From the NCBI RefSeq assembly GCF_023091245.1, contig NZ_JAHWXN010000001.1:1426001-1490000 (forward strand): a DNA stretch of 64,000 nt, written 5' to 3'. The position numbers and the translations under genes are program-made. The stretch is from Microbacterium croceum (GTDB lineage Bacteria > Actinomycetota > Actinomycetes > Actinomycetales > Microbacteriaceae). The notes beneath the pieces are model-generated. The model was not told where the DNA came from. It worked only from the letters and a program-made list of their open reading frames with translations, and did no database searches. Each line of letters starts with the position of its first letter. Position 1 is the first letter of the stretch. Of the stretch, positions 1 to 64,000 are shown in pieces.

Positions 1-112
1 GCCGGTGGCGATCATCGTGGCGGCCACGGCCGTGCTCACCCTGGTGGCTGCGGCCACGCCCACCCGGCTCGCGACCCGCGTGGCCCCTGTCGAGGCGCTC
101 GCCGCCGACTGA
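1..112 (+). CDS. FtsX-like ABC permease, C-terminal fragment
   Basis: The left window edge cuts this gene. The frame read from base 2 gives 36 residues ending in TGA at 110-112. It shows a hydrophobic helix (AIIVAATAVLTLVAAA) followed by a basic/proline tail, TPTRLATRVAPVEALAAD. The tail pattern P-x-R-x-A-x-R-x-x-P-x-EAL is typical of the last helix and cytosolic end of FtsX/MacB-type permeases, which couple an ABC ATPase to lipoprotein or peptide export. The assignment rests on this short tail only, so the substrate cannot be inferred. Confidence 0.55.
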   Translation, partial: PVAIIVAATAVLTLVAAATPTRLATRVAPVEALAAD

Positions 113-132
113 CCCGGTTGCCGCCTGCGTGA

Positions 133-184
133 GGGGTCACGACACGCCGCGAGCGCGACCCCGCTCGCGGCGTGTCATGACCCC
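133..184. terminator. Long hairpin after the permease gene
   Basis: Two 23-base arms (133-155 and 162-184) are complementary with one mismatch and enclose a 6-base loop. The hairpin sits 20 bases after the permease stop and ends 24 bases before the next start. No T-run follows, as is common for high-GC actinobacterial terminators. Confidence 0.65.
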
Positions 185-207
185 TCGGACGCGCATAGGC
201 TGGACGG

Positions 208-831
208 ATGCCGCCGTTCGATCAGTCCACGTATCAGGTCCGCCTCGACTGGGGCCTCGCGGGGCTCGAGCGCCTCGCGGATGCGGATGTCGTCGTGATC
301 GTCGACGTGCTGCACTTCTCCTCACGACTGGCGGATGCCGTGCTCGGCGGCGCCGAGGTCGATCTCGCGGATGCGGCGAACTGGTCGGTCGACGCCGTCG
401 CCCCTGCTCTCGCGGTGACGGCTGCCGCGGGCGGAGCGACGGTGCTGGTCGGTGGCCTCCGCAACGCCTCGGCCGTCGCGCGCAGCGTGCAGGCCCTGCA
501 GGAGCAGCGGCAGGCACGCACCTCGGTCGCGGTGATCGCGGCGGGGGAGCGCGACGGCTCCAACGACCTGCGCTTCGCGGTCGAGGATCACCTCGGCGCC
601 GGGGCGATCATCGCCGCGCTGACCGATCTCGGCATCGACCACACGGCCCCGGACGCCGCCGTCGCAGCCGAAGGCTTCCGCGCACTGCGTCGCGCTCTCG
701 GGCACCTCGTCTCGGCGAGCGGTTCGGCGCGTGACGGTGCGGATGCCGAGACGGTCGCCGCGGCATCCCGCCTGGACGCCGTCTCGACGGTCCCCGTACT
801 CCGGGACCGCGTCTTCGTCTGCTTCGCCTGA
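208..831 (+). CDS. 2-phosphosulfolactate phosphatase family (ComB-like) protein
   Basis: The product has 207 residues. It carries the ComB-type signatures IVDVLHFSS near residue 32, GLRNAS near 86 and IAAGER followed by LRFAVEDHLGAGAII around 111-133. ComB is a Mg-dependent phosphatase first described in coenzyme M synthesis. Actinobacteria lack that pathway, so the true substrate here is unknown. The start is ATG at 208. There is no Shine-Dalgarno, but TAGGCT at 196-201 lies exactly 6 nt upstream, which fits a leaderless mRNA. It stands alone between two unrelated genes. Confidence 0.8.
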   Translation: MPPFDQSTYQVRLDWGLAGLERLADADVVVIVDVLHFSSRLADAVLGGAEVDLADAANWSVDAVAPALAVTAAAGGATVLVGGLRNASAVARSVQALQEQRQARTSVAVIAAGERDGSNDLRFAVEDHLGAGAIIAALTDLGIDHTAPDAAVAAEGFRALRRALGHLVSASGSARDGADAETVAAASRLDAVSTVPVLRDRVFVCFA

Positions 832-941
832 CTTCGCTCCGAGACTCCCCTCATGATGCAGTCGTGGCGATCGGACGGAGGCTCGGACGCCACGCCCACG
901 TATAACGCCCGGGGTGCGAGGGGCACGCGTAGGGTCGTGGC

Positions 942-1457
942 ATGAGGTACCTTCCCGCCGTCATCGTCGATGCCCTGCTGGTGCTCGTCTTCGCGGCGAT
1001 CGGCCGTGCATCGCACGACGAGAGCCCTGCCGGCTTCCTGCTCACCGCGTGGCCGTTCCTGGTCGCACTGCTGCTCGGACATCTGCTGGCCGCGCTGCTG
1101 CCCGCACGGCCACGTCGCCCGTGGACGCTCCTGTGGGGGGCCGTCGTCTGGGGCGTGACCGTCGTCGGCGGGATGCTGCTGCGGGTGCTCAGCGGTGACA
1201 CGGCTCAGGTGCCGTTCATCATCGTCGCCACGCTGACGCTCGGGGTCTTCCTGGTGGGGTGGCGCGCCATCGCCGCCTTCGTGCGGAGGAATCGCTCACG
1301 CGCGGCGACCGCGGGTCACACGTCGACGGCCGATCCCGAAGACGCCGATCCCGAAGACGTCCACCCTGAAGACGTCCACCCTGTAGACGTCGACAACGAA
1401 GATGTCGACGCCGAAGAATCCGCGCCCACCCGGAGAGACGACGACCCTGTCGCCTGA
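942..1457 (+). CDS. DUF3054 family membrane protein with acidic repeat tail
   Basis: The product has 171 residues. The first ~115 contain four hydrophobic helices and the DUF3054 pattern: FAAIGRASH, TAWPFL, VVWGVTVVGGMLLR, then GWRA. The function of this actinobacterial inner-membrane family is not known. Residues ~131-160 are six acidic pentapeptides of the type [DH]PEDV, encoded by a 15-bp tandem repeat at 1332-1421. Such a tail is not part of the usual domain. TAGGGT at 930-935 sits 6 nt before the ATG, suggesting leaderless expression. The gene converges on the SprT-like gene. Confidence 0.75.
   Translation: MRYLPAVIVDALLVLVFAAIGRASHDESPAGFLLTAWPFLVALLLGHLLAALLPARPRRPWTLLWGAVVWGVTVVGGMLLRVLSGDTAQVPFIIVATLTLGVFLVGWRAIAAFVRRNRSRAATAGHTSTADPEDADPEDVHPEDVHPVDVDNEDVDAEESAPTRRDDDPVA
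1332..1421 (+). repeat. Six 15-bp tandem repeats inside the DUF3054 gene
   Basis: Units start at 1332, 1347, 1362, 1377, 1392 and 1407 and follow GATCCCGAAGACGTC with increasing divergence towards the 3' end. They encode DPEDA, DPEDV, HPEDV, HPVDV, DNEDV and DAEES. The length is a multiple of three, so copy-number change would keep the frame. Confidence 0.8.
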
Positions 1458-1472
1458 CGCCGGCCGCCTGGT

Positions 1473-1961
1473 TCAGCGCGGCAGCTGTGCGGCGAGGCGT
1501 GCATCCGACGTGATCTCGCGACGGGTCCAATCGAAGAGGTGACGCGCATCGTACGTGCGTGAGCACCGCGCACACGACGTGGGCCTGGTCGGCCGGCGGT
1601 GCCGATAGGTCACGTGCCCGGCAGGGCACCGACCGACCCAGGGAGCGAGCTCGACCGCGGTCTCGCCGCGGTGTGTCGTGCCCCCGACATAGCCGAGGTC
1701 GCGCGCGACGTGCTTCCAGGTGGAGCCGTGTGCGGCGGCATGCCCGGCGAGGGCGTGCGCGACCTCATGGAGCAGCACTTGATGGATCTCGTCATCGTCG
1801 AATCGAGCGGCGAGGTACCGCGACACCGTGATGCGCTTCTTGGTGTAGTCGCATTGCCCGGCACGCCGCTTGGCGTTGTCGAAGCCGAAGGACCAGGTGT
1901 CATCGAGATGCATCCGGATGAGCGCCTCGCCCCAGATGCGCACACGGTCAAGATCCGCCAT
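1473..1961 (-). CDS. SprT-like zinc metalloprotease
   Basis: The product has 162 residues. HEVAHALAGH at 65-74 gives the HExxH zinc motif, with a further His at 78, and the C-terminal half has a zinc-ribbon-like set (C112, C130, C133). This matches the SprT/Spartan-like domain, cytosolic putative proteases whose eukaryotic relatives cut DNA-protein crosslinks. The bacterial role is unproven. The start at 1961 is supported by TAGCCT (minus strand, 1973-1968) 6 nt upstream, again a leaderless arrangement. Confidence 0.8.
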   Translation of the reverse strand: MADLDRVRIWGEALIRMHLDDTWSFGFDNAKRRAGQCDYTKKRITVSRYLAARFDDDEIHQVLLHEVAHALAGHAAAHGSTWKHVARDLGYVGGTTHRGETAVELAPWVGRCPAGHVTYRHRRPTRPTSCARCSRTYDARHLFDWTRREITSDARLAAQLPR

Positions 1962-2016
1962 GCGCCCAGGCTAAGCCATACCACCGACAGTGGGCGGCAG
2001 CAGTCGGGGAGGAGTG

Positions 2017-2544
2017 TCAGCTGACGACGAGCTGTGATGTGCGGCGGCGTTCGGTCGCGTCGATCGCGAGCAGCACGGTCTCGAGGTCGCGATCGGCCGC
2101 GCCGGCCTCTCGCCGCAGGAAAAGCGAGCGCTTGAAGCTCTCGCGCGCCGTGTCGTAGTCCTCGGCATCGAAGGCGTTCTTGCCGCGGTGCTGATGAGCG
2201 AAGGCGGCGATGGAGATCCATCCCTGGCCCTCCGCCTCTTCTGCGCACATCGCCAGCTCCTGATCCGCGGCGGCATGCTGTCCGCGGTACTGCTGGATCG
2301 TCGCGTGCAGCACGCGCGCCCGCAGAACGTCCTTGCGCGTGCCGGCCATGCGTGCCTGCCGCACCGCTTCGTCGGCGAGAGTCAGAGCCTCATCGAGCCG
2401 GTCGAGCACTTTGAGCAGCCACACGCGCTCCAGCAGCGCAGGAAGACTGCGCTGCCCGTCGATCTCCTCGAGACGCACCGCGCATTCGCTGAGGTCGACC
2501 AGCTCACGGAGGTTCTCCTGGTCGTATCCCCGGATGAAACTCAT
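2017..2544 (-). CDS. TPR-like helical repeat protein
   Basis: The product has 175 residues, almost entirely alpha-helical, with repeated A/L/Y patterns of tetratricopeptide type: LLKVLDRLDEALTLADEAV, then ATIQQYRGQHAAADQELAMC, then HQHRGKNAFDAEDYDTARES. No enzyme motif was seen. TPRs usually mediate protein-protein contacts. A longer open frame begins upstream at 2625, but the ATG at 2544 follows a clear GGAAGGAG site and is preferred. Partner proteins cannot be inferred from the neighbours. Confidence 0.65.
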   Translation of the reverse strand: MSFIRGYDQENLRELVDLSECAVRLEEIDGQRSLPALLERVWLLKVLDRLDEALTLADEAVRQARMAGTRKDVLRARVLHATIQQYRGQHAAADQELAMCAEEAEGQGWISIAAFAHQHRGKNAFDAEDYDTARESFKRSLFLRREAGAADRDLETVLLAIDATERRRTSQLVVS

Positions 2545-2641
2545 TGCTCTCCTTCCGCAGCGTCCTTGTTCCAGTCTGCCTGGCTCGTTCGCGCTCGCCG
2601 ACTCGGCGCGCCCGTGACCGGGCATCCCGACCCGGGAATGG

Positions 2642-3508
2642 TCAGCGCAGGAAGAGCGAGGCGTCGGGTCGGGGTGACGCCACGGCGTCCGCGTCGGTCA
2701 CGATCCGGGCCCCCTGCACGAAGGTCGTGAGCTCTGGGCCCTGGGCGATCTTGGCAGGATGGGGGCCTGCGGCGAGCAGCCGGGGGAGCCATTCCGTCGG
2801 CAGTGGCGAGGCCGAGGCAGCGATCACCAGGTTGCCGAATCGGCGCCCCTTGAGCACCTGGGTGTCGGCGAGTACGCCGATCTCCGGCAGCACTTCTGCG
2901 ATCGTCGCGACCTGTCGGCGGGCGAAGGCGAGACCAGGGCCGTCAGCGACGTTCACCAGCAGCACCCCGCGCGGGCCGAGCAGCTGAGACAGCTCGCGGT
3001 AGAACTCGACGCTGGTCAGATGCGCGGGGGTCTGCGCGCCCGAGTACACGTCGGAGACGACCAGGTCGCACTGTCCGACGAGAGCCGGAGGCAGCCGCTT
3101 GACCCCCTCGCGTGCATCGCCGATGCGGATGCGGATCGCCGCGCCCTTCGGCAGCGGCAGGTGTTCGCGCACGAGCTGTGCCAGTGGGGCCTCGAGCTCG
3201 ATCACCTGCTGGCGCGAGCCGGGTCGCGTGGCGTCGACGTAGCGGGGGAGGGTCAGTGCTCCGGCGCCGAGGTGCACCGCCGTGAGCGCCTCTCCCGGCG
3301 AGGTCAGCTGGTCGATCACGGCACCCATGCGCACGATGTACTCGAAGTGCAGGTGGGTGGGGTCGTCGAGGTCGACATGCGACTGCGGCGTGTCGTCGAC
3401 GACGAGCTCGAAGCCGCCGGCGAACTCCGACGGCACGATCCGGGCCATACCTCCATGATCGAGGCGGGCTTCGGGGTGGTCGGTGTCTCGTGATCGCGTC
3501 CGGCCCAT
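2642..3508 (-). CDS. Spermidine synthase-like methyltransferase-fold protein
   Basis: The product has 288 residues with a Rossmann S-adenosylmethionine-type core: AVHLGAGALTLPRYV (motif I), QVIELEAPL (acidic loop), IRIGDAREGVK and LVVSDVYSG. This is the pattern of the spermidine synthase superfamily (SpeE-like). The polyamine-binding residues cannot be confirmed, and many actinobacterial members act on unknown substrates. ATG 3508 is chosen because TAGGCT (minus, 3520-3515) lies 6 nt upstream. The internal ATG at 3448 has a GGAGG directly abutting it and is less likely. Confidence 0.7.
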   Translation of the reverse strand: MGRTRSRDTDHPEARLDHGGMARIVPSEFAGGFELVVDDTPQSHVDLDDPTHLHFEYIVRMGAVIDQLTSPGEALTAVHLGAGALTLPRYVDATRPGSRQQVIELEAPLAQLVREHLPLPKGAAIRIRIGDAREGVKRLPPALVGQCDLVVSDVYSGAQTPAHLTSVEFYRELSQLLGPRGVLLVNVADGPGLAFARRQVATIAEVLPEIGVLADTQVLKGRRFGNLVIAASASPLPTEWLPRLLAAGPHPAKIAQGPELTTFVQGARIVTDADAVASPRPDASLFLR

Positions 3509-3546
3509 GGCACGAGCCTACGCCGTGGGCATCCGGCCGGAATCGC

Positions 3547-4803
3547 CTACCGCTGGTTGCCGACGGCGCAGGTCTCCTGCTCGAGGGTCTGGCCGGAGAT
3601 GTCGGGAGGCAACGTGGTCCTGACCTCGGGTGTCTCGGTGGAGGTCGGATCGGGGGTCTCCGTCGTCTGCTCGGGAGCCGGCGTCGTGAGCGTGACGCCG
3701 CCGTGCGTCGCGACGTCACCGGTGAGTTCCAGTGGCTGCCCTGACTTGACCGCGGACCACAGGGCCTCGGCCGCATCCCAGTTCGGCACGACCTTGTTCT
3801 TGTCATCCGGGTCGGTGAGGTTCGGGTACTGGACGAACACGAAGTCGCTGAAGCGCACGTCTTTGAGGGTCAGCGCGATCTGCGCGAGGCGCAGCGGGTC
3901 CTTCAGCTCCTCGCTCGGCACGATGTTGTCGGCGACGGCACCGGCCAGACGCAGCACCGTGGGGATGTCGGTCAGCGTCTCGGAGCTGAGCACCTTCTTC
4001 GCGAGCCGCGACATGTACTGCTGCTGGTTCGAGATGCGGGCCAGGTCGCTTTCATCGCCAACGCCGTGGCGGGTGCGGATGAACTGCAGGGCTTCGTATC
4101 CCGAGATGGTCTTCAGCCCGGCGGGCCAGTCGATGTTCGTGTACGGATCGCGGATGCCGTCGCCGGCGATGCAGACCTCCACGCCGCCGATCGCATCGGT
4201 GATGGCCATCACGCCATCGAAGCTCATCTTCGCGGCGAACTCGATGGGGATGTCGGCGAGGGTGCTCACGGTCTTGACCACGCACGAGAGGCCGGCGTGC
4301 TGGAAGAGGGAGTTGATCGACTGCTTCTGCATCGGCGAGGCGACAGAGCCGTCTGCGCGGGTGCACTCCGGCACGGGGATCATCAGGTCGCGGGGAAGCG
4401 AGACGACCGTGACGTTGCGCGGCTCAGCGGAGACGTGCACGAGCAGGTTCACGTCGTTGAGGATGCCGCCCTCGGCCTCGGTGCAGCGCTCCTTGAGGAG
4501 CGCGGTCGTCTGTTCGCTGCACTCGTCTGTTCCGATGACGAGGATGCTGAACGCCTTGTCCCCCGGGTAGGCGCCGATGGTCGGCGGATCGACTTCGGGA
4601 GCCACTTCGAGTGTGACCGCGTCCTGCCCTGCGCGGTTGAGCAGGTCCGCCACGATGAACGCCCCGACCGCGATCGCGGAGACCAGCACGACACCGAGTC
4701 CGATGCCGAGGAAGCGCAGAAGAGACGAGAGAGCGCTGCGGGTGGGGAGTGGTGCGTGGCGGGCGACCGGAGTGCGATCACCGCGCGCGTTACTGCGAGC
4801 CAT
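3547..4803 (-). CDS. LytR-CpsA-Psr (LCP) family cell-envelope ligase
   Basis: The product has 418 residues. A basic cytosolic N-terminus is followed by one membrane helix (~29-51) and an extracytoplasmic LCP domain with the hallmark stretches VTVVSLPRDLMIPVPEC, GGVEVC and LQFIRTRHGVGDESDLARISNQQQ. LCP proteins transfer lipid-linked anionic glycopolymers (teichoic/teichuronic acids, arabinogalactan) to peptidoglycan. The C-terminal ~50 residues are a Thr/Pro-rich linker ending in ETCAVGNQR. TAGGCT (minus, 4815-4810) lies 6 nt before the ATG. The gene is divergent from the sugar ABC operon. Confidence 0.9.
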   Translation of the reverse strand: MARSNARGDRTPVARHAPLPTRSALSSLLRFLGIGLGVVLVSAIAVGAFIVADLLNRAGQDAVTLEVAPEVDPPTIGAYPGDKAFSILVIGTDECSEQTTALLKERCTEAEGGILNDVNLLVHVSAEPRNVTVVSLPRDLMIPVPECTRADGSVASPMQKQSINSLFQHAGLSCVVKTVSTLADIPIEFAAKMSFDGVMAITDAIGGVEVCIAGDGIRDPYTNIDWPAGLKTISGYEALQFIRTRHGVGDESDLARISNQQQYMSRLAKKVLSSETLTDIPTVLRLAGAVADNIVPSEELKDPLRLAQIALTLKDVRFSDFVFVQYPNLTDPDDKNKVVPNWDAAEALWSAVKSGQPLELTGDVATHGGVTLTTPAPEQTTETPDPTSTETPEVRTTLPPDISGQTLEQETCAVGNQR

Positions 4804-4861
4804 GACGCGAGCCTACCTTTGGAAGAAATTGTTACGGCGGGATGACAATCTCGGAAACAAC

Positions 4862-4890
4862 TTGCAGATAATTAGTTAGTCGTAAATACT
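4862..4890 (+). promoter_or_regulatory. Candidate promoter of the sugar ABC operon
   Basis: TTGCAG (4862-4867) and AATACT (4885-4890) are separated by 17 bases in an unusually AT-rich stretch for this genome. The distance to the ATG is about 58 bases. The AT-rich block may also hold the operator of the sugar regulator, but no clean palindrome was found. Confidence 0.4.
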
Positions 4891-4948
4891 TTTCCTACGG
4901 GCGCGCACTCGATTGCCGCCGAGTCATTTCAACGAGGAGATCTTTCTG

Positions 4949-6235
4949 ATGCACAAGCGCATTCTTCCGGTCGTGGCGCTGGGCGCCGCGGCCACGCTCG
5001 GTCTCGCGGCCTGCGCAGGCGGCAGCACGGGTGGCAGTACCGACGGAGAGGGCCAGGAGCTCACCGTCTGGATCATGAAGGGCACCAACCCCGACTCGTC
5101 GGCGTTCTACGATGCCGTCTCGACCGCCTTCGAGGAGAAGACCGGTGCCACGGTCAACATCGAAGAGGTGCAGTGGGCCGACGCGCACGACCGCTTCGTC
5201 ACCTCTATCGCCGGGGGCACGACCCCCGACATCGCCGAGACCGGCACCACCTGGACCGCCGAGTTCGCCGACGCGGGCGCACTGCTGGACCTCGACGAGT
5301 ACGTCGACGCCGAGAAGGGTCTCCGTGACGATCTCGTCGAGGGTCTTGCCGTCGCCGGCACCTACGACGAGAAGCTCTACGGCATGCCCTGGTACGCCGG
5401 CGTGCGTTCGCTGGTCTACCGTGCCGACGTGTTCGAAGAGCTGGGGCTCGAGGCCCCCAAGACCTGGGATGACATCGTCACTGCGGGCGAGGCCATCAAG
5501 GCAGCGCACCCCGACATGCTCCCCTTCCCGGTCCCCGGTGACGCCGAGTTCCAGGTCTACCCCTGGGTGTGGGGTGCGGGCGGAGAGATCGCCACGAAGG
5601 ACGGCGACACCTGGACGAGCGAGCTGGACAGCGCCGAGTCGCAGGCGGGCATCGAGTTCTACACCGGCCTCGCCACGGAGCACGGCTTCTCCTCGGCCGG
5701 CGCGACCACGTGGAAGGAGACCGATCTGCGTGACGCGTTCACGCAGGGCAACGTCGCGATGATGCTGTCCGGCTCCTGGACGCCGAAGGCGCTCATCGAG
5801 GCGAACCCCGAGCTCGAGGGCAAGATCGGCGCGGCCGTGATCCCCGGTCAGGACGGCGGTATCGCCCCGTCCGTGCTCGGCGGATCGCACCTCTCGGTCT
5901 TCAACACCACCAAGAACGCCGACCTCGCGTGGGAGTTCGTCAAGCTGATGACCACCGGCGAGTTCGCCGAGCAGTGGGCTGATGAGACCGGCTACTTCCC
6001 GGGCGTCCAGTCCGCGATGGAGGAGGCCCTGGCCTCGACCGACCCGCTCGTCGCACCGTTCGCGGACCAGATGGTCAACGGCGGCGCATCCGTGCCGGTC
6101 ACCCCGAACTTCGGCGCCGTGCAGGCCAAGAAGACGACCAACTCCATGATCCAGGCCATCCTCGGTGGTCAGAAGGACGTCAAGACCGCGACGAAGGATG
6201 CCGCGGCTGAGATGACCGACCTCCTCAACAAGTAA
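4949..6235 (+). CDS. Carbohydrate ABC transporter substrate-binding lipoprotein
   Basis: The product has 428 residues. A lipoprotein signal (MHKRILPVVALGAAATLGL) ends at the lipobox LAAC. The mature part is a family-1 solute-binding protein: LTVWIMKGTNPDSSAFYD, TPDIAETGTTWTAEFADAGALLDL, YGMPWYAGVRSLVYRADVFEELG, GNVAMMLSGSWTPKALIE. It captures a sugar or small oligosaccharide outside the membrane. ATG 4949 is used because GAGGAG lies ~10 nt upstream and the signal peptide begins there. It heads an operon with two permeases, a hexosaminidase and probably the RpiR regulator, pointing to an amino sugar or its disaccharide. Confidence 0.9.
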   Translation: MHKRILPVVALGAAATLGLAACAGGSTGGSTDGEGQELTVWIMKGTNPDSSAFYDAVSTAFEEKTGATVNIEEVQWADAHDRFVTSIAGGTTPDIAETGTTWTAEFADAGALLDLDEYVDAEKGLRDDLVEGLAVAGTYDEKLYGMPWYAGVRSLVYRADVFEELGLEAPKTWDDIVTAGEAIKAAHPDMLPFPVPGDAEFQVYPWVWGAGGEIATKDGDTWTSELDSAESQAGIEFYTGLATEHGFSSAGATTWKETDLRDAFTQGNVAMMLSGSWTPKALIEANPELEGKIGAAVIPGQDGGIAPSVLGGSHLSVFNTTKNADLAWEFVKLMTTGEFAEQWADETGYFPGVQSAMEEALASTDPLVAPFADQMVNGGASVPVTPNFGAVQAKKTTNSMIQAILGGQKDVKTATKDAAAEMTDLLNK

Positions 6236-6249
6236 GGCACATTCCCTTC

Positions 6250-7224
6250 ATGTCGATGGTGCACGCGCCACTGCCGGCCACGGAGGCGGGGAACACCCCC
6301 GCCTCCGTGGCCGGCGGCCGACCGCGGCGAGGCTTCTCCCTCATCACGGCCCGCCCCTGGCTCCTCCTCGCCCCCGGGCTGATCATCCTCGCGGTGCTCA
6401 TGCTCTGGCCCCTCGTCCAGGTGTTCATCTTCTCGCTGCAGGACTACGGTCTGCGCGAGATCAACACCGGCGAGAACAACTGGATCGGTCTCCAGAACTA
6501 CGCCGAGGCGCTCACCAACCCGACGCTGTGGACCGTGGTCCTGCCGAACACGGTCGGCTTCGCGGTCGTCGCCGTGTTCGCGACCGTGGCCGTCGGCACG
6601 CTCGTCGCCCTGCTGCTCGCCCGTCTGGGGAGCGTCTGGCGGGTCATCGTGTCGAGCTGCATCATGGTCGCCTGGGCGATGCCCGCGGTGACCGGCACCT
6701 ACGTCTGGACCTTCATCTTCGATGCCGACCGCGGCATCTTCAACGCGGTGCTCAAGGACATCGGGCTCCTGGACGCATCGGTCAACTGGTTCACGAACCA
6801 GTGGTCGTTCTACGCCATCGTGCTGCTGAACGTCGTGCACCACGGCTTCCCGTTCGTCGCCATCACGGTGCTCGCCGGCCTGCTCGGCGTCTCGAAGGAG
6901 ATGCTCGAGGCGGCGGCGCTCGACGGCGCCGGTGCGTGGACCCGCTTCTGGAAGATCATCTTCCCGACACTCAAGCCCGTCTTCTCGGTGGTGATCATCC
7001 TGTCGACGATCTGGGACTTCAAGGTCTTCGCCCAGGTGTATCTGATGCCCGGCGGCAACGGCGGCAACCGCTCGGTGCTCAACCTCGGTGTCTGGTCGTA
7101 CGTCGAGTCGTTCGGCCAGAACCGCTACGGCTTCGGTGCCGCGCTCGCCGTGCTCCTGACGCTCGTGCTGATCGGCATCACGATCGTGTACATCCGATCG
7201 CTCATGAAGGAGGACGAGCTGTGA
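6250..7224 (+). CDS. Sugar ABC transporter permease (MalF type)
   Basis: The product has 324 residues with six predicted membrane helices and the ATPase-docking EAA loop (EAAALDGAGAWTRFWKIIFP). WLLLAPGLIILAVLMLWPLVQVF at the start is typical of MalF/UgpA permeases. It starts 14 nt after the binding-protein stop and overlaps the next permease by GTGA. No cognate ATPase is encoded nearby. Actinobacterial sugar importers often share one MsiK-type ATPase, so this one probably does too (inference). Confidence 0.88.
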   Translation: MSMVHAPLPATEAGNTPASVAGGRPRRGFSLITARPWLLLAPGLIILAVLMLWPLVQVFIFSLQDYGLREINTGENNWIGLQNYAEALTNPTLWTVVLPNTVGFAVVAVFATVAVGTLVALLLARLGSVWRVIVSSCIMVAWAMPAVTGTYVWTFIFDADRGIFNAVLKDIGLLDASVNWFTNQWSFYAIVLLNVVHHGFPFVAITVLAGLLGVSKEMLEAAALDGAGAWTRFWKIIFPTLKPVFSVVIILSTIWDFKVFAQVYLMPGGNGGNRSVLNLGVWSYVESFGQNRYGFGAALAVLLTLVLIGITIVYIRSLMKEDEL

Positions 7225-8054
7225 ACCCGCGCCCGTCGCTCGCCTCACGGATCGGTGTCGGCATCGCCGTCGCCGCCGTCCTGATCTTCACCCTGTTCCC
7301 GGTGTACTGGATGATCTCCAGTGCGTTCGACGCGAAGGCCTCCAGCGGTGGGCAGTCTCTGCTGCCGCAGGAGTTCACGCTCGACAACTTCACGTTCGTG
7401 CTGACCGATGGCGGATTCGGCACCTACCTGCGCAACTCGGCGATCGTGGCGCTGGTCACGGTGCTCGTCAGCGCGGTGGTGTGTCTGCTCGCCGCGGTCG
7501 CGGTGGCCCGCTTCCGGTTCAAGTTCCGCACCACGGTGCTCATGATGATCCTCGTGGTGCAGATGGTGCCGCTCGAGGCGCTTGTGATCCCGCTGTTCCT
7601 GCAGGTCAAGACCCTCGGGCTGCTCAACAGCATCATCGGTCTGATGGTCGTCTATGTCGCCCTGTCCCTCGCGTTCGGGATCTGGATGCTGCGCGGCTTC
7701 GTCGCGGCCGTGCCGGTCGAGCTGGAGGAGGCCGCGTACATCGACGGCGCCAGCTGGTGGCGCATGTTCCGCTCCATCCTGCTGCCGCTGGTCATGCCCG
7801 GCCTGGTCGCGACCAGCATCTTCAGCTTCATCACGGCGTGGAACGAGTTCATCTTCGCCATGACGATCCTGGGTGCGCAGACCGATCAGTACACTGTCTC
7901 GATCGGCCTGAAGTCGTTCTTCGGTCTGCATTCGAACGACTGGGGAAGCATCATGGCGGCGTCGACCATCATCACGATCCCGGTGATGATCTTCTTCGTG
8001 ATCGTGCAGCGGCGTCTGTCGGCCGGCATGGTGGCGGGGGCGGTCAAGGGATGA
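7221..8054 (+). CDS. Sugar ABC transporter permease (MalG type)
   Basis: The product has 277 residues with six helices. The EAA loop reads EEAAYIDGASWWRMFRSILL, and FPVYWMISSAF at the N-terminus plus TAWNEFIFAM near the end are MalG/UgpE signatures. GTG 7221 overlaps the previous stop (GTGA) and is preceded by AAGGAGGA. It overlaps the downstream hexosaminidase by ATGA, so the whole unit is translationally coupled. It pairs with the MalF-type protein to form the membrane channel. Confidence 0.88.
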   Translation: MNPRPSLASRIGVGIAVAAVLIFTLFPVYWMISSAFDAKASSGGQSLLPQEFTLDNFTFVLTDGGFGTYLRNSAIVALVTVLVSAVVCLLAAVAVARFRFKFRTTVLMMILVVQMVPLEALVIPLFLQVKTLGLLNSIIGLMVVYVALSLAFGIWMLRGFVAAVPVELEEAAYIDGASWWRMFRSILLPLVMPGLVATSIFSFITAWNEFIFAMTILGAQTDQYTVSIGLKSFFGLHSNDWGSIMAASTIITIPVMIFFVIVQRRLSAGMVAGAVKG

Positions 8055-9535
8055 GCGAGGATCTCAGGCGGCTCGCGAACGGCGTGCTCTGGCCGGGCTT
8101 CTTCGGCACCGAGGCTCCGGCCTGGCTGCTCGACGAGCTACGCGGCGGTCTCGCCGGGGTCGTGTACTTCGGGCAGAACATCGGTGCGGGCCTCCCGGCG
8201 CTGAGCGCCTCGATCCTGGCGGCGAACCCGGATGCGCTGATCGGTGTCGACGAAGAGGGCGGCAGCGTCACCCGCCTCGAATCGGCCGAGGGATCCACGA
8301 TCCCCGGTGCCGCTCAGCTCGGTCTGCTCGACGACCTGGTCGCCACCGAGCGCACAGGCGCCGAGCTCGCACGCCGCGTCGCAGCCGTGGGCGCGAACGT
8401 CGTGCTCGGCCCGGTCGCCGACGTGAACACCGACCCGCGCAACCCGGTGATCGGCGTGCGCTCGTTCGGCTCCGACGAACACCTGGTGGCACGCCACGCG
8501 GTCGCACAGATCGACGGCATCCAGGACGGCGGGGTCGCGGCGTGCGTCAAGCACTTCCCCGGTCATGGCGACACCCATCTCGACTCGCACCATGCGCTGC
8601 CGGAGATCTCGCTCGACATCGAGGAGTTCGAGCGGGTGCACCTCGAGCCGTTCCGCGCGGCCGTCGAGGCGGGCGTCGATTCGATCATGACCGCGCACAT
8701 CGTGGTTCCTGCGTGGGGTGAGGCCCCGGCGACGCTGAACCCGCGCATCCTCGGCATCCTCCGCGGCTGGGGATTCGACGGCGTCATCATCACGGATGCG
8801 CTCGACATGGCCGCGATCCGCGAGACCGTCGGCATCGGCGGAGGCGCCGCGCTGGCTCTGGCGGCCGGAGCCGATCTGCTCTGCATCGGAAACCCCACCA
8901 ACCCCGGACAAGCGGCGCTCCCGGATCAGGACCTGCGTGACTTCCTGGCCGCGCGCGACGGCATCGTCGCGGCATTGCAAGACGGTTCGCTCTCGCGAGA
9001 GCGGGTCGAGGAGGCGTCGCTTCGCGTCGCGGCTCTGGCGACCAAGCTCCGCGCCGCTGCCGCCACGTCGGTCGCACCCACCGACGATTTCGATGCGGCG
9101 GAGATCCTTCGTCGGGTGATCACGGTGACGGGGGAACGGCCGGCGTCGGCTACAGCCCTGGCCGTGGTCGATGCGCGTCGTCGGTCCACGCTCGCGGTCG
9201 ACAGCGCGGCCGCGTACGTCGCCGGCTCCCTGGCCGGTGACGACCGACGCATCCGGCTGGACGTCGCGAGCACCGAGGTCGAGGAGCAGGACCGCGTGCT
9301 CGACGAGATGACGGCGCATGCCGGCACCACCGTGATCCTGATCGATCGACCGGATGCCGACACCGCGCAGCGTGCGCTCGTGGAGCGCGCCGCCGTCCGC
9401 GATCCGCACGCCGTGGTCGTGAATGTCGGTCTCCCCGCGCGCACGCCCCTGCCGTTGCCGACCGTGGAGGTTGCCGCGGCGAGCCGGGTCGGAGCGCAGA
9501 TCGCCCGCGAGCGCCTGCTCGGCAGGGCCGGCTGA
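8051..9535 (+). CDS. nagZ: Beta-N-acetylhexosaminidase, glycoside hydrolase family 3
   Basis: The product has 494 residues. The GH3 N-terminal domain shows DEEGG (67-71), KHFPGHGDT (167-175), the DSH dyad (D178/H180) that NagZ enzymes use as general acid/base, and GVIITDALDM with D249 as the likely nucleophile. A C-terminal alpha/beta domain (~330-494) follows, as in two-domain Gram-positive NagZ. No signal peptide was seen, so it should act in the cytosol on imported substrate, releasing GlcNAc from muropeptide or chitin fragments. ATG overlaps the MalG-type stop. A general beta-glucosidase is less likely given KHFPGHG. Confidence 0.87.
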   Translation: MSEDLRRLANGVLWPGFFGTEAPAWLLDELRGGLAGVVYFGQNIGAGLPALSASILAANPDALIGVDEEGGSVTRLESAEGSTIPGAAQLGLLDDLVATERTGAELARRVAAVGANVVLGPVADVNTDPRNPVIGVRSFGSDEHLVARHAVAQIDGIQDGGVAACVKHFPGHGDTHLDSHHALPEISLDIEEFERVHLEPFRAAVEAGVDSIMTAHIVVPAWGEAPATLNPRILGILRGWGFDGVIITDALDMAAIRETVGIGGGAALALAAGADLLCIGNPTNPGQAALPDQDLRDFLAARDGIVAALQDGSLSRERVEEASLRVAALATKLRAAAATSVAPTDDFDAAEILRRVITVTGERPASATALAVVDARRRSTLAVDSAAAYVAGSLAGDDRRIRLDVASTEVEEQDRVLDEMTAHAGTTVILIDRPDADTAQRALVERAAVRDPHAVVVNVGLPARTPLPLPTVEVAAASRVGAQIARERLLGRAG

Positions 9536-9549
9536 GTCGAGGACCTTCG

Positions 9550-10434
9550 GTGGACGCAGATGTTCTCGCGCTGGTGCGGCGCTCGGTCTCACGGCTGAGC
9601 GCCGCTGAAGCGCGCGTGGCCGAGACCATCCTGGCCGATCCGACCCTCGTGATCGATCTCGCGATCACGGATCTGGCCAAGCTCTGCCAGACATCGCTGT
9701 CCACCGTGGCCCGGTTCGCCCAGTCGCTGGGATTCAGCGGCTATCGAGAGCTGCGCGTCGCCGTCGCCCGCACCGTCACGCTCGAACAGGCGCAGCAGGC
9801 GCGCTTCAGCCTCGACACGACCGCGATCGACCCAGGCGATGAACCGGCAGCGATCGCGGCGAAGCTCGCCGCCCAGGAGATCGACGCGATCGAGAAGACC
9901 GCGCTCGGCATCGATGCCACAGCCCTCGATCGTGTCGCGCACGCGCTGGTCGACGCCCGGCACATCGACCTCTTCGGCCAGGCCGCCTCCTCTCTGACGG
10001 CGCAGGATCTGCAGCTCAAGCTCTCGCGCATCGGCTGTTCGGTCTCGCACTCCGCCGACCCTCATCTCGCCGTCACCACGGCATCGCTGCGCACCGCGGA
10101 AGACGTGGCCATCGCGTTCTCGCACGGCGGCGAGACACAGGAGACCGTGCGGGCGCTCGAGGTCGCGCGCGACGCCGGCGCGCTCGTGGTGGCTGTGACG
10201 AGTGCGGAGGAGTCCACGCTCGCGGGGGTCGCCGACGTGGTGCTGCTCACACACGCGCACGAATCGCCGTTCCGCATGGCAGCGATGTCGAGTCGCATCG
10301 CGCAGCTCGCCCTGGTCGATGTGCTGTTCGTGCGCGTCGTGCAGCTGCGAGGGGAACCCGTCGTGATCCCGCTGCAGCGTACGCACGACGCCGCCGTGTC
10401 CCGGCAGCGGCCTCGGCAGAACGCTCAGGACTGA
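9550..10434 (+). CDS. RpiR/MurR-type transcriptional regulator (HTH + SIS)
   Basis: The product has 294 residues. The N-terminal HTH_6 domain contains ISDLAKLCQTSLSTVARFAQSLGFSG-type helices at ~35-65. A SIS sugar-phosphate domain covers ~125-260 (IDLFGQAASSLTAQDLQLKL, IAFSHGGETQETV). Family members sense sugar phosphates such as MurNAc-6-P or GlcNAc-6-P and control amino-sugar genes. The start is GTG 9550 with GAGG ~8 nt upstream and only 14 nt after nagZ, so it is probably the last gene of the sugar operon and its local regulator. Confidence 0.87.
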   Translation: MDADVLALVRRSVSRLSAAEARVAETILADPTLVIDLAITDLAKLCQTSLSTVARFAQSLGFSGYRELRVAVARTVTLEQAQQARFSLDTTAIDPGDEPAAIAAKLAAQEIDAIEKTALGIDATALDRVAHALVDARHIDLFGQAASSLTAQDLQLKLSRIGCSVSHSADPHLAVTTASLRTAEDVAIAFSHGGETQETVRALEVARDAGALVVAVTSAEESTLAGVADVVLLTHAHESPFRMAAMSSRIAQLALVDVLFVRVVQLRGEPVVIPLQRTHDAAVSRQRPRQNAQD

Positions 10435-10441
10435 CGCGCCC

Positions 10442-10457
10442 GCAGCCGGACGGCTGC
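10442..10457. terminator. Short hairpin after the RpiR gene
   Basis: GCAGCCG and CGGCTGC form a 7-bp stem with a 2-base gap, directly after the regulator stop and before the peptide-transporter promoter. The loop is too tight to be a strong terminator without fraying. Confidence 0.35.
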
Positions 10458-10503
10458 CTGAGGCGTCTGCCGCCGTCGATACCGGATTGCAACCTGGATG
10501 CGT

Positions 10504-10532
10504 TTGGCATCTGTGGATCCGCTGGGTAGCGT
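10504..10532 (+). promoter_or_regulatory. Sigma-70-type promoter of the peptide ABC operon
   Basis: TTGGCA (10504-10509) and TAGCGT (10527-10532) are separated by 17 bases. The box ends 76 nt before the binding-protein ATG, giving a leader of about 70 nt. Confidence 0.55.
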
Positions 10533-10608
10533 CGAGGCATCACCGTGTCCAGAGGCGACGACGCCTCGGGAACGCGCAACGAAGCGCCCGACAGGGAAGG
10601 TACACACA

Positions 10609-12282
10609 ATGCACCAATCAGTCACGCGACGGCGAGGACTCATCGCCACAACCGGAGCCACGCTCGCGGCTCTCGTCCTGGCAGGATGCGTCGCCAGCGA
10701 TCGAGGAGACGGGGGCTCCGAGGGATCAGGGGATGTCGACGGCACCTTCGTGTTCGCCGCATCATCCGACCCCGCCAGCCTCGACCCGGCCTTCGCTCAG
10801 GACGGCGAGAGCTTCCGCGTCTCGCGTCAGATCTTCGAAGGACTCGTCGGCACGAAGCCCGGAACCGCAGACCCCGCGCCGCTGCTCGCCGAGAGCTGGG
10901 AGTCGTCGGACGACGGCATGTCGCACACCTTCGCGCTGAAGGAAGGGGTGACGTTCCAGGACGGCACTCCGTTCAACGCCGAAGCGGTCTGCGTCAACTT
11001 CGACCGCTGGTACAACTGGACCGGCCTCGCGGCATCCGAGGCCTTCGGCTACTACTACAACAAGCTCTTCAAGGGGTACGCGTCCAACGCCGCCGACGCG
11101 GTGTACAAGTCCTGCACGCCCGACGGCGACTACTCGGTCACGATCGAGCTGAACAAGCCGTTCGCCGGCTTCGTGGCGTCGCTCTCTCTGCCGTCCTTCT
11201 CGATGCAGAGCCCGTCGGCGATGAAGGAGTTCGGCGCGGACGACGTGAGCGGCTCTGCCGAGGCTCCGGTGCTCTCCGAGTACGCGACAGCGCACCCGGT
11301 CGGCACCGGCCCCTACCAGTTCGACGAATGGGCGCCGGGCGAGCAGGTCACGCTCACGTCCTACCCCGACTACTGGGGCGACAAGGGTCAGGTCGACAAG
11401 ATCATCTTCCGCACGATCGACGACCCGACCGCCCGCCGCCAGGCGCTCGAGTCGGGCTCGATCGACGGCTACGACCTGGTCGGTCCGGCCGACACCAAGG
11501 CGCTCGAGGACGACGGCTTCACCATGGTGTCGCGCCCGCCATTCACGATCCTTTACCTCGCCTTCAACCAGGCGGTGCCGGAGCTGCAGGACCCCAAGGT
11601 CCGTGAGGCGCTCTCGTACGCGGTCGACAAGGACGCGCTCATCAGCCAGGTGCTGCCGGAGGGCACGCAGAAGGCGATCGAGTTCGTGCCCGAGGTCGTC
11701 AACGGCTACAACCCTGACGTGACGACCTACGACTACGACCCGGAGAAGGCGAAGGAGCTGCTCGCCGAGGCCGGCTACGACGAGGCCAAACCGCTGAAGC
11801 TGACCTTCAACTATCCGGTCAACGTCTCGCGTCCGTACATGCCGGACCCCGAGCAGATCTTCACCGTGCTGTCGTCGCAGCTGTCCGAAGTCGGCGTCGA
11901 GACCACCCCGGTCTCGGAGGAGTGGGTCGAGTACCTCGACCGCACCACCGGCACGTCCGACCACGGCATCCACCTGCTGGGTTGGACCGGCGACTACAAC
12001 GACACCGACAACTTCGTCGGCGTCTTCTTCGGACAGAAGAGCTCCGAGTGGGGCTTCGACAACCCGGAGCTGTTCCAGAAGCTGGCCGAGGCGCGCGGCG
12101 TCTCGAACCTCGAGGAGCAGACCGCGCTGTACGAGGACATCAACGAGATGGTCGCCCAGTTCATCCCCGGAATCCCGCTCGCACACCCGGCACCGACGCT
12201 GGCGTTCGATCCGCGTGTCAAGAGCTACCCCGCCAGCCCGGTGAACGACGAGGTCTTCACGGACATCGTCCTCACCAAGTAG
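10609..12282 (+). CDS. Peptide/oligopeptide ABC transporter substrate-binding lipoprotein
   Basis: The product has 557 residues. A basic N-region (TRRRGL), a hydrophobic core and the lipobox LAGC give a lipoprotein signal. The mature part is a SBP_bac_5 (DppA/OppA) domain: AASSDPASLDPAFAQDGE, LVGTKPGTADPAPLLAESWE, HTFALKEGVTFQDGTPFNAE, GTGPYQFDEWAPGEQVTL. This class binds peptides and, in some lineages, muropeptides or nickel chelates. ATG 10609 follows AGGGAAGG at good spacing. It sits directly after the amino-sugar operon, suggesting uptake of the peptide part of cell-wall fragments. Confidence 0.9.
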   Translation: MHQSVTRRRGLIATTGATLAALVLAGCVASDRGDGGSEGSGDVDGTFVFAASSDPASLDPAFAQDGESFRVSRQIFEGLVGTKPGTADPAPLLAESWESSDDGMSHTFALKEGVTFQDGTPFNAEAVCVNFDRWYNWTGLAASEAFGYYYNKLFKGYASNAADAVYKSCTPDGDYSVTIELNKPFAGFVASLSLPSFSMQSPSAMKEFGADDVSGSAEAPVLSEYATAHPVGTGPYQFDEWAPGEQVTLTSYPDYWGDKGQVDKIIFRTIDDPTARRQALESGSIDGYDLVGPADTKALEDDGFTMVSRPPFTILYLAFNQAVPELQDPKVREALSYAVDKDALISQVLPEGTQKAIEFVPEVVNGYNPDVTTYDYDPEKAKELLAEAGYDEAKPLKLTFNYPVNVSRPYMPDPEQIFTVLSSQLSEVGVETTPVSEEWVEYLDRTTGTSDHGIHLLGWTGDYNDTDNFVGVFFGQKSSEWGFDNPELFQKLAEARGVSNLEEQTALYEDINEMVAQFIPGIPLAHPAPTLAFDPRVKSYPASPVNDEVFTDIVLTK

Positions 12283-12303
12283 GTCTGACCGATTGACATG
12301 TCG

Positions 12304-12334
12304 GCCCCGGTCCCGCGCACGGCGGGACCGGGGC
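12304..12334 (+). promoter_or_regulatory. Intercistronic hairpin between binding protein and permease
   Basis: A perfect 13-bp inverted repeat (12304-12316 / 12322-12334, loop GCACG) lies 22 bases after the binding-protein stop and 31 bases before the permease start. In ABC operons such structures stabilise the upstream mRNA or partly terminate, so binding protein is made in excess. No T-run follows. Confidence 0.6.
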
Positions 12335-12365
12335 ACGGCGTACCTTCTGATCAACGGAGATCTTC

Positions 12366-13370
12366 TTGCTGCGCACCATCGGCAGGCGACTGCTATTCCT
12401 CATCCCCACCCTGTTCGGGCTCAGCATCCTGCTGTTCGCCTGGGTCAGGGCCCTCCCCGGTGGCCCCGCGGTCGCCCTTCTCGGTGAGAAGGCGACTCCC
12501 GAGGCCGTCGCGAGAGTCAACGAGCTCTATGGCTTCAACAAGCCGCTCATCGAGCAGTACTTCATCTGGGTCGGACGTCTCCTGCAGGGGGACTTCGGCA
12601 CCTCGATCCAGACCAACCGACCTGTCGTGGACGAGTTCCTGCGACGGTTCCCCGCGACTCTCGAGCTGAGCGTGATGGCGCTGATCTTCGCGATCGGCGT
12701 CGGCATCCCGCTCGGCTACTGGGCCGCACGCCGTCACGGCAAGTTCAGCGACCACGCCTCGGTCGTGCTGAGCCTGGTCGGCATCACCATCCCGGTGTTC
12801 TTCCTGGCGTTCATCCTCAAGTACATCTTCGCGGTGCAACTGGGATGGCTGCCGTCGGACGGACGACAGAATCCGCGGATAGACGCCACGCATCCCACCG
12901 GGTTCTACGTGTGGGACGGCATCATCACCGGGGAGTTCGACGCGGCGTGGGACGCGATCCTGCATCTCGTGCTGCCGGCACTGGCGCTCGGCACCATCCC
13001 GCTCGCCATCATCGTCCGTATCACCAGGGCCAGCGTGCTCGAGGTGCAGAATGCGGACTATGTGCGCACGGGCCGTGCCAAGGGCGTCGGATCCTCGACG
13101 CTGCGCAACCGCTTCATCCTGCGCAACGCCATGCTCCCGGTGATCACCACCATCGGGCTGCAGACCGGGCTCCTCATCTCGGGGGCGGTGCTCACCGAGA
13201 CGGTGTTCGCGTTCCCGGGGATCGGCTCGTTCCTCGCACGGGCGATCTTCACCCGCGACTTCCCGGTGCTGCAGGGCTTCATCATCTTCATCGCGATCGC
13301 CTACGCCCTGATCAACCTCGCCGTCGACGTGTCGTACAGCTTCATCGATCCGAGAGTGAGGGTCCAATGA
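12366..13370 (+). CDS. Peptide ABC transporter permease (DppB type)
   Basis: The product has 334 residues. The N-terminus LRTIGRRLLFLIPTLFGLSILLFAWVRALPGG and the motif GEKATPEAVARVNELYGFNKPLIEQYFIW are classic DppB/OppB. The EAA-type loop (YVRTGRAKGVGSSTLRNRFILRNAMLP) docks the ATPase. Six membrane helices are visible. The start is TTG 12366, with CGGAG upstream. The gene ends in ATGATG, where a short frame and then the DppC-type gene follow. Confidence 0.9.
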   Translation: MLRTIGRRLLFLIPTLFGLSILLFAWVRALPGGPAVALLGEKATPEAVARVNELYGFNKPLIEQYFIWVGRLLQGDFGTSIQTNRPVVDEFLRRFPATLELSVMALIFAIGVGIPLGYWAARRHGKFSDHASVVLSLVGITIPVFFLAFILKYIFAVQLGWLPSDGRQNPRIDATHPTGFYVWDGIITGEFDAAWDAILHLVLPALALGTIPLAIIVRITRASVLEVQNADYVRTGRAKGVGSSTLRNRFILRNAMLPVITTIGLQTGLLISGAVLTETVFAFPGIGSFLARAIFTRDFPVLQGFIIFIAIAYALINLAVDVSYSFIDPRVRVQ

Positions 13371-13404
13371 TGACTCGCACCATTGCTCCACAGGAGGTCG
13401 CGTC

Positions 13405-14355
13405 ATGAGCGTCGCCCTTCCTCCCGCCCAGGGCGGCGGTCTCATCGACACCGTCGCCATCGCCCAAGCCGATCTGAAGGACGGCCCCGGCGGCTTCTGG
13501 CGCGACGTGTTCCGCAGACTGCGTCGCAACCCGACCGCCTGGATCGGCGCCGGCATCGTGCTGCTGTTCGTGCTGGTCGCGGCGCTCGCACCCCTGATCG
13601 CGCCCTATCCGGAGACCGCGCTCCCCGGGGCGAAGTTCATCACCCCGACGCACATCCCCGGACCGGGTGAGCTGCCGGAGTTCCCGCTCGGACTCGACCG
13701 CTTCGGCGGCGATGTGCTGTCGAAGCTCATCTGGGGCGCGCAGGCATCGCTGCTCATCGGCGTGATCTCGACCGCCATGGGTCTGGTGGGCGGCATGATC
13801 CTCGGCCTCCTCGCCGGAACCTTCGGGGGATGGGTCGACACGCTCATCATGCGCATCGTCGACATCATCCTGTCGGTGCCGAACCTGCTGCTCGCGGTGT
13901 CGATCGCCGCGATCCTCGGGCAGACCCCGTACGCCGTCATGATCGCGATCGGGGCCTCCCAGGTGCCGATCTTCGCCCGCCTGCTGCGGGCATCGATGCT
14001 GCAGCAGCGCTCCAGCGACTACGTGCTGTCGGCTCAGACCCTCGGTCTCGGTCGCGGGTCGATCACCATGTCGCACGTGCTGCCGAACGCCATCGGTCCG
14101 GTGATCGTGCAGGGGACCCTGACGCTCGCGACCGCCGTGATCGATGCCGCCGCGCTGTCGTTCCTCGGTCTCGGTGGAGGACGGCCGGAGACGGCGGAGT
14201 GGGGGCGGATGCTCACTTACGCCCAGGCGGAACTGGCGATCGCGCCGTGGTTGGCGTTCCTCCCCGGTATCTGCATCGCGGTCACTGCGCTGGGCTTCAC
14301 GCTGTTCGGTGAAGCGCTGCGCGAGGCCATGGACCCGAGAACGAGGGCACGATGA
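13405..14355 (+). CDS. Peptide ABC transporter permease (DppC type)
   Basis: The product has 316 residues. It contains the DppC/OppC N-terminal region (FWRDVFRRLRRNPTAWIGAGIVLLFVLVAALAPLIAPY), GLDRFGGDVLSKLIWGAQASLLIGV, and the EAA loop around YVLSAQTLGLGRGSITMSHVLPN. ATG 13405 has a strong AGGAGG 8 nt upstream. The gene overlaps the ATPase gene by ATGA. With the DppB-type permease it forms the transmembrane pore. Confidence 0.9.
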   Translation: MSVALPPAQGGGLIDTVAIAQADLKDGPGGFWRDVFRRLRRNPTAWIGAGIVLLFVLVAALAPLIAPYPETALPGAKFITPTHIPGPGELPEFPLGLDRFGGDVLSKLIWGAQASLLIGVISTAMGLVGGMILGLLAGTFGGWVDTLIMRIVDIILSVPNLLLAVSIAAILGQTPYAVMIAIGASQVPIFARLLRASMLQQRSSDYVLSAQTLGLGRGSITMSHVLPNAIGPVIVQGTLTLATAVIDAAALSFLGLGGGRPETAEWGRMLTYAQAELAIAPWLAFLPGICIAVTALGFTLFGEALREAMDPRTRAR

Positions 14356-16031
14356 ACGCCAAGAACGAGAATCACACATCCGGCGCACCGCTGCTGTCGG
14401 TGCAGGGACTGGCGGTCGACTTCGCCACCATGGACGGCGTCGTGCACGCAGTCGAGGGGGTGGACCTCGACATCACCGCGGGGGAGACCGTCGCGATCGT
14501 CGGCGAGTCCGGCTCGGGCAAGTCGACCACCGCGATGGCGATCATCGGGCTGCTGTCCGGCGGCGGTCGCATCGCCTCCGGCAGCATCCGGCTCGACGGA
14601 CACGAGATCACGCACGCCTCGGAGCACGAGCTGCGGGCGATCCGCGGACGCGACATCGGGCTGGTGCCGCAGGATCCGATGTCGAACCTGAACCCGGTGG
14701 CCAAGATCGGCACCCAGGTCGCCGAGACCCTGCTCGCCCACGGTCTCGCGACCAGGCAGAACGTGCACGAGAAGGTCGTGCAGGCGCTCACCGCGGCAGG
14801 CCTGCCCGATCCGGAGAGGCGCGCGAAGCAGTACCCGCACGAGTTCTCCGGCGGCATGCGACAGCGGGCGCTGATCGCGATCGGCCTCGCCTGCAACCCG
14901 CGGCTGCTGATCGCGGATGAGCCGACCAGTGCGCTCGACGTCACGGTGCAGCAGACGATCCTCGACCAGATCGGGGCGATGACACGGGAGCTCGGCACCG
15001 CGGTGCTGCTCATCACGCACGACCTCGGTCTCGCGGCCGAGCGCGCGGAGCGGGTCATCGTGATGCATCGAGGGAAGGTGGTCGAGCAGGGGTCTGCGCG
15101 GCAGATCCTCGAGGCGCCACAGCATCCGTACACGCAGTCGCTCGTGAAGGCCGCGCCGTCGGTCGCCGCCGCGCGACTGCGACCGGAGGCCTTCCACGTC
15201 GAGGAGCGTGATGCCGAGTCGGAGCCGCAGGCAGCGGCCTCCGCCGACAACATCGTCGAGATCGAGAACCTGACCAAGGTGTACCCGGTGCGCGGTCGCG
15301 GCGAGGACTTCGTCGCCGTGAAGGACGTCTCGTTGGCGATCCCGCGCGGCGAGACGGTCGCGATCGTGGGCGAGTCCGGGTCAGGCAAGACCACCACCGC
15401 ACGGATGCTGCTCAAGGTGGTCGAGCCGACCAGCGGTCTCATCCGCTTCGAGGGCAAGGACATCTCCTCGCTGAGCAAGGCAGAGACGCGAGATTTCCGC
15501 CAGCGCGTGCAGCCGATCTTCCAGGATCCGTACTCGAGCCTGAACCCGATGTTCACGATCGAGAGGCTGATCTCCGAACCGCTCGACTTCTACCGGCGGG
15601 GGAGCGGGGCCGAGCGACGTGCGCGGGTACGGCAGCTGCTCGACGACGTGGCACTGCCCTCGTCGATGCTGCGGCGCTATCCGTCTGAGCTCTCCGGCGG
15701 GCAGCGTCAGCGCGTCGCGATCGCCAGGGCGCTCGCGCTGTCGCCGGACCTCATCGTGTGCGACGAGCCCGTCTCGGCGCTCGACGTACTGGTGCAGGAC
15801 CAGATCCTGACGCTGCTCGGCGACCTGCAGCGCGAGTACGGGCTGAGCTACCTGTTCATCTCGCACGACCTCGCGGTGGTGCGCCTGATCAGCGACTACG
15901 TGTGCGTCATGAAGGACGGTGAGCTGGTCGAAGCGGCCTCATCGGAGGAGATCTTCACCAATGCGCGCGACCCGTACACGCGCCGTCTGCTCGCCTCGAT
16001 CCCCGGGAACGAGCTGAACATCGCGTCCTGA
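14352..16031 (+). CDS. Peptide ABC transporter, fused double ATPase (DppD-DppF)
   Basis: The product has 559 residues with two complete ABC domains in one chain. Domain 1 has Walker A GESGSGKST (~50), signature FSGGMRQR (~165) and Walker B LLIADEPTSALD. Domain 2 has GESGSGKTT (~343), LSGGQRQR (~457) and LIVCDEPVSALD. Each is followed by the oligopeptide-type C-terminal tail (QHPYTQSLVKAAP; RDPYTRRLLASIP). The fusion replaces separate DppD and DppF subunits and powers the two adjacent permeases. It is the last gene of the operon. Confidence 0.92.
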   Translation: MNAKNENHTSGAPLLSVQGLAVDFATMDGVVHAVEGVDLDITAGETVAIVGESGSGKSTTAMAIIGLLSGGGRIASGSIRLDGHEITHASEHELRAIRGRDIGLVPQDPMSNLNPVAKIGTQVAETLLAHGLATRQNVHEKVVQALTAAGLPDPERRAKQYPHEFSGGMRQRALIAIGLACNPRLLIADEPTSALDVTVQQTILDQIGAMTRELGTAVLLITHDLGLAAERAERVIVMHRGKVVEQGSARQILEAPQHPYTQSLVKAAPSVAAARLRPEAFHVEERDAESEPQAAASADNIVEIENLTKVYPVRGRGEDFVAVKDVSLAIPRGETVAIVGESGSGKTTTARMLLKVVEPTSGLIRFEGKDISSLSKAETRDFRQRVQPIFQDPYSSLNPMFTIERLISEPLDFYRRGSGAERRARVRQLLDDVALPSSMLRRYPSELSGGQRQRVAIARALALSPDLIVCDEPVSALDVLVQDQILTLLGDLQREYGLSYLFISHDLAVVRLISDYVCVMKDGELVEAASSEEIFTNARDPYTRRLLASIPGNELNIAS

Positions 16032-16061
16032 GGCCCGGTCGTCGAGCCCCATCGCGCCCGC

Positions 16062-16101
16062 CGAGACCCACCTATCCAGACGTCTGGACGGGTGGGTCTC
16101 G
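16062..16101. terminator. Terminator-like hairpin after the peptide operon
   Basis: An outer 11-bp stem (16062-16072 / 16091-16101, CGAGACCCACC) encloses an inner perfect 14-base palindrome TCCAGACGTCTGGA (16075-16088). It lies 30 bases after the ATPase stop and before the rpoB promoter. Confidence 0.65.
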
Positions 16102-16174
16102 ACGCGGACGGTGGGTGTCGAGGTATCCGGGCGGCGTCAATACCGCAGCATCCGAGATTGGTCAAGGACTGAGC

Positions 16175-16203
16175 TTGCCATGTCGCCGAATCGTGCGTAT
16201 AGT
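16175..16203 (+). promoter_or_regulatory. rpoBC promoter
   Basis: TTGCCA (16175-16180), a 17-base spacer and TATAGT (16198-16203) form the best sigma-70-type promoter in the window. The predicted 5' leader before rpoB is about 115 nt. Confidence 0.75.
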
Positions 16204-16328
16204 TGGTAGTTGCGCTCGCTTCTCCCTGCCCTCATATGGTGGTCGGCATCTGTTGAGTCTTTGAGCGCACACTCCACCTGACGACAAAGGAATCGAGAAG
16301 CCCTGCGGGGCTCACGGAGGTTATTCCC

Positions 16329-19832
<3,504 letters not shown>

Positions 19833-19834
19833 CC

Positions 19835-19879
19835 CTTCGACGGGCTCAGGGACCCAGTGGGTTGCTGAGCCTGTCGAAG
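19835..19879. repeat. Inverted repeat in the rpoB-rpoC gap
   Basis: CTTCGACGGGCTCAG (19835-19849) pairs with CTGAGCCTGTCGAAG (19865-19879) with one G-T wobble. The loop contains CCCA/TGGG. The sequence resembles dispersed REP-like palindromes (CTTCGAC..GCTCAG) seen in many bacterial genomes. It may modulate the rpoB/rpoC ratio as an mRNA hairpin, which is inferred. Confidence 0.6.
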
Positions 19880-19919
19880 CCCCCGATTTCTTCAGAAGAA
19901 TTCCGACACAGGAGAATTA

Positions 19920-23795
<3,876 letters not shown>

Positions 23796-23811
23796 GTACT
23801 GAGTGACTGAG

Positions 23812-23845
23812 AAGGCCCCAGGCGATTCGCCTGGGGCCTTCTTCG
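23812..23845 (+). terminator. rpoC terminator
   Basis: A 13-bp GC-rich stem (AAGGCCCCAGGCG, 23812-23824 / 23828-23840) with a 3-base loop is followed by TTCTTC. It lies 17 bases after the rpoC stop. Confidence 0.85.
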
Positions 23846-23871
23846 TGTCCGGGGGGGGTCTCGCCTTCGGA

Positions 23872-23928
23872 GGAGGTCGAGCGCTTTGACGGAGGTCGCG
23901 CGCTTTGACGGAGGTCGCGCGCTTTGAC
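23872..23928 (+). repeat. Three 19-bp tandem repeats downstream of rpoC
   Basis: Units at 23872-23890, 23891-23909 and 23910-23928 follow GGAGGTCGCGCGCTTTGAC. The first differs at one base and the last two are identical. A GG remnant of a fourth copy follows. The repeat lies in the intergenic space between the rpoC terminator and the convergent lipoprotein gene. Confidence 0.85.
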
Positions 23929-23989
23929 GGACAGAATCGGCGAAAGACTCCTTCTCTTCGGGAGAAAGCCGTCGGAACGGGCGATGCGA

Positions 23990-24583
23990 TCAGTCGAACA
24001 GACTCGCCACGATCGCGGAGGTGTAGCCCGCGGGGGCGAGGTTCGAGTAGCGGGTGTCGATCAGCACGTCCTGGCGCCAGAACAGGGTGCGGCCGTCGGT
24101 GACGGGGTACTGCTCGTTCTGCCAGGTCTTCTCGCAGCGGGTGCCGCCGTCGGGCGTGAAGCACGAGAAGCCCTCGTCGTCGGCCAGCGCGTTCAGCATG
24201 TCGAGCGCGGGGCCACGGTTCATCTTCGAGATCGTGGTGGTGAGGCCTGTCGTGTCGGCCCCGGGGTCACCCCAAATGCAGGTGAGCGTGCCGTCGCTGC
24301 CGACGCCCGAGGGGCCGAATGCGGCGTCGTTGAGCGGAACTCCCTCGAGCTGCGCCAGCACATCGGATGACAGGATCGCGCGGCAGTCGGTCGGAAGCGC
24401 GATCGGAGCGATGGTCGGCGTCGGGCTCGGGGAAGGAGACTCTGTCGCGTCCGGGTCGTCTGTCTCTGATGTGGTGGGGCTCGACGACGGCTCGGTGCTG
24501 TCATCGGCCGTCCGTGGTGCGCACGCGGCAAGCAGGGCGATCACGGCGAGAGCGGCGGCGGCACCGGCGAGTCGGAGGTTCAT
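23990..24583 (-). CDS. Putative secreted lipoprotein
   Basis: The product has 197 residues. A short basic N-region and hydrophobic core end at the lipobox LAAC, followed by a Ser/Thr/Pro/Asp-rich linker (~25-60). The globular C-terminal part has four Cys (TDCRAIL, TCIWGDP, FSCFTPDGGTRC) that could form two disulfides. No catalytic motif or family was recognised. ATG 24583 is chosen over the GTG two codons earlier because TACGGT (minus, 24595-24590) lies 6 nt upstream. It converges on rpoC. Confidence 0.7.
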   Translation of the reverse strand: MNLRLAGAAAALAVIALLAACAPRTADDSTEPSSSPTTSETDDPDATESPSPSPTPTIAPIALPTDCRAILSSDVLAQLEGVPLNDAAFGPSGVGSDGTLTCIWGDPGADTTGLTTTISKMNRGPALDMLNALADDEGFSCFTPDGGTRCEKTWQNEQYPVTDGRTLFWRQDVLIDTRYSNLAPAGYTSAIVASLFD

Positions 24584-24669
24584 GGCCACACCGTACTGCC
24601 CGGAACGACGGGGGAGGGGAAGGATCGCGGGATACCCCCGCGTGACCCGCGGCGCGGTAGTGTCGGCGG

Positions 24670-25599
24670 GTGAGCAACGTGACTTCTTCCGCCGGTTCCG
24701 TGGTCGTGATCGGCGATGCCCTGATCGACGAGCTCCGTGACGATTCCGGTGTGCGCGAGCTGGTCGGGGGTGCCGCGCTCAACGTGGCCGTCGGGCTGCG
24801 GCGGCTGGGGGTCGCGACGACTCTGATCGCGATGGTCGGTGACGACGAAGCGGGCGCGCACATCCGCGAGTACCTGTCCGACCACGGTGTGCGACTGATC
24901 TCGAGCGAGGCGCCGCACGGGTCGTCACGGGCGATCGTGCAGCGCGCCGCGAACGGCGAGCCGCAGTACGTCTTCAACGACGCGGCGCGGCAGCGCAGCA
25001 TCCGCTACTCCGACGAGGCGCGCGCTGCGATCGCGGATGCCGGTCTCGTCGCGATCAGCTGCTTCCCCTTCGACGTATCCGCCGAGGTGGACGCACTGGT
25101 CGACGCCCTCGGCGATGCCCGGGTCGCGGTGGACCCCAACCCCCGCACCGGCATGCTGAGCGATCGCGCGGAGTTCGTGCGCGGGTTCGAGCGTCTCGCC
25201 GCCGATGCGGCGATCGTGAAGGTCGGAGCGGATGACGCGGCCATCCTCTACGACGGCGACCTGGATGCGCTGCGGGTGCGCCTCCGCGACCTCGGCGCCG
25301 CCGCGGTGCTGGCCACGGCCGGAGCCGACGGCGCCACGATCGATACGGATGCCGGCGTCGCCTCGGCCCCGATCGCGCAGCTCCCCGGAGCCGTGATCGA
25401 CACGGTCGGCGCGGGGGATGCGACGCTCGCGGCAGTGTCCGAGGGCCTGGTCGCACAGTCGCCGACAGAGCTGGGAGAGTGGCGTGCGCTGCTGTCGCGG
25501 GCCATGGATGTAGCTGCTGCGACGTGCCGCGCGGAGGGCGGATTGCTGCGCACTCCGGAGTCGCTCGCGGACTCCGGCCGAGGCGTGAACGGCAGCTGA
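24670..25599 (+). CDS. PfkB family carbohydrate kinase
   Basis: The product has 309 residues. It carries the first PfkB signature GGAALNVAVGLRRLG (~34-48) and the second, DTVGAGDATLAAVSEG (~242-257), with the catalytic Asp in GAGD. It is a cytosolic ribokinase/fructokinase-type enzyme that phosphorylates a sugar hydroxyl. The exact sugar is not determined by these motifs. The start is GTG 24670 with TAGTGT at 24658-24663, 6 nt upstream. The gene is monocistronic before tRNA-Tyr. Confidence 0.85.
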   Translation: MSNVTSSAGSVVVIGDALIDELRDDSGVRELVGGAALNVAVGLRRLGVATTLIAMVGDDEAGAHIREYLSDHGVRLISSEAPHGSSRAIVQRAANGEPQYVFNDAARQRSIRYSDEARAAIADAGLVAISCFPFDVSAEVDALVDALGDARVAVDPNPRTGMLSDRAEFVRGFERLAADAAIVKVGADDAAILYDGDLDALRVRLRDLGAAAVLATAGADGATIDTDAGVASAPIAQLPGAVIDTVGAGDATLAAVSEGLVAQSPTELGEWRALLSRAMDVAAATCRAEGGLLRTPESLADSGRGVNGS

Positions 25600-25611
25600 C
25601 GGCTCGATTTC

Positions 25612-25640
25612 TTGCACCCGCGTCTGGCGGGTATGATTAT
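25612..25640 (+). promoter_or_regulatory. Promoter of tRNA-Tyr
   Basis: TTGCAC (25612-25617), 17 bases, GATTAT (25635-25640), 45 bases before the mature tRNA 5' end. The 16 bases just upstream (25596-25611) recur before tRNA-Thr. Confidence 0.5.
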
Positions 25641-25685
25641 CTTTCGTGCCCCCGGTTGGCTGTCCAAGTCGGACGGGTGCGCTCT

Positions 25686-25770
25686 GGCGAGTTACCCAAG
25701 CGGCCAAAGGGATCTGACTGTAAATCAGACTGCTCAGCATTCGGGGGTTCGAATCCCTCACTCGCCACCA
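25686..25770 (+). tRNA. tRNA-Tyr (anticodon GTA)
   Basis: The acceptor stem GGCGAGT (25686-25692) pairs with ACTCGCC (25760-25766), followed by an A discriminator and an encoded CCA (25768-25770). The anticodon loop CTGTAAA gives GTA. A long variable arm makes it a class II tRNA, as expected for bacterial tRNA-Tyr. The T-arm GGGGGTTCGAATCCC is intact. Confidence 0.95.
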
Positions 25771-25780
25771 GACCAGATAT

Positions 25781-25820
25781 GGCCCGGACGCACTGAGATC
25801 TCTCAGCATCCGGGCCTTTC
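25781..25820 (+). terminator. Terminator after tRNA-Tyr
   Basis: Outer stem GGCCCGGA / TCCGGGCC (25781-25788 / 25809-25816) and inner stem CTGAGA / TCTCAG (25793-25798 / 25801-25806), followed by TTTCTC. Confidence 0.8.
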
Positions 25821-25876
25821 TCGTTTCCACGAGGCGGTCGACGCGTCCCCGGCAAGTCCCCGGGCGGCTCGTCGGC

Positions 25877-26017
25877 GTGCGCAAACCGACAGCAGTCCCC
25901 GAATGGGATGAGGTCGTAGACGCCTCTGTGTCCGCTCTCCTCGGCGACTTGCGAGTCGAAGCCATCCTGGGCGATGCTCCGTCACTGCTTCCGGCGAAGA
26001 ACGACGTCGACGCCTGA
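25877..26017 (+). pseudogene. Possible gene relic after tRNA-Tyr
   Basis: The gap 25821-26085 holds no full gene, but GTG 25877 to TGA 26015-26017 reads as 46 sensible residues (VRKPTAVPEWDEVVDASVSA, then LLGDLRVEAILGDAPSLLPA, then KNDVDA), with GC-rich third positions. The frame stays open upstream without a start or ribosome site, so it may be the C-terminal remnant of a lost gene next to a tRNA, a common integration site. No family was recognised. Confidence 0.3.
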
Positions 26018-26085
26018 GCCACCAAGGCTCTCTCGTTCGCGGGCGAAGGACGTAGCCTTGATCGGTGTGCGTGCTCGCTTTCCCG

Positions 26086-26114
26086 TTGAAATAAAATAGT
26101 ATTGCCAATACTAT
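26086..26114 (+). promoter_or_regulatory. Promoter of the forward catabolic arm with overlapping operator
   Basis: TTGAAA (26086-26091), a 17-base spacer and TACTAT (26109-26114) form a promoter. The perfect 19-bp palindrome ATAGTATTGCCAATACTAT (26096-26114) covers the spacer and the -10 box. A bound regulator would block RNA polymerase. A variant of the same site recurs at 36550-36568. Confidence 0.75.
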
Positions 26115-26162
26115 GGTGAAGATCGGCGGGGCGGAGATGCCCCACAGCAGGGAAGGACGACG

Positions 26163-26948
26163 ATGACGACAGTTCTCTACACCGGAGGCGCCGGCCGCAT
26201 GGGCAGGGTGATCCGGGAGGGTCTCGCCGGTCGCTACGACCGCGTCGTGCTGTTCACGCGTCGCGCTCCCGAGGAGCCGTTGCACCCGGGGGAGGAGGTC
26301 GTCATCGGCGACCTCGCCGACCTCGACGGTCTTACGAAGGCAGCGGCGGGGGTGGATGTCATCGTGCACCTCGGCGGCATCGCCGATGAGTCGACCTACG
26401 AGAGCATCCGCACCTCCAACATCGACGGCACGTACCACGTGTATGAAGCCGCCCGCCGGGCCGGTGTGCGCCGCGTCGTCTACGCGAGCTCGAACCATGT
26501 CGTCGGTTTCCACGCCGCGACCGAGACCCTCGATGAGAGTGCCCCGCTGCGCCCCGACACCTTCTACGGCGTCTCGAAGGCCTTCGGCGAGGCGCTCGCG
26601 AGCCTGTACCACGACAAGTGGGGAGTGGAGTCGGTGCTGCTGCGCATCGGCACCTTCCGCCCCGCACCGGAGGACCAGCGCCAGCTCGCGCTGTGGCTGA
26701 GCTGGCGCGATGGCATCGAGCTCACCCGGTGCGCGATCGAGAGCGCACCGGTCGGCTGCCAGGTCGTCTACGGCTGCTCGAACAACACCGGTTCCTGGTG
26801 GAACGGGCAGGCCGGGTGGGATGCGATCGGCTTCGTCCCGAAGGACGACGCCGCCGATCACGCCGAAGGAGTCGACCGCGACGCCCCCGCGCCCCGCTAT
26901 CACGGCGGTGCGTTCACGGCATCCGACTACGAAGGAGGCATCTGGTGA
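26163..26948 (+). CDS. udh: NAD-dependent sugar dehydrogenase, uronate dehydrogenase-like (SDR)
   Basis: The product has 261 residues of the extended SDR fold. The nucleotide loop is TGGAGRMG (7-14), the catalytic set is Ser109/110 in ASSNH and Y135-xxx-K139 in FYGVSKAFGE, and SSNHVVGF is characteristic of uronate dehydrogenases. Those enzymes oxidise the C1 hemiacetal of a uronate to a lactone with NAD+. In this cluster the real substrate could be another aldose. It is the first gene of the forward arm and overlaps the next gene by GTGA. Confidence 0.8.
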   Translation: MTTVLYTGGAGRMGRVIREGLAGRYDRVVLFTRRAPEEPLHPGEEVVIGDLADLDGLTKAAAGVDVIVHLGGIADESTYESIRTSNIDGTYHVYEAARRAGVRRVVYASSNHVVGFHAATETLDESAPLRPDTFYGVSKAFGEALASLYHDKWGVESVLLRIGTFRPAPEDQRQLALWLSWRDGIELTRCAIESAPVGCQVVYGCSNNTGSWWNGQAGWDAIGFVPKDDAADHAEGVDRDAPAPRYHGGAFTASDYEGGIW

Positions 26949-27934
26949 CCACGCCGCAGAGTGTCGATGTACTCATCACGACCGCGTTCCTCGCCCCCGG
27001 CGACGAGGTCGATCGGATGCTGACCGCTGCCGGGCTGACGACCCGCCACGAGGCCGACCTCGCGGCGCTCTCCGCGGACGACCGCGCAGAGCTGCTCGGC
27101 GGAGTCCGCGCGATCATCGCCGGCACCCGCCCCCTGGGTGCCGAAGAGCTGACCCAGGCCGAGAACCTCAAGGTCGTCGTGCGCACCGGCGTCGGCTACG
27201 ACAGCGTCGACGTCGCTACCGCCACCCGTCGCGGCATCCCGGTCTGCATCACCGCCGGCGCCAACCGTCAGGCGGTCGCGGAGCACGTGTTCGCGCTGCT
27301 GCTGGCGTCGGCACGGCGGATCCCGGAGAACATCCGCAACCTCTCGGACGGACGCTGGGAGCAACTCACCGGACGCGAGCTCAGAGGCGCGACGCTCGGC
27401 ATCCTCGGACTCGGATCCATCGGCAAGGCGGTCGCCGCGATCGGGCGGGCGTTCGGCATGGACATCGTCGCGTACGACCCCTACTTCGACCAGGAGTTCG
27501 CTGCGGCGAACGGGGTGCGACGCGCCGACCTCGAAGACGTGCTGGCGCAGTCCGACTTCGTCACGCTGCATCTCTTCCTCGACGACTCGACCCGCAACCT
27601 CATCGATGCGCAGCGACTGGCGTTGATGAAGTCCGATGCGATCGTGATCAACACCGCCCGCGGTGGCATCATCGACGAGCAGGCGCTGGTCGAGGCCGTC
27701 GAGGCTGGTGTGATCGGCGGCGCAGCGCTCGATGTCTTCGCCGAGGAGCCGCTGTCGCCCACGAGCCCACTGCTGCACACACCGGGCATCCTCGCGACGA
27801 CCCACGTCGCCGGAGCCACCCGAGAGGCGCGAGGGGAGTCCGGCCGCATCGCCGCGACGACCGTGATCGACGTGCTCGGCGGGGGAGAGCCCCGGTTCGT
27901 CGTGAACCCCGACTACCAGGGGGTGCCGGCGTGA
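26945..27934 (+). CDS. D-isomer-specific 2-hydroxyacid dehydrogenase
   Basis: The product has 329 residues. NAD is bound by GILGLGSIGKAVA (~153-165). Catalytic residues are visible as the Arg in INTARGGIIDEQAL, the Glu in DVFAEEPL and the His in ATTHVAGAT. It belongs to the phosphoglycerate/glyoxylate-reductase-like group acting on D-2-hydroxyacids. GTG 26945 overlaps the udh stop and follows GAAGGAGG. In tetronate pathways the C2 oxidation is normally done by LtnD/DenD, a beta-hydroxyacid dehydrogenase family member. That gene is missing here and this one is a plausible substitute (inference). Confidence 0.85.
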   Translation: MTTPQSVDVLITTAFLAPGDEVDRMLTAAGLTTRHEADLAALSADDRAELLGGVRAIIAGTRPLGAEELTQAENLKVVVRTGVGYDSVDVATATRRGIPVCITAGANRQAVAEHVFALLLASARRIPENIRNLSDGRWEQLTGRELRGATLGILGLGSIGKAVAAIGRAFGMDIVAYDPYFDQEFAAANGVRRADLEDVLAQSDFVTLHLFLDDSTRNLIDAQRLALMKSDAIVINTARGGIIDEQALVEAVEAGVIGGAALDVFAEEPLSPTSPLLHTPGILATTHVAGATREARGESGRIAATTVIDVLGGGEPRFVVNPDYQGVPA

Positions 27935-28608
27935 TCACGCTCTACAGCGGACTCGTCGTCCGTCAGGCGCTCGAGGAGACCGTGATCCCGATCTTCGAGA
28001 AGGAGACGGGAGAACGCGTCGAGGCGACGTTCGAGCCGACCACGGTGCTGCTGAGCCGCATTGCAGAGGGCGCGCGCCCCGACCTCGTGCTGGGCGTCTC
28101 GTCATCGGTACGGGAGCTGGCCGACCAGGGAGTGCTCGGCCACGAAGGTCTCGCCGACATCGCGGTCTCGGCGGTCGGATTTGCCCGCTTGCCGGACAGC
28201 CCAGCGCCCGCCGACGAATCGGCGGAGAGCTTCCTCGAGTATCTGCGTGCGGCCGCGGCCGTCGCCTACACACTGAGCGGCGCGAGCGGGCTGCATTTCA
28301 TGGAGGTGCTGCGCGCGCACGATCTGCTCGACGCCATCGACGAGCGCGCCGTCCGCTTCGCTGCCGGGCTCACGGCCGAGGCTGTCGTCGACGGTCGCGC
28401 GAGCGTCGCGATCCAGCAGGTCAGCGAACTGCGCGCGGTGGCGGGACCGCACGTCGTGGCGCCGATCCCGCACGCGCTCCAGTCGTACGCCTCGTTCGCG
28501 ATCGGCGTGCGCCACGGAGCTCCGGGGGCGGCAGCCGCCTTCGCCGCGTCACTCGGCGCGGATGACGCGCGCCGCGCCTTCGCATCCGTCGGGCTGAGCG
28601 CCCCCTGA
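27931..28608 (+). CDS. ModA-like substrate-binding-fold protein without signal peptide
   Basis: The product has 225 residues. It resembles a type-2 periplasmic binding protein of the ModA/molybdate or extracellular-binding class: ITLYSGLVVRQALEETVIP, IFEKETGERVEATFEPTT, RPDLVLGVSSSVRELADQG, VAIQQVSELRAVAGPHVVAP. The first residue already begins the first beta strand, so there is no export signal and it should stay in the cytosol. No permease or ATPase accompanies it. It overlaps the dehydrogenase (GTGA). It may act as a small-molecule sensor or chaperone, but its role is unknown. Confidence 0.65.
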   Translation: MITLYSGLVVRQALEETVIPIFEKETGERVEATFEPTTVLLSRIAEGARPDLVLGVSSSVRELADQGVLGHEGLADIAVSAVGFARLPDSPAPADESAESFLEYLRAAAAVAYTLSGASGLHFMEVLRAHDLLDAIDERAVRFAAGLTAEAVVDGRASVAIQQVSELRAVAGPHVVAPIPHALQSYASFAIGVRHGAPGAAAAFAASLGADDARRAFASVGLSAP

Positions 28609-28679
28609 CAACCGACGCCGCAGGGCGTCATCACGGAAGCTGCGGCCGGACCCAGGTCGCACTGACGAGAAGAGAGAAC

Positions 28680-29666
28680 ATGAGAAAAGTCATCGTGGAC
28701 ACCGACACGGGAGTCGACGACGCGCTCGCACTGATGCTGCTGGCAGCCGACCCCGAGGTCGAGATCCTCGCGGCGATCAGTGTCTTCGGCAACTGCGAGA
28801 GCGAGCGTGCCGCCGACAACGCCCGGTATGTGCTCGACACCTGCGGCCGCACCGACGTGCCCGTGTACCGTGGCGCCTCGGTGCCGCTGCGGCAAGAGCT
28901 GCGGTTGAACCCGGGAATACACGGCGAGGACGGATTCGGGAACACCGGACTCCGGCCCGCGACTCCCGTGCCGGCCGAACCCGACGGCGTGCAGGTGCTG
29001 CTCGACCTGGTCGACGCACATGACGGCGAGATCGACTACCTCGCGCTCGGTCCGCAGACGAACCTCGCGCTCGCCCTGCAGCGGGAGCCGCGGCTGCTGG
29101 AACGGCTGCGCAGCACGACCATCGTCGGTACCCTCGGCCCTGCCCTCTACAACGACACCGAGCCGTGGGCGGATCGACGCTTCCGCGTCTCGCGTGACCC
29201 GAACGTGTCGTTCGACATCGACGCCGCGCAGGAGGTCGCGGGCCATGAGGGCGACGTGACCTGGTGCGGTCCGTATGTGACGCGGCAAGCGCTCGTCCCC
29301 GAGGACTTCTTCCTCGAGATCGCCGCGGAGACCGCCTCTCCTCCCGCGCAGCTGATCACCGCGATCAGCGCGGATTACGCGGGCTTCTACACGCGGTCGT
29401 ATCCGCAGCCGGATGAGCATCGGGTCATGGGCATCAACGACAGCCTCGCCGTCGCCACCCTGTTGCGACCGGAGCTCGTCGCAGGGGCTGTCCGTCGCCC
29501 GTTGCAGACCTTCCAGGACCCGGCGACCGGCGACCGCTACCTCGCCGGCGTGCATCCGTCGCGTGAGGAGACCCGTCCGCTGCACCGTGTCATCTTCGAC
29601 ATGGACTTCGACGGCGTGCTCCACCTCATCGGCGACACCCTCCGCCGCCCGCTTCCCTGGCGCTGA
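28680..29666 (+). CDS. Nucleoside hydrolase (IU-NH family)
   Basis: The product has 328 residues. The N-terminal calcium-site motif VDTDTGVDDALALML (D7, D9, D13, D14) defines the family. A second conserved block includes the acidic/aromatic stretch GINDSLAVATLLRP near the C-terminus. Family members hydrolyse the N-glycosidic bond of ribonucleosides to base plus ribose, and many relatives act on other N-ribosides. It is separated from the ModA-like gene by 71 bases and lies in the same direction, so co-transcription is likely. Its link to acid-sugar use is unexplained. Confidence 0.85.
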   Translation: MRKVIVDTDTGVDDALALMLLAADPEVEILAAISVFGNCESERAADNARYVLDTCGRTDVPVYRGASVPLRQELRLNPGIHGEDGFGNTGLRPATPVPAEPDGVQVLLDLVDAHDGEIDYLALGPQTNLALALQREPRLLERLRSTTIVGTLGPALYNDTEPWADRRFRVSRDPNVSFDIDAAQEVAGHEGDVTWCGPYVTRQALVPEDFFLEIAAETASPPAQLITAISADYAGFYTRSYPQPDEHRVMGINDSLAVATLLRPELVAGAVRRPLQTFQDPATGDRYLAGVHPSREETRPLHRVIFDMDFDGVLHLIGDTLRRPLPWR

Positions 29667-29717
29667 CCCACCCCCCCCGAAACAGGCATCACCCCCCCTG
29701 AGCGAAGGAGCTCTCCC

Positions 29718-31031
29718 GTGACGCAGGAAACCACCACCCGACCCGTCGACGACGCACGTTCGCGTCGCCACGACACCCGCAATCTCTTCGCGCTCAGCGC
29801 GGGCCACGCTCTCGAGTGGTTCGACTGGGCGATGTTCGGACTGCTCTCGGTCTATATCGGCAATGCCTTCTTCCCGGGCGACAGCCCCGCCTCGGCGACG
29901 CTCAACTCGCTCGCCGTCTTCGCGGTCGGCTTCATCTTCCGCCCGATCGGTGGAGTGGTCTTCGGCCTCGTCGCCGACCGCGTCGGTCGCAAGATCGTCA
30001 TGATCGGGTCGGTCGGCGTCACGGCCGCCGCGAGCCTCGTGATCGGCGTGCTGCCGACGCACGAGACCCTCGGCGTCTGGGCCGGCATCATCGTGCTGCT
30101 CATGCGCATCGTGCAGGGCATCTCGACCGGCATCGAGGCGCCGCTGAGCCAGGCCTACGGTCTGGAACTGGTGCCGGAGCGCCCTGGCTATGTCGCCGGC
30201 TTCATGGCGTTCTTCAACAACCTCGGCAACCTGCTCGCCCCGCTGACGGCTTTCGGCGCCAGCGCGCTCCTGGGCGCCACCGCGATGGGCGAGTACGGAT
30301 GGCGTATCCCGTTCATCCTCGGCGGCGTGCTCGGCGTCCTCGTGCTGTGGCTGCGACGCTCGTTGCCGGAGACGCTGCCCGTCGGCGTCGTGGGCAAGAA
30401 CGGCGAGGTCGCGACCCGCACCGAGACGATCGAGGTCTGGCGCGGCGTGCGGCACTACTGGCTGAGCGTGATCGCCGTCGTCTTCGTGATCGGCGCGATC
30501 ATGGCCTACAACTACACGTGGCTCTCCGGTCTGCCCTCCCTGGCGACGGGAGCGTTCGGCGAGGACCCCACCGCTGTGTTCGCGGTATCGACGACGATGA
30601 GCATCGTGCTCACCCTCGGAGCGCTCGTGCTGAGTCGCATCCTCGACAAGTGGGCGCTCTCGCGCTGGTTCCTGGTCGGACGCATCCTGGCGATCCCGAC
30701 GATCTTCCTGGTGCTGCTCTACAACGACGGCGGTATCGGTCCGCTCGCCGGTGTCATGCTGGGCGGATCTCTCGTGCTGCTGCTGAACCTGACGATCTAC
30801 AACGCCGTCGCCAACTCGCTGTTCCCGCAGCACATCCGCGGCACGGCGATGGGACTCGGCTACGGCGTCGGCGTCGCGCTCTTCGGCGGCACCGCCTCGT
30901 ACCTGTTCGTGTGGCTGCAGAGCATCGGCGCGGGCTGGATGTTCCCGATCTACATCGCGACCCTCTGCGCGATCAGCGTCGTGCTCTACGTGCTGGCGAA
31001 GAAGCGCAACGGAGTGTTCGTGGGTTCCTGA
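29718..31031 (+). CDS. MFS transporter, metabolite:H+ symporter type
   Basis: The product has 437 residues with 12 predicted helices. NLFALSAGHALEWFDWAMFG and the loop GLVADRVGRKIVMIGSV (D-x2-GRK motif A) are typical of the metabolite:H+ symporter branch, which imports small carboxylates, osmolytes and sugar acids. The start is GTG 29718 with GAAGGAG 8 nt before it. It is the last gene of the forward arm and ends at a shared hairpin. It probably imports the substrate of the forward arm, or provides a second route besides the reverse-arm MFS carrier. Confidence 0.85.
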   Translation: MTQETTTRPVDDARSRRHDTRNLFALSAGHALEWFDWAMFGLLSVYIGNAFFPGDSPASATLNSLAVFAVGFIFRPIGGVVFGLVADRVGRKIVMIGSVGVTAAASLVIGVLPTHETLGVWAGIIVLLMRIVQGISTGIEAPLSQAYGLELVPERPGYVAGFMAFFNNLGNLLAPLTAFGASALLGATAMGEYGWRIPFILGGVLGVLVLWLRRSLPETLPVGVVGKNGEVATRTETIEVWRGVRHYWLSVIAVVFVIGAIMAYNYTWLSGLPSLATGAFGEDPTAVFAVSTTMSIVLTLGALVLSRILDKWALSRWFLVGRILAIPTIFLVLLYNDGGIGPLAGVMLGGSLVLLLNLTIYNAVANSLFPQHIRGTAMGLGYGVGVALFGGTASYLFVWLQSIGAGWMFPIYIATLCAISVVLYVLAKKRNGVFVGS

Positions 31032-31041
31032 CCCCGACCAT

Positions 31042-31093
31042 ACGACGAAGGGCGTGCGGGTTCCGATTCCGGAGCCCACACGCCCTTCGTCGT
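31042..31093. terminator. Bidirectional terminator between the two catabolic arms
   Basis: A 15-bp perfect stem (31042-31056 / 31079-31093, ACGACGAAGGGCGTG) extends inward through GGG/CCC to a loop of about 15 bases. It lies between the convergent MFS and OtnC genes and can serve both. Confidence 0.8.
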
Positions 31094-31104
31094 GTGCGAG
31101 GCGA

Positions 31105-31725
31105 TTAGTTCGCTGGACGCAGCGCGTCGGCCTGAGCGGGAGTCAGCGGGCGGGTGGCCAGGCCGCGGAGCAGCAGGAAGAGCTTCGCCGTCTCCTCGAG
31201 CTCCTCGAGTGCATCCATGGCCGCGGAGAGAGTCCGACCGGCGACCACGGGACCGTGATTGCTGAGCAGCAGCGCCACGTGGTCGCGCGCGGTGCGCTCG
31301 GCGAGCGTCTCCAGTGCGTCGTCCCCCGGTGCGTGGTACGGCAGCAACGGGAGACGGCCGATGCGCATCGCGAAGTAGGCCGTGAGCGGGGGGAGCGCAT
31401 CGTTCGGGTCGAGGTCCGCCAGGCACGATACGGCAGCGGCATGCGTGGAGTGGGTGTGCACGACCGCCTGTGCGCCGGGTCGGGCACGCAGCACGGCCGC
31501 GTGCAGGAAAGCTTCCTTCGACGGTGCGGGGCCCGACAGGTGCCGGCCCCGGTCATCGATCAGCGAGAGCTCGTCGGCGGTCACGGTGCCCAGGCTCGAT
31601 CCGGTCGGGGTGACCAGGATGCCGCCCTCTGCGCGCACCGAGAGGTTGCCCGTGCTGCCGTGGGTGAGGCCCCGGTCGAACAGAGACCGGGCGGCCCGGA
31701 TGACGTCGTCGCGCTGAGCGTTCAC
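31105..31725 (-). CDS. otnC: 3-oxo-tetronate 4-phosphate decarboxylase (class II aldolase family)
   Basis: The product has 206 residues. The class II aldolase/adducin fold has GSTGNLSVR (23-31), catalytic Glu71 in PSKEAFLH, zinc ligands H90 and H92 in VVHTHSTH and H157 in SNHGPVV. Next to OtnK and OtnI, the family assignment is OtnC, which releases CO2 from 3-oxo-tetronate 4-phosphate to give dihydroxyacetone phosphate. A fuculose-phosphate-type aldolase is the alternative. It overlaps OtnK by ATGA and is the last gene of the reverse arm. Confidence 0.85.
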   Translation of the reverse strand: MNAQRDDVIRAARSLFDRGLTHGSTGNLSVRAEGGILVTPTGSSLGTVTADELSLIDDRGRHLSGPAPSKEAFLHAAVLRARPGAQAVVHTHSTHAAAVSCLADLDPNDALPPLTAYFAMRIGRLPLLPYHAPGDDALETLAERTARDHVALLLSNHGPVVAGRTLSAAMDALEELEETAKLFLLLRGLATRPLTPAQADALRPAN

Positions 31726-32978
31726 GACCCGCTCCCTTCGGAGGCGCGCACCAGAAGCTCGGGGTCGCCGAAGTTGCCCGATTTCAGCAGGAATCGCGCG
31801 CCGTCATGGCCGTGGATCCACGGCACTCCGCGGGCTGCTTCCGCGCCGATCTCGCCGCCGCGCACCGCGAGTGCGGCGATCACCGCACCGGAGGTCTCGC
31901 CGCCGGCCGTGATGAAGCAGGAGACACCGCGCTCGCGGACGCCCTGGGCGACCTGCGAGATCGCGTCTTCCAGGATGGCGGCCGATCGCTCGACGCCGAG
32001 CTGCTCCTGCACCTCCTGCAGCTCCTCGGGCGGCAGCGAGGCGTAGATGAGAGGCGCAGGCGCGTCCCGGTCGAGCGCGTCGTACCAGGCGAGCGCCCGG
32101 GCCGCGAGCGCGGTCGGATCCTGATCGGCGAGGGCGTCGAGGCGGTGCATCGGACGTCCGGCGTTCCGCATCGCATCGATCTGCTCCAGCGTGCGCCGCG
32201 AGCAGCTGCCGGCGAGCACGATCGTGCGGCCGGTGTCATCGGCGGGCGGAGTCGGATGCTCCGTGGATGGCCGGCTCTCGACGACGGCGCGGGCGAGGGC
32301 TCCGGCGAGCCCTGCCGCTCCCGCGAGCAGGGGCTCGTGCACAGCGGCCCGGGCGATCGCCAGCAGGTCGTCGTCGGTGACCGCGTCGGGGAAGAGGTAG
32401 CGGGCGTCGTGGGCGGAGTCTGCGATCGCCGAGCGCAGCGCATCCGCGCCGGCATGCACCAGCTCGAGGGGGAGCACCCGGCTCGACGGAGCGGTCAGCT
32501 GACGATCGAGCAGCCGCACCAGGTCGGAGTCGCGCATCGGCGTGAGCGGATGGTCGCGCATGGGCGACTCGGCGAGAGGGACGCCGTTCACCAGGAGCTG
32601 TCCGCCGGAGACCGTGCGGCCGTGTTCGGGAGAGCTCGGCGTCGTGACCACACGTCGCGCGTCGACGAGAGACGCGAGCGCCTCAAGCACCGGGCCGATG
32701 TTCCCGTCGGCGGTCGAATCGAACGTCGAGCAGTACTTGAGGTACAGCTGATCCGCGCCCTGCGCCTGCAGAGCCCTCGCCGCCGTGAGCGACTGGGCGA
32801 CGGCATCCGCTGCGGGGATCGTGCGGGTCTTGAGGGCCACGACGCCCACGTCCCACGTCGGGTCGATCGAGTGGTCGCGCGGCTCTCCGAACACGATGCC
32901 GGTGCGCAATCCCTGACGGCGGCAGGCCACCGCGACGTCGGTTCCGCCGGTCACGTCGTCGGCGATGATCCCGATCAT
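31722..32978 (-). CDS. otnK: 3-oxo-tetronate kinase (DUF1537/four-carbon acid sugar kinase)
   Basis: The product has 418 residues. The N-terminal domain begins IGIIADDVTGGTDVA (ADDxTG motif) and has KYCSTFDSTADGNIGP (~100-115), a hallmark of OtnK. The C-terminal nucleotide-binding domain has the GGETSGAVIAAL stretch and KSGNFGDPE at the end. The family phosphorylates C4 acid sugars with ATP in L-threonate, D-threonate and D-erythronate catabolism. It overlaps both neighbours by ATGA, consistent with a tightly coupled operon. The stereochemistry of the substrate cannot be read from sequence. Confidence 0.88.
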   Translation of the reverse strand: MIGIIADDVTGGTDVAVACRRQGLRTGIVFGEPRDHSIDPTWDVGVVALKTRTIPAADAVAQSLTAARALQAQGADQLYLKYCSTFDSTADGNIGPVLEALASLVDARRVVTTPSSPEHGRTVSGGQLLVNGVPLAESPMRDHPLTPMRDSDLVRLLDRQLTAPSSRVLPLELVHAGADALRSAIADSAHDARYLFPDAVTDDDLLAIARAAVHEPLLAGAAGLAGALARAVVESRPSTEHPTPPADDTGRTIVLAGSCSRRTLEQIDAMRNAGRPMHRLDALADQDPTALAARALAWYDALDRDAPAPLIYASLPPEELQEVQEQLGVERSAAILEDAISQVAQGVRERGVSCFITAGGETSGAVIAALAVRGGEIGAEAARGVPWIHGHDGARFLLKSGNFGDPELLVRASEGSGS

Positions 32979-33649
32979 CGGGCGGACCCCGCGGCGAGGA
33001 GGTGGCGCAGGGCGACGGCGGAGCTGGCCGGACCCGACAGCACCGGGATGCCGAGTACATCTGCCAGCTCGCGCGCTGCGGGAGCCAGCGAGTACTGGGC
33101 CAGGAAGACGGCGTCCATCTGCGCGGCGTGCGGAGCGCAGGCGTCCGACAGCGCGGCGACCAGCGCTCGGGAGTCCTGGGCCTTCGTGGCAGCCATGGCG
33201 GCGGGCACCGTGATGCCGGTCACGGCCGTGGCGCTTCCTGCCTCGTGCAGGGTCGTCTCCAAGCGTTCGACGGAATCGTCTCTGGCGCCGTCGAAGGAGG
33301 CGACCACCAGCACGGTGCCGTATCCGGCCATCGCGATCTCACGGAACGCGGCCTCGTCGGGGGCCAGCACCGGCGCATCGCGCCGGACGTCGGAGGCGAC
33401 GGGTCCGTAGAGGGAGCAGGTGAGGAGAACGCCGTCGGCGCCTTCCGCCAGGGCGTGGTCGATCAGGCGCACCATCCGCGCGCGGAGTGCGTCGTCGAGA
33501 CCACCGCGGTCGTCGGCGTCGCTGAGCAGACGATCGTCGAGGATGTTCCAGACCTCGGCCTCGGGGTACAGCTCGTCGAGCGCCGATCGAGCCGGCGCGA
33601 TCGCCGCGGTGACGGCGCTGATCAGGGCGATTCTCGGGGGAGTGGTCAT
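32975..33649 (-). CDS. Aspartate/glutamate racemase-like protein
   Basis: The product has 224 residues of the Asp/Glu/hydantoin racemase superfamily. The first catalytic Cys is in VLLTCSLYGPVAS (~79-91). The second expected Cys position reads DAVFLAQYSLAPAA, with Gln/Tyr/Ser instead of Cys, so a two-base racemase mechanism looks impaired. Single-Cys relatives include decarboxylases and isomerases. It overlaps OtnK (ATGA) and OtnI (ATGA). In the operon it may epimerise or tautomerise a tetronate intermediate (inference). Confidence 0.7.
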   Translation of the reverse strand: MTTPPRIALISAVTAAIAPARSALDELYPEAEVWNILDDRLLSDADDRGGLDDALRARMVRLIDHALAEGADGVLLTCSLYGPVASDVRRDAPVLAPDEAAFREIAMAGYGTVLVVASFDGARDDSVERLETTLHEAGSATAVTGITVPAAMAATKAQDSRALVAALSDACAPHAAQMDAVFLAQYSLAPAARELADVLGIPVLSGPASSAVALRHLLAAGSAR

Positions 33650-34437
33650 GCGGAGAGCTCCTTCATCCAGCCGAGGCCGGTCACGGTGTCGGTCAGCGGC
33701 TGATACTCGCAGCCGATCCAGCCGTCGTAGCCCGAGTCGCGGATCGCTGTGAAGACACGATCGAACGCGATCTCTCCCGTGCCCGGCTCATGGCGGCTCG
33801 GCGGGTCGGCGATCTGGAGGTGTGCGATCTGCTCGCGGTGCGCGAGGAACGTGGGGATCAGGTCGCCCTCGTCGATCTGCGCGTGGTAGAAGTCCATCAG
33901 CAGGCCGGTCTGCTCGCGGCCCACGGCGTCGACGACGGCAGCGGCCTGTGCTTGCGTCTCGAGGATGAAGCCGGGGGCGTCGCGCTTGTTCTGCGGTTCG
34001 AGCAGCAGGCGGATGCCGGTGCCGCGCGCCTGCTCGGCCGCCCAGGCGATGTTCGCGGCGTAGAGCGCGAAGGCCCGGTCCCGCTGCACGTCGTCGGGGA
34101 CGATGCCCCCGACGACGTGCAGGAACGGGGCCTCGAGGGCCGTGGCGTACTCGAGACCCCGCAGCACCCCGTCGCGGAAGGCCTGCTCAGCGCCGGGAAC
34201 ACACGCGAGTCCTTGGCGGGTGGGGGAACCGGCGGGACCCATCGGCGTGTTGATCAGCACCTGCGCGAGACCCGCCTGCGCCAGCAGCTCCCTGAGACGG
34301 CCCGGCGCGTACTCGTATGGCGCCGGGAACTCGACGGCGCGGAAGCCGGCGCGGGCAGCGGCGTCGAACCGCTCCTCGAAGGGGTGCTCGGTGAACAGCC
34401 ATTTGAGGTTGGCATCGAAGCGCAGCGGGGTGGTCAT
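33646..34437 (-). CDS. otnI: 2-oxo-tetronate isomerase (hydroxypyruvate isomerase family)
   Basis: The product has 263 residues of the AP-endonuclease-type TIM barrel. RFDANLKWLFTEHPFEERFD opens the domain. Metal/active-site positions are visible as Glu in LLLEPQNKRDAPG, Asp in LLMDFYHAQIDEGD, His in HLQIADPPSRHEPGTGEI and Glu in WIGCEYQP. Close to OtnK and OtnC it fits OtnI, which converts 2-oxo-tetronate to 3-oxo-tetronate. Hydroxypyruvate isomerase is the alternative. ATG 34437 is chosen, with CAGGAG 7 nt upstream. A longer open frame to 34674 lacks coding character. Confidence 0.85.
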   Translation of the reverse strand: MTTPLRFDANLKWLFTEHPFEERFDAAARAGFRAVEFPAPYEYAPGRLRELLAQAGLAQVLINTPMGPAGSPTRQGLACVPGAEQAFRDGVLRGLEYATALEAPFLHVVGGIVPDDVQRDRAFALYAANIAWAAEQARGTGIRLLLEPQNKRDAPGFILETQAQAAAVVDAVGREQTGLLMDFYHAQIDEGDLIPTFLAHREQIAHLQIADPPSRHEPGTGEIAFDRVFTAIRDSGYDGWIGCEYQPLTDTVTGLGWMKELSA

Positions 34438-34480
34438 GTCATCTCCTGAGGGGCGGATGTCGTGCGCGGTCAGGCGCGGG

Positions 34481-35218
34481 TCAGCGGATGCTCCGATCGA
34501 CCTCGCCGCGGACGCCGTCCGCGAAGAACCCGATCCGAGAGGACTGCTCCGCCAGGCGCACGGCGTCGGCTCCGTCGAGGGCCAGTGCCACATCGTGTCC
34601 GGGCACGAGCACGCCGGATGTGTCGCGCAGCAGCGACCGGAGGCGGTCGACGCTCGCGCGGCTGGCGTCGGCATCCATCGTGGAATCGACGACGAGGGTG
34701 TTGAGCTCGAACACGTTCTTCACTGCGTCTCCCGCGAACACGTGCGAACGCTCCGCGGCCTCCACATGGAAGGCGAGGTGACCGGGGGTGTGCCCCGGAC
34801 TGGCGATCGCCGTGATGCCCGGCAGGATCTCCTGTCCGTCGCGCATCCGTTCGACGCCCTCGTGACGACGCAGCAGCTCCTGGATGTGCAGATCGGGGAT
34901 GAACTTGGTCCCGGCAGGCTGCGTCGACGCCCAGGCGAGCTCTTCCTCACCGACCCAGGTCGTGGCGTTCGGGTACATCGTGAAGTTGCCCACGTGATCC
35001 CAGTGCAGGTGCGTCACCACGACGTCGGTGATGTCACCGGTGTCGAGGCCGAGGTCGGCCAGACCCTCGTGGATCAGCGGGATGTAGGCCGGAGGGCCGG
35101 CGTCGATGAGCACGCGACGGTCCCCCTGGTGGAGCAGCCAGAGACTGCTCCACCCGAAGGCGCCGTGCGAGGAGGACTTCCCGGGGAAGCCGTCGACGAG
35201 CGAGTGGAGTTCGTACAT
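34481..35218 (-). CDS. MBL-fold metallo-hydrolase (lactonase-like)
   Basis: The product has 245 residues. The metallo-beta-lactamase motif is HLHWDH (H70, H72, D74, H75), followed by SPGHTPGHL, FAGDAVK and VPGHD, giving a full dinuclear zinc site. The sequence resembles quorum-quenching lactonases of the AhlD/AiiA type more than glyoxalases. In this operon a lactonase would open the sugar lactone made by the uronate-dehydrogenase-like SDR. This is inference, and signal-lactone hydrolysis cannot be excluded. It lies 3 nt from the MFS gene and 43 nt before OtnI. Confidence 0.8.
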   Translation of the reverse strand: MYELHSLVDGFPGKSSSHGAFGWSSLWLLHQGDRRVLIDAGPPAYIPLIHEGLADLGLDTGDITDVVVTHLHWDHVGNFTMYPNATTWVGEEELAWASTQPAGTKFIPDLHIQELLRRHEGVERMRDGQEILPGITAIASPGHTPGHLAFHVEAAERSHVFAGDAVKNVFELNTLVVDSTMDADASRASVDRLRSLLRDTSGVLVPGHDVALALDGADAVRLAEQSSRIGFFADGVRGEVDRSIR

Positions 35219-35221
35219 GCG

Positions 35222-36529
35222 TCAATCCTGCGCCTTCGAGGCCAGGGATCCCCGCGAGAACTTCGCGGTCAGCGTCGCGCCGACGGCGAGCAAGAGACCG
35301 GCGAGGATGAACGGGATCGTGTAGGAGCCCGTTCCGTCGACGAGGAAGCCGGTGACGATCGGCGCGAGCAGCCCGAAGGTGTTGCCGCCCACCTGGACCA
35401 GCGCGAACACGCGTCCCTTCGAGGGGTTGCCCTGGATCAGGTCGCCGGCGAGGGCGAAGTTCAAGGTCATCGCCGAGGTGATCATGATGAGGACCCACGC
35501 GATCAGGATGACGATCGCCACCACGTCGTCGACGAACGGGAGCACCAGCAGAGGGAGTGCAGCCACCATGGCCGTGGTCACGAGCTTGCGGCGGCCTCCC
35601 GAGTGCAGCTTGTCGGCGGGGACCAGGCGGTCCGCGAGGTACGCCAGGAAGATGCTGCCGACGGCGGCCACGGCATACGTGATGCCGGTGACCCAGCCGG
35701 AGCCGAGGCCTTCCAGCCCGCGCTCCTTCTCGAGGTAGAGAGGCATGAACGAGAGGAAGAGATAGTTCGTGTACGCCGCACAGCCGTGGGCGATCAGCAG
35801 GCTCCACATCGTGCGTGTGCGCAGCAGGACCGGGAGGGTGAGGGGCGTGGTGGAGTATCCCTGCGCAGCGACCTGCGGGTCGACCCGCTCACGCAGGATG
35901 TACTCCCGCTCGGACGGCTTCAGCCACTTGGTCTTCTCAGGGGTGTTGTACACGAGCAGCCAGATGAGACCGAAGACGATGCCGACGCCACCGAGGATGA
36001 AGAACGAGGCGTGCCAGCTCAGCGAGGCGATCAGATACGCGGCGACCACGGCGCCGATCGCCGGGCCGAACAGTGCCCCCGCGTTGAGCAGGCCGGTGAA
36101 CCGGGCGCGCTCCTGGCGCGGAGCCCACTCGGAGATGACGGAGTTGCCGACCGGGTACATGGGCGCCTCACCGGCACCGAGCAGCAGGCGGGCCACGACG
36201 AGCACGGCGAGTCCGGTGGCGGCTCCGGTCATGCCCGCCCCGATCGACCAGACGATGATGCTGATCGGCAGCAGGAGGCGAGCGCCCCAGCGATCCGCCA
36301 TGAGCCCCACCGGGATCATCAGCGCGAGGTAGGCCCAGCTGAAGACGGAGGTGAGGATGCCGTACTGCCCCGTCGTGAGGTCGAACTCCTCGATGATGTG
36401 GCTGCCGGCGATGGACCAGTTGATGCGGTCCATGTAGCCGAGCGTCACCAGGAGCATGAGGCCGATGCCGATGATGTATCGGCGGCCTCCCACGGCTGTG
36501 CGCGTGGCTGAGGCGAGTTGTTCAGTCAT
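35222..36529 (-). CDS. MFS transporter, anion:cation symporter (GudP-like) type
   Basis: The product has 435 residues with 12 helices. The N-terminus YIIGIGLMLLVTLGYMDRINWSIAG matches the D-R-x-N/I-x-A signature of ACS-family carriers for glucarate, galactonate and other sugar acids. The motif A loop GLMADRWGARLLLP follows. ATG 36529 has GAAAGGTC upstream, and the longer frame to 36700 lacks support. It is the first gene of the reverse arm, directly behind the operator at 36550-36568, so it probably imports the inducing acid sugar. Confidence 0.87.
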   Translation of the reverse strand: MTEQLASATRTAVGGRRYIIGIGLMLLVTLGYMDRINWSIAGSHIIEEFDLTTGQYGILTSVFSWAYLALMIPVGLMADRWGARLLLPISIIVWSIGAGMTGAATGLAVLVVARLLLGAGEAPMYPVGNSVISEWAPRQERARFTGLLNAGALFGPAIGAVVAAYLIASLSWHASFFILGGVGIVFGLIWLLVYNTPEKTKWLKPSEREYILRERVDPQVAAQGYSTTPLTLPVLLRTRTMWSLLIAHGCAAYTNYLFLSFMPLYLEKERGLEGLGSGWVTGITYAVAAVGSIFLAYLADRLVPADKLHSGGRRKLVTTAMVAALPLLVLPFVDDVVAIVILIAWVLIMITSAMTLNFALAGDLIQGNPSKGRVFALVQVGGNTFGLLAPIVTGFLVDGTGSYTIPFILAGLLLAVGATLTAKFSRGSLASKAQD

Positions 36530-36549
36530 CGTTGACCTTTCGGAAAGAA

Positions 36550-36568
36550 ATACTATCGACAATAGTAT
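36550..36568. promoter_or_regulatory. Operator of the reverse catabolic arm
   Basis: The 19-bp site (minus strand ATACTATTGTCGATAGTAT) matches the forward-arm palindrome at 15 of 19 positions: ATA-x-TATTG-x-C-x-ATA-x-TAT. It lies 21 nt upstream of the MFS ATG, between that gene and the GntR gene, and is one of the few AT-rich islands here. Confidence 0.7.
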
Positions 36569-36629
36569 TGCGACTGTAGCGGGATGGACGATCCGATCGC
36601 AAGATCCCGGGGCCGGGACCGCGCGGGGA

Positions 36630-37295
36630 TCACGGGTCGAGCAGGCGTCCCGCCGAGGCCTCGATGTGCTCGCGCATCCGCTCGGTCGCCGACTCGGCAT
36701 CCCGTGCGCGGATCGCGTCGAGGATCGCGCGATGCTCCGGAGCGGCCCACTTGGCGCCCGTGCGTCCGAGCTTCGAGAACAGGCGGAAGCGCTGGATCTG
36801 ACCGGCGAGCGTCGTGTACGCGTTCTCGAGGAACGGGTTGCCCGCGTGCGCGGCGATCAGACGGTGGAACTTGTCGTCCGAGCGCCAGTAGATGCGGAAG
36901 CCCTCGGTCTCGCGGTCGGCGTGATCGATCGTGGACTCGAAGTCGCGGACGGTCTCTTCCAGCGCATCCACGAACGCGTCGGTGGCCCGAGCAGTGGCGG
37001 CGGCGGCGAGGTGAGGCTCGAGCAGGAGGCGTGCATCGCGCAGCTGGCGCACCTCTGTGAGGCTCATCATCGGAGCGACGCGGTAACCGCGCAGCGCCTC
37101 GCGGTGCACGAGCCCGGTGTGCTCCAGGCGGGCCAGGGCCTCGCGCAGGGGAGTGGGGCTGACGTTGAGCTCGCGCGACAGGGCGCCGATGTTCAGGGGC
37201 TCTCCTGCGCCGCGGATGCCGTCCATGAACTGGCTGAGCAGTACTTCGTACATCTGGTCTGCGACGGGCGTGCGGGATCCGCTCTCTGCCACCAT
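36630..37295 (-). CDS. GntR family regulator, FadR/FCD type
   Basis: The product has 221 residues. A winged HTH (~15-75: ADQMYEVLLSQFMDG, LNIGALSRELNVSPTPLREAL, HTGLVHREALRGYRV) is followed by an all-helical FCD ligand domain (~85-215) with the metal-type pattern RDARLLLEPHLA and DDKFHRLIAAHAGN. Such proteins are usually repressors released by a carboxylate or acid sugar. ATG 37295 follows GGAGGAGG. It sits beside the operator it probably binds, and a perfect TTACCGGTAA palindrome at 37331-37340 lies in its own upstream region. Confidence 0.85.
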   Translation of the reverse strand: MVAESGSRTPVADQMYEVLLSQFMDGIRGAGEPLNIGALSRELNVSPTPLREALARLEHTGLVHREALRGYRVAPMMSLTEVRQLRDARLLLEPHLAAAATARATDAFVDALEETVRDFESTIDHADRETEGFRIYWRSDDKFHRLIAAHAGNPFLENAYTTLAGQIQRFRLFSKLGRTGAKWAAPEHRAILDAIRARDAESATERMREHIEASAGRLLDP

Positions 37296-37403
37296 TGCCT
37301 CCTCCGGCCGCGAAGGGCCTCGACCCATTCTTACCGGTAACCGGCCGATGCGCCCGCAAGCGCGGCTGGCGCGTGTGGTGCCCTGGCTTCATAGACTGGT
37401 CGG

Positions 37404-37898
37404 ATGCGAGCGCTCACCGAGACCGAAGTGCGGGCTTCGTTCGTCAACGCGGACCCTGATGAGCTGCGTGTCATGGAGATGCCGCACGACTTCCTCCTCG
37501 TCGACTGGGACTACCTCGACTTCTTCGCCTGGCGCGATCCCGGCGCAGGTGCTCGGGGCTACGTGCTGATCCAGCAGCAGGACCGCATCGCAGGCGTCGT
37601 GCTGCATGCCTCGGGTCCAGGGCGTGCACGATCGGGCATGTGCAACATCTGCCACACGATGCAGCCGGGCAATCAGGTCGCGCTGTTCTCCGCACGTCGA
37701 GCGGGCGAGGCGGGGCGACGCGGCGACTCGGTCGGCACCTACCTCTGCGCCGACCTGTCCTGCCACGAGAGCGTGCGGCTGGCACATCCGCTCGCCCCCA
37801 ACGAGGTCAGGGCACCCGGGCAGATCGACTTCCGCCTCGACGGCACCCGCCGACGCATGGAGGCCTTCGTCTCCCGGGTCTGGGAGGCGCAGGACTGA
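37404..37898 (+). CDS. FBP-domain (EF-G-binding, treble-clef) protein
   Basis: The product has 164 residues. The C-terminal half has a treble-clef zinc finger, CNICH (~80-84) and YLCADLSCHE (~114-123), typical of the FBP/FusB C-terminal fold. FusB-like proteins bind elongation factor G and free it from fusidic acid-stalled ribosomes. The chromosomal actinobacterial members lack a proven role. TAGACT at 37392-37397 is 6 nt before ATG 37404, consistent with leaderless translation. Confidence 0.75.
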   Translation: MRALTETEVRASFVNADPDELRVMEMPHDFLLVDWDYLDFFAWRDPGAGARGYVLIQQQDRIAGVVLHASGPGRARSGMCNICHTMQPGNQVALFSARRAGEAGRRGDSVGTYLCADLSCHESVRLAHPLAPNEVRAPGQIDFRLDGTRRRMEAFVSRVWEAQD

Positions 37899-37942
37899 TC
37901 GCGATTACGCTGGAGGCAACGTCCGTGCTCGAAGGAGATGCC

Positions 37943-38740
37943 ATGAGCGATGCGATTCTGCTGTCGGTCGACGAAGGGCTGGCTCGGCTCACGCTGAACC
38001 GGCCCGCGCGACTCAACGCGTTCAATGCCGACCTGGCTCACGCCTGGCGGGACGCGACCGCAGAGGCGACCTCGCGGGCTGAGGTGAAGGCGATCCTGAT
38101 CGATGCGTCAGGTCCGGCGTTCTGCGCCGGTGGCGACGTGATCGACATGGCGACCACGATGGGGTCCGGCGCGGAGATCACCGCTCTCGCCGAGGTGATC
38201 AACACCGGGATCCGCTCGCTCACGGAGTCGTCCGTGCCCGTCGTCGCCGCCGCGCACGGCACGACCGCGGGCGGGGGGCTCGGCATCCTGCTCTCCAGCG
38301 ACTACGCCGTCGTCGGATCTCGTTCCCGCCTCGGCAGCCTGTACGCGAACATCGGTCTGACACCCGATCTCTCGGTCTCGGCGCAGTTGTCGCGCGCGAT
38401 CGGGCAGCGACGGGCACTGCAGCTGGTGCTGCAGGATCGGCTGCTCAGCGCGCAGGAGGCGCAGGACTGGGGCCTGGTCGCAGAAGCGGTGGCCGGGGAG
38501 GATGCCGCGTCCGAAGCGGCTCTCGTCCGCGCCAGAGGTGAGGAGATCGCCCGCTTCTGGCTCGCGGGAGCAGCCGACGCGTACGGGCAGGCCAAGCGCC
38601 TCGTGCGCTCGCAGCCCGAGCGCACCTTCGCGGAACAGCTCAGCGAGGAGGCCCGCTCGATCGGCGCCGCGATGCAGACCGCCGACGCGCAGGCCCGCAT
38701 CACGGCGTTCGCGGCGGCCTCGGCCAAGAAGTCCGGCTGA
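37943..38740 (+). CDS. Enoyl-CoA hydratase/isomerase family protein
   Basis: The product has 265 residues of the crotonase fold. The oxyanion-hole sequences are SGPAFCAGGDVIDM (~56-69) and AAHGTTAGGGLGIL (~104-117). The catalytic Glu positions of classical hydratases are replaced (LYANIGLTPDLSVS), so isomerase or other CoA chemistry is possible. ATG 37943 follows GAAGGAG. It lies 45 bases after the FBP gene with no operon partner of known fatty-acid function. Confidence 0.82.
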   Translation: MSDAILLSVDEGLARLTLNRPARLNAFNADLAHAWRDATAEATSRAEVKAILIDASGPAFCAGGDVIDMATTMGSGAEITALAEVINTGIRSLTESSVPVVAAAHGTTAGGGLGILLSSDYAVVGSRSRLGSLYANIGLTPDLSVSAQLSRAIGQRRALQLVLQDRLLSAQEAQDWGLVAEAVAGEDAASEAALVRARGEEIARFWLAGAADAYGQAKRLVRSQPERTFAEQLSEEARSIGAAMQTADAQARITAFAAASAKKSG

Positions 38741-38857
38741 CTCTTCCTGCACCGGTCGTTCCGCATCGGGAGAAGTCCACCGCCGGGGACGATCTCCCCG
38801 GCATCGGACCGGCAGCGTGGCAGGATGAAGGCACCGCCGCTCTACGAGAGGATCGCC

Positions 38858-39820
38858 ATGTCGAAGCCGGAGACCGCGCACACGGGGAAGACGAACACAT
38901 CTCTGCTCATCAGGGGTGCCATCTGGATCGCCATCGGCGCCTTGATCGCGGCAGCGCTCGTGTGCGTCGTGTGGGTGCTGATCGGGGACCAGGACGGCCT
39001 GATCGGCCGTGCCTTCCTCACGATCCTGCTGCTGGCGGGGTTCGCCGGCATCGCGATCCTGGAGGCCGGGCTCGCGCCGAACCGTCCGGATTGGCTGGCG
39101 CTGACCAGCATGGTGACGTGGATCGTCGCTCTGCTCGTCGGTGCGGTGAAGATCTGGCTCCCGGAGGAGGGCTACTACTTCGGAGGAGCTGAGCGTTTCT
39201 TCCAGCTGCTCCTGGTGGTGGGAATCCTGCAGCTCGCGCTCCTGCATGTGCGGCTGTTCACCCCGGCGGCCCAGCGTCACGTCACGACGTTCACGAAGAT
39301 CATCTTCATCGTGACCGTGGTGTTCCTCGGCGCGCTCGTCGCGCTGCTCGTCTTCTTCCTCACCTTCCCGCAGACCTTCGACTACAGCGAGCTGTACTGG
39401 CGCATCGTGGTCGCGCTGACGATCCTCGCGGCCGTCGGCACGACGCTGATCCCACTGCTCAACGCGCTGTTCGCTCCGAAGAAGCCGAGCGTCGCGGCAC
39501 CCGCCGCGGCAGCACCGTCGTGGCCGACATATGCCGACGGCATCACGCCCCTGCCGGCGCTTCCCGACGGATCCCCCGACTGGAACGCGTACTACACCGG
39601 ATATCCCACGGTCGTCCCGCAGGCGCCTCAGGCGATCGCGAGCACCCCCACTACCGGATTCCCGGTCGCGCAGGAGCCGGTCGCCCCGGCCTCCGACGGC
39701 GGCCACCTCGGCATTCCGGCACCGCCGATCCCGCCCGCACCGGATTCCCCCGCGGCTCCGCAGCCTCCGCAGACAGCCTTCCCGCCCGCCCCGCCCGCCC
39801 CTCCGCTTCCTCCGCTGTGA
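38858..39820 (+). CDS. Membrane protein with Pro/Ala-rich tail
   Basis: The product has 320 residues. About six hydrophobic segments occupy residues ~17-205 (IWIAIGALIAAALVCVVWVL, FLTILLLAGFAGIAIL, MVTWIVALLVGAV, FQLLLVVGILQLALL, IIFIVTVVFLGALVALLVFF, IVVALTILAAVGTTLI). The C-terminal ~100 residues are Pro/Ala-rich and end PPAPPAPPLPPL, probably cytosolic and disordered. No transporter motif was recognised. ATG 38858 has GAGAGG upstream. It overlaps the IMPase gene by GTGA, so the two are co-translated. Confidence 0.7.
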   Translation: MSKPETAHTGKTNTSLLIRGAIWIAIGALIAAALVCVVWVLIGDQDGLIGRAFLTILLLAGFAGIAILEAGLAPNRPDWLALTSMVTWIVALLVGAVKIWLPEEGYYFGGAERFFQLLLVVGILQLALLHVRLFTPAAQRHVTTFTKIIFIVTVVFLGALVALLVFFLTFPQTFDYSELYWRIVVALTILAAVGTTLIPLLNALFAPKKPSVAAPAAAAPSWPTYADGITPLPALPDGSPDWNAYYTGYPTVVPQAPQAIASTPTTGFPVAQEPVAPASDGGHLGIPAPPIPPAPDSPAAPQPPQTAFPPAPPAPPLPPL

Positions 39821-40611
39821 GTCTCGAAATCGAGCTCGGAGAACTCGCCGCGGAGATCGCACGGGAGGCCGGAGCACTCGCCACACAGCGCCGGACGGAG
39901 GGCGTACAGCTCGCGGCCACCAAGTCGACGCTCGCCGACATCGTCACCGACGCGGATCGCGAGGTCGAGAACCTGATCCGAGAGCGGCTGCGCTCCGTGC
40001 GTCCGGATGATGGCTTTCTCGGTGAGGAGTCCGATGCCGAAGTGGGCGCGAGTGGCATCACCTGGGTGGTCGACCCGATCGACGGCACCGTGAACTATGC
40101 GTACGGCATCCCCGCGTACAACGTGAGCATCGCCGCGGTGCGGGGGGCTCCGCTTCCGGAGTCGTGGGAGGCGTTGGCTGGTGCGGTGTTCGCGCCGGTG
40201 TTCGGCGAACTCTTCACCGCGGTGCGGGGCGAAGGGGCGTGGCTCGACGGCCAGCGGCTCCGCGTGACCTCCAAGACTCCCGCCGGCGCATTGCTCGCCA
40301 CTGGATTCGGATACGACCCGTCGACGCACGACGGTGACCTCGCCCTGGTGCGGCGCGTGATGCCCATGGCCCGGGATCTGCGCCGGATGGGCTCAGCCGC
40401 GCTCGACCTCGCCTATGTCGCGGCCGGTCGCTTGGACGGGTACTTCGAACGCGGCCTCAAGCCGTGGGACTTCGCGGCCGGCGCCCTGCTGGTCACAGAG
40501 GCGGGGGGAGTGGTCTCACGCAGAGACGTCGATTCTCCCCGCCCGATGCTGATCGCCGGCGGAGCCGCTGTGCACCAGCAGCTGACGGCGATCGTGGAGA
40601 ACGAACAGTGA
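39817..40611 (+). CDS. Inositol monophosphatase family phosphatase
   Basis: The product has 264 residues. Metal-binding motifs in order are GEESD (~68), WVVDPIDGTVNY (~84-95) and GLKPWDFAAGALLVTEAGG (~213-231), all intact for Li+-sensitive Mg-phosphatases. Substrates in actinobacteria include inositol-1-phosphate, histidinol-phosphate and NADP. GTG 39817 overlaps the preceding membrane-protein stop. The gene ends 64 nt before the M23 peptidase. Confidence 0.88.
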   Translation: MSLEIELGELAAEIAREAGALATQRRTEGVQLAATKSTLADIVTDADREVENLIRERLRSVRPDDGFLGEESDAEVGASGITWVVDPIDGTVNYAYGIPAYNVSIAAVRGAPLPESWEALAGAVFAPVFGELFTAVRGEGAWLDGQRLRVTSKTPAGALLATGFGYDPSTHDGDLALVRRVMPMARDLRRMGSAALDLAYVAAGRLDGYFERGLKPWDFAAGALLVTEAGGVVSRRDVDSPRPMLIAGGAAVHQQLTAIVENEQ

Positions 40612-40675
40612 ACGGCACATGGCTTTCCCAGCCTCGGCAGGGTAGGGTTTATGCGATCGTTACTTTCATCCCCGA

Positions 40676-41932
40676 ATGATGAGAGCTGAGCAAGCGCCCC
40701 CGAGCTTCCCGCACGACCCGAGAGAATCGCTTTTGCCCTTCGAGAACTCCCCGGCTGATGCCGCGCCCACGCGTCGCTCCAGCCGACTCCGCACAGCGGC
40801 CTTCGAGGCCCCCGCGGCGGGTACGACGGACTCTGCCTCCATTGACTCCGCCGTGGCCCGCGCCACCGCGACCCCGCTGTCGCGCCGCGCTGTCCGCGCG
40901 CGGATGACCGCCGAGACTCCCGTCGCAGACACAGCCGATGAGGCCGTCAGCATCCCGACTCCGGCCGAGCTGCTGGACGAGAGTGTCGAGACGCCGTCGA
41001 TTCCTTTCGTCGCAGCCCCCGCTGCCGCGGCGGAGGCCGATGCGCACGCCGACGCGTTCGAGCTCGCCTCCCGCGCGTTCCGCGCCGTGACCGGTCCGGT
41101 CGCCCTGCAGCAGACCTCCGCGCCGAACGGATCCGACGACGAGGGCACGGAGAGCGTCGCCGCTCCCGACGCGCACGTCGCACCGCGCCGTCCGCGCAAC
41201 GCCCGCAAGTTCCTCGCCCTTGGTGCCACGGTCGGTGTCATGAGCCTCGCCGGTCTCCTCGCCGTCTCGATGACGCTCCCCGCGGAGGCTGTCGCCGCGG
41301 CGCAAGGCACCTCGGTCGCCTCCACCTCACTGGTCGCCGGCTCCGCCGCGGCGAAGGGCGCAGCAGGCGACGATGAGATCCAGGCGTTCATCGCCTCCTC
41401 CGACGTGCAGAGCGAGTCGCTCGCCCGTGACGACGACTTCAGCACGATCTCCCTCGTCGATGTCGCTGCAGAACAGGGCATCAACTACTCCAGCGAGATC
41501 TTCACCAACGACCCCGACGCCGCGATCCAGTGGCCCTTCATGGTCGGTGTGGGGATGAGTTACGGCTACGGCATGCGCAGCGGACGCCTGCACGAGGGCA
41601 TCGACTTCGTGCCCGGCGACGGCGCGCCCGTCCAGGCCATCGCCGACGGAACCGTGCGCATCGCGACCGAGCAGGGCGGCGCCTACGGGGTGACGGTCTA
41701 CATCGATCACGTGATCGACGGATCTGTCATCACGAGCCACTACTCGCACATGCAGTACGGCTCGCTGCGGGTCAAGGCCGGAGACAAGGTCACGGTCGGT
41801 ACCGTCGTCGGCAAGACCGGAAACACCGGACGCTCCTACGGCGCCCACATGCACTTCGAGCTCATCGTCAACGGAACGACCATCGATCCGCTGCCGTGGT
41901 TGCGCGAGAATGCGGGTCGGTACTCGTACTGA
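40676..41932 (+). CDS. M23 family peptidoglycan metallopeptidase
   Basis: The product has 418 residues. A long Ala/Thr-rich cytosolic N-terminus precedes one membrane helix or signal anchor (~180-205, KFLALGATVGVMSLAGLLAV). The C-terminal LytM domain has the zinc motif HEGIDF (H306, D310), a SHYSHM block and HMHFEL (H391/H393). It is predicted to cut peptidoglycan cross-bridges outside the membrane or to serve as an amidase activator. All zinc ligands are present, so it should be active. The large N-terminal extension is unusual for the family. Confidence 0.87.
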   Translation: MMRAEQAPPSFPHDPRESLLPFENSPADAAPTRRSSRLRTAAFEAPAAGTTDSASIDSAVARATATPLSRRAVRARMTAETPVADTADEAVSIPTPAELLDESVETPSIPFVAAPAAAAEADAHADAFELASRAFRAVTGPVALQQTSAPNGSDDEGTESVAAPDAHVAPRRPRNARKFLALGATVGVMSLAGLLAVSMTLPAEAVAAAQGTSVASTSLVAGSAAAKGAAGDDEIQAFIASSDVQSESLARDDDFSTISLVDVAAEQGINYSSEIFTNDPDAAIQWPFMVGVGMSYGYGMRSGRLHEGIDFVPGDGAPVQAIADGTVRIATEQGGAYGVTVYIDHVIDGSVITSHYSHMQYGSLRVKAGDKVTVGTVVGKTGNTGRSYGAHMHFELIVNGTTIDPLPWLRENAGRYSY

Positions 41933-41999
41933 CGGCTCGATTTCATGAGGACGCCACAGTGATGGTATTCTCGTACGGTTGCCCCGCGAGGGGCAGCAC

Positions 42000-42071
42000 G
42001 CCCCGATAGCTCAGTGGCAGAGCACTTCCATGGTAAGGAAGGGGTCGTCAGTTCAATCCTGACTCGGGGCT
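42000..42071 (+). tRNA. tRNA-Thr (anticodon GGT)
   Basis: Acceptor GCCCCGA (42000-42006) pairs with TCGGGGC (42064-42070), with discriminator T. The anticodon loop ATGGTAA gives GGT. The D-arm GCTCAGTGGCAGAGC and T-arm are intact. CCA is not encoded, unlike tRNA-Tyr. Confidence 0.95.
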
Positions 42072-42105
42072 CGCAGCATTCTTCTCACGCGGACGGATGC
42101 CTCGC

Positions 42106-42179
42106 GGCAGGGTAGCTCAGCTGGTTAGAGCGCACGACTCATAATCGTGAGGTCGCGGGTTCAAGCCCCGCTCCTGCTA
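42106..42179 (+). tRNA. tRNA-Met (anticodon CAT), elongator type
   Basis: Acceptor GGCAGGG (42106-42112) pairs with TCCTGCT (42172-42178) including two G-U pairs. The anticodon loop CTCATAA gives CAT. A base-paired first position and absence of the three G-C pairs of initiator anticodon stems argue for the elongator. A tRNA-Ile with lysidine-modified CAT is the less likely alternative. Confidence 0.9.
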
Positions 42180-42188
42180 CAGACTCAG

Positions 42189-42211
42189 ACCCCCGGTTTT
42201 CCGGGGGTTTT
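42189..42211 (+). terminator. Terminator after the tRNA-Thr/tRNA-Met pair
   Basis: ACCCCCGG (42189-42196), TTTT loop, CCGGGGGT (42201-42208), then TTTTG. This is the only textbook T-run terminator in the window besides rpoC. Confidence 0.9.
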
Positions 42212-42398
42212 GTCGTATCCAGGGCGATGGGCGGAGCGGCCGGGGGAGTGGTGTGCAGGCCTTGTGCTGGACGCGGCTCGAGGCAGCTGACCGCTGGCCG
42301 TTGTCGGTGCCTGCGCGTTACGCTTGAGGTACGGCGGGCAGTAGCCCTCGGAGCCTGGCAGTCTTCCGGACGGTATGACGAGCCAGGCTCACGTGTGT

Positions 42399-42500
42399 CT
42401 ACAGCCGGGTGACCCGGGACGCGACGATCCTCTCGACGCGGCGGATCCAGTCCAAACCGTTCGAGTAGCTGCGAGCGACAGCGTCGCTCACCAGATCAAG
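42399..42500 (-). pseudogene. Possible C-terminal gene remnant
   Basis: The gap 42212-42609 has no complete gene. On the minus strand the last ~31 codons before TAG (42401-42399) look protein-like and GC3-rich (LVSDAVARSYSNGLDWIRRV, then ERIVASRVTRL). No plausible N-terminal part or start exists upstream. No family was recognised. It fits a decayed gene near a tRNA cluster. Confidence 0.25.
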
Positions 42501-42609
42501 GCGACCGCGTCGCAGTCGCGGGGCTGGAGGGGCGCATCTGCGTGTTGTCGCAGGGCGCAAACGCCCCTTGCCCTCGACTTCGTGTGGAGTTGATGGGATT
42601 GTTGGCTGT

Positions 42610-42717
42610 ATGAAGGCGAATGCGAGCAGGGTCGAGCGCCGGTACGCCATCATCGGCTTGATGTTCTTCGTCATCGGGGTTCCTCTAGGGGTGCTGGCGA
42701 TCTTCCTCTTCCAATAG
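42610..42717 (+). CDS. Possible single-helix small membrane protein
   Basis: The frame gives 35 residues: a basic start (MKANASRVERRYA) then one hydrophobic helix (IIGLMFFVIGVPLGVLAIFL) ending FQ. GC-rich third positions and the clean N-in topology suggest it is translated, but no Shine-Dalgarno or TANNNT box precedes ATG 42610. It could be a true small protein or the tail of a lost gene. Bases 42718-42930 hold nothing else recognisable. Confidence 0.35.
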   Translation: MKANASRVERRYAIIGLMFFVIGVPLGVLAIFLFQ

Positions 42718-42946
42718 ACGGAGTGGTTCCACGAGGCGCGCGCCAGGGTGCCCGTGCGAAGTCCCCGGAGGAGCGTGCAGCCCGCCGTGCCGCCGGTCGC
42801 TCGTCCGGCCACGCCATGAGTTGCACCTGCGAGGCATCCAGGCCGCTGCCGACGTCGGCACGTGTGTTTGCCTCCATCCACGCGCGGAGCTCTTCTCTCG
42901 GCTGCCGCCGTGTCAGGTTCGCGGTCGCGGTGCTAGCGTCGCTCCC

Positions 42947-43423
42947 ATGCGCAGAAGCTCGCCCCGGTCATCCGCACTGGCAGCGCTCATCGGACTTCTC
43001 GTCGCGAGCACGCTCACCGGCTGCGCGGGCTTCTTCGATGTGTACCCCAACGCCGAGGAGCCGGCAGATCTCGTCGGCACCTGGGAGCACGGTGACGGGC
43101 GATTGGCCCTGCACGAAGACGGCACCTTCGAGATGACAGACATGCCGGAGTGGGTCACGACCGGTGACTCGAGTCTCTCCGAATCCGATGCGACAGTGGC
43201 TTGCTCCGGTACGTGGGAGCTCTCGGTCGAGACCCAGAACTTCTGGCTGGTCAGCGCCGATACGGGCTGCGGGGGTGGTGGCTTCGCTACTGGTCGATCG
43301 GGCGAGATGACGATCGCCTTCGGGATAGACAGCGGCTCCGGCGATCCGCGCTGCTGGGAACTTGTGCGGGAGGGCTCGGAACTCGCACCGCGCGGCTACG
43401 ACGAATGCCTGCAGTACAACTAG
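42947..43423 (+). CDS. Putative lipoprotein
   Basis: The product has 158 residues. A basic N-region and hydrophobic stretch end at the lipobox LTGC, then a compact beta-rich domain (DLVGTWEHGDGRLALHEDGT is the kind of start seen in lipocalin/META-like folds). Cys at CSGTWE, TGCGGGG, RCWE and ECLQ may form disulfides. TAGCGT at 42934-42939 lies 7 nt before the ATG, so translation is probably leaderless. Its 3' end abuts the point where the neighbouring PNPOx pseudogene is cut, suggesting it arrived by the same rearrangement. Confidence 0.7.
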   Translation: MRRSSPRSSALAALIGLLVASTLTGCAGFFDVYPNAEEPADLVGTWEHGDGRLALHEDGTFEMTDMPEWVTTGDSSLSESDATVACSGTWELSVETQNFWLVSADTGCGGGGFATGRSGEMTIAFGIDSGSGDPRCWELVREGSELAPRGYDECLQYN

Positions 43424-43781
43424 GGTCGCGCTCGATGTTCTCGAGAGTGTCGAGGCGATTGTTGCCGGGCCGGTCGGGGATTGCGAGCGTCGGATGGTCG
43501 AGGACTTCGACGAAACCCGCTCGATCGCCTCGGGGCGAGACATCCGTACTGTCCGCCGTCGAACCGATGAAGACGATGGGGCTGTGCGCGATGAACGCAC
43601 GGCAGTGTGCATCGGGGCGCGTCAGCCCATTTCGGACGGCGATGTCGTCTTGCGGTGGCGTCTTGTAGAGCGACAGAAGCTCCTGGAGGCTGGGCACGAG
43701 TCTCATCGGATCGCCTGCACGCTCGGCCTCCCTCGTGATCTCGTGCGCGGGGCCGAGCATGCGCAGCCACGTCAGCGACAA
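43424..43781 (-). pseudogene. Truncated pyridoxamine 5'-phosphate oxidase family gene
   Basis: The first ~119 codons from ATG 43781 match the FMN-binding PNPOx-like (MSMEG_1061-type) family: HCRAFIAHSPIVFIGSTADS, TDVSPRGDRAGFVEVLDHPT, LAIPDRPGNNRLDTLENIER. The resemblance stops at about 43424, exactly at the lipoprotein stop on the other strand, and the frame then runs into antisense of that gene. The usual C-terminal half (about 80-90 residues completing the FMN barrel) is missing. The enzyme cannot be functional as read. Confidence 0.7.
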
Positions 43782-43892
43782 CTGATTTGTGACGAATCCG
43801 CCGCTTCGACCGTCTTACTGATGAGCGACCACCTCGCTCCTGACCGAAGCCCACAGGGATGCGGTCGGACACACATCGAGACAGGACTCGTC

Positions 43893-44423
43893 ATGGCAAA
43901 CCAGGACCAGAACACCCCCACCACTCCCGCGGAGTCGGAGCTCGCTCAGGCCACGCCGAAGACGGCCGCGCCGAAGTCCACTGCGGCATCGCGCGTCGAC
44001 CGCTCGAGCACGTTCTCCACGTCGCGGGTCCCCGCAGATGAGAACGCCGCCGGGAAGACGGTCATCGCCGACGGCGTGGTCGCCAAGATCGCCGGTATCG
44101 CCGCCCGTGAGGTTCCGGGCGTGTACGCGCTCGGCGGTGGCGGAGCACGCGCCTTTGGTGCGATCCGCGACGTCATCAACGCGACCGACCTCGCGCAGGG
44201 TGTCAAGGTCGAGGTCGGCGAGACCCAGGCCGCGGCTGACCTGACCATCGTGGTCGAGTACCCGGCTCCCGTGCAGGAAGTCGCCGGCAACGTGCGCGCC
44301 GCGGTCGCCGGTGCCATCAGCCGTCTGGTCGGACTCGAGGTCGTCGAGGTCAACGTCGAGGTCAACGACGTGCACGTCCCCGGCGACGACAGCGACACCG
44401 AAGAGGAGTCGCGAGTCTCATGA
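43893..44423 (+). CDS. Asp23/Gls24 family envelope stress protein (first paralog)
   Basis: The product has 176 residues. A ~55-residue Ala/Thr-rich N-terminus precedes the Asp23 domain: VIADGVVAKIAGIAAREVPG, VEVGETQAAADLTIVVEYPA, VVEVNVEVNDVHVPGDD. Asp23 is a cytosolic protein tethered to the membrane by AmaP in Staphylococcus. It heads a five-gene overlapping operon ending in an AmaP-like gene. The core is nearly identical to the paralog at 48730-49152. Confidence 0.9.
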   Translation: MANQDQNTPTTPAESELAQATPKTAAPKSTAASRVDRSSTFSTSRVPADENAAGKTVIADGVVAKIAGIAAREVPGVYALGGGGARAFGAIRDVINATDLAQGVKVEVGETQAAADLTIVVEYPAPVQEVAGNVRAAVAGAISRLVGLEVVEVNVEVNDVHVPGDDSDTEEESRVS

Positions 44424-44608
44424 GCCCCACCACGACCGGCGCCCTGATCGGCGCCCTCCTCGCTCTGGCGGCGCTGCTGTTCGGGTTCTGGGGATTCCTC
44501 CTCATGGCCCTGTTCGCAGGCATCGGAGCGCTCGTCGGCCGCATCGCCTCGGGCAAGATCGACGTGCGCGGTCTCGCTGATGCCTTCACCGGGCGGCGTA
44601 CCTCCTGA
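44420..44608 (+). CDS. Small two-helix membrane protein of the Asp23 operon
   Basis: The product has 62 residues with two hydrophobic segments (TGALIGALLALAALLFGFWG, FLLMALFAGIGALVGRIASG) and a short polar tail. Size and context match the DUF2273-like small membrane proteins found beside Asp23 genes. ATG overlaps the preceding stop (ATGA), and its own stop overlaps the next start (TGATG). It may help anchor the Asp23-type proteins. Confidence 0.7.
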   Translation: MSPTTTGALIGALLALAALLFGFWGFLLMALFAGIGALVGRIASGKIDVRGLADAFTGRRTS

Positions 44609-45003
44609 TGCGCGCCGACCAGCACATCATCCCCGGTGGTGGCCCTTCCGGGGTCACCACCGGCGGGGTCACCGTTCCCGGCCGCATCGACGTGAAAGAG
44701 CGCGTGTACCGTACGGTCACCGAACAGGCGTCAGCGACGTTGATCGGTGTGCCTCGTGGTGACGTGAAGGTCGATGTCACCGAGCATCCGGCCGGCATCG
44801 CCGTCCGCATCGCCACCCCTCTTCCCATACCCGACCTGGACGACACCGCCGCGATCGCGCAGACCGTGCCGGTGCTCGATCAGGCTCGTGAGCTGCAGGA
44901 GCAGTTGCAGCAGCGCCTGACGACTCTGCTCGGCAGAGACGTCCATCGGATCAACCTCACCATCACCGGCGCCACGACGCCGGTAAGGAGACGAGTGCTA
45001 TGA
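44608..45003 (+). CDS. Asp23/Gls24-like protein (second member of operon)
   Basis: The product has 131 residues. The N-terminal ~30 residues are Gly/Pro-rich. The rest has the alternating strand pattern of Asp23 domains (VYRTVTEQASATLIGVPRGD, VKVDVTEHPAGIAVRIATPL) and ends in INLTITGATTPVRRRVL. The similarity is weaker than in the flanking paralogs. It overlaps both neighbours by 1-4 bases. Probably a partner of the first Asp23 protein. Confidence 0.6.
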   Translation: MRADQHIIPGGGPSGVTTGGVTVPGRIDVKERVYRTVTEQASATLIGVPRGDVKVDVTEHPAGIAVRIATPLPIPDLDDTAAIAQTVPVLDQARELQEQLQQRLTTLLGRDVHRINLTITGATTPVRRRVL

Positions 45004-45584
45004 GTACGCCCGTGCTGCGCCGCGTCGTGCGACGCGAGACGCATTCGCCCCGGACCGTTGCGGTGTTCGTCGCCGTCATCGTCCTCATCCTGGCCCTCGC
45101 GTACATCGGGCTGGAGATCGTGCTGTACATCGCCGCACAGCCGGCACTCCTGGCGGGTCCCGTCGCCGGCTGGGGATGGCTGGTCGGCCTGCCGACGGCG
45201 CAGCCCGCAGGGCTCGTCATCGCCGGCAGTGTCGTGCTGGCCGTGATCGGTCTGATCTTCATCTGGCTGGCGGTCATGCCTGGAAGGCTGTCGAAGCACA
45301 CCCTCGAGGCCGGAGGTCGCGCTGTCGTCGTCGACAACGGTGTGATCGCGAGTGCGCTCGCCCAGCACCTCTCCGAGGAGATCGGCATCGCGCGCGAGAA
45401 CATCACCGTCGGCGTCGGTCACCGCAGCGTCGATGTCACGGTGCGGCCCGGCGCGGGCATCGCGCTCGACAAGAGCGACGTGCAGACGGCGGCAGAGGCC
45501 GAACTCGGCACCTATCGACTGACACGCCCCGTTCGCACCCGCGTGCGCATCGAGCGCCCGACCGAGAAGGAAGACGAGCTGTGA
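45000..45584 (+). CDS. DUF6286-like membrane protein of the Asp23 operon
   Basis: The product has 194 residues. Two membrane helices (~22-46, TVAVFVAVIVLILALAYIGL, and ~72-96, GLVIAGSVVLAVIGLIFIWL) are followed by a soluble Asp23-like domain (HTLEAGGRAVVVDNGVIASA, LSEEIGIARENITVGVGHRS). This fusion of membrane anchor and Asp23-type domain fits the actinobacterial DUF6286 family. It overlaps neighbouring genes by 4 bases on each side. Confidence 0.65.
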   Translation: MSTPVLRRVVRRETHSPRTVAVFVAVIVLILALAYIGLEIVLYIAAQPALLAGPVAGWGWLVGLPTAQPAGLVIAGSVVLAVIGLIFIWLAVMPGRLSKHTLEAGGRAVVVDNGVIASALAQHLSEEIGIARENITVGVGHRSVDVTVRPGAGIALDKSDVQTAAEAELGTYRLTRPVRTRVRIERPTEKEDEL

Positions 45585-46195
45585 ACAACACGAACCGTGC
45601 GCTGAACCGCACCCTGTTGCTGATCATCGGACTGCTGTTCCTCGGTCTGGGCGCGATCGGGATCGCGATCATGACGTGGCCCACCGCCGCAGACGTGTGG
45701 AAGGCCGGTGCCAAGGGGGCGCAATCCTGGCTCGACCAGGCGTTCGCGTCGACGCAGATCGCCGGCAGCCAGATCACCTGGATCGCCGTGGGCGGTGTGG
45801 CGGCGATCGTCGTGGTCATCATCCTGCTGATCCTCGCGCTCACCAGCGTGGCAGGGCATCGGTCGAAGACGATCTTCCGCTCATCTGGCACGCAGAACCC
45901 CCTCGGCCGGGTCACCGTCACCGAGTCGTTCGTGTCGGATGCCGTGAAGAACTCGCTCGACACGCGAGACGAGATCCTCTCGACGCACGTGACGGCGAAC
46001 GACATCCGCCGGGAGCCGGTGCTGCACGTCGCGGTCACCCCGCGCCAGAACACGGACCCGCGGATGCTCGCCGACCACGTGGATCGCCTGCTCGCCAACC
46101 TCGCCACCCTGACCGGTCGTGAGACCGAGACCTACATCTCGATCCACACGGGGCTGCGGGCGCGGCTCGCGCACGATCAGCGCCGCCTGTCCTGA
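45581..46195 (+). CDS. amaP: Alkaline shock membrane anchor protein AmaP-like
   Basis: The product has 204 residues. There are two N-terminal membrane helices (~10-32 and ~63-86) and a cytosolic domain (SGTQNPLGRVTVTESFVSDA, VKNSLDTRDEILSTHVTAND). AmaP anchors Asp23 to the inner face of the membrane in firmicutes. The operon position directly behind Asp23-family genes supports that role here. GTG 45581 overlaps the previous stop and follows GAAGGAAG. It is the last gene before a strong terminator. Confidence 0.75.
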   Translation: MNNTNRALNRTLLLIIGLLFLGLGAIGIAIMTWPTAADVWKAGAKGAQSWLDQAFASTQIAGSQITWIAVGGVAAIVVVIILLILALTSVAGHRSKTIFRSSGTQNPLGRVTVTESFVSDAVKNSLDTRDEILSTHVTANDIRREPVLHVAVTPRQNTDPRMLADHVDRLLANLATLTGRETETYISIHTGLRARLAHDQRRLS

Positions 46196-46223
46196 GCCGG
46201 ATACCGCCTTCGGCGGACGCAGA

Positions 46224-46250
46224 AAGCCCCGGCCGCATCGGCCGGGGCTT
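46224..46250. terminator. Terminator between amaP and the DHA2 pump
   Basis: A 12-bp perfect stem (AAGCCCCGGCCG, 46224-46235 / 46239-46250) with CAT loop separates two convergent genes and ends 8 bases before the pump stop codon. It can act on both strands. Confidence 0.8.
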
Positions 46251-46257
46251 CGTGCGT

Positions 46258-47940
<1,683 letters not shown>

Positions 47941-48552
47941 TCAGCAGTCTCTCTGTGACAGTGTGTAGGCGGAGCGGGCGATGTCGAGGCGTCGAGCCAG
48001 CAGGTCCGCGAAGGGCTCGGTGGATTGATGGTGAAGGAGCTGATCCATGCAGAGGCGCACGAGGGCGCCGACGGTGTGGACGATGACCTCGGCGCGGAGA
48101 TCCGCGTCGGGTCCACTGTCCGGCCGCTGGACGATCAGGCCCATGTCGCGTCGCTCGTTCTTCGCGAGCTGCTCGAAGGCCGCCTTGAGCAGGCGCGGTT
48201 CCTGCTCGATCACGGCGAAGAGCGCGGGGGCGTCGTCCAGCGGATTGAAGAGGTCGAAGCGACGGGCCGTGAGCTCGATGAAGTCGTCGAGCAGGTCGCC
48301 ATCCCGCGAGAGGAATGCTGCTTCGAGCTGCTCCTGCCGGGAGTCGATCACGGCGAATCCGAAGACCGCGTTCTCCTTGCTCTCGAAGTAGTTGAAGAAC
48401 GTGCGGCGGGAGACTCCGACCGAGGAGCAGAGCTCCTCGATCGTGAAGCCGGCGAAACCGTGTTCCGACGTCAGCGCACGGGCGGTCGTCGTGAGCGCGC
48501 GTGATGTCTCGCGCTTGCGCTGCTCGCGCAATGATCCTGCACTGTCATCCAT
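47941..48552 (-). CDS. TetR family repressor of the DHA2 pump
   Basis: The product has 203 residues. The HTH lies at ~27-60 (GFAGFTIEELCSSVGVSRRT, FFNYFESKENAVFGF), the standard TetR DNA-binding pattern. The C-terminal ligand domain is less conserved. ATG 48552 is preferred. The in-frame TTG at 48561 falls inside the operator. No Shine-Dalgarno is present. It is transcribed with the pump and is expected to repress both until a drug binds. Confidence 0.87.
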   Translation of the reverse strand: MDDSAGSLREQRKRETSRALTTTARALTSEHGFAGFTIEELCSSVGVSRRTFFNYFESKENAVFGFAVIDSRQEQLEAAFLSRDGDLLDDFIELTARRFDLFNPLDDAPALFAVIEQEPRLLKAAFEQLAKNERRDMGLIVQRPDSGPDADLRAEVIVHTVGALVRLCMDQLLHHQSTEPFADLLARRLDIARSAYTLSQRDC

Positions 48553-48587
48553 AGAGTGCAATTCTGCACTCTCAATCTAAGAGTGCA
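48553..48587. promoter_or_regulatory. Operator of the TetR/DHA2 operon
   Basis: AGAGTGCA (48553-48560) and TGCACTCT (48565-48572) form a perfect inverted repeat around ATTC, immediately upstream of the TetR ATG. A third half-site AGAGTGCA lies at 48580-48587. This is a typical autoregulatory TetR site. Confidence 0.7.
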
Positions 48588-48729
48588 CTGTGAACGGTCG
48601 CGATGAGCCGTCCGAGAAAAAGTTCGAACGAATCTGTGACGAATTCCGTGGTCGACACGTCTTAGGGGTGTCGATCGAAAACGACCCGCACTCCCCACCG
48701 GAGGCGGCGCACAGATGAAGGAGAGCAGC

Positions 48730-49152
48730 ATGGCGAACGCGGCAGGCGGCATTCAGGTCCAGGCGACGCAGGGTCCTGCGACCGGGAAGACCACGATCGA
48801 AGACGGCGTCGTCGCCAAGATCGCCGGTATCGCCGCCCGCGAGGTACCTGGCGTGTACGCCCTCGGCGGGGGAGCGGCGCGTGTCGTCGGCGCCATCCGA
48901 GACGCCCTCAACACCACGGATCTCTCACAGGGCATCACCGTCGAGGTCGGCGAGACCCAGGTCGCGGTCGATGTGACGATCGTCGCCGAGTACCCGGTGG
49001 CCCTGCAGAAGGTGGCTGACGATGTGCGGACGGCCATCCACGGTGTGATGGTCGAACTCGTCGGCATGGAGGTCGTCGAGATCAACGTGACCATCAACGA
49101 CGTGCACATCCCCGCGGATGACGCCGATGATGCAGCGTCATCGCGCATCTGA
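48730..49152 (+). CDS. Asp23/Gls24 family envelope stress protein (second locus)
   Basis: The product has 140 residues. IEDGVVAKIAGIAAREVPGV and VEVGETQVAVDVTIVAEYPV repeat the core of the 43893-44423 protein with few changes, pointing to a recent duplication. ATG 48730 follows AAGGAG at 6 nt. An ATG at 48715 lies within that site's upstream region and is unlikely. It is the first of a group with CsbD and a small membrane protein, without its own AmaP anchor. Confidence 0.9.
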   Translation: MANAAGGIQVQATQGPATGKTTIEDGVVAKIAGIAAREVPGVYALGGGAARVVGAIRDALNTTDLSQGITVEVGETQVAVDVTIVAEYPVALQKVADDVRTAIHGVMVELVGMEVVEINVTINDVHIPADDADDAASSRI

Positions 49153-49253
49153 CGCACCCGCGACACGCATTCACGACAACGGACTTCCCGCGGCATCGAC
49201 GGGGGAGAGTATTCGGAACCGAGATCCGGGGCCGAACGGAGGAAGGAAGAGAC

Positions 49254-49427
49254 ATGAGCGCTGAAGACAAGATCAAGGCCGCTGCAGAGAAGATCTCCGG
49301 CAAGGCCAAGGAGGTCGTCGGCAACGTCACCAACGACGACAAGCTCGTCGCTGAGGGCAAGGCCGAGCAGACGAAGGGCAACGTCCGTGATGCTGCCGAG
49401 AACGTGAAGGACGCGTTCAAGAAGTAA
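49254..49427 (+). CDS. CsbD family stress protein
   Basis: The product has 57 residues, rich in Lys, Glu and Ala (MSAEDKIKAAAEKISGKAKE, VVGNVTNDDKLVAEGKAEQT, KGNVRDAAENVKDAFKK). This is the CsbD signature: short, hydrophilic, helical, general-stress-induced, with unknown molecular role. GGAGGAAGGAAG precedes ATG 49254, one of the strongest ribosome sites here, suggesting high expression. It sits 101 bases after the Asp23 paralog. Confidence 0.9.
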   Translation: MSAEDKIKAAAEKISGKAKEVVGNVTNDDKLVAEGKAEQTKGNVRDAAENVKDAFKK

Positions 49428-49485
49428 GCGGATCGTCGGGGAGGGGGCGCGCACCCCTCCCCACCGTTCCTCGAAAGGACACGTC

Positions 49486-49593
49486 ATGGGCTTCTTCGCC
49501 TCCTCTCCGTCCACCGGGGCGCTGGCCGTCGGCGGTTCTCTCGGGGTACTGCTCATCTACGGCGCGATCACCGGCCGTCGCTCGCGGGCGTGA
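49486..49593 (+). CDS. Small single-helix membrane protein
   Basis: The product has 35 residues: MGFFASSPSTGALAVGGSLG then VLLIYGAITGRRSRA. One hydrophobic helix is followed by an Arg-rich end, so the C-terminus is probably cytosolic. GAAAGGA lies 6 nt upstream of ATG 49486. It follows CsbD by 58 bases and shares its stress-gene context. No family name was recognised. Confidence 0.6.
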   Translation: MGFFASSPSTGALAVGGSLGVLLIYGAITGRRSRA

Positions 49594-49701
49594 GAAAGGG
49601 CACGCGATGAAGCGGCATCCAGGTGGCGTCGGGTCGAGAACCCGATCCAATCTCGCCGCCGCTCCGAATCTCCTCAGGGATCCGAACGAGGGAGTGAATA
49701 G

Positions 49702-50268
49702 ATGGTGGGGGAACGCTTTCACAGCGCATGGGAAGCAGCGGACGACGCCATCGTCGCCGGTCGCGCCATCGACGGTGACGTCGCAGCCTTCGCGGTACTC
49801 GTCCGCCGATACACGCCGATGATGAGGGCCTACACGCAGCGGATGCTGAACTCCTCGTCCGATGTGGACGACATCGTGCAGGAGGCGTTCGTGACCGCCT
49901 GGCAGCGGTTCTCGGAGCTCGAGGATCCTGCGAAGGTCAAGACCTGGCTGATGCGGATCGTGAGCCGAAAGGCGGTGGACCGCATCCGCAGTCTGCGTCC
50001 CATCGTCGACGTCGACGATGTCGAACAGGAGGCTCCATCGCATGCGTCGCCGCCGCGAGTGGCGGAGGCGCGAGCGGGGGTCGCAGCACTCGCGGAAGCA
50101 CTGCGCGAACTTCCCGCTGCGCAACGGGAGTGCTGGGTCCTGCGCGAGATCGGCGGGTACTCGTATGACGAGATCTCCGACGAGCTCGGCATCTCCACGA
50201 GCACCGCGCGCGGCCTGCTGGCGCGAGCCAGGAAATACATGATCGTACGGATGGAGGAGTGGCGATGA
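49702..50268 (+). CDS. ECF-type RNA polymerase sigma factor
   Basis: The product has 188 residues. Region 2 (~28-97) includes FAVLVRRYTPMMRAYTQRML and DVDDIVQEAFVTAWQRF. Region 4 (~128-182) includes LPAAQRECWVLREIGGYSYD and EISDELGISTSTARGLLARA. This is the two-domain layout of extracytoplasmic-function sigma factors. GAGGGAG precedes ATG 49702. It overlaps the next gene by ATGA. That product has an anti-sigma-like N-terminus and an Asp23 domain, so the pair may couple envelope state to transcription. Confidence 0.9.
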   Translation: MVGERFHSAWEAADDAIVAGRAIDGDVAAFAVLVRRYTPMMRAYTQRMLNSSSDVDDIVQEAFVTAWQRFSELEDPAKVKTWLMRIVSRKAVDRIRSLRPIVDVDDVEQEAPSHASPPRVAEARAGVAALAEALRELPAAQRECWVLREIGGYSYDEISDELGISTSTARGLLARARKYMIVRMEEWR

Positions 50269-50888
50269 CTGACGACCACGAGATCCCCGAGCTGCGTCAC
50301 CTCGGCCTGGAGCCGGACGACCTCGACGGCCATACGCTCGAAGAGCTCTCGGACTACCTCGACGCGGGCCGGCATCCGTCCGATCCGACGATCGACGGTT
50401 CTCCGGGATGCCGGCTGGCTCTGGACGCGCTCGAACGCCTGCAGGGGCTCGGCGGGCAGCTGATCGACGCCGATGCCGCCGCGGCGCCGGACGTCGATGA
50501 AAGCTGGGTCGACCGCATCCTCAGCGGCATCGCGTTGGATGCGCGGGCGGGCCGACGGATCCCCTTCGATGCGCCGGAGCCCTCCGTCGATCTCGGGATC
50601 ACCGAAGGTGCCGTGCGCGGCCTGATCCGCTCGGCCGAGAATGCGGTACCCGGCGTGCTCGTCGGTCGGTGCCGACTGGATGGTGACGTGACGATCGCAG
50701 GTGCGCCGATCCGTATCGACATCGAGGCCAGCGCACGATTCGGCGAGTCGATCCCCCGTTTGGCGGAACGCCTGCGCGCGGAGGCGGAGCAGCGTCTGAG
50801 AGCGCACACCGAACTCAATATCGTCGCCATCGATGTGAGGATCCGCGACGTCTACGATGTGTCGGCCTGGGCCGAGAGGAGCCGATGA
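50265..50888 (+). CDS. Asp23-domain protein with anti-sigma-like N-terminal region
   Basis: The product has 207 residues. The first ~95 (LEELSDYLDAGRHPSDPTID, GSPGCRLALDALERLQGL) resemble the short helical N-terminus found in genes next to ECF sigma factors. Residues ~120-200 form an Asp23-type domain (ITEGAVRGLIRSAENAVPGV, FGESIPRLAERLRAEAEQRL, NIVAIDVRIRDV). No membrane helix is present. ATG 50265 overlaps the sigma-factor stop and follows GGAGGAG. It could be the regulator of the sigma factor. This is inference from position and fold. Confidence 0.6.
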   Translation: MTDDHEIPELRHLGLEPDDLDGHTLEELSDYLDAGRHPSDPTIDGSPGCRLALDALERLQGLGGQLIDADAAAAPDVDESWVDRILSGIALDARAGRRIPFDAPEPSVDLGITEGAVRGLIRSAENAVPGVLVGRCRLDGDVTIAGAPIRIDIEASARFGESIPRLAERLRAEAEQRLRAHTELNIVAIDVRIRDVYDVSAWAERSR

Positions 50889-51229
50889 TGACCGAGTATG
50901 AGGAACTGGCCGCCGCGATCGATACGGCGGTACGGGCGACCCCGGGCGTGGATGACATCTACCGCTCCGGCTCGTTGATCTCCAATCTGGTGGGCGCGGG
51001 CGCGTCCGCGCTCGGCGTGCGTAATCAGGACGAACCGCTCGTGGCCGTTACCCAGGGTGACGACGGCGTGCGGGTGGAGGCGTCTGTCGGTGTGGACTCC
51101 GCCGTCGGTGCCCCGGCGACGTTGGCGGCAGTCCGGAACGCGATCGCCGCTCTGCTCGATGAACGAGGGCTGCGCGCCACAGCCATCACACTCACGGTCG
51201 TCTACGTGCATTCGCGCGAGGCGTCCTGA
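50885..51229 (+). CDS. Small Asp23-associated protein
   Basis: The product has 114 residues, probably alpha/beta (YEELAAAIDTAVRATPGVDD, VAVTQGDDGVRVEASVGVDS, TAITLTVVYVHSREAS). Strand pattern and context suggest a degenerate Asp23-like fold, but the usual core motif is absent. It starts inside the preceding stop (ATGATG) and is last in the sigma-factor operon. No catalytic feature was seen. Confidence 0.55.
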   Translation: MMTEYEELAAAIDTAVRATPGVDDIYRSGSLISNLVGAGASALGVRNQDEPLVAVTQGDDGVRVEASVGVDSAVGAPATLAAVRNAIAALLDERGLRATAITLTVVYVHSREAS

Positions 51230-51230
51230 G

Positions 51231-51290
51231 CTACGGCCGGCCCCGGCCGTAGGAGAAGCGCCGCTCCCCCCTCCGCGAGCGGCGCTTCTC
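51231..51290. terminator. Two tandem hairpins after the sigma-factor operon
   Basis: First stem CTACGGCCGG / CCGGCCGTAG (51231-51240 / 51243-51252), which has only 2 bases between the arms. Second, perfect 14-bp stem GAGAAGCGCCGCTC (51253-51266 / 51277-51290) with a 10-base loop. They separate the convergent QorB-like gene. Confidence 0.8.
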
Positions 51291-51309
51291 GACATCCACC
51301 TGCGACGGA

Positions 51310-52164
51310 TCAGGCGATCGCGCGCAGCCCCTCGACGAGGGGCGTGGTCGGACGACCGATCAGGCGTGCGAGCGTGCCGTCGGTGTCGGCGAGGGCTCCA
51401 TCGCGGATCCCGCCGTCGAGGGCGACGACGAAGCCGACGGTGCCGGCGTCGAGCCCCGCCGCCGCGAGAGCCGCGGACTGCTCCTCCGGCGTGAGCGCGC
51501 GGTACTCGACCGGGCGTCCGGTGACCTCGGCGATCGCGGCGGCGAGGTCCGCGTAGTTCCAGGCGACGTCGCCGCCGAGCTCGTAAGCCTGGCCGATGTG
51601 GCCGTCTTCGAGCAGCACGACCGCGACGGCCTCCGCGTAGTCCTTGCGGCTGGCGGATGCGACTCGTCCCTCGCCGGCTCCCGCCGCGAGCACACCCGTC
51701 TCGGCGGCGCGTGCGAGGTCGGCGGCGTAGTTCTCGGTGTACCAGTTGTTGCGCAGGATCACGGCGGGCAGACCAGCGGCCGCGATGAGCTCCTCGGTCG
51801 CCTTGTGCTCAGGCGCGAGCACCAGGTCGCTGGTGGGAGCCTGGGAGGCGCTCGTGTAGACGAACTTCGTCACACCGGCGGCCTTCGCCGCATCGATGAC
51901 CGCCTGATGCTGGGGCACGCGGCGTCCGACCTCGGAGCTGGAGACGAGCACGACGGCATCCACGCCATCGAGCGCGGCGGCGATGGTTGCCGGCTGGTCG
52001 TAGTCGACGACCGCCACGGAAACACCGAGGGCCTTCAGGTCCGCGGCCTTGGCGACGTCGCGCACACCGGCGATGATCGACTGCGGTGCGGCGCCGCGCT
52101 CCAGGAGGCTTTCGACGATGAGGCGGCCGAGGTTGCCAGTCGCGCCGGTGACAAGGATGGTCAT
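51310..52164 (-). CDS. NAD(P)H-binding NmrA/QorB-like quinone oxidoreductase
   Basis: The product has 284 residues of the atypical SDR fold. MTILVTGATGNLGRLIVESL holds the NADP loop (GATGNLG, 7-13). VKFVYTSAS-like (TKFVYTSASQAP) and NNWYTENY match QorB/NmrA-type NADPH-dependent quinone reductases. The enzyme reduces quinones by two electrons to protect from redox cycling. AAAGGA precedes ATG 52164. It is divergent from an HxlR regulator with an N-terminal Cys, the same arrangement as qor2/qorR in Corynebacterium. Confidence 0.8.
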   Translation of the reverse strand: MTILVTGATGNLGRLIVESLLERGAAPQSIIAGVRDVAKAADLKALGVSVAVVDYDQPATIAAALDGVDAVVLVSSSEVGRRVPQHQAVIDAAKAAGVTKFVYTSASQAPTSDLVLAPEHKATEELIAAAGLPAVILRNNWYTENYAADLARAAETGVLAAGAGEGRVASASRKDYAEAVAVVLLEDGHIGQAYELGGDVAWNYADLAAAIAEVTGRPVEYRALTPEEQSAALAAAGLDAGTVGFVVALDGGIRDGALADTDGTLARLIGRPTTPLVEGLRAIA

Positions 52165-52229
52165 GGGAGTCCTTTCGTAGGTGACATCTCCGACAACCGT
52201 TGTCTCGAGGTAAACCTTCCGATTTACGG

Positions 52230-52254
52230 GTACCCACTTTGAAGTAAGGTACCT
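52230..52254. promoter_or_regulatory. Paired GGTACC palindromes in the QorB/HxlR divergent region
   Basis: GGTACC at 52230-52235 and 52249-52254 are 19 bases apart, about two helical turns, just before the HxlR start. An additional inverted repeat GTAAA/TTTAC lies at 52211-52228. They are candidate binding sites of the HxlR protein. Confidence 0.45.
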
Positions 52255-52256
52255 AC

Positions 52257-52625
52257 ATGATGGTGAGTTTTGCGCAGATAAAGGAAACGACTCCCATGGT
52301 GTTCCGGCAGGGCTGCGGCACGCGTGTCGTGCTTGACCACGTCATGAGCAAGTGGGGGGTGCTGGTGCTGTCGTCCCTCTCCGAAGGGACCCAGCGCTGG
52401 GGGGAGCTGCGGCGCGAGGTCGACGGCATCAGCGAGAAGATGCTCGCGTCGACGCTGCGCACGCTCACCGAAGACGGCCTCGTGCATCGGGAGTCGTTCC
52501 CCGCGGTGCCCCCGCACGTGGAGTACAGCCTCACCCCGCTCGGTCGGGATCTGATGGAGCGGATGCTCCCGCTCGTCGAGTGGGTGGCCGACAACGCCGG
52601 CGAGATGCTCCGCCGCTCGGAGTGA
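52257..52625 (+). CDS. HxlR family redox-sensing regulator (QorR-like)
   Basis: The product has 122 residues. The HxlR winged-helix pattern runs WGVLVLSSLSEGTQRWGELR, REVDGISEKMLASTLRTLTE and VPPHVEYSLTPLGRDLMERM. A single Cys at position 20 (RQGCGTRVVLDHV) matches the redox-active Cys of YodB, HypR and QorR. Oxidation or quinone alkylation of that Cys would relieve repression of the adjacent quinone reductase gene. It starts at ATG 52257 or 52260. Confidence 0.85.
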   Translation: MMVSFAQIKETTPMVFRQGCGTRVVLDHVMSKWGVLVLSSLSEGTQRWGELRREVDGISEKMLASTLRTLTEDGLVHRESFPAVPPHVEYSLTPLGRDLMERMLPLVEWVADNAGEMLRRSE

Positions 52626-52757
52626 TCGGGCGAGGAAACCACCAGTTGTAGGGGTGGTAGCCGTGCGGGCGAGGTGTTTTGCTGAGAGTTCCTGCGGCCG
52701 TCGACCGGTGAACGCCTCTTCTCGCGGGTGGCCGCTCCACCACTGGCAAGGAGCCCG

Positions 52758-53405
52758 ATGGACCGTTCATCCGACGAGCCGAGATCGCCTGATCGTCGAC
52801 AGGTGATCGTGGGAGCGGCCTGGGCGCTTCCTCTCATCGCGACAGTGATCGCGTCACCCCTCCAGGCCGCAAGCGTGATCCCCGTGTGCCCGGTCATCGC
52901 GGAAGGGGACTGGGGTGGTTGGGTGAATCAGGGCCAGGGACTGGTCGACTCCGGCGGTGCGAACGGAACGAACGGGTGGTTCCGTTCGATGTCGGGGGTG
53001 TCCGGCTTCGTGTCCACACAAGACAGCATCGCTGTCGCGCCCGCGTCGAACACGCCCCTCGCCTACGTCATCACCGATGTCGTCATCCCCGTCACGCCCG
53101 GAGCAACCTATACCTTCGCCGTGCAGGGGGTGGGGCGGTGGGGGAATGGGGTGAACAACGCGAACACGCGGTTCCAGCAGGTGCAGATCAACATCGACGG
53201 TGTCGTGCAGTGGCAGGGCGATACCCGTACCAATCTGCTTCCGAGCCTCGGGCCGCAGACGATCGGTTTCAGCTATCTGGTACCCGCGGGGACGACGACG
53301 ATCACGTTGACCTACCGTTTCCTCATTCCGCCTCGGCCACGCGGCGATGCGCTCGGAGCCAACGACGACATCGCTCTGTCCAATCCCACCATCTCGTGCG
53401 AGTAG
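52758..53405 (+). CDS. Tat-exported secreted protein of unknown function
   Basis: The product has 215 residues. The N-terminus has a twin-arginine motif (DRRQVI) and hydrophobic core (VGAAWALPLIATVIASPLQA), predicting Tat export. The mature part is beta-rich (FAVQGVGRWGNGVNNANTRF, QQVQINIDGVVQWQGDTRTN, ITLTYRFLIPPRPRGDALGA), suggesting a carbohydrate-binding or jelly-roll fold. It has Cys near both ends (PVCPVI, TISCE). ATG 52758 follows AAGGAG. No partner gene is evident. Confidence 0.65.
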   Translation: MDRSSDEPRSPDRRQVIVGAAWALPLIATVIASPLQAASVIPVCPVIAEGDWGGWVNQGQGLVDSGGANGTNGWFRSMSGVSGFVSTQDSIAVAPASNTPLAYVITDVVIPVTPGATYTFAVQGVGRWGNGVNNANTRFQQVQINIDGVVQWQGDTRTNLLPSLGPQTIGFSYLVPAGTTTITLTYRFLIPPRPRGDALGANDDIALSNPTISCE

Positions 53406-53475
53406 GTCCGGGAACCACGCAGAGCGCACGCCCTGGCCCTTGACCGGGCCTCTCCCGCGGCCCTATGTTCACACC

Positions 53476-55014
53476 ATGTCGACAACGCCAATCCATCTGG
53501 AACGACCCGACGGAAAAGGACTGGCGGCCGGCACACTGGGGCTCTGGGGATCCACCGTCATCGGATTGGCTTCCACGGCTCCCGTGTACTCGCTGGTCGC
53601 CTCCCTCGGGTTCGTGGTCATCGCTGTCGGCGCGCAGGCGCCGATCGCCTTCGTCATCGCCTTCGTGCCGATGTTGCTCATCGCCTTCGCCTACCGAGAG
53701 CTCAACAATGCCGTTCCCGATTGCGGCACCACCTTCACCTGGGGCGCCAAGGCCTTCGGGCCGTGGGTGGGCTGGATGGGCGGATGGGGCGTCGCCGTCG
53801 CGGGAATGGTCGTGCTCGCGAACCTGGCGCAGATCGCTTCCGTCTATTTCTGGTCGTTGATCGGTCAGGACCTGGAGAACAACGACTGGCGTGTCGTCGT
53901 GCTCGCCGTCGGCTTCATCGCCGCGATGACCTGGGTGAGCTGGCGCGGGGTGGAGATCGGCGAGCGCATCCAGAACATCCTGCTCGGCATCCAGTATCTC
54001 GCCCTCGCGATCTTCGTGGTGACCGCGCTGTGGCAGTTCTTCTCCGGCAACGCGCCCGGCGCGACCGCATTCGACTGGGAATGGATGAACCCGTTCGCCT
54101 TCACCGATTGGTCGGGGTTCACCGAGGCCATCCTGCTCGCGCTCTTCATCTACTGGGGCTGGGACACCTGCCTGGCGCTGAACGAGGAGACCAAGGACCC
54201 CCAGCGCATCCCTGGCCGCGCGGCGCTGCTGACCACCGTCATCCTGCTCTTCACCTACGTCACGGTCACGATCGCGGCGATGATGTACGCGGGTCTCGGC
54301 GATACCGGCACGGGCCTGGGCAACGAGGCCAACGCCGACGACTTCTTCCTCGCGATCAAGGACGGCCTGCTCGGGCCGTTCGGCTGGGTGCTCGTGGTCG
54401 CCGTGATCATCTCGGCGATCTCATCGACGCAGACCACGATCCTGCCGACGGCCCGGGGCACGCTCGCGATGGGTGTGTATCGCGCGCTGCCTGCGAAGTT
54501 CAAGGAAGTGCATCCGACCTACAAGACACCTTCGTTCTCGACCATCGTGATGGGGGTCGTGGCCTCGGTCTACTACGTCGGGATGACGCTGATCAGCGAC
54601 AACATCCTGCAGGACTCGATCCTCTCGCTCGGTCTCGCGATCGCCTTCTACTACGCCATCACGGGCTTCGCGTGCGTCTGGTACTTCCGCGCCGATGTCT
54701 TCCGCTCGCCGCGCGAGTTCTTCTTCAAAGGGCTGTTCCCGCTGCTGGGCGGACTCATGCTCACCGCGGCATTCGTGCAGTCCGCGATCGACATGTGGGA
54801 CGTGGACTACGGCTACACAGTGCTGTTCGGTATCGGCGGCACCTTCGTGATCGGCATCGGTTCGCTGGCATTCGGCCTCGTGCTGATGTTCGTCTGGTAC
54901 CTCTTCCCGCGGTCGAAGCGGTTCTTCCGCGGCGAGAGCCTCAACCGCGACACCGAGGTGATGGTGCCCGACGAGCCCGGCGACTTCATCCGCTCGATCG
55001 ACGGCGGAATCTGA
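53476..55014 (+). CDS. APC family amino acid permease
   Basis: The product has 512 residues with ~12 helices. The N-terminal helix GLWGSTVIGLASTAPVYSLV and the region FAYRELNNAVPDCGTTFTWG are APC-superfamily signatures. NEETKDPQRIPGRAALLTTV contains the conserved loop EExxxPxxxIPxA. A cytosolic tail follows. It is predicted to import amino acids or related amines with protons. TATGTT at 53464-53469 lies 6 nt before ATG 53476 and no Shine-Dalgarno is visible, so it is probably leaderless. Confidence 0.87.
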   Translation: MSTTPIHLERPDGKGLAAGTLGLWGSTVIGLASTAPVYSLVASLGFVVIAVGAQAPIAFVIAFVPMLLIAFAYRELNNAVPDCGTTFTWGAKAFGPWVGWMGGWGVAVAGMVVLANLAQIASVYFWSLIGQDLENNDWRVVVLAVGFIAAMTWVSWRGVEIGERIQNILLGIQYLALAIFVVTALWQFFSGNAPGATAFDWEWMNPFAFTDWSGFTEAILLALFIYWGWDTCLALNEETKDPQRIPGRAALLTTVILLFTYVTVTIAAMMYAGLGDTGTGLGNEANADDFFLAIKDGLLGPFGWVLVVAVIISAISSTQTTILPTARGTLAMGVYRALPAKFKEVHPTYKTPSFSTIVMGVVASVYYVGMTLISDNILQDSILSLGLAIAFYYAITGFACVWYFRADVFRSPREFFFKGLFPLLGGLMLTAAFVQSAIDMWDVDYGYTVLFGIGGTFVIGIGSLAFGLVLMFVWYLFPRSKRFFRGESLNRDTEVMVPDEPGDFIRSIDGGI

Positions 55015-55044
55015 TCGGGGTGCCGTCGACCTAAGCTTGTTTTC

Positions 55045-55887
55045 GTGCGCATCCGGCTCGACATCGCTTACGACGGCACCCACTTCCGCGGGTGGGCGCG
55101 ACAGCCGACGCTCCGCACCGTGCAGGGCACGCTCGAGGCGGCGCTGGCGCGTATCGTCGGCTCGGACGTCCGATTCGTCGTTGCCGGACGCACGGATGCC
55201 GGCGTGCACGCGCGGGGGCAGGTCGCCCACGTCGACCTGGACGACACGCAGTGGGCGCGCATCGAGGCCCGTCAGGGGCGCGCTCCACAGGACCCCGCCG
55301 GGTCGATCGCCGGGCGTATGCGCGGCGTGCTGGGCGCGTATTCCGACGTCACGGTGACGCGGTCCTCACGGGCACCCGAGGGGTTCGATGCCCGGTTCTC
55401 TGCGGTATGGCGGCGGTACCGGTACCGCCTGGCAGATCAGGTCGCCGGCTTCGATCCGCTGCGCCGCCACGACACCACCGCGGTGCGCGGCCGGCTGGAC
55501 GAGCAGGCGATGGATGCCGCGGCGCAGAGCCTGATCGGACTCCACGACTTCGCGTCGTACTGCAAGCCACGTGACGAGGCGACCACGATCCGCACGCTTC
55601 TCGACTACCGCTGGACCCGCGACGCCGATGGCGTGCTGATCGCCGAGGTCAAGGCGGACGCCTTCTGCCACAGCATGGTGCGCGCACTCGTCGGCGGTTG
55701 CGTGGCCGTGGGGGAGGGGCGCCTCGATGTCTCCGACCTGGTCGTGTTGCGCGACGCGGTGACCCGAACGAGTGAGTTCAAGGTGCTGGCCGCACGGGGA
55801 CTCACCCTGATGGAGGTCGGCTACCCGGCTGACGGCCTGCTCGCTGCGCGAGCCGAGCAGACGCGCGCTCGCCGCGACAGCGAATAG
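55045..55887 (+). CDS. truA: tRNA pseudouridine(38-40) synthase
   Basis: The product has 280 residues. RIRLDIAYDGTHFRGWARQP opens the TruA domain, and GRTDAGVHARGQVAHVDL holds catalytic Asp51. YCKPRDEATTIRTL and FCHSMVRALVGGCVAVGEGR complete the family pattern. It isomerises uridines at positions 38-40 of the tRNA anticodon arm. The start is GTG 55045, with TAAGCT at 55032-55037, 7 nt upstream. In many actinobacteria truA is near rplM, as here with an insertion of about 2.8 kb between them. Confidence 0.96.
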   Translation: MRIRLDIAYDGTHFRGWARQPTLRTVQGTLEAALARIVGSDVRFVVAGRTDAGVHARGQVAHVDLDDTQWARIEARQGRAPQDPAGSIAGRMRGVLGAYSDVTVTRSSRAPEGFDARFSAVWRRYRYRLADQVAGFDPLRRHDTTAVRGRLDEQAMDAAAQSLIGLHDFASYCKPRDEATTIRTLLDYRWTRDADGVLIAEVKADAFCHSMVRALVGGCVAVGEGRLDVSDLVVLRDAVTRTSEFKVLAARGLTLMEVGYPADGLLAARAEQTRARRDSE

Positions 55888-55895
55888 CGGTCGTC

Positions 55896-56223
55896 TCAGG
55901 CCGGGGCCTGAGTCCGGAGCGAAGGACGATCGGCTGCGGGAGGCGTGCCGCCGACGAGCGAGATCACGTCATCGAGAACGAGCCCGAGCACCGGGGCTGC
56001 ATCGATCACATCGGCGACCAGCGTGCGTTCTCCGTCGCGGCGCTGCGCGCGCAGCATCATCGACACGGGCACATGCTCTGCAGGTGCGACGAACGACATC
56101 ACCGCCCGACCTTTCGAGAAGGTGACGGCGCGCTGCGAGACCGTGTATGCGAACCGCCCCCAATCCGGCGGGACGAGCAGCGTCTAGCCCTGCGGCGTCG
56201 GTTCGACGCGGCCGAGGAGGTCA
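55896..56223 (-). pseudogene. Frameshifted gene in decayed type VII region
   Basis: An ATG overlapping the stop of the upstream membrane-protein gene (ATGA at 56223-56221) starts a frame that goes off after about 13 codons. From near 56187 the -1/+1 frame reads as a convincing protein to the TGA at 55898-55896: LLVPPDWGRFAYTVSQRAVT, FSKGRAVMSFVAPAEHVPVS, DAAPVLGLVLDDVISLVGG. One indel would join them into a ~107-residue protein. Alternatively translation starts at GTG 56102 (AAAGG upstream) giving 68 residues. The family was not recognised. Confidence 0.5.
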
Positions 56224-56778
56224 TCTTTCAGTGACACGCAGTGCTCTCCGTCTCCGACGCTCTGCGCGCAGGCGCTTCATGCGCACGGCAGCGATGATCC
56301 CCGATGCGATGAGCACGAGAGTGAACGGGGCGACGAGCCAATGCCAGCTGATCGGGTAGCCGTCAGCGCCCGGTGTCCAGATCGTCCCCGTCGGGTCCTT
56401 CTCGAACGCGGCGATGAAGATCGTCATATAGCCGGCCAGCAGGGGCACGAACGTCATGTAGGCGATGTCGTCGGCGATCTCGAGCCCGCCGAGCAGGAGG
56501 TAGGCGGAGGCACAGCCGATCGCGATCAGCCCGGTCGTGATCGTGAGCCAGGCGGGCACGCTCAGCACGGGCCACGGCAGTACCGAATCTCCGAAACTCA
56601 AGCACTCGTTGGAGTAGTAGACCCGACCGCAGTTGAGGATGAGGCGGGCACCAACAGGCACGATCCACTGCGCCAATGTCGCGATCGTGGCGAGGATGGC
56701 GATCAATCGTAGGACGCCGAGTCGCAGGGGCAGCCAGCCGCGATTGAGTCCGAAGATGGGCTGTGTCGAGAACGGCAC
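56221..56778 (-). CDS. Four-helix membrane protein of unknown function
   Basis: The product has 185 residues. Hydrophobic segments lie at ~20-45 (LGVLRLIAILATIATLAQWI), ~72-98 (PVLSVPAWLTITTGLIAIGC), ~103-125 (AYMTFVPLLAGYMTIFIAAF) and ~145-168 (HWLVAPFTLVLIASGIIAAV), with an Arg-rich C-terminus (RLRAERRRRRALRVTER). Two Cys (NCGRVYYSNEC) lie in the first extracellular loop. It overlaps the frameshifted gene (ATGA), so both were one operon, together with WXG100-type genes upstream. It may be an accessory component of a type VII locus. Confidence 0.6.
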   Translation of the reverse strand: MPFSTQPIFGLNRGWLPLRLGVLRLIAILATIATLAQWIVPVGARLILNCGRVYYSNECLSFGDSVLPWPVLSVPAWLTITTGLIAIGCASAYLLLGGLEIADDIAYMTFVPLLAGYMTIFIAAFEKDPTGTIWTPGADGYPISWHWLVAPFTLVLIASGIIAAVRMKRLRAERRRRRALRVTER

Positions 56779-56787
56779 GGTGTCAGT

Positions 56788-57150
56788 CTACGGTCGGCCG
56801 AAAGAGCAGTAGAACGGCTTGATCGGGCTGCTGTAGACCCCTCCGGCGGCTCCCGCGACCCGGCTGTCGACCGACGTCACGCCGGCTCCACCGATCTTCG
56901 GAACCGTGCCCAGCACGGCATCCGCCCTCGCATCCGCGATGGTCGCGCTGCGCGGCCCGGACTTCGCCGCGCAGTCGGCGAGGGCGATGCCCCATCTGTT
57001 CAGCGACGCCCACTCGGAGCCGCGCGCCAGCTGGCGCTCTCAAGGGTGTCGTTGATCGAGCCGGCGTCCTCGAAGCCATGCTTCGCCGTCTTCAGCGTGT
57101 CGTGAGCGTCGCGGAGGTGCTCACGGTCGAGCAGTACGTCCACGGTCAGA
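56788..57150 (-). pseudogene. Broken type VII secretion-associated gene(s)
   Basis: Two open pieces in different frames meet near 57035. The upstream piece (57150 to ~57005) reads LTVDVLLDREHLRDAHDTLK, TAKHGFEDAGSINDTLESAS, resembling small EsxB-type helical proteins. The downstream piece (~57035 to TAG at 56790-56788) reads ERQLARGSEWASLNRWGIAL, ADCAAKSGPRSATIADARAD, then PIKPFYCSFGRP. Neither has a complete start-to-stop frame. This is consistent with frameshift decay of one gene or fusion of two fragments. Confidence 0.45.
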
Positions 57151-57200
57151 GTCCTTGCGCTGTGAGGGTCAAGATGCTCGGCCCGGGCTGGGGCAGAGAA

Positions 57201-57239
57201 GGGCGGGCGGATCGGTGCACGTCACCGACCCGCCCGCCC
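57201..57239 (-). terminator. Terminator of the WXG100 gene
   Basis: Outer stem GGGCGGGCGG / CCGCCCGCCC (57201-57210 / 57230-57239) with inner TCGGT / ACCGA pairs. It lies 18 bases beyond the WXG100 stop on the minus strand. Confidence 0.7.
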
Positions 57240-57256
57240 GAAAACGCTGCTGTGGT

Positions 57257-57544
57257 TCAGCTGCCGGCGAGCTGCTGGTCCAGGTCCTGGATCGCGCGCA
57301 TCATGCCCAGCAGCGACTCGGACATGTCGTTGATGCCATCGACCGCCGTCTTCAGACCCGTCGTCAGCTCGGTGTAGCCCTCACCGAACTTGCCCGACGC
57401 GTGCTGCGTCTTGAAGTCCTCACCCAGCAGGGTGTCGACCTGACCCTTCAGCGTGTCCAACTGACCCTGAATGTCATCACGAGCCTGCGACAGCGACGAC
57501 GCCACCTGCTCCATCTCCGCATAAGACGCACCGAAATCGGCCAT
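57257..57544 (-). CDS. WXG100 (ESAT-6-like) family protein
   Basis: The product has 95 residues, two predicted helices forming a hairpin (MADFGASYAEMEQVASSLSQ; GLKTAVDGINDMSESLLGMM). The central turn reads LLGEDFKTQHASGKF (39-53). The Trp-x-Gly of classical members is replaced by Asp-Phe-Lys, a variant common among actinobacterial paralogs. Such proteins are secreted as dimers by type VII systems (EccC ATPase), but no EccC/EccB/EccD gene is in the window. ATG 57544 follows GGAGG at 8 nt. Confidence 0.85.
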   Translation of the reverse strand: MADFGASYAEMEQVASSLSQARDDIQGQLDTLKGQVDTLLGEDFKTQHASGKFGEGYTELTTGLKTAVDGINDMSESLLGMMRAIQDLDQQLAGS

Positions 57545-57601
57545 CGTCCACACCTCCGCAAATCGTTTGGAACGGACCCCTCCGGCCCGAATAGCTCCAC
57601 C

Positions 57602-57754
57602 CTACGGACGAACCGGCAAAGCCGTCGATGGGGACAACTCCCCATGCCGCTCACGACATCCGTCGGCGGTGCGCGCCACCACGCTGCCGCGACCCGGGAC
57701 CGGCTCGATGAACACGTTGTCGCGATGCGCGACATGGCCCACTGAGGCAATCAC
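57602..57754 (-). pseudogene. Short fragment upstream of the WXG100 gene
   Basis: GTG 57754 to TAG 57604-57602 reads 50 residues (VIASVGHVAHRDNVFIEPVP, GRGSVVARTADGCRERHGEL, SPSTALPVRP). The composition looks like the C-terminal end of a larger protein, with no N-terminal part left. The region 57545-57808 contains nothing else identifiable except this fragment. Confidence 0.25.
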
Positions 57755-57808
57755 CGAACGGCTACGTGTTTGCCACCCGACTCCAAGCAGGACGGGCTAG
57801 CGTGAGAA

Positions 57809-58480
57809 GTGATGAAGGTCATCTCCTACAACCTGCGCAAGCACCGAGCCGCCACGGAGCTCGTGGCGCTCGTCGGCCAGCACGACCCCGACATCCTCTG
57901 CCTGCAGGAGTGCGATGTGCAGGGCCTACCCGACCGGATCGGCGACTTGGTGCTCGCGGACGCGACCCAGGGGAACCGCCTCGGCCTCGCGCTCTATTAC
58001 CGGACGAGCACGTTCCGCCTGCAGAAGATCCGTGCGATCGAGCTGAAGAAGTCGCTGCACGACAGGATGCTGAAGCCGGCGCACGAGCGTGTGCTGGGTG
58101 CTCGGCTGCTCGACATCGACGACGGACGCGAGCTGATCGTCGCGTCGTTCCACGCGGCGCCTCTCACCGCCCTCAACTCGCTGCGTCGTCATCAGATCCG
58201 CGCGGCCCTCTCCGCTCTCGCCGAGCTCGGGGAGGGGCTGCCGCAGCTGATGGTCGGGGACTACAACTACCCGGTCTTCAAGGAGAACCTCGGTCAGGCC
58301 GTGCGCAACCAGGGCTACGCCCTCACGCTCAGCGATGACCACACCTACACGCGCTACCGCGTGTTCCGCGGCCACTACGACTTCGCGACATCGGTCGGGT
58401 TCGAGGTCGACGCGATCACCACGCTTCCGCAGGGGTCGAGTGATCACCGTCCGATCCTGGTGACGGTGCACCCGGACTGA
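57809..58480 (+). CDS. Endonuclease/exonuclease/phosphatase family protein
   Basis: The product has 223 residues of the EEP fold. Signature positions: SYNLRKH (Asn of the metal site), CLQECD (Glu), HAAPLTALNS (His), VGDYNYPV (Asp/Asn) and SSDHRPILV (Asp-His pair) at the C-terminus. All expected catalytic residues are present. Members cleave phosphodiesters in nucleic acids, lipids or small molecules, and the target here is unknown. The start is GTG 57809 or ATG 57812. TAGCGT at 57798-57803 suggests leaderless expression. Confidence 0.8.
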   Translation: MMKVISYNLRKHRAATELVALVGQHDPDILCLQECDVQGLPDRIGDLVLADATQGNRLGLALYYRTSTFRLQKIRAIELKKSLHDRMLKPAHERVLGARLLDIDDGRELIVASFHAAPLTALNSLRRHQIRAALSALAELGEGLPQLMVGDYNYPVFKENLGQAVRNQGYALTLSDDHTYTRYRVFRGHYDFATSVGFEVDAITTLPQGSSDHRPILVTVHPD

Positions 58481-58493
58481 GCACCCTCCCGGT

Positions 58494-58523
58494 TTGAGGT
58501 AACACGCCCGGGTGGCGTATGCT
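58494..58523 (+). promoter_or_regulatory. rplM-rpsI promoter
   Basis: TTGAGG (58494-58499) and TATGCT (58518-58523) with an 18-base spacer. The predicted leader of about 150 nt before rplM is long for this window. Confidence 0.6.
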
Positions 58524-58542
58524 GTCTCTTTGGTGCCGTTCT

Positions 58543-58559
58543 CCGTCCTCGGAGGACGG
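58543..58559 (+). promoter_or_regulatory. Hairpin in the rplM leader
   Basis: CCGTCCT / AGGACGG (58543-58549 / 58553-58559), a 7-bp stem with a CGG loop, near the 5' end of the predicted rplM mRNA. Ribosomal-protein leaders of this length often carry an autoregulatory structure. That role is inferred. Confidence 0.4.
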
Positions 58560-58679
58560 CGACCATCCGAACGTGAGCCCTCCACTGGCGTGTTCCCCTC
58601 CCGATGAGATCGCGAGGAAGAACCACCCCGGAGTGGGATTCACGAACTTCTCCGTTCGACACAAGAAAGCAGCACCATC

Positions 58680-59126
58680 GTGACGCGCACTTACACCCCG
58701 AAGGCCGGCGAGGTCCAGCGTGACTGGGTCGTCATCGACGCCACCGACGTCGTTCTCGGCCGCCTGGCTTCGCACGCCGCTACGCTCCTGCGTGGCAAGC
58801 ACAAGCCCACCTTCGCCAACCACATCGACTCGGGTGACTTCGTCATCATCGTGAATGCCGAGAAGGTGGCGCTCACCGGTCAGAAGCTCCAGAAGAAGCT
58901 GGCCTACCGCCACTCCGGTTACCCGGGCGGCCTGAAGTCGGTCACCTACGCCGAGCTCCTCGAGAAGAACCCGGTCCGTGCTGTGGAGAAGGCCATCCGT
59001 GGCATGCTCCCCAAGAACAGCATCGGCCGCCAGCAGCTGTCGAAGCTCAAGGTGTACGTCGGTGCCGAGCACCCGCACGCCGCGCAGCAGCCGACGCCGT
59101 ACACCCTCGACCAGGTCGCCCAGTAA
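58680..59126 (+). CDS. rplM: 50S ribosomal protein L13
   Basis: The product has 148 residues. It shows the L13 core [55 protein letters not shown] and the C-terminal [21 protein letters not shown]13 is an early assembly protein of the large subunit. The start is GTG 58680 and the AAGAAAG upstream is weak. rpsI follows after 27 bases, the universal rplM-rpsI order. Confidence 0.97.
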
Positions 59127-59153
59127 GCGCCGTAAAGACTTAAGGACATACTC

Positions 59154-59636
59154 GTGGCTGACATCCAGGACACCACCGAAGCTCAGAACTACTCGACCTC
59201 GACTCCCGAGACCGAAGCTGTCGAGGCGGCTCCCCGCCCCGTGCTCAGCGTCCCGGGCGCCGCAGTCGGACGTCGCAAGCAGGCCATCGCCCGCGTGCGC
59301 ATCGTCCCCGGCTCCGGCACGATCACGGTCAACGGCCGTACGATCGAGGACTACTTCCCGAACAAGCTGCACCAGCAGCTGATCAACGACCCGTTCACCG
59401 TGCTGAACCTCGCCGGTGCATACGACGTCATCGCGCGCATCTCCGGTGGTGGCCCCTCGGGCCAGGCCGGCGCGCTTCGCCTCGGCATCGCCCGTTCGCT
59501 GAACGGCATCGACGAGGAGAACAACCGTCCGACCCTGAAGAAGGCCGGCTTCCTCTCGCGTGACGCTCGCGTCAAGGAGCGCAAGAAGGCTGGACTCAAG
59601 AAGGCCCGCAAGGCGCCTCAGTACTCGAAGCGTTAA
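59154..59636 (+). CDS. rpsI: 30S ribosomal protein S9
   Basis: The product has 160 residues. A ~30-residue acidic extension (actinobacterial feature) precedes the S9 domain: [40 protein letters not shown], and the basic end [20 protein letters not shown], whose last Lys-Arg contacts the P-site tRNA. The start is GTG 59154. It is followed by glmM after 14 bases. Confidence 0.97.
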
Positions 59637-59650
59637 GGTCCACTGCTCCG

Positions 59651-61009
59651 ATGCCGATCTTTGGCACGGACGGCGTGCGAGGACTTGCCAACGGCATCCT
59701 CACCGCCGACCTGGCGCTCACCCTGGCCCAGGCGACTGCTGTCGTCCTGGGCCAGGGCCGTACTGCGGAGGCCCGCAAGGCCGAAGGCAAGCGACTCACC
59801 GCAGTGGTCGCCCGGGACCCCAGGGTCTCCGGACACTTCCTGACCGCCGCGGTCGCCGCGGGACTCGCCTCGTCGGGTGTCGATGTGCTCGAGGCCGGGG
59901 TCATCCCCACGCCCGCACTCGCGTTCCTCGTCGCCGATCGCGATGCCGACTTCGGCGTCATGATCTCTGCGTCGCACAACGCTGCGCCTGACAACGGCAT
60001 CAAGATCTTCGCCCGCGGGGGCGTGAAGCTCCCGGACGAGGTCGAGTTGCGCATCGAACAGGCGATGTCCGGAGAGATGCTGCGCCCCACCGGCGCCGGC
60101 GTCGGACGGATCGACCGCTTCGCGGATGCCGAGGATCGCTACGTCGTGCACCTGCTCGGCTCGCTTCCGAACCGTCTCGACGGCATCCACGTCGTGCTGG
60201 ACTGCGCGCACGGCGCCGCCTCCGGGGTCTCGCCGGAGACGTTCCGTGACGCCGGCGCCGAGGTGACCGTGATCGGTGCAGATCCCGACGGTCTCAACAT
60301 CAACGACGGCGTGGGCTCGACCCACCTCGACAACCTCGCAGAGGCCGTCGTGCGTCTGGGCGCCGACATCGGAATCGCCCACGACGGCGACGCCGATCGC
60401 TGCCTCGCGGTCGACGCTCAGGGCGCTCACATCGACGGCGACCAGATCATGGCGATCCTCGCGGTCGCGATGAAGCAGCGCGGACACCTCACGGATGACA
60501 CCCTCGTGGCGACCGTGATGAGCAACCTCGGTCTGCACGTCGCCATGCGCGAACACGGCATCACGGTCCGCCAGACGGCCGTGGGCGACCGTTACGTGCT
60601 CGAGGACATGAACCGCGGAGGGTACGCCCTCGGCGGCGAGCAGTCCGGCCACGTCATCATGAGCGAGTTCGCCACGACTGGTGACGGCCTTCTCACCGGC
60701 CTCCACCTGGTCGCGGAGATGGCTCGCCAGAAGAAGTCGATCGCCGAGCTGGCCGCGGTCATGACCGTCTACCCCCAAGTGCTCATCAACGTGCGCGATG
60801 TCGACAAGGATCGTGTCATCGACGACGAGGGCGTGCAGCAGGCGGTGCGCGCGGTCGAGGCCGAGCTCGGCGACAGCGGACGCGTGCTGTTGCGCAAGTC
60901 CGGCACGGAGCCGCTCGTTCGGGTCATGGTCGAGGCCGCCGACGCAGAGTCGGTGCGAACCTACGCAGAACGTCTCGCGGACGTCGTGCGTGAGCGCCTC
61001 GCGCTCTGA
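59651..61009 (+). CDS. glmM: Phosphoglucosamine mutase
   Basis: The product has 452 residues. [11 protein letters not shown] opens the domain. The phosphoserine loop [13 protein letters not shown] has Ser108 as the expected phospho-acceptor, and Mg2+ is bound by DGDADR (~251). GEQSGHVI and the C-terminal phosphate loop [14 protein letters not shown] are intact. It converts glucosamine-6-phosphate to glucosamine-1-phosphate for UDP-GlcNAc and peptidoglycan. It lies 14 nt after rpsI and is probably co-transcribed. Confidence 0.97.
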
Positions 61010-61027
61010 CATCCGCTTCGTTCCACG

Positions 61028-61065
61028 AACCGGCCGGCCGCTTCCACAGCGGTCGGCCGGTTTCT
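61028..61065. terminator. Terminator after glmM
   Basis: A 14-bp stem (AACCGGCCGGCCGC, 61028-61041 / 61049-61062, one G-T pair) is followed by TTTCTG. It separates glmM from the convergent glycosyltransferase gene. Confidence 0.8.
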
Positions 61066-61079
61066 GCGTGGGGAAGCGG

Positions 61080-62522
61080 TCAGGGGGCAGCGCAGATGCG
61101 GTAGCCGCCTTCGGCCAGGGTCTGCGTGGCGCATTCGGCGCCCGTCAACCGCGGCGTTTCGAGCATGGCCGGGGCATCGAAGAGACCGACGTGCGCGCCG
61201 GTGAGGACGACGGCCGGCACGGCGGCGCCCCACGGTTGTGCGGCGAGCCATTCGGTGCCGGTCTCGGCGACCCACTCGGTGAGAGGGGCGACTGCCGCGC
61301 GCTGACGTTCCAGTGTCTGCCCGCGCGACTCATAGCTCGAAGCGACGTGCATCGCCGCACCGATTCCGATGAGGAGAGCGAGCACGCTCGTGGCGGCAAC
61401 GGTGATCCGTGCCGTGGCGCCACGCGGAATCCGACGTGCTGACCAGACCGCGACAGCGGCGAGGACCGGGAGGAATGCGTAGATGCCGACGGCCGGATGG
61501 CGCACCCAGAGCGGGAGCTGCGATGCCGTCGCCCACCACCCGATGAACGTGAGCACTCCTACTGCGGCGGCGGACGCGTAAGCGATCACCAGGCGGTCGC
61601 CAGCGGTCGATGAGCGTCGCGCGAAAACGACACCGGTCACGATGATCACGGCAAGGAGCACAAGTCCGATCACGGTGATCGCTGCAGGGCCCGACCAGGA
61701 GTCGGCGAACGTCTGCAGCTTCTGGAGCACAGTCGTGGATGCGCCTTGGCCACCGCTGCGCACGAAGGCGACGAGCGCACGCAGGTGATCCACATATCCA
61801 CCGAGGCCCAGTGAGAGCAGCGCCGCGAGTTCGAAGAGCATCGTCGGCGCGGCGACCAGCAGGAGAGGGAGCCAGGAACGCCGAAGCGTGTTGCGCACGC
61901 GGGCCCAGCCTCGGCCGTCGGCGAGCAGCAGGAGCGCCACGGCGAAGGCCGGCAGTGCGAGCAGGGCGATGAGTTTCGCCTGCACCGCCAACCCGACCAG
62001 GAGCCCGGCGACCCAGGCGCGACGTGGCAGGGCGAGGAGCGCCCAGACCAGGAGCGCGGCCGCGGGGATCTCGCCGAGGAGGTCGGCGGGCCCTTGGATC
62101 GGCGAGACGCCGGCGGAGGTGATGAATGCCAGCGGCACGGTGACGGCGAGCAGCGCGGCCCACCGTCCGCCGATGCGCCGACCGATCAGGGCGAGCCCCA
62201 CGAGGAGCAACACCCAGTAGGTCAACGGGACCAGGCGTGCACCGATCACGAGGTCGGCACCGGTGGCGAGGACGGCGGCGACCGGCAGCAGCACCACCGG
62301 CCCGGTCGAGATCCGCGGGTCGAACGGAGTGATCGTCGAGCCCGAGAGCGCGCCGTCACTGGAGTAGCCGAGCCCGGCCAGCAGGTTACGGGGGACGGTG
62401 AGGTTGAAGGCCTCATCCTCCCAGAGTCGCCAGACGAACAGGCTGTGCCAGGCGACGATGACATGGCCGATCACGAGTGCGGCAGCGAGCCCCCAGAAGA
62501 GTGCGGTGCGCGCCCGGGTCAT
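61080..62522 (-). CDS. Polytopic membrane glycosyltransferase (GT39/GT87-like)
   Basis: The product has 480 residues with about ten hydrophobic helices. The first loop after helix 1 has WRLWEDEAFNL, a D/E-rich loop typical of polyprenol-phosphate-sugar-dependent transferases. The C-terminal ~80 residues are extracytoplasmic with two Cys (GAECATQ, YRICAAP). ATG 62522 overlaps the stop of the GT2 gene (ATGA). With that GT2 enzyme and the nearby GtrA protein it may build and transfer a sugar on an envelope polymer. The substrate is unknown. Confidence 0.7.
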   Translation of the reverse strand: MTRARTALFWGLAAALVIGHVIVAWHSLFVWRLWEDEAFNLTVPRNLLAGLGYSSDGALSGSTITPFDPRISTGPVVLLPVAAVLATGADLVIGARLVPLTYWVLLLVGLALIGRRIGGRWAALLAVTVPLAFITSAGVSPIQGPADLLGEIPAAALLVWALLALPRRAWVAGLLVGLAVQAKLIALLALPAFAVALLLLADGRGWARVRNTLRRSWLPLLLVAAPTMLFELAALLSLGLGGYVDHLRALVAFVRSGGQGASTTVLQKLQTFADSWSGPAAITVIGLVLLAVIIVTGVVFARRSSTAGDRLVIAYASAAAVGVLTFIGWWATASQLPLWVRHPAVGIYAFLPVLAAVAVWSARRIPRGATARITVAATSVLALLIGIGAAMHVASSYESRGQTLERQRAAVAPLTEWVAETGTEWLAAQPWGAAVPAVVLTGAHVGLFDAPAMLETPRLTGAECATQTLAEGGYRICAAP

Positions 62523-63304
62523 CGGACGACGGCCTCCGGTCGGCGGATGTCGCGGAGGGGGGCACTCGGACGCAGCGAGAGCGACCACGCCTCGCCCCAT
62601 GCAGCGCGGACGAACTGACGGAGCCGCTTCGGCGGCAGCGTGACTCCGGCACCGCGGCCCCACATCGTGCCGGTCGTCGAGGAGCCGCGCCGAGGGATGC
62701 TGGCGACGCGGAGGTAGCGCACGATGAACCCGCCCCTGGCCTCAGCGAGGGAGAAGTGCACGTGCGGCACCGACGCATCGGCAGGGATCGCATCGATGAG
62801 CGCCTGCAGCGCCTCGGGCCGGTACGCGCGCAACGGGGTGTTGACGTCGGGGACGCGACGTCCGGCTGCGGCTGCCACCAGTACCCCGACGGCGCCCGTG
62901 AGCACCTTGCGGTACCACGGGTCGGTCCGTCCGTCGCGCACACCATGCACCACGTCCGCGTTCGCGTGGAGCAGCGCCGAGATGAGTCGGGGGAAGTCCC
63001 TCCCGTAGAACTGCCCGTCGCCGTCGACGTGCACCAGCACATCCGGCTCGGCGGCCAGACCGGCGCGGTACGCGGCGAGTGCCGTGGGGCCGTGCCCTCG
63101 GTTCGTGGGCTGGACCTCGACGGTCACATCGTCGATGCCGTCGAACACGGTCGCGGTGGCGTCGGTGGAGCGATCGTCGGCGATGTGGAATGAGACCCGA
63201 TCCGCGAGCGGGACGACAGCATCTCTGATCTCGTCGATGAACCCGCCGATGCCCTCGGCTTCGTTGTAGGCGGGCATCACGATGGCGAGGTGGGCGATGG
63301 TCAC
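62519..63304 (-). CDS. GT2 family glycosyltransferase (polyprenol-phosphate type)
   Basis: The product has 261 residues. IAHLAIVMPAYNEAEGIGGF gives the nucleotide-binding start, HIADDRSTDATATVFDGIDD the DDxS motif and VLVHVDGDGQFYGRDFP the catalytic/metal DxD. This pattern is dolichol-phosphate-mannose-synthase-like. No C-terminal helices are present, so it is soluble or membrane-associated. GTG 63304 follows GGAGG at 6 nt; the longer frame upstream lacks coding character. It is coupled to the GT39-like gene. Confidence 0.85.
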   Translation of the reverse strand: MTIAHLAIVMPAYNEAEGIGGFIDEIRDAVVPLADRVSFHIADDRSTDATATVFDGIDDVTVEVQPTNRGHGPTALAAYRAGLAAEPDVLVHVDGDGQFYGRDFPRLISALLHANADVVHGVRDGRTDPWYRKVLTGAVGVLVAAAAGRRVPDVNTPLRAYRPEALQALIDAIPADASVPHVHFSLAEARGGFIVRYLRVASIPRRGSSTTGTMWGRGAGVTLPPKRLRQFVRAAWGEAWSLSLRPSAPLRDIRRPEAVVR

Positions 63305-63364
63305 GGTGTCCTCCGAACTGCCGCGTTCGGTCAGGGCGCGCGCAGCAAGTAGCCTAGTCGAGTC

Positions 63365-63808
63365 ATGAAACCAACCTCCCGATTGCGGCGTCTTGCCGGC
63401 CTGGGCAGTCGCTTCCTCATCGTCGGCGGGGTGAGCACGCTGGTCGAGATCGGTGTCTTCAACCTTCTCGTCTTCGTGTGGGGGTGGGATGTCGTCTCCG
63501 CGAAGATCGTGGCCTCGCTCGTCGCGCTCGTCAACGCCTACTTCGGCAACCGCGAGTGGACCTTCCGTCATCGTGACCGGCGGGGTCGCATGAACGAGCT
63601 GGTGCTCTTCATCCTGACCAACGTGGCGTGCACCGCGATCGGCGCAGGTCTCGTCTGGCTCGGCGTCGAGATGGCGACCGGAATCCTCGGACGCACGCCC
63701 GGCGCGATCGCGGTCAACGCGGTCAACCTCGTGAGCATCGTCATCGTGGTGGCGCTGCGATTCGTGCTCTACCACTCGATCGTCTTCCGCTCGCCGACTC
63801 CCCGCTGA
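63365..63808 (+). CDS. GtrA family membrane protein
   Basis: The product has 147 residues with four helices. FLIVGGVSTLVEIGVFNLLV, NAYFGNREWTFRHRDRRG and the final helix to RFVLYHSIVFRSP match GtrA, which is proposed to flip polyprenol-phosphate-linked sugars across the membrane. It is divergent from the GT2/GT39 pair, so the three probably work as a glycan-modification set. TAGCCT at 63350-63355 lies 9 nt before ATG 63365. Bases 63809-64000 contain nothing recognisable. Confidence 0.87.
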   Translation: MKPTSRLRRLAGLGSRFLIVGGVSTLVEIGVFNLLVFVWGWDVVSAKIVASLVALVNAYFGNREWTFRHRDRRGRMNELVLFILTNVACTAIGAGLVWLGVEMATGILGRTPGAIAVNAVNLVSIVIVVALRFVLYHSIVFRSPTPR

Positions 63809-64000
63809 TTCGCTGCCTGTCGGCCGGACGATCCGAGCAGACGGCGCGGATTGTGTCGGCTTCTTTCGTGGATTGATTCTTTGCTCGACAGATTCGACGC
63901 TGATCTCGCATGATCGCGGTCCTCCCGCAATCTGCGAGGTCGCTCGTGTGCCACGATGGAATCGATACGAATCAGCCCTCTCTCCGGGCCCCAGACCCAG

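Follow-up and report, generated by a model that had tools for sequence, protein, structure and literature searches.

The window, a stretch of 64,000 nucleotides of Microbacterium croceum DNA, carries two convergent operons (26163-31031 on the plus and 36526-31105 on the minus strand) that share a unique operator, and which we tentatively read as a catabolic regulon under GntR control. Its substrate would be a ribofuranosyl N-glycoside, the sugar part of which is degraded along what looks like an undescribed five-carbon oxidative route. Gene calls and domain searches recovered every gene named in a first-pass annotation of this DNA. The forward arm encodes a uronate-dehydrogenase-like SDR (26163..26948; PF01370), a SerA-like D-2-hydroxyacid dehydrogenase (26945..27934; PF02826, PF00389), a ModA-fold protein in which no signal peptide is seen (27931..28608; PF13531), a nucleoside hydrolase with the Arg-rich insertion DRRFRVSR (28680..29666; PF01156) and an MFS transporter of the metabolite:H+ symporter (MHS) type (29718..31031; PF07690; TIGR00883 252.8 bits, cut-off 443.45). 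On the minus strand follow the genes for OtnC (31105..31725; located by a PF00596 search of the genome; NF043034), the DUF1537 3-oxo-tetronate kinase OtnK (31722..32978; PF07005, PF17042; NF043035), Rac, a protein of the Asp/Glu-racemase fold with a single catalytic-type cysteine (32975..33649; PF01177), an OtnI-like or hydroxypyruvate-isomerase-like TIM barrel (33646..34437; PF01261; NF043033), a lactonase-like MBL-fold hydrolase (34481..35218; PF00753; HLHWDH in the translation) and a second MFS transporter, for which the D-galactonate transporter subfamily is the best NCBIfam match (35222..36526; TIGR00893, 247.8 bits, cut-off 395). A GntR/FCD gene (36630..37328, minus strand; PF07729, PF00392) adjoins the operons directly upstream of the reverse arm. 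One point needs correction: the plus-strand open reading frame 36456-37340, which shares its end with the range given in the first-pass annotation, overlies this gene.

According to the route we favour, an N-riboside would be imported by the MHS-type transporter, and the nucleoside hydrolase would free the base and a five-carbon sugar, which in the clade of the window is perhaps carboxylated at C5 (riburonate). The SDR would oxidize C1 of this sugar to a lactone, the MBL hydrolase would open the lactone to an acid (in the case of riburonate, ribarate, also called trihydroxyglutarate), the D-2-hydroxyacid dehydrogenase would yield the 2-oxo acid and the OtnI-like isomerase the 3-oxo acid. Rac, with or without the ModA-like protein, would then decarboxylate this β-keto acid to 3-oxotetronate, from which OtnK and OtnC would form DHAP and CO2, so that five carbons end up as three plus 2 CO2. 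The sequence itself establishes which genes are present, the unique operator common to both arms, the families to which OtnK and OtnC of the window belong and the conservation of the additional genes; repression by the GntR protein, all substrates upstream of 3-oxotetronate, the identity of the decarboxylating protein and the uronate detail are what we infer here.

That the two arms form one regulon, as had been claimed, is supported by the operator. Both operons share perfect copies of ATASTATNNNNNATASTAT: operator 1, ATAGTATTGCCAATACTAT, lies at 26096..26114 (+) before the forward arm, and operator 2, which reads ATACTATCGACAATAGTAT on the plus strand, at 36550..36568 (-) between the GntR gene and the reverse-arm operon. 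When up to two mismatches were allowed, the 3.68 Mb genome yielded two sites, both exact and one preceding each arm, against 0 sites for the reversed-pattern control, so the pairing goes beyond chance. The -10 element of a sigma-70-like promoter of the forward arm, TTGAAA-17-TACTAT (26086..26114, +), overlaps operator 1. It is the only promoter-like match within 25500-38000, and as shuffles average 0.6 matches this call is weak when taken alone. The cluster gene set recurs in other actinobacteria, and in a comparison set of 28 loci including the window, exact operator copies are present at eight (the window, L068, L069, L013, L083, L010, L159 and L164) and copies with one mismatch at two more (L077 and L163); at the other 18 the operator is absent at two mismatches or fewer, or present only with more changes. 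At L164, one exact copy precedes the MBL gene and a second an ADP-ribosylglycohydrolase gene, which places an N-glycoside enzyme under the same control. The adjoining GntR protein is the presumed repressor of both arms, and a relative adjoins the cluster in all 16 loci that have a nucleoside hydrolase of the window type.

The window OtnK reaches 426.7 bits against NF043035 (cut-off 350) and contains the motif KYCSTFDST; this equivalog cut-off was exceeded in all six class-A loci tested. OtnC, of the Aldolase_II type (PF00596), scores 269.5 bits against NF043034 in the window, which alone among five class-A loci tested passes the cut-off of 250. The values for L079 (232.1), L010 (232.2), L128 (190.5) and L134 (241.9) may have lost a few bits through BLAST-based starts, and no OtnC was seen at the L164 locus. 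For the OtnI-like protein, the two top models are hydroxypyruvate isomerase (286.6 bits, cut-off 353.45) and 2-oxo-tetronate isomerase (NF043033, 285.0 bits, cut-off 325), and the latter cut-off was missed in each of the six loci tested, as expected if the substrate is other than 2-oxotetronate. The first-pass annotation had described a complete lower tetronate pathway. This stands for the 3-oxotetronate trunk of OtnK and OtnC and is somewhat overstated for the isomerase, because none of the six proteins is clearly a 2-oxo-tetronate isomerase. DenD is a dehydrogenase that can take the place of LtnD in four-step tetronate catabolism. The reported absence of both was borne out for the genes under the operator: no third operator site exists genome-wide that could bring an LtnD or DenD homolog under the same control from elsewhere, an outcome in favour of the earlier reading. 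With 134.9, 147.1, 122.0 and 106.5 bits, the four PF14833 proteins of the genome, all encoded outside the cluster, stay under the threshold of 350 set for L-threonate dehydrogenase, and the cluster SDR, the one protein compared with DenD, was rejected as such at 41.3 bits (cut-off 325).

The nearest solved structure of the SDR, best of 40 solved relatives, is uronate dehydrogenase 3rft (203.5 bits), while its best NCBIfam model, Azf glucose-6-phosphate dehydrogenase, is matched with 153.1 bits (cut-off 400). We take R174 of Agrobacterium uronate dehydrogenase to be the carboxylate-binding arginine. An aligned arginine is present in the window SDR, in 20 of 23 cluster SDRs and in 16/16 members of the nucleoside hydrolase clade; in the remaining three (L127, L128 and L133), aspartate replaces it. 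The SDR is proposed to be an aldose/uronate 1-dehydrogenase yielding a lactone, and the MBL hydrolase, whose best NCBIfam model is the AttM lactonase (62.4 bits, cut-off 390), to be a lactonase. The D-2-hydroxyacid dehydrogenase (PGDH as best NCBIfam model, 273.6 bits, cut-off 454; PdxB 104.4 bits, cut-off 434) would oxidize the resulting acid to a 2-oxo acid. The chain from SDR through lactonase to D-2-hydroxyacid dehydrogenase, put forward in the first-pass annotation, is plausible in our judgement. The same enzymes had been fitted to a four-carbon start, in which a tetrose or its glycoside is converted via the lactone (SDR), tetronate (MBL) and 2-oxotetronate (D-2-hydroxyacid dehydrogenase) to DHAP by OtnI, OtnK and OtnC, the other genes being accessory. 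No new chemistry is required for this, the window OtnK and OtnC exceed the 3-oxotetronate cut-offs, the two top models of the OtnI-like protein suit it, and PdxB, of the D-2-hydroxyacid dehydrogenase family, acts on 4-phosphoerythronate. We nevertheless regard it as rather unlikely: the isomerase falls under its cut-off in 6/6 loci, conserved nucleoside hydrolase, ADP-ribosylglycohydrolases and deaminases are unaccounted for, and so is the fact that Rac and the ModA-like protein still occur together with the trunk enzymes where genes for sugar processing are missing.

The nucleoside hydrolase, the ModA-like protein and Rac had been given no role in known pathways, and it is here that the conservation data depart from the earlier view. 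A nucleoside hydrolase of the window type occurs in 16 of the 28 loci, and each of these 16 contains the complete set of MBL hydrolase, SDR, D-2-hydroxyacid dehydrogenase, OtnI, Rac, OtnK, OtnC and ModA-like protein; in all of them the hydrolase gene lies in the same gene run as those for SDR, D-2-hydroxyacid dehydrogenase and ModA-like protein. L134 and L167 retain the D-2-hydroxyacid dehydrogenase, OtnI, Rac, OtnK, OtnC and the ModA-like protein, L134 together with a TRAP-type gene, and SDR, MBL hydrolase and N-glycosidase are absent from the stretch examined; the acid alone is therefore still accompanied by Rac and the ModA-like protein. Because a four-carbon chain leaves conserved nucleoside hydrolase, ModA-like protein and Rac unexplained, it is not supported as the best reading. 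Overall, the regulon, the 3-oxotetronate trunk and the lack of LtnD/DenD under the operator are supported, whereas the tetrose or tetronate start as the preferred reading and the idea of roleless genes are not.

The nucleoside hydrolase (PF01156, 183.6 bits) aligns at DTDTGVDDA, FGN and a later ND pair, which we take to be the calcium-site motifs with their Ca-binding aspartates. The canonical Asn...Glu/Ser-x-Asn ribose loop, whose residue roles are in part our assumption, is not matched: the last Asn is kept and the first is aligned to Asp, a placement that is uncertain. The loop contains an eight-residue Arg-rich insertion, and DRRFRVSRDPN is found in 15/15 aligned copies and in a 16th (L057). 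In canonical enzymes this loop is the ribose-binding site (PMC11241417), and nucleoside hydrolases depend on the 5'-OH (PMC12648331). At L128, an adenosine deaminase accompanies two nucleoside hydrolases, both canonical and without the insertion, so 5'-carboxylation cannot be general. L010 and L164 encode ADP-ribosylglycohydrolases, in L164 with a PfkB kinase downstream, and phosphorylation is therefore a possible alternative fate of the sugar. A cytidine-deaminase-like gene, a weak family match (Pfam 23.7 bits, cut-off 25), lies near 10 of the 16 window-type loci. With the queries used, no N-glycosidase was found in 9 of the 28 loci, some of which lie at contig ends. The L128 enzymes and the three SDRs lacking the arginine would fit an aldonate route, in which a plain riboside passes via ribose, ribonolactone and ribonate to the 2-oxo- and 3-oxo-pentonate, OtnK adds a phosphate at O5 and a decarboxylation by OtnC yields erythrulose 4-phosphate; OtnC under the four-carbon cut-off in 4/5 class-A loci also speaks for it. 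This route is improbable, since OtnK exceeds the four-carbon cut-off in 6/6, no gene for an erythrulose-4-phosphate isomerase is among the cluster genes identified, and Rac and the ModA-like protein are left without a job.

In the N-glycoside route that we prefer, Rac is the proposed 3-oxo-acid decarboxylase, a role suggested by its fold (AF2 pLDDT 95.4, with racemase-fold structure matches) and its active-site residues. With the catalytic positions set by eye from published motifs (PMC4996985), C78 occupies the first and Gln185 the second, each in 64/64 sequences. Racemases have two catalytic cysteines and arylmalonate decarboxylase (AMDase) one (PMC4996985, PMC6563808), and Rac was rejected as a two-base Asp/Glu racemase because Gln replaces the second cysteine throughout. 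Nor is it an AMDase proper, which combines Gly74 with Cys188 in the motifs LMGTSLSF and ILLSCGGL (PMC4996985); Rac has LTCSLYGP and VFLAQYSL instead. AMDase variants G74C/C188G, with a single shifted cysteine, retain decarboxylation at a slower rate (PMC4996985, PMC6563808). The racemase fold would also suit an epimerase or isomerase bringing other stereoisomers or branched acids into the four-carbon pathway, with the nucleoside hydrolase and deaminase genes serving a co-regulated, separate nucleoside salvage. Rac indeed occurs with OtnK/OtnC and IsoDH or Ldh_2 in other loci without a ModA-like gene, among them L071, L073 and L135, where it lies near an isocitrate/isopropylmalate-dehydrogenase-type enzyme and possibly has another role, and a PfkB kinase adjoins the L164 N-glycosidases. 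Given the invariant Gln and the single gene run shared by nucleoside hydrolase, SDR, D-2-hydroxyacid dehydrogenase and ModA-like protein in 16/16 loci, we hold this combination to be quite unlikely. The ModA-like protein (AF2 pLDDT 95.4, with ModA-fold structure matches) begins with its first strand at residues 2-6. It was rejected as an exported molybdate-binding ModA, as no signal peptide precedes this strand by eye and ABC genes are lacking in the window cluster, and it may be a partner in the decarboxylation step. Distant paralogues occur in unrelated settings (L129, L131 and L132).

A more specific version of the favoured route is doubtful. In it, nucleosides with a 5'-carboxyl group (riburonosides) would be degraded oxidatively in a manner so far undescribed: a nucleoside hydrolase retuned by its Arg-rich loop, a uronate dehydrogenase acting on a C5 substrate, SerA-like ribarate oxidation and a cofactor-free, single-Cys decarboxylase of racemase fold, assisted by a ModA-fold protein of the cytoplasm, would feed the 3-oxotetronate trunk. 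We know of no riburonoside source for Microbacterium. If the favoured route as a whole is borne out, nucleoside degradation would be joined to acid-sugar catabolism in a non-phosphorolytic and oxidative manner, two unnamed families (the ModA-like proteins of the cytoplasm and the single-Cys racemase-fold proteins encoded next to DUF1537 kinases) would acquire functions, and keto acids derived from sugars would have a natural decarboxylase that needs no cofactor.

Among known systems, the oxidative uronate pathway runs on to 2-oxoglutarate; it has a UDH-family SDR in common with the cluster, in which downstream steps lead to 3-oxotetronate instead. The product of UDH is an aldaro-lactone that is opened afterwards (PMC4476818). 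The cluster nucleoside hydrolase shares family and calcium-site motifs with other PF01156 enzymes and differs by the insertion in the ribose loop. Rac shares the fold of the AMDase and Asp/Glu racemase superfamily (20-22% identity to AMDase), but has Cys at the Gly74 position and Gln at the Cys188 position. D-apionate catabolism is likewise a sugar-acid route with a DUF1537 kinase (OiaK etc.), yet the cluster kinase, with 81.7 bits against a cut-off of 700, was rejected as the 3-oxo-isoapionate kinase OiaK. The three-step L-threonate bypass employs 2-OtnK and an F_bP_aldolase-type 2-OtnC (PMC12540250, citing Guo 2024). The DUF1537 kinase is alike, but the cluster was rejected as such a bypass as its OtnC belongs to PF00596 and an OtnI-like gene is present. 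In four-step catabolism of L-threonate and D-erythronate, LtnD, OtnI, OtnK and OtnC lead to DHAP (PMC12540250). The cluster resembles this system in OtnK, the Aldolase_II-type OtnC, the OtnI-like isomerase and the expected product DHAP, and differs in that D-2-hydroxyacid dehydrogenase, SDR and MBL hydrolase stand in place of LtnD/DenD and that a nucleoside hydrolase, a ModA-like protein and a single-Cys racemase-fold protein are added.

The segment 26163-37328 of the window (contig C1, 1426001-1490000; genome size 3.68 Mb) holds two convergent operons that meet near 31.1 kb. The forward operon (+ strand) encodes, in this order, a uronate-dehydrogenase-like protein (SDR), a D-2-hydroxyacid dehydrogenase (D-2-HDH), a ModA-like protein, a nucleoside hydrolase and an MFS protein. 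The reverse operon (- strand) reads MFS, lactonase-like hydrolase (MBL), OtnI-like isomerase, a racemase-fold protein (Rac), the kinase OtnK and the decarboxylase OtnC, with a GntR/FCD gene immediately upstream. Five of the nine gene junctions are four-base overlaps and the remaining gaps span 3, 43, 51 and 71 bases. The perfect inverted repeat ATASTATNNNNNATASTAT lies ahead of each arm, at 26096-26114, where it overlaps the -10 element of the sole promoter-like match found, and at 36550-36568. These are the only sites in the whole genome at up to two mismatches, and a reversed-pattern control returned none, which bears out the view of the first-pass annotation that the two arms form one regulon. 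Upstream of the forward arm, a tRNA-Tyr gene (gta; 25686-25770, + strand), preceded by a PfkB kinase gene (24670-25599), is a possible insertion boundary. Two very long ORFs of 1291 and 1411 aa overlap on opposite strands at 19920-24164, and the reverse-strand one has no Pfam match. A plasmid search gave a single match with 1% coverage. Two more nucleoside hydrolases are encoded outside the regulon (G000:C1:845203-845985 and G000:C2:251242-251937 of the window's genome).

Homologues were searched in overlapping genome samples at the level of the genus (198), order (396), family (398) and class (394), and in a scan of named genomes. Presence of a gene means a tblastn match with E<=1e-6 to our queries, which unrelated replacements can escape. 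The ModA-like gene proved rare, with strong matches in 11/198 genus, 5/396 order and 12/398 family genomes, the window's own included each time. The 31 ModA-like loci comprise 11 strong ones (window included), 6 and 11 from further genomes, and L010, L133 and L134; genome G196 is represented by L013 (Microbacterium sp. GCS4). Five weak matches (G056, G075, G104, G154 and G182; E 8e-9 to 3e-4) stand outside these counts. We compared 28 of the 31 loci and omitted L129, L131 and L132 because no OtnK/Rac cluster surrounds them; there, distant ModA-like paralogues neighbour a thiamine-diphosphate enzyme plus an aldehyde dehydrogenase, an Ldh_2 dehydrogenase and an intradiol dioxygenase/Fe-ADH set.

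The window-type nucleoside hydrolase occurs in 16 of the 28 loci, and all 16 also carry MBL, SDR, D-2-HDH, OtnI, Rac, OtnK, OtnC and the ModA-like gene. The nucleoside hydrolase, ModA-like and racemase-like proteins, previously set aside as roleless, are conserved members of the cluster. Twelve of these loci form a single same-strand run and four are split into two arms (window, L068, L069, L013). A second nucleoside hydrolase lies near 11 of them and a cytidine-deaminase-like gene (weak family match) near 10. ADP-ribosylglycohydrolases take the place of the window-type enzyme in L010 and L164, and in L128 an adenosine deaminase gene accompanies those of two nucleoside hydrolases; tblastn with our queries found no N-glycosidase in 9 of the 28 loci, some at contig ends. 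Of the 12 loci that lack the window-type hydrolase, 10 have Rac, 10 OtnI, 8 OtnK and 7 D-2-HDH, and three more carry an Ldh_2-like dehydrogenase instead of D-2-HDH (~30% identity); OtnC was not found in L164 by tblastn. L134, L167 and L130 keep D-2-HDH, Rac, OtnK, OtnC and the ModA-like gene without SDR and MBL (OtnI in L134 and L167), and a TRAP-type DctM gene lies near the L134 and L130 clusters. The operator is not universal, because 18/28 loci have no copy at up to two mismatches. It is exact in eight (window, L068, L069, L013, L083, L010, L159, L164) and has one mismatch in L077 and L163. L164 has exact copies ahead of both its MBL and ADP-ribosylglycohydrolase genes; the copy at L164:7989-8007, in another genus, precedes an ADP-ribosylglycohydrolase/ABC-transporter/PfkB run, a further N-glycoside module that shares this control. 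In L077, a two-mismatch copy precedes a pair of genes for MFS and a second nucleoside hydrolase.

A second cluster class comprises six loci (L071, L073, L075, L076, L135, L136), all with Rac near an isocitrate/isopropylmalate-dehydrogenase-type enzyme. OtnK and OtnC are present in 5/6, Ldh_2 in 3/6 and GlpX in 2/6, with citrate-type or ABC transporters; an OtnI match (30%) occurs in L136 only, and L071 and L075 have two Rac copies. The class may represent a further acid route, likewise undescribed, that feeds this trunk.

A complete lower tetronate pathway had been proposed. This holds for OtnK and OtnC, which in the window score above their NCBIfam equivalog thresholds (3-oxotetronate kinase and 3-oxotetronate-4-phosphate decarboxylase, respectively), and is less clear for the OtnI-like isomerase: among the members tested of the window's cluster class, the cut-offs were exceeded by OtnK in 6/6, OtnI-like in 0/6 (L128 scored from a slightly shortened piece) and OtnC in 1/5. 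On these scores, the final stage looks like conversion of 3-oxotetronate to DHAP, and the isomerase may act on a substrate other than that of OtnI; the lower OtnC scores outside the window make the DHAP reading slightly less secure. Absence of OtnC was ruled out by a PF00596 search of the genome (gene at 31105-31725). OtnC is of the Aldolase_II type, which belongs to the four-step tetronate pathway according to PMC12540250. The three-step L-threonate bypass was rejected on this domain type, and membership of the D-apionate pathway on the OiaK score of the kinase. The usual dehydrogenases, LtnD and DenD, are indeed missing from the regulon as first annotated: there is no third operator site, none of the four PF14833 proteins in the genome reaches the L-threonate dehydrogenase cut-off or lies under the operator, and the SDR scores 41.3 bits against the DenD model (cut-off 325). 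Its closest solved structures are uronate dehydrogenases (203.5 bits to 3rft), and its best NCBIfam model, Azf glucose-6-phosphate dehydrogenase, is far under cut-off. By its NCBIfam matches, the D-2-HDH belongs with the SerA-type enzymes.

The AlphaFold2 model of Rac (pLDDT 95.4) has the Asp/Glu racemase fold, matching allantoin, glutamate and hydantoin racemases and arylmalonate decarboxylase (AMDase); phmmer against PDB sequences gave no match up to E=1. Placed by the motifs printed in PMC4996985, C78 occupies the AMDase Gly74 position and Q185 that of Cys188. Since each is present in 64/64 sequences, two-Cys racemisation is unlikely, and we rejected both a plain two-Cys racemase and a plain AMDase. 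AMDase G74C/C188G, with one shifted Cys, retains decarboxylation, 25 to 65 times slower in one comparison (PMC6563808). By this analogy, a cofactor-free decarboxylase would be the best single guess for Rac. Distant Rac homologues in L085, L087, L138, L139 and L141 have the same single-Cys/Gln pattern (5/5), and DUF1537-like kinase matches (28-33%) lie 6-8 kb from Rac in L085, L138, L139 and L141. The ModA-like protein is confidently modelled with the ModA fold. Because no signal peptide was seen in the model, it probably stays in the cytoplasm, as an acid-binding partner or an enzyme, and molybdate transport was rejected. We also considered that it might itself be the decarboxylase; 4,5-dihydroxyphthalate decarboxylase may have a binding-protein fold.

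Three features hint at a carboxylated C5 sugar. In 20 of 23 cluster SDRs, those of the window and L168 included and the cut SDR of L166 excluded, an arginine lines up with the presumed carboxylate-binding R174 of the uronate dehydrogenases, and the SDRs of L127, L128 and L133 have Asp there and Arg three residues further on. The nucleoside hydrolase keeps its calcium motifs, and its ribose-holding loop contains the Arg-rich stretch DRRFRVSRDPN, unchanged in 15/15 aligned copies (a sixteenth copy, that of L057 in the L083 genome, was aligned separately); alignment revealed no such insertion in the L128 hydrolases. The third is the SerA-type D-2-HDH: SerA acts on 2-hydroxyglutarate, and ribarate is trihydroxyglutarate. 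Published sources state that nucleoside hydrolases depend on the substrate 5'-hydroxyl (PMC12648331) and also accept O-ribosides (PMC11241417), that D-riburonic acid is a natural compound, found at terminal positions in rhizobial exopolysaccharides (PMC8227245), and that a ribarate/arabinarate epimerase from another superfamily has been described (PMC11770544).

The gene cluster is confirmed and hangs together better than the first-pass annotation held, and the C4 starting point of that annotation is probably too narrow, with Rac and the ModA-like protein kept where SDR and MBL are missing. From chemistry and gene content, we infer a module whose core would process an acid, still accompanied by Rac and the ModA-like protein; SDR and MBL would be an add-on making that acid from a sugar, which the N-glycosidase and deaminase add-ons would free from nucleosides. 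A C5 dicarboxylic acid oxidized at C2, with the ketone moved to C3 and one carboxyl lost, would give exactly 3-oxotetronate. Ascorbate and eritadenine were considered as substrates, but no gene evidence supports either. In the open-access literature we found no relevant paper linking a nucleoside hydrolase to erythronate, and none that combines at least three of nucleoside hydrolase, tetronate, ribonolactone, ribonate and Microbacterium; the proposed route is undescribed in the literature searched. In the known tetronate pathway, plain tetronate needs neither Rac nor the ModA-like protein, whereas a C5 dicarboxylic acid would call for one extra step; what is new here is a variant among the DUF1537 acid-sugar pathways with two proteins of no assigned role.
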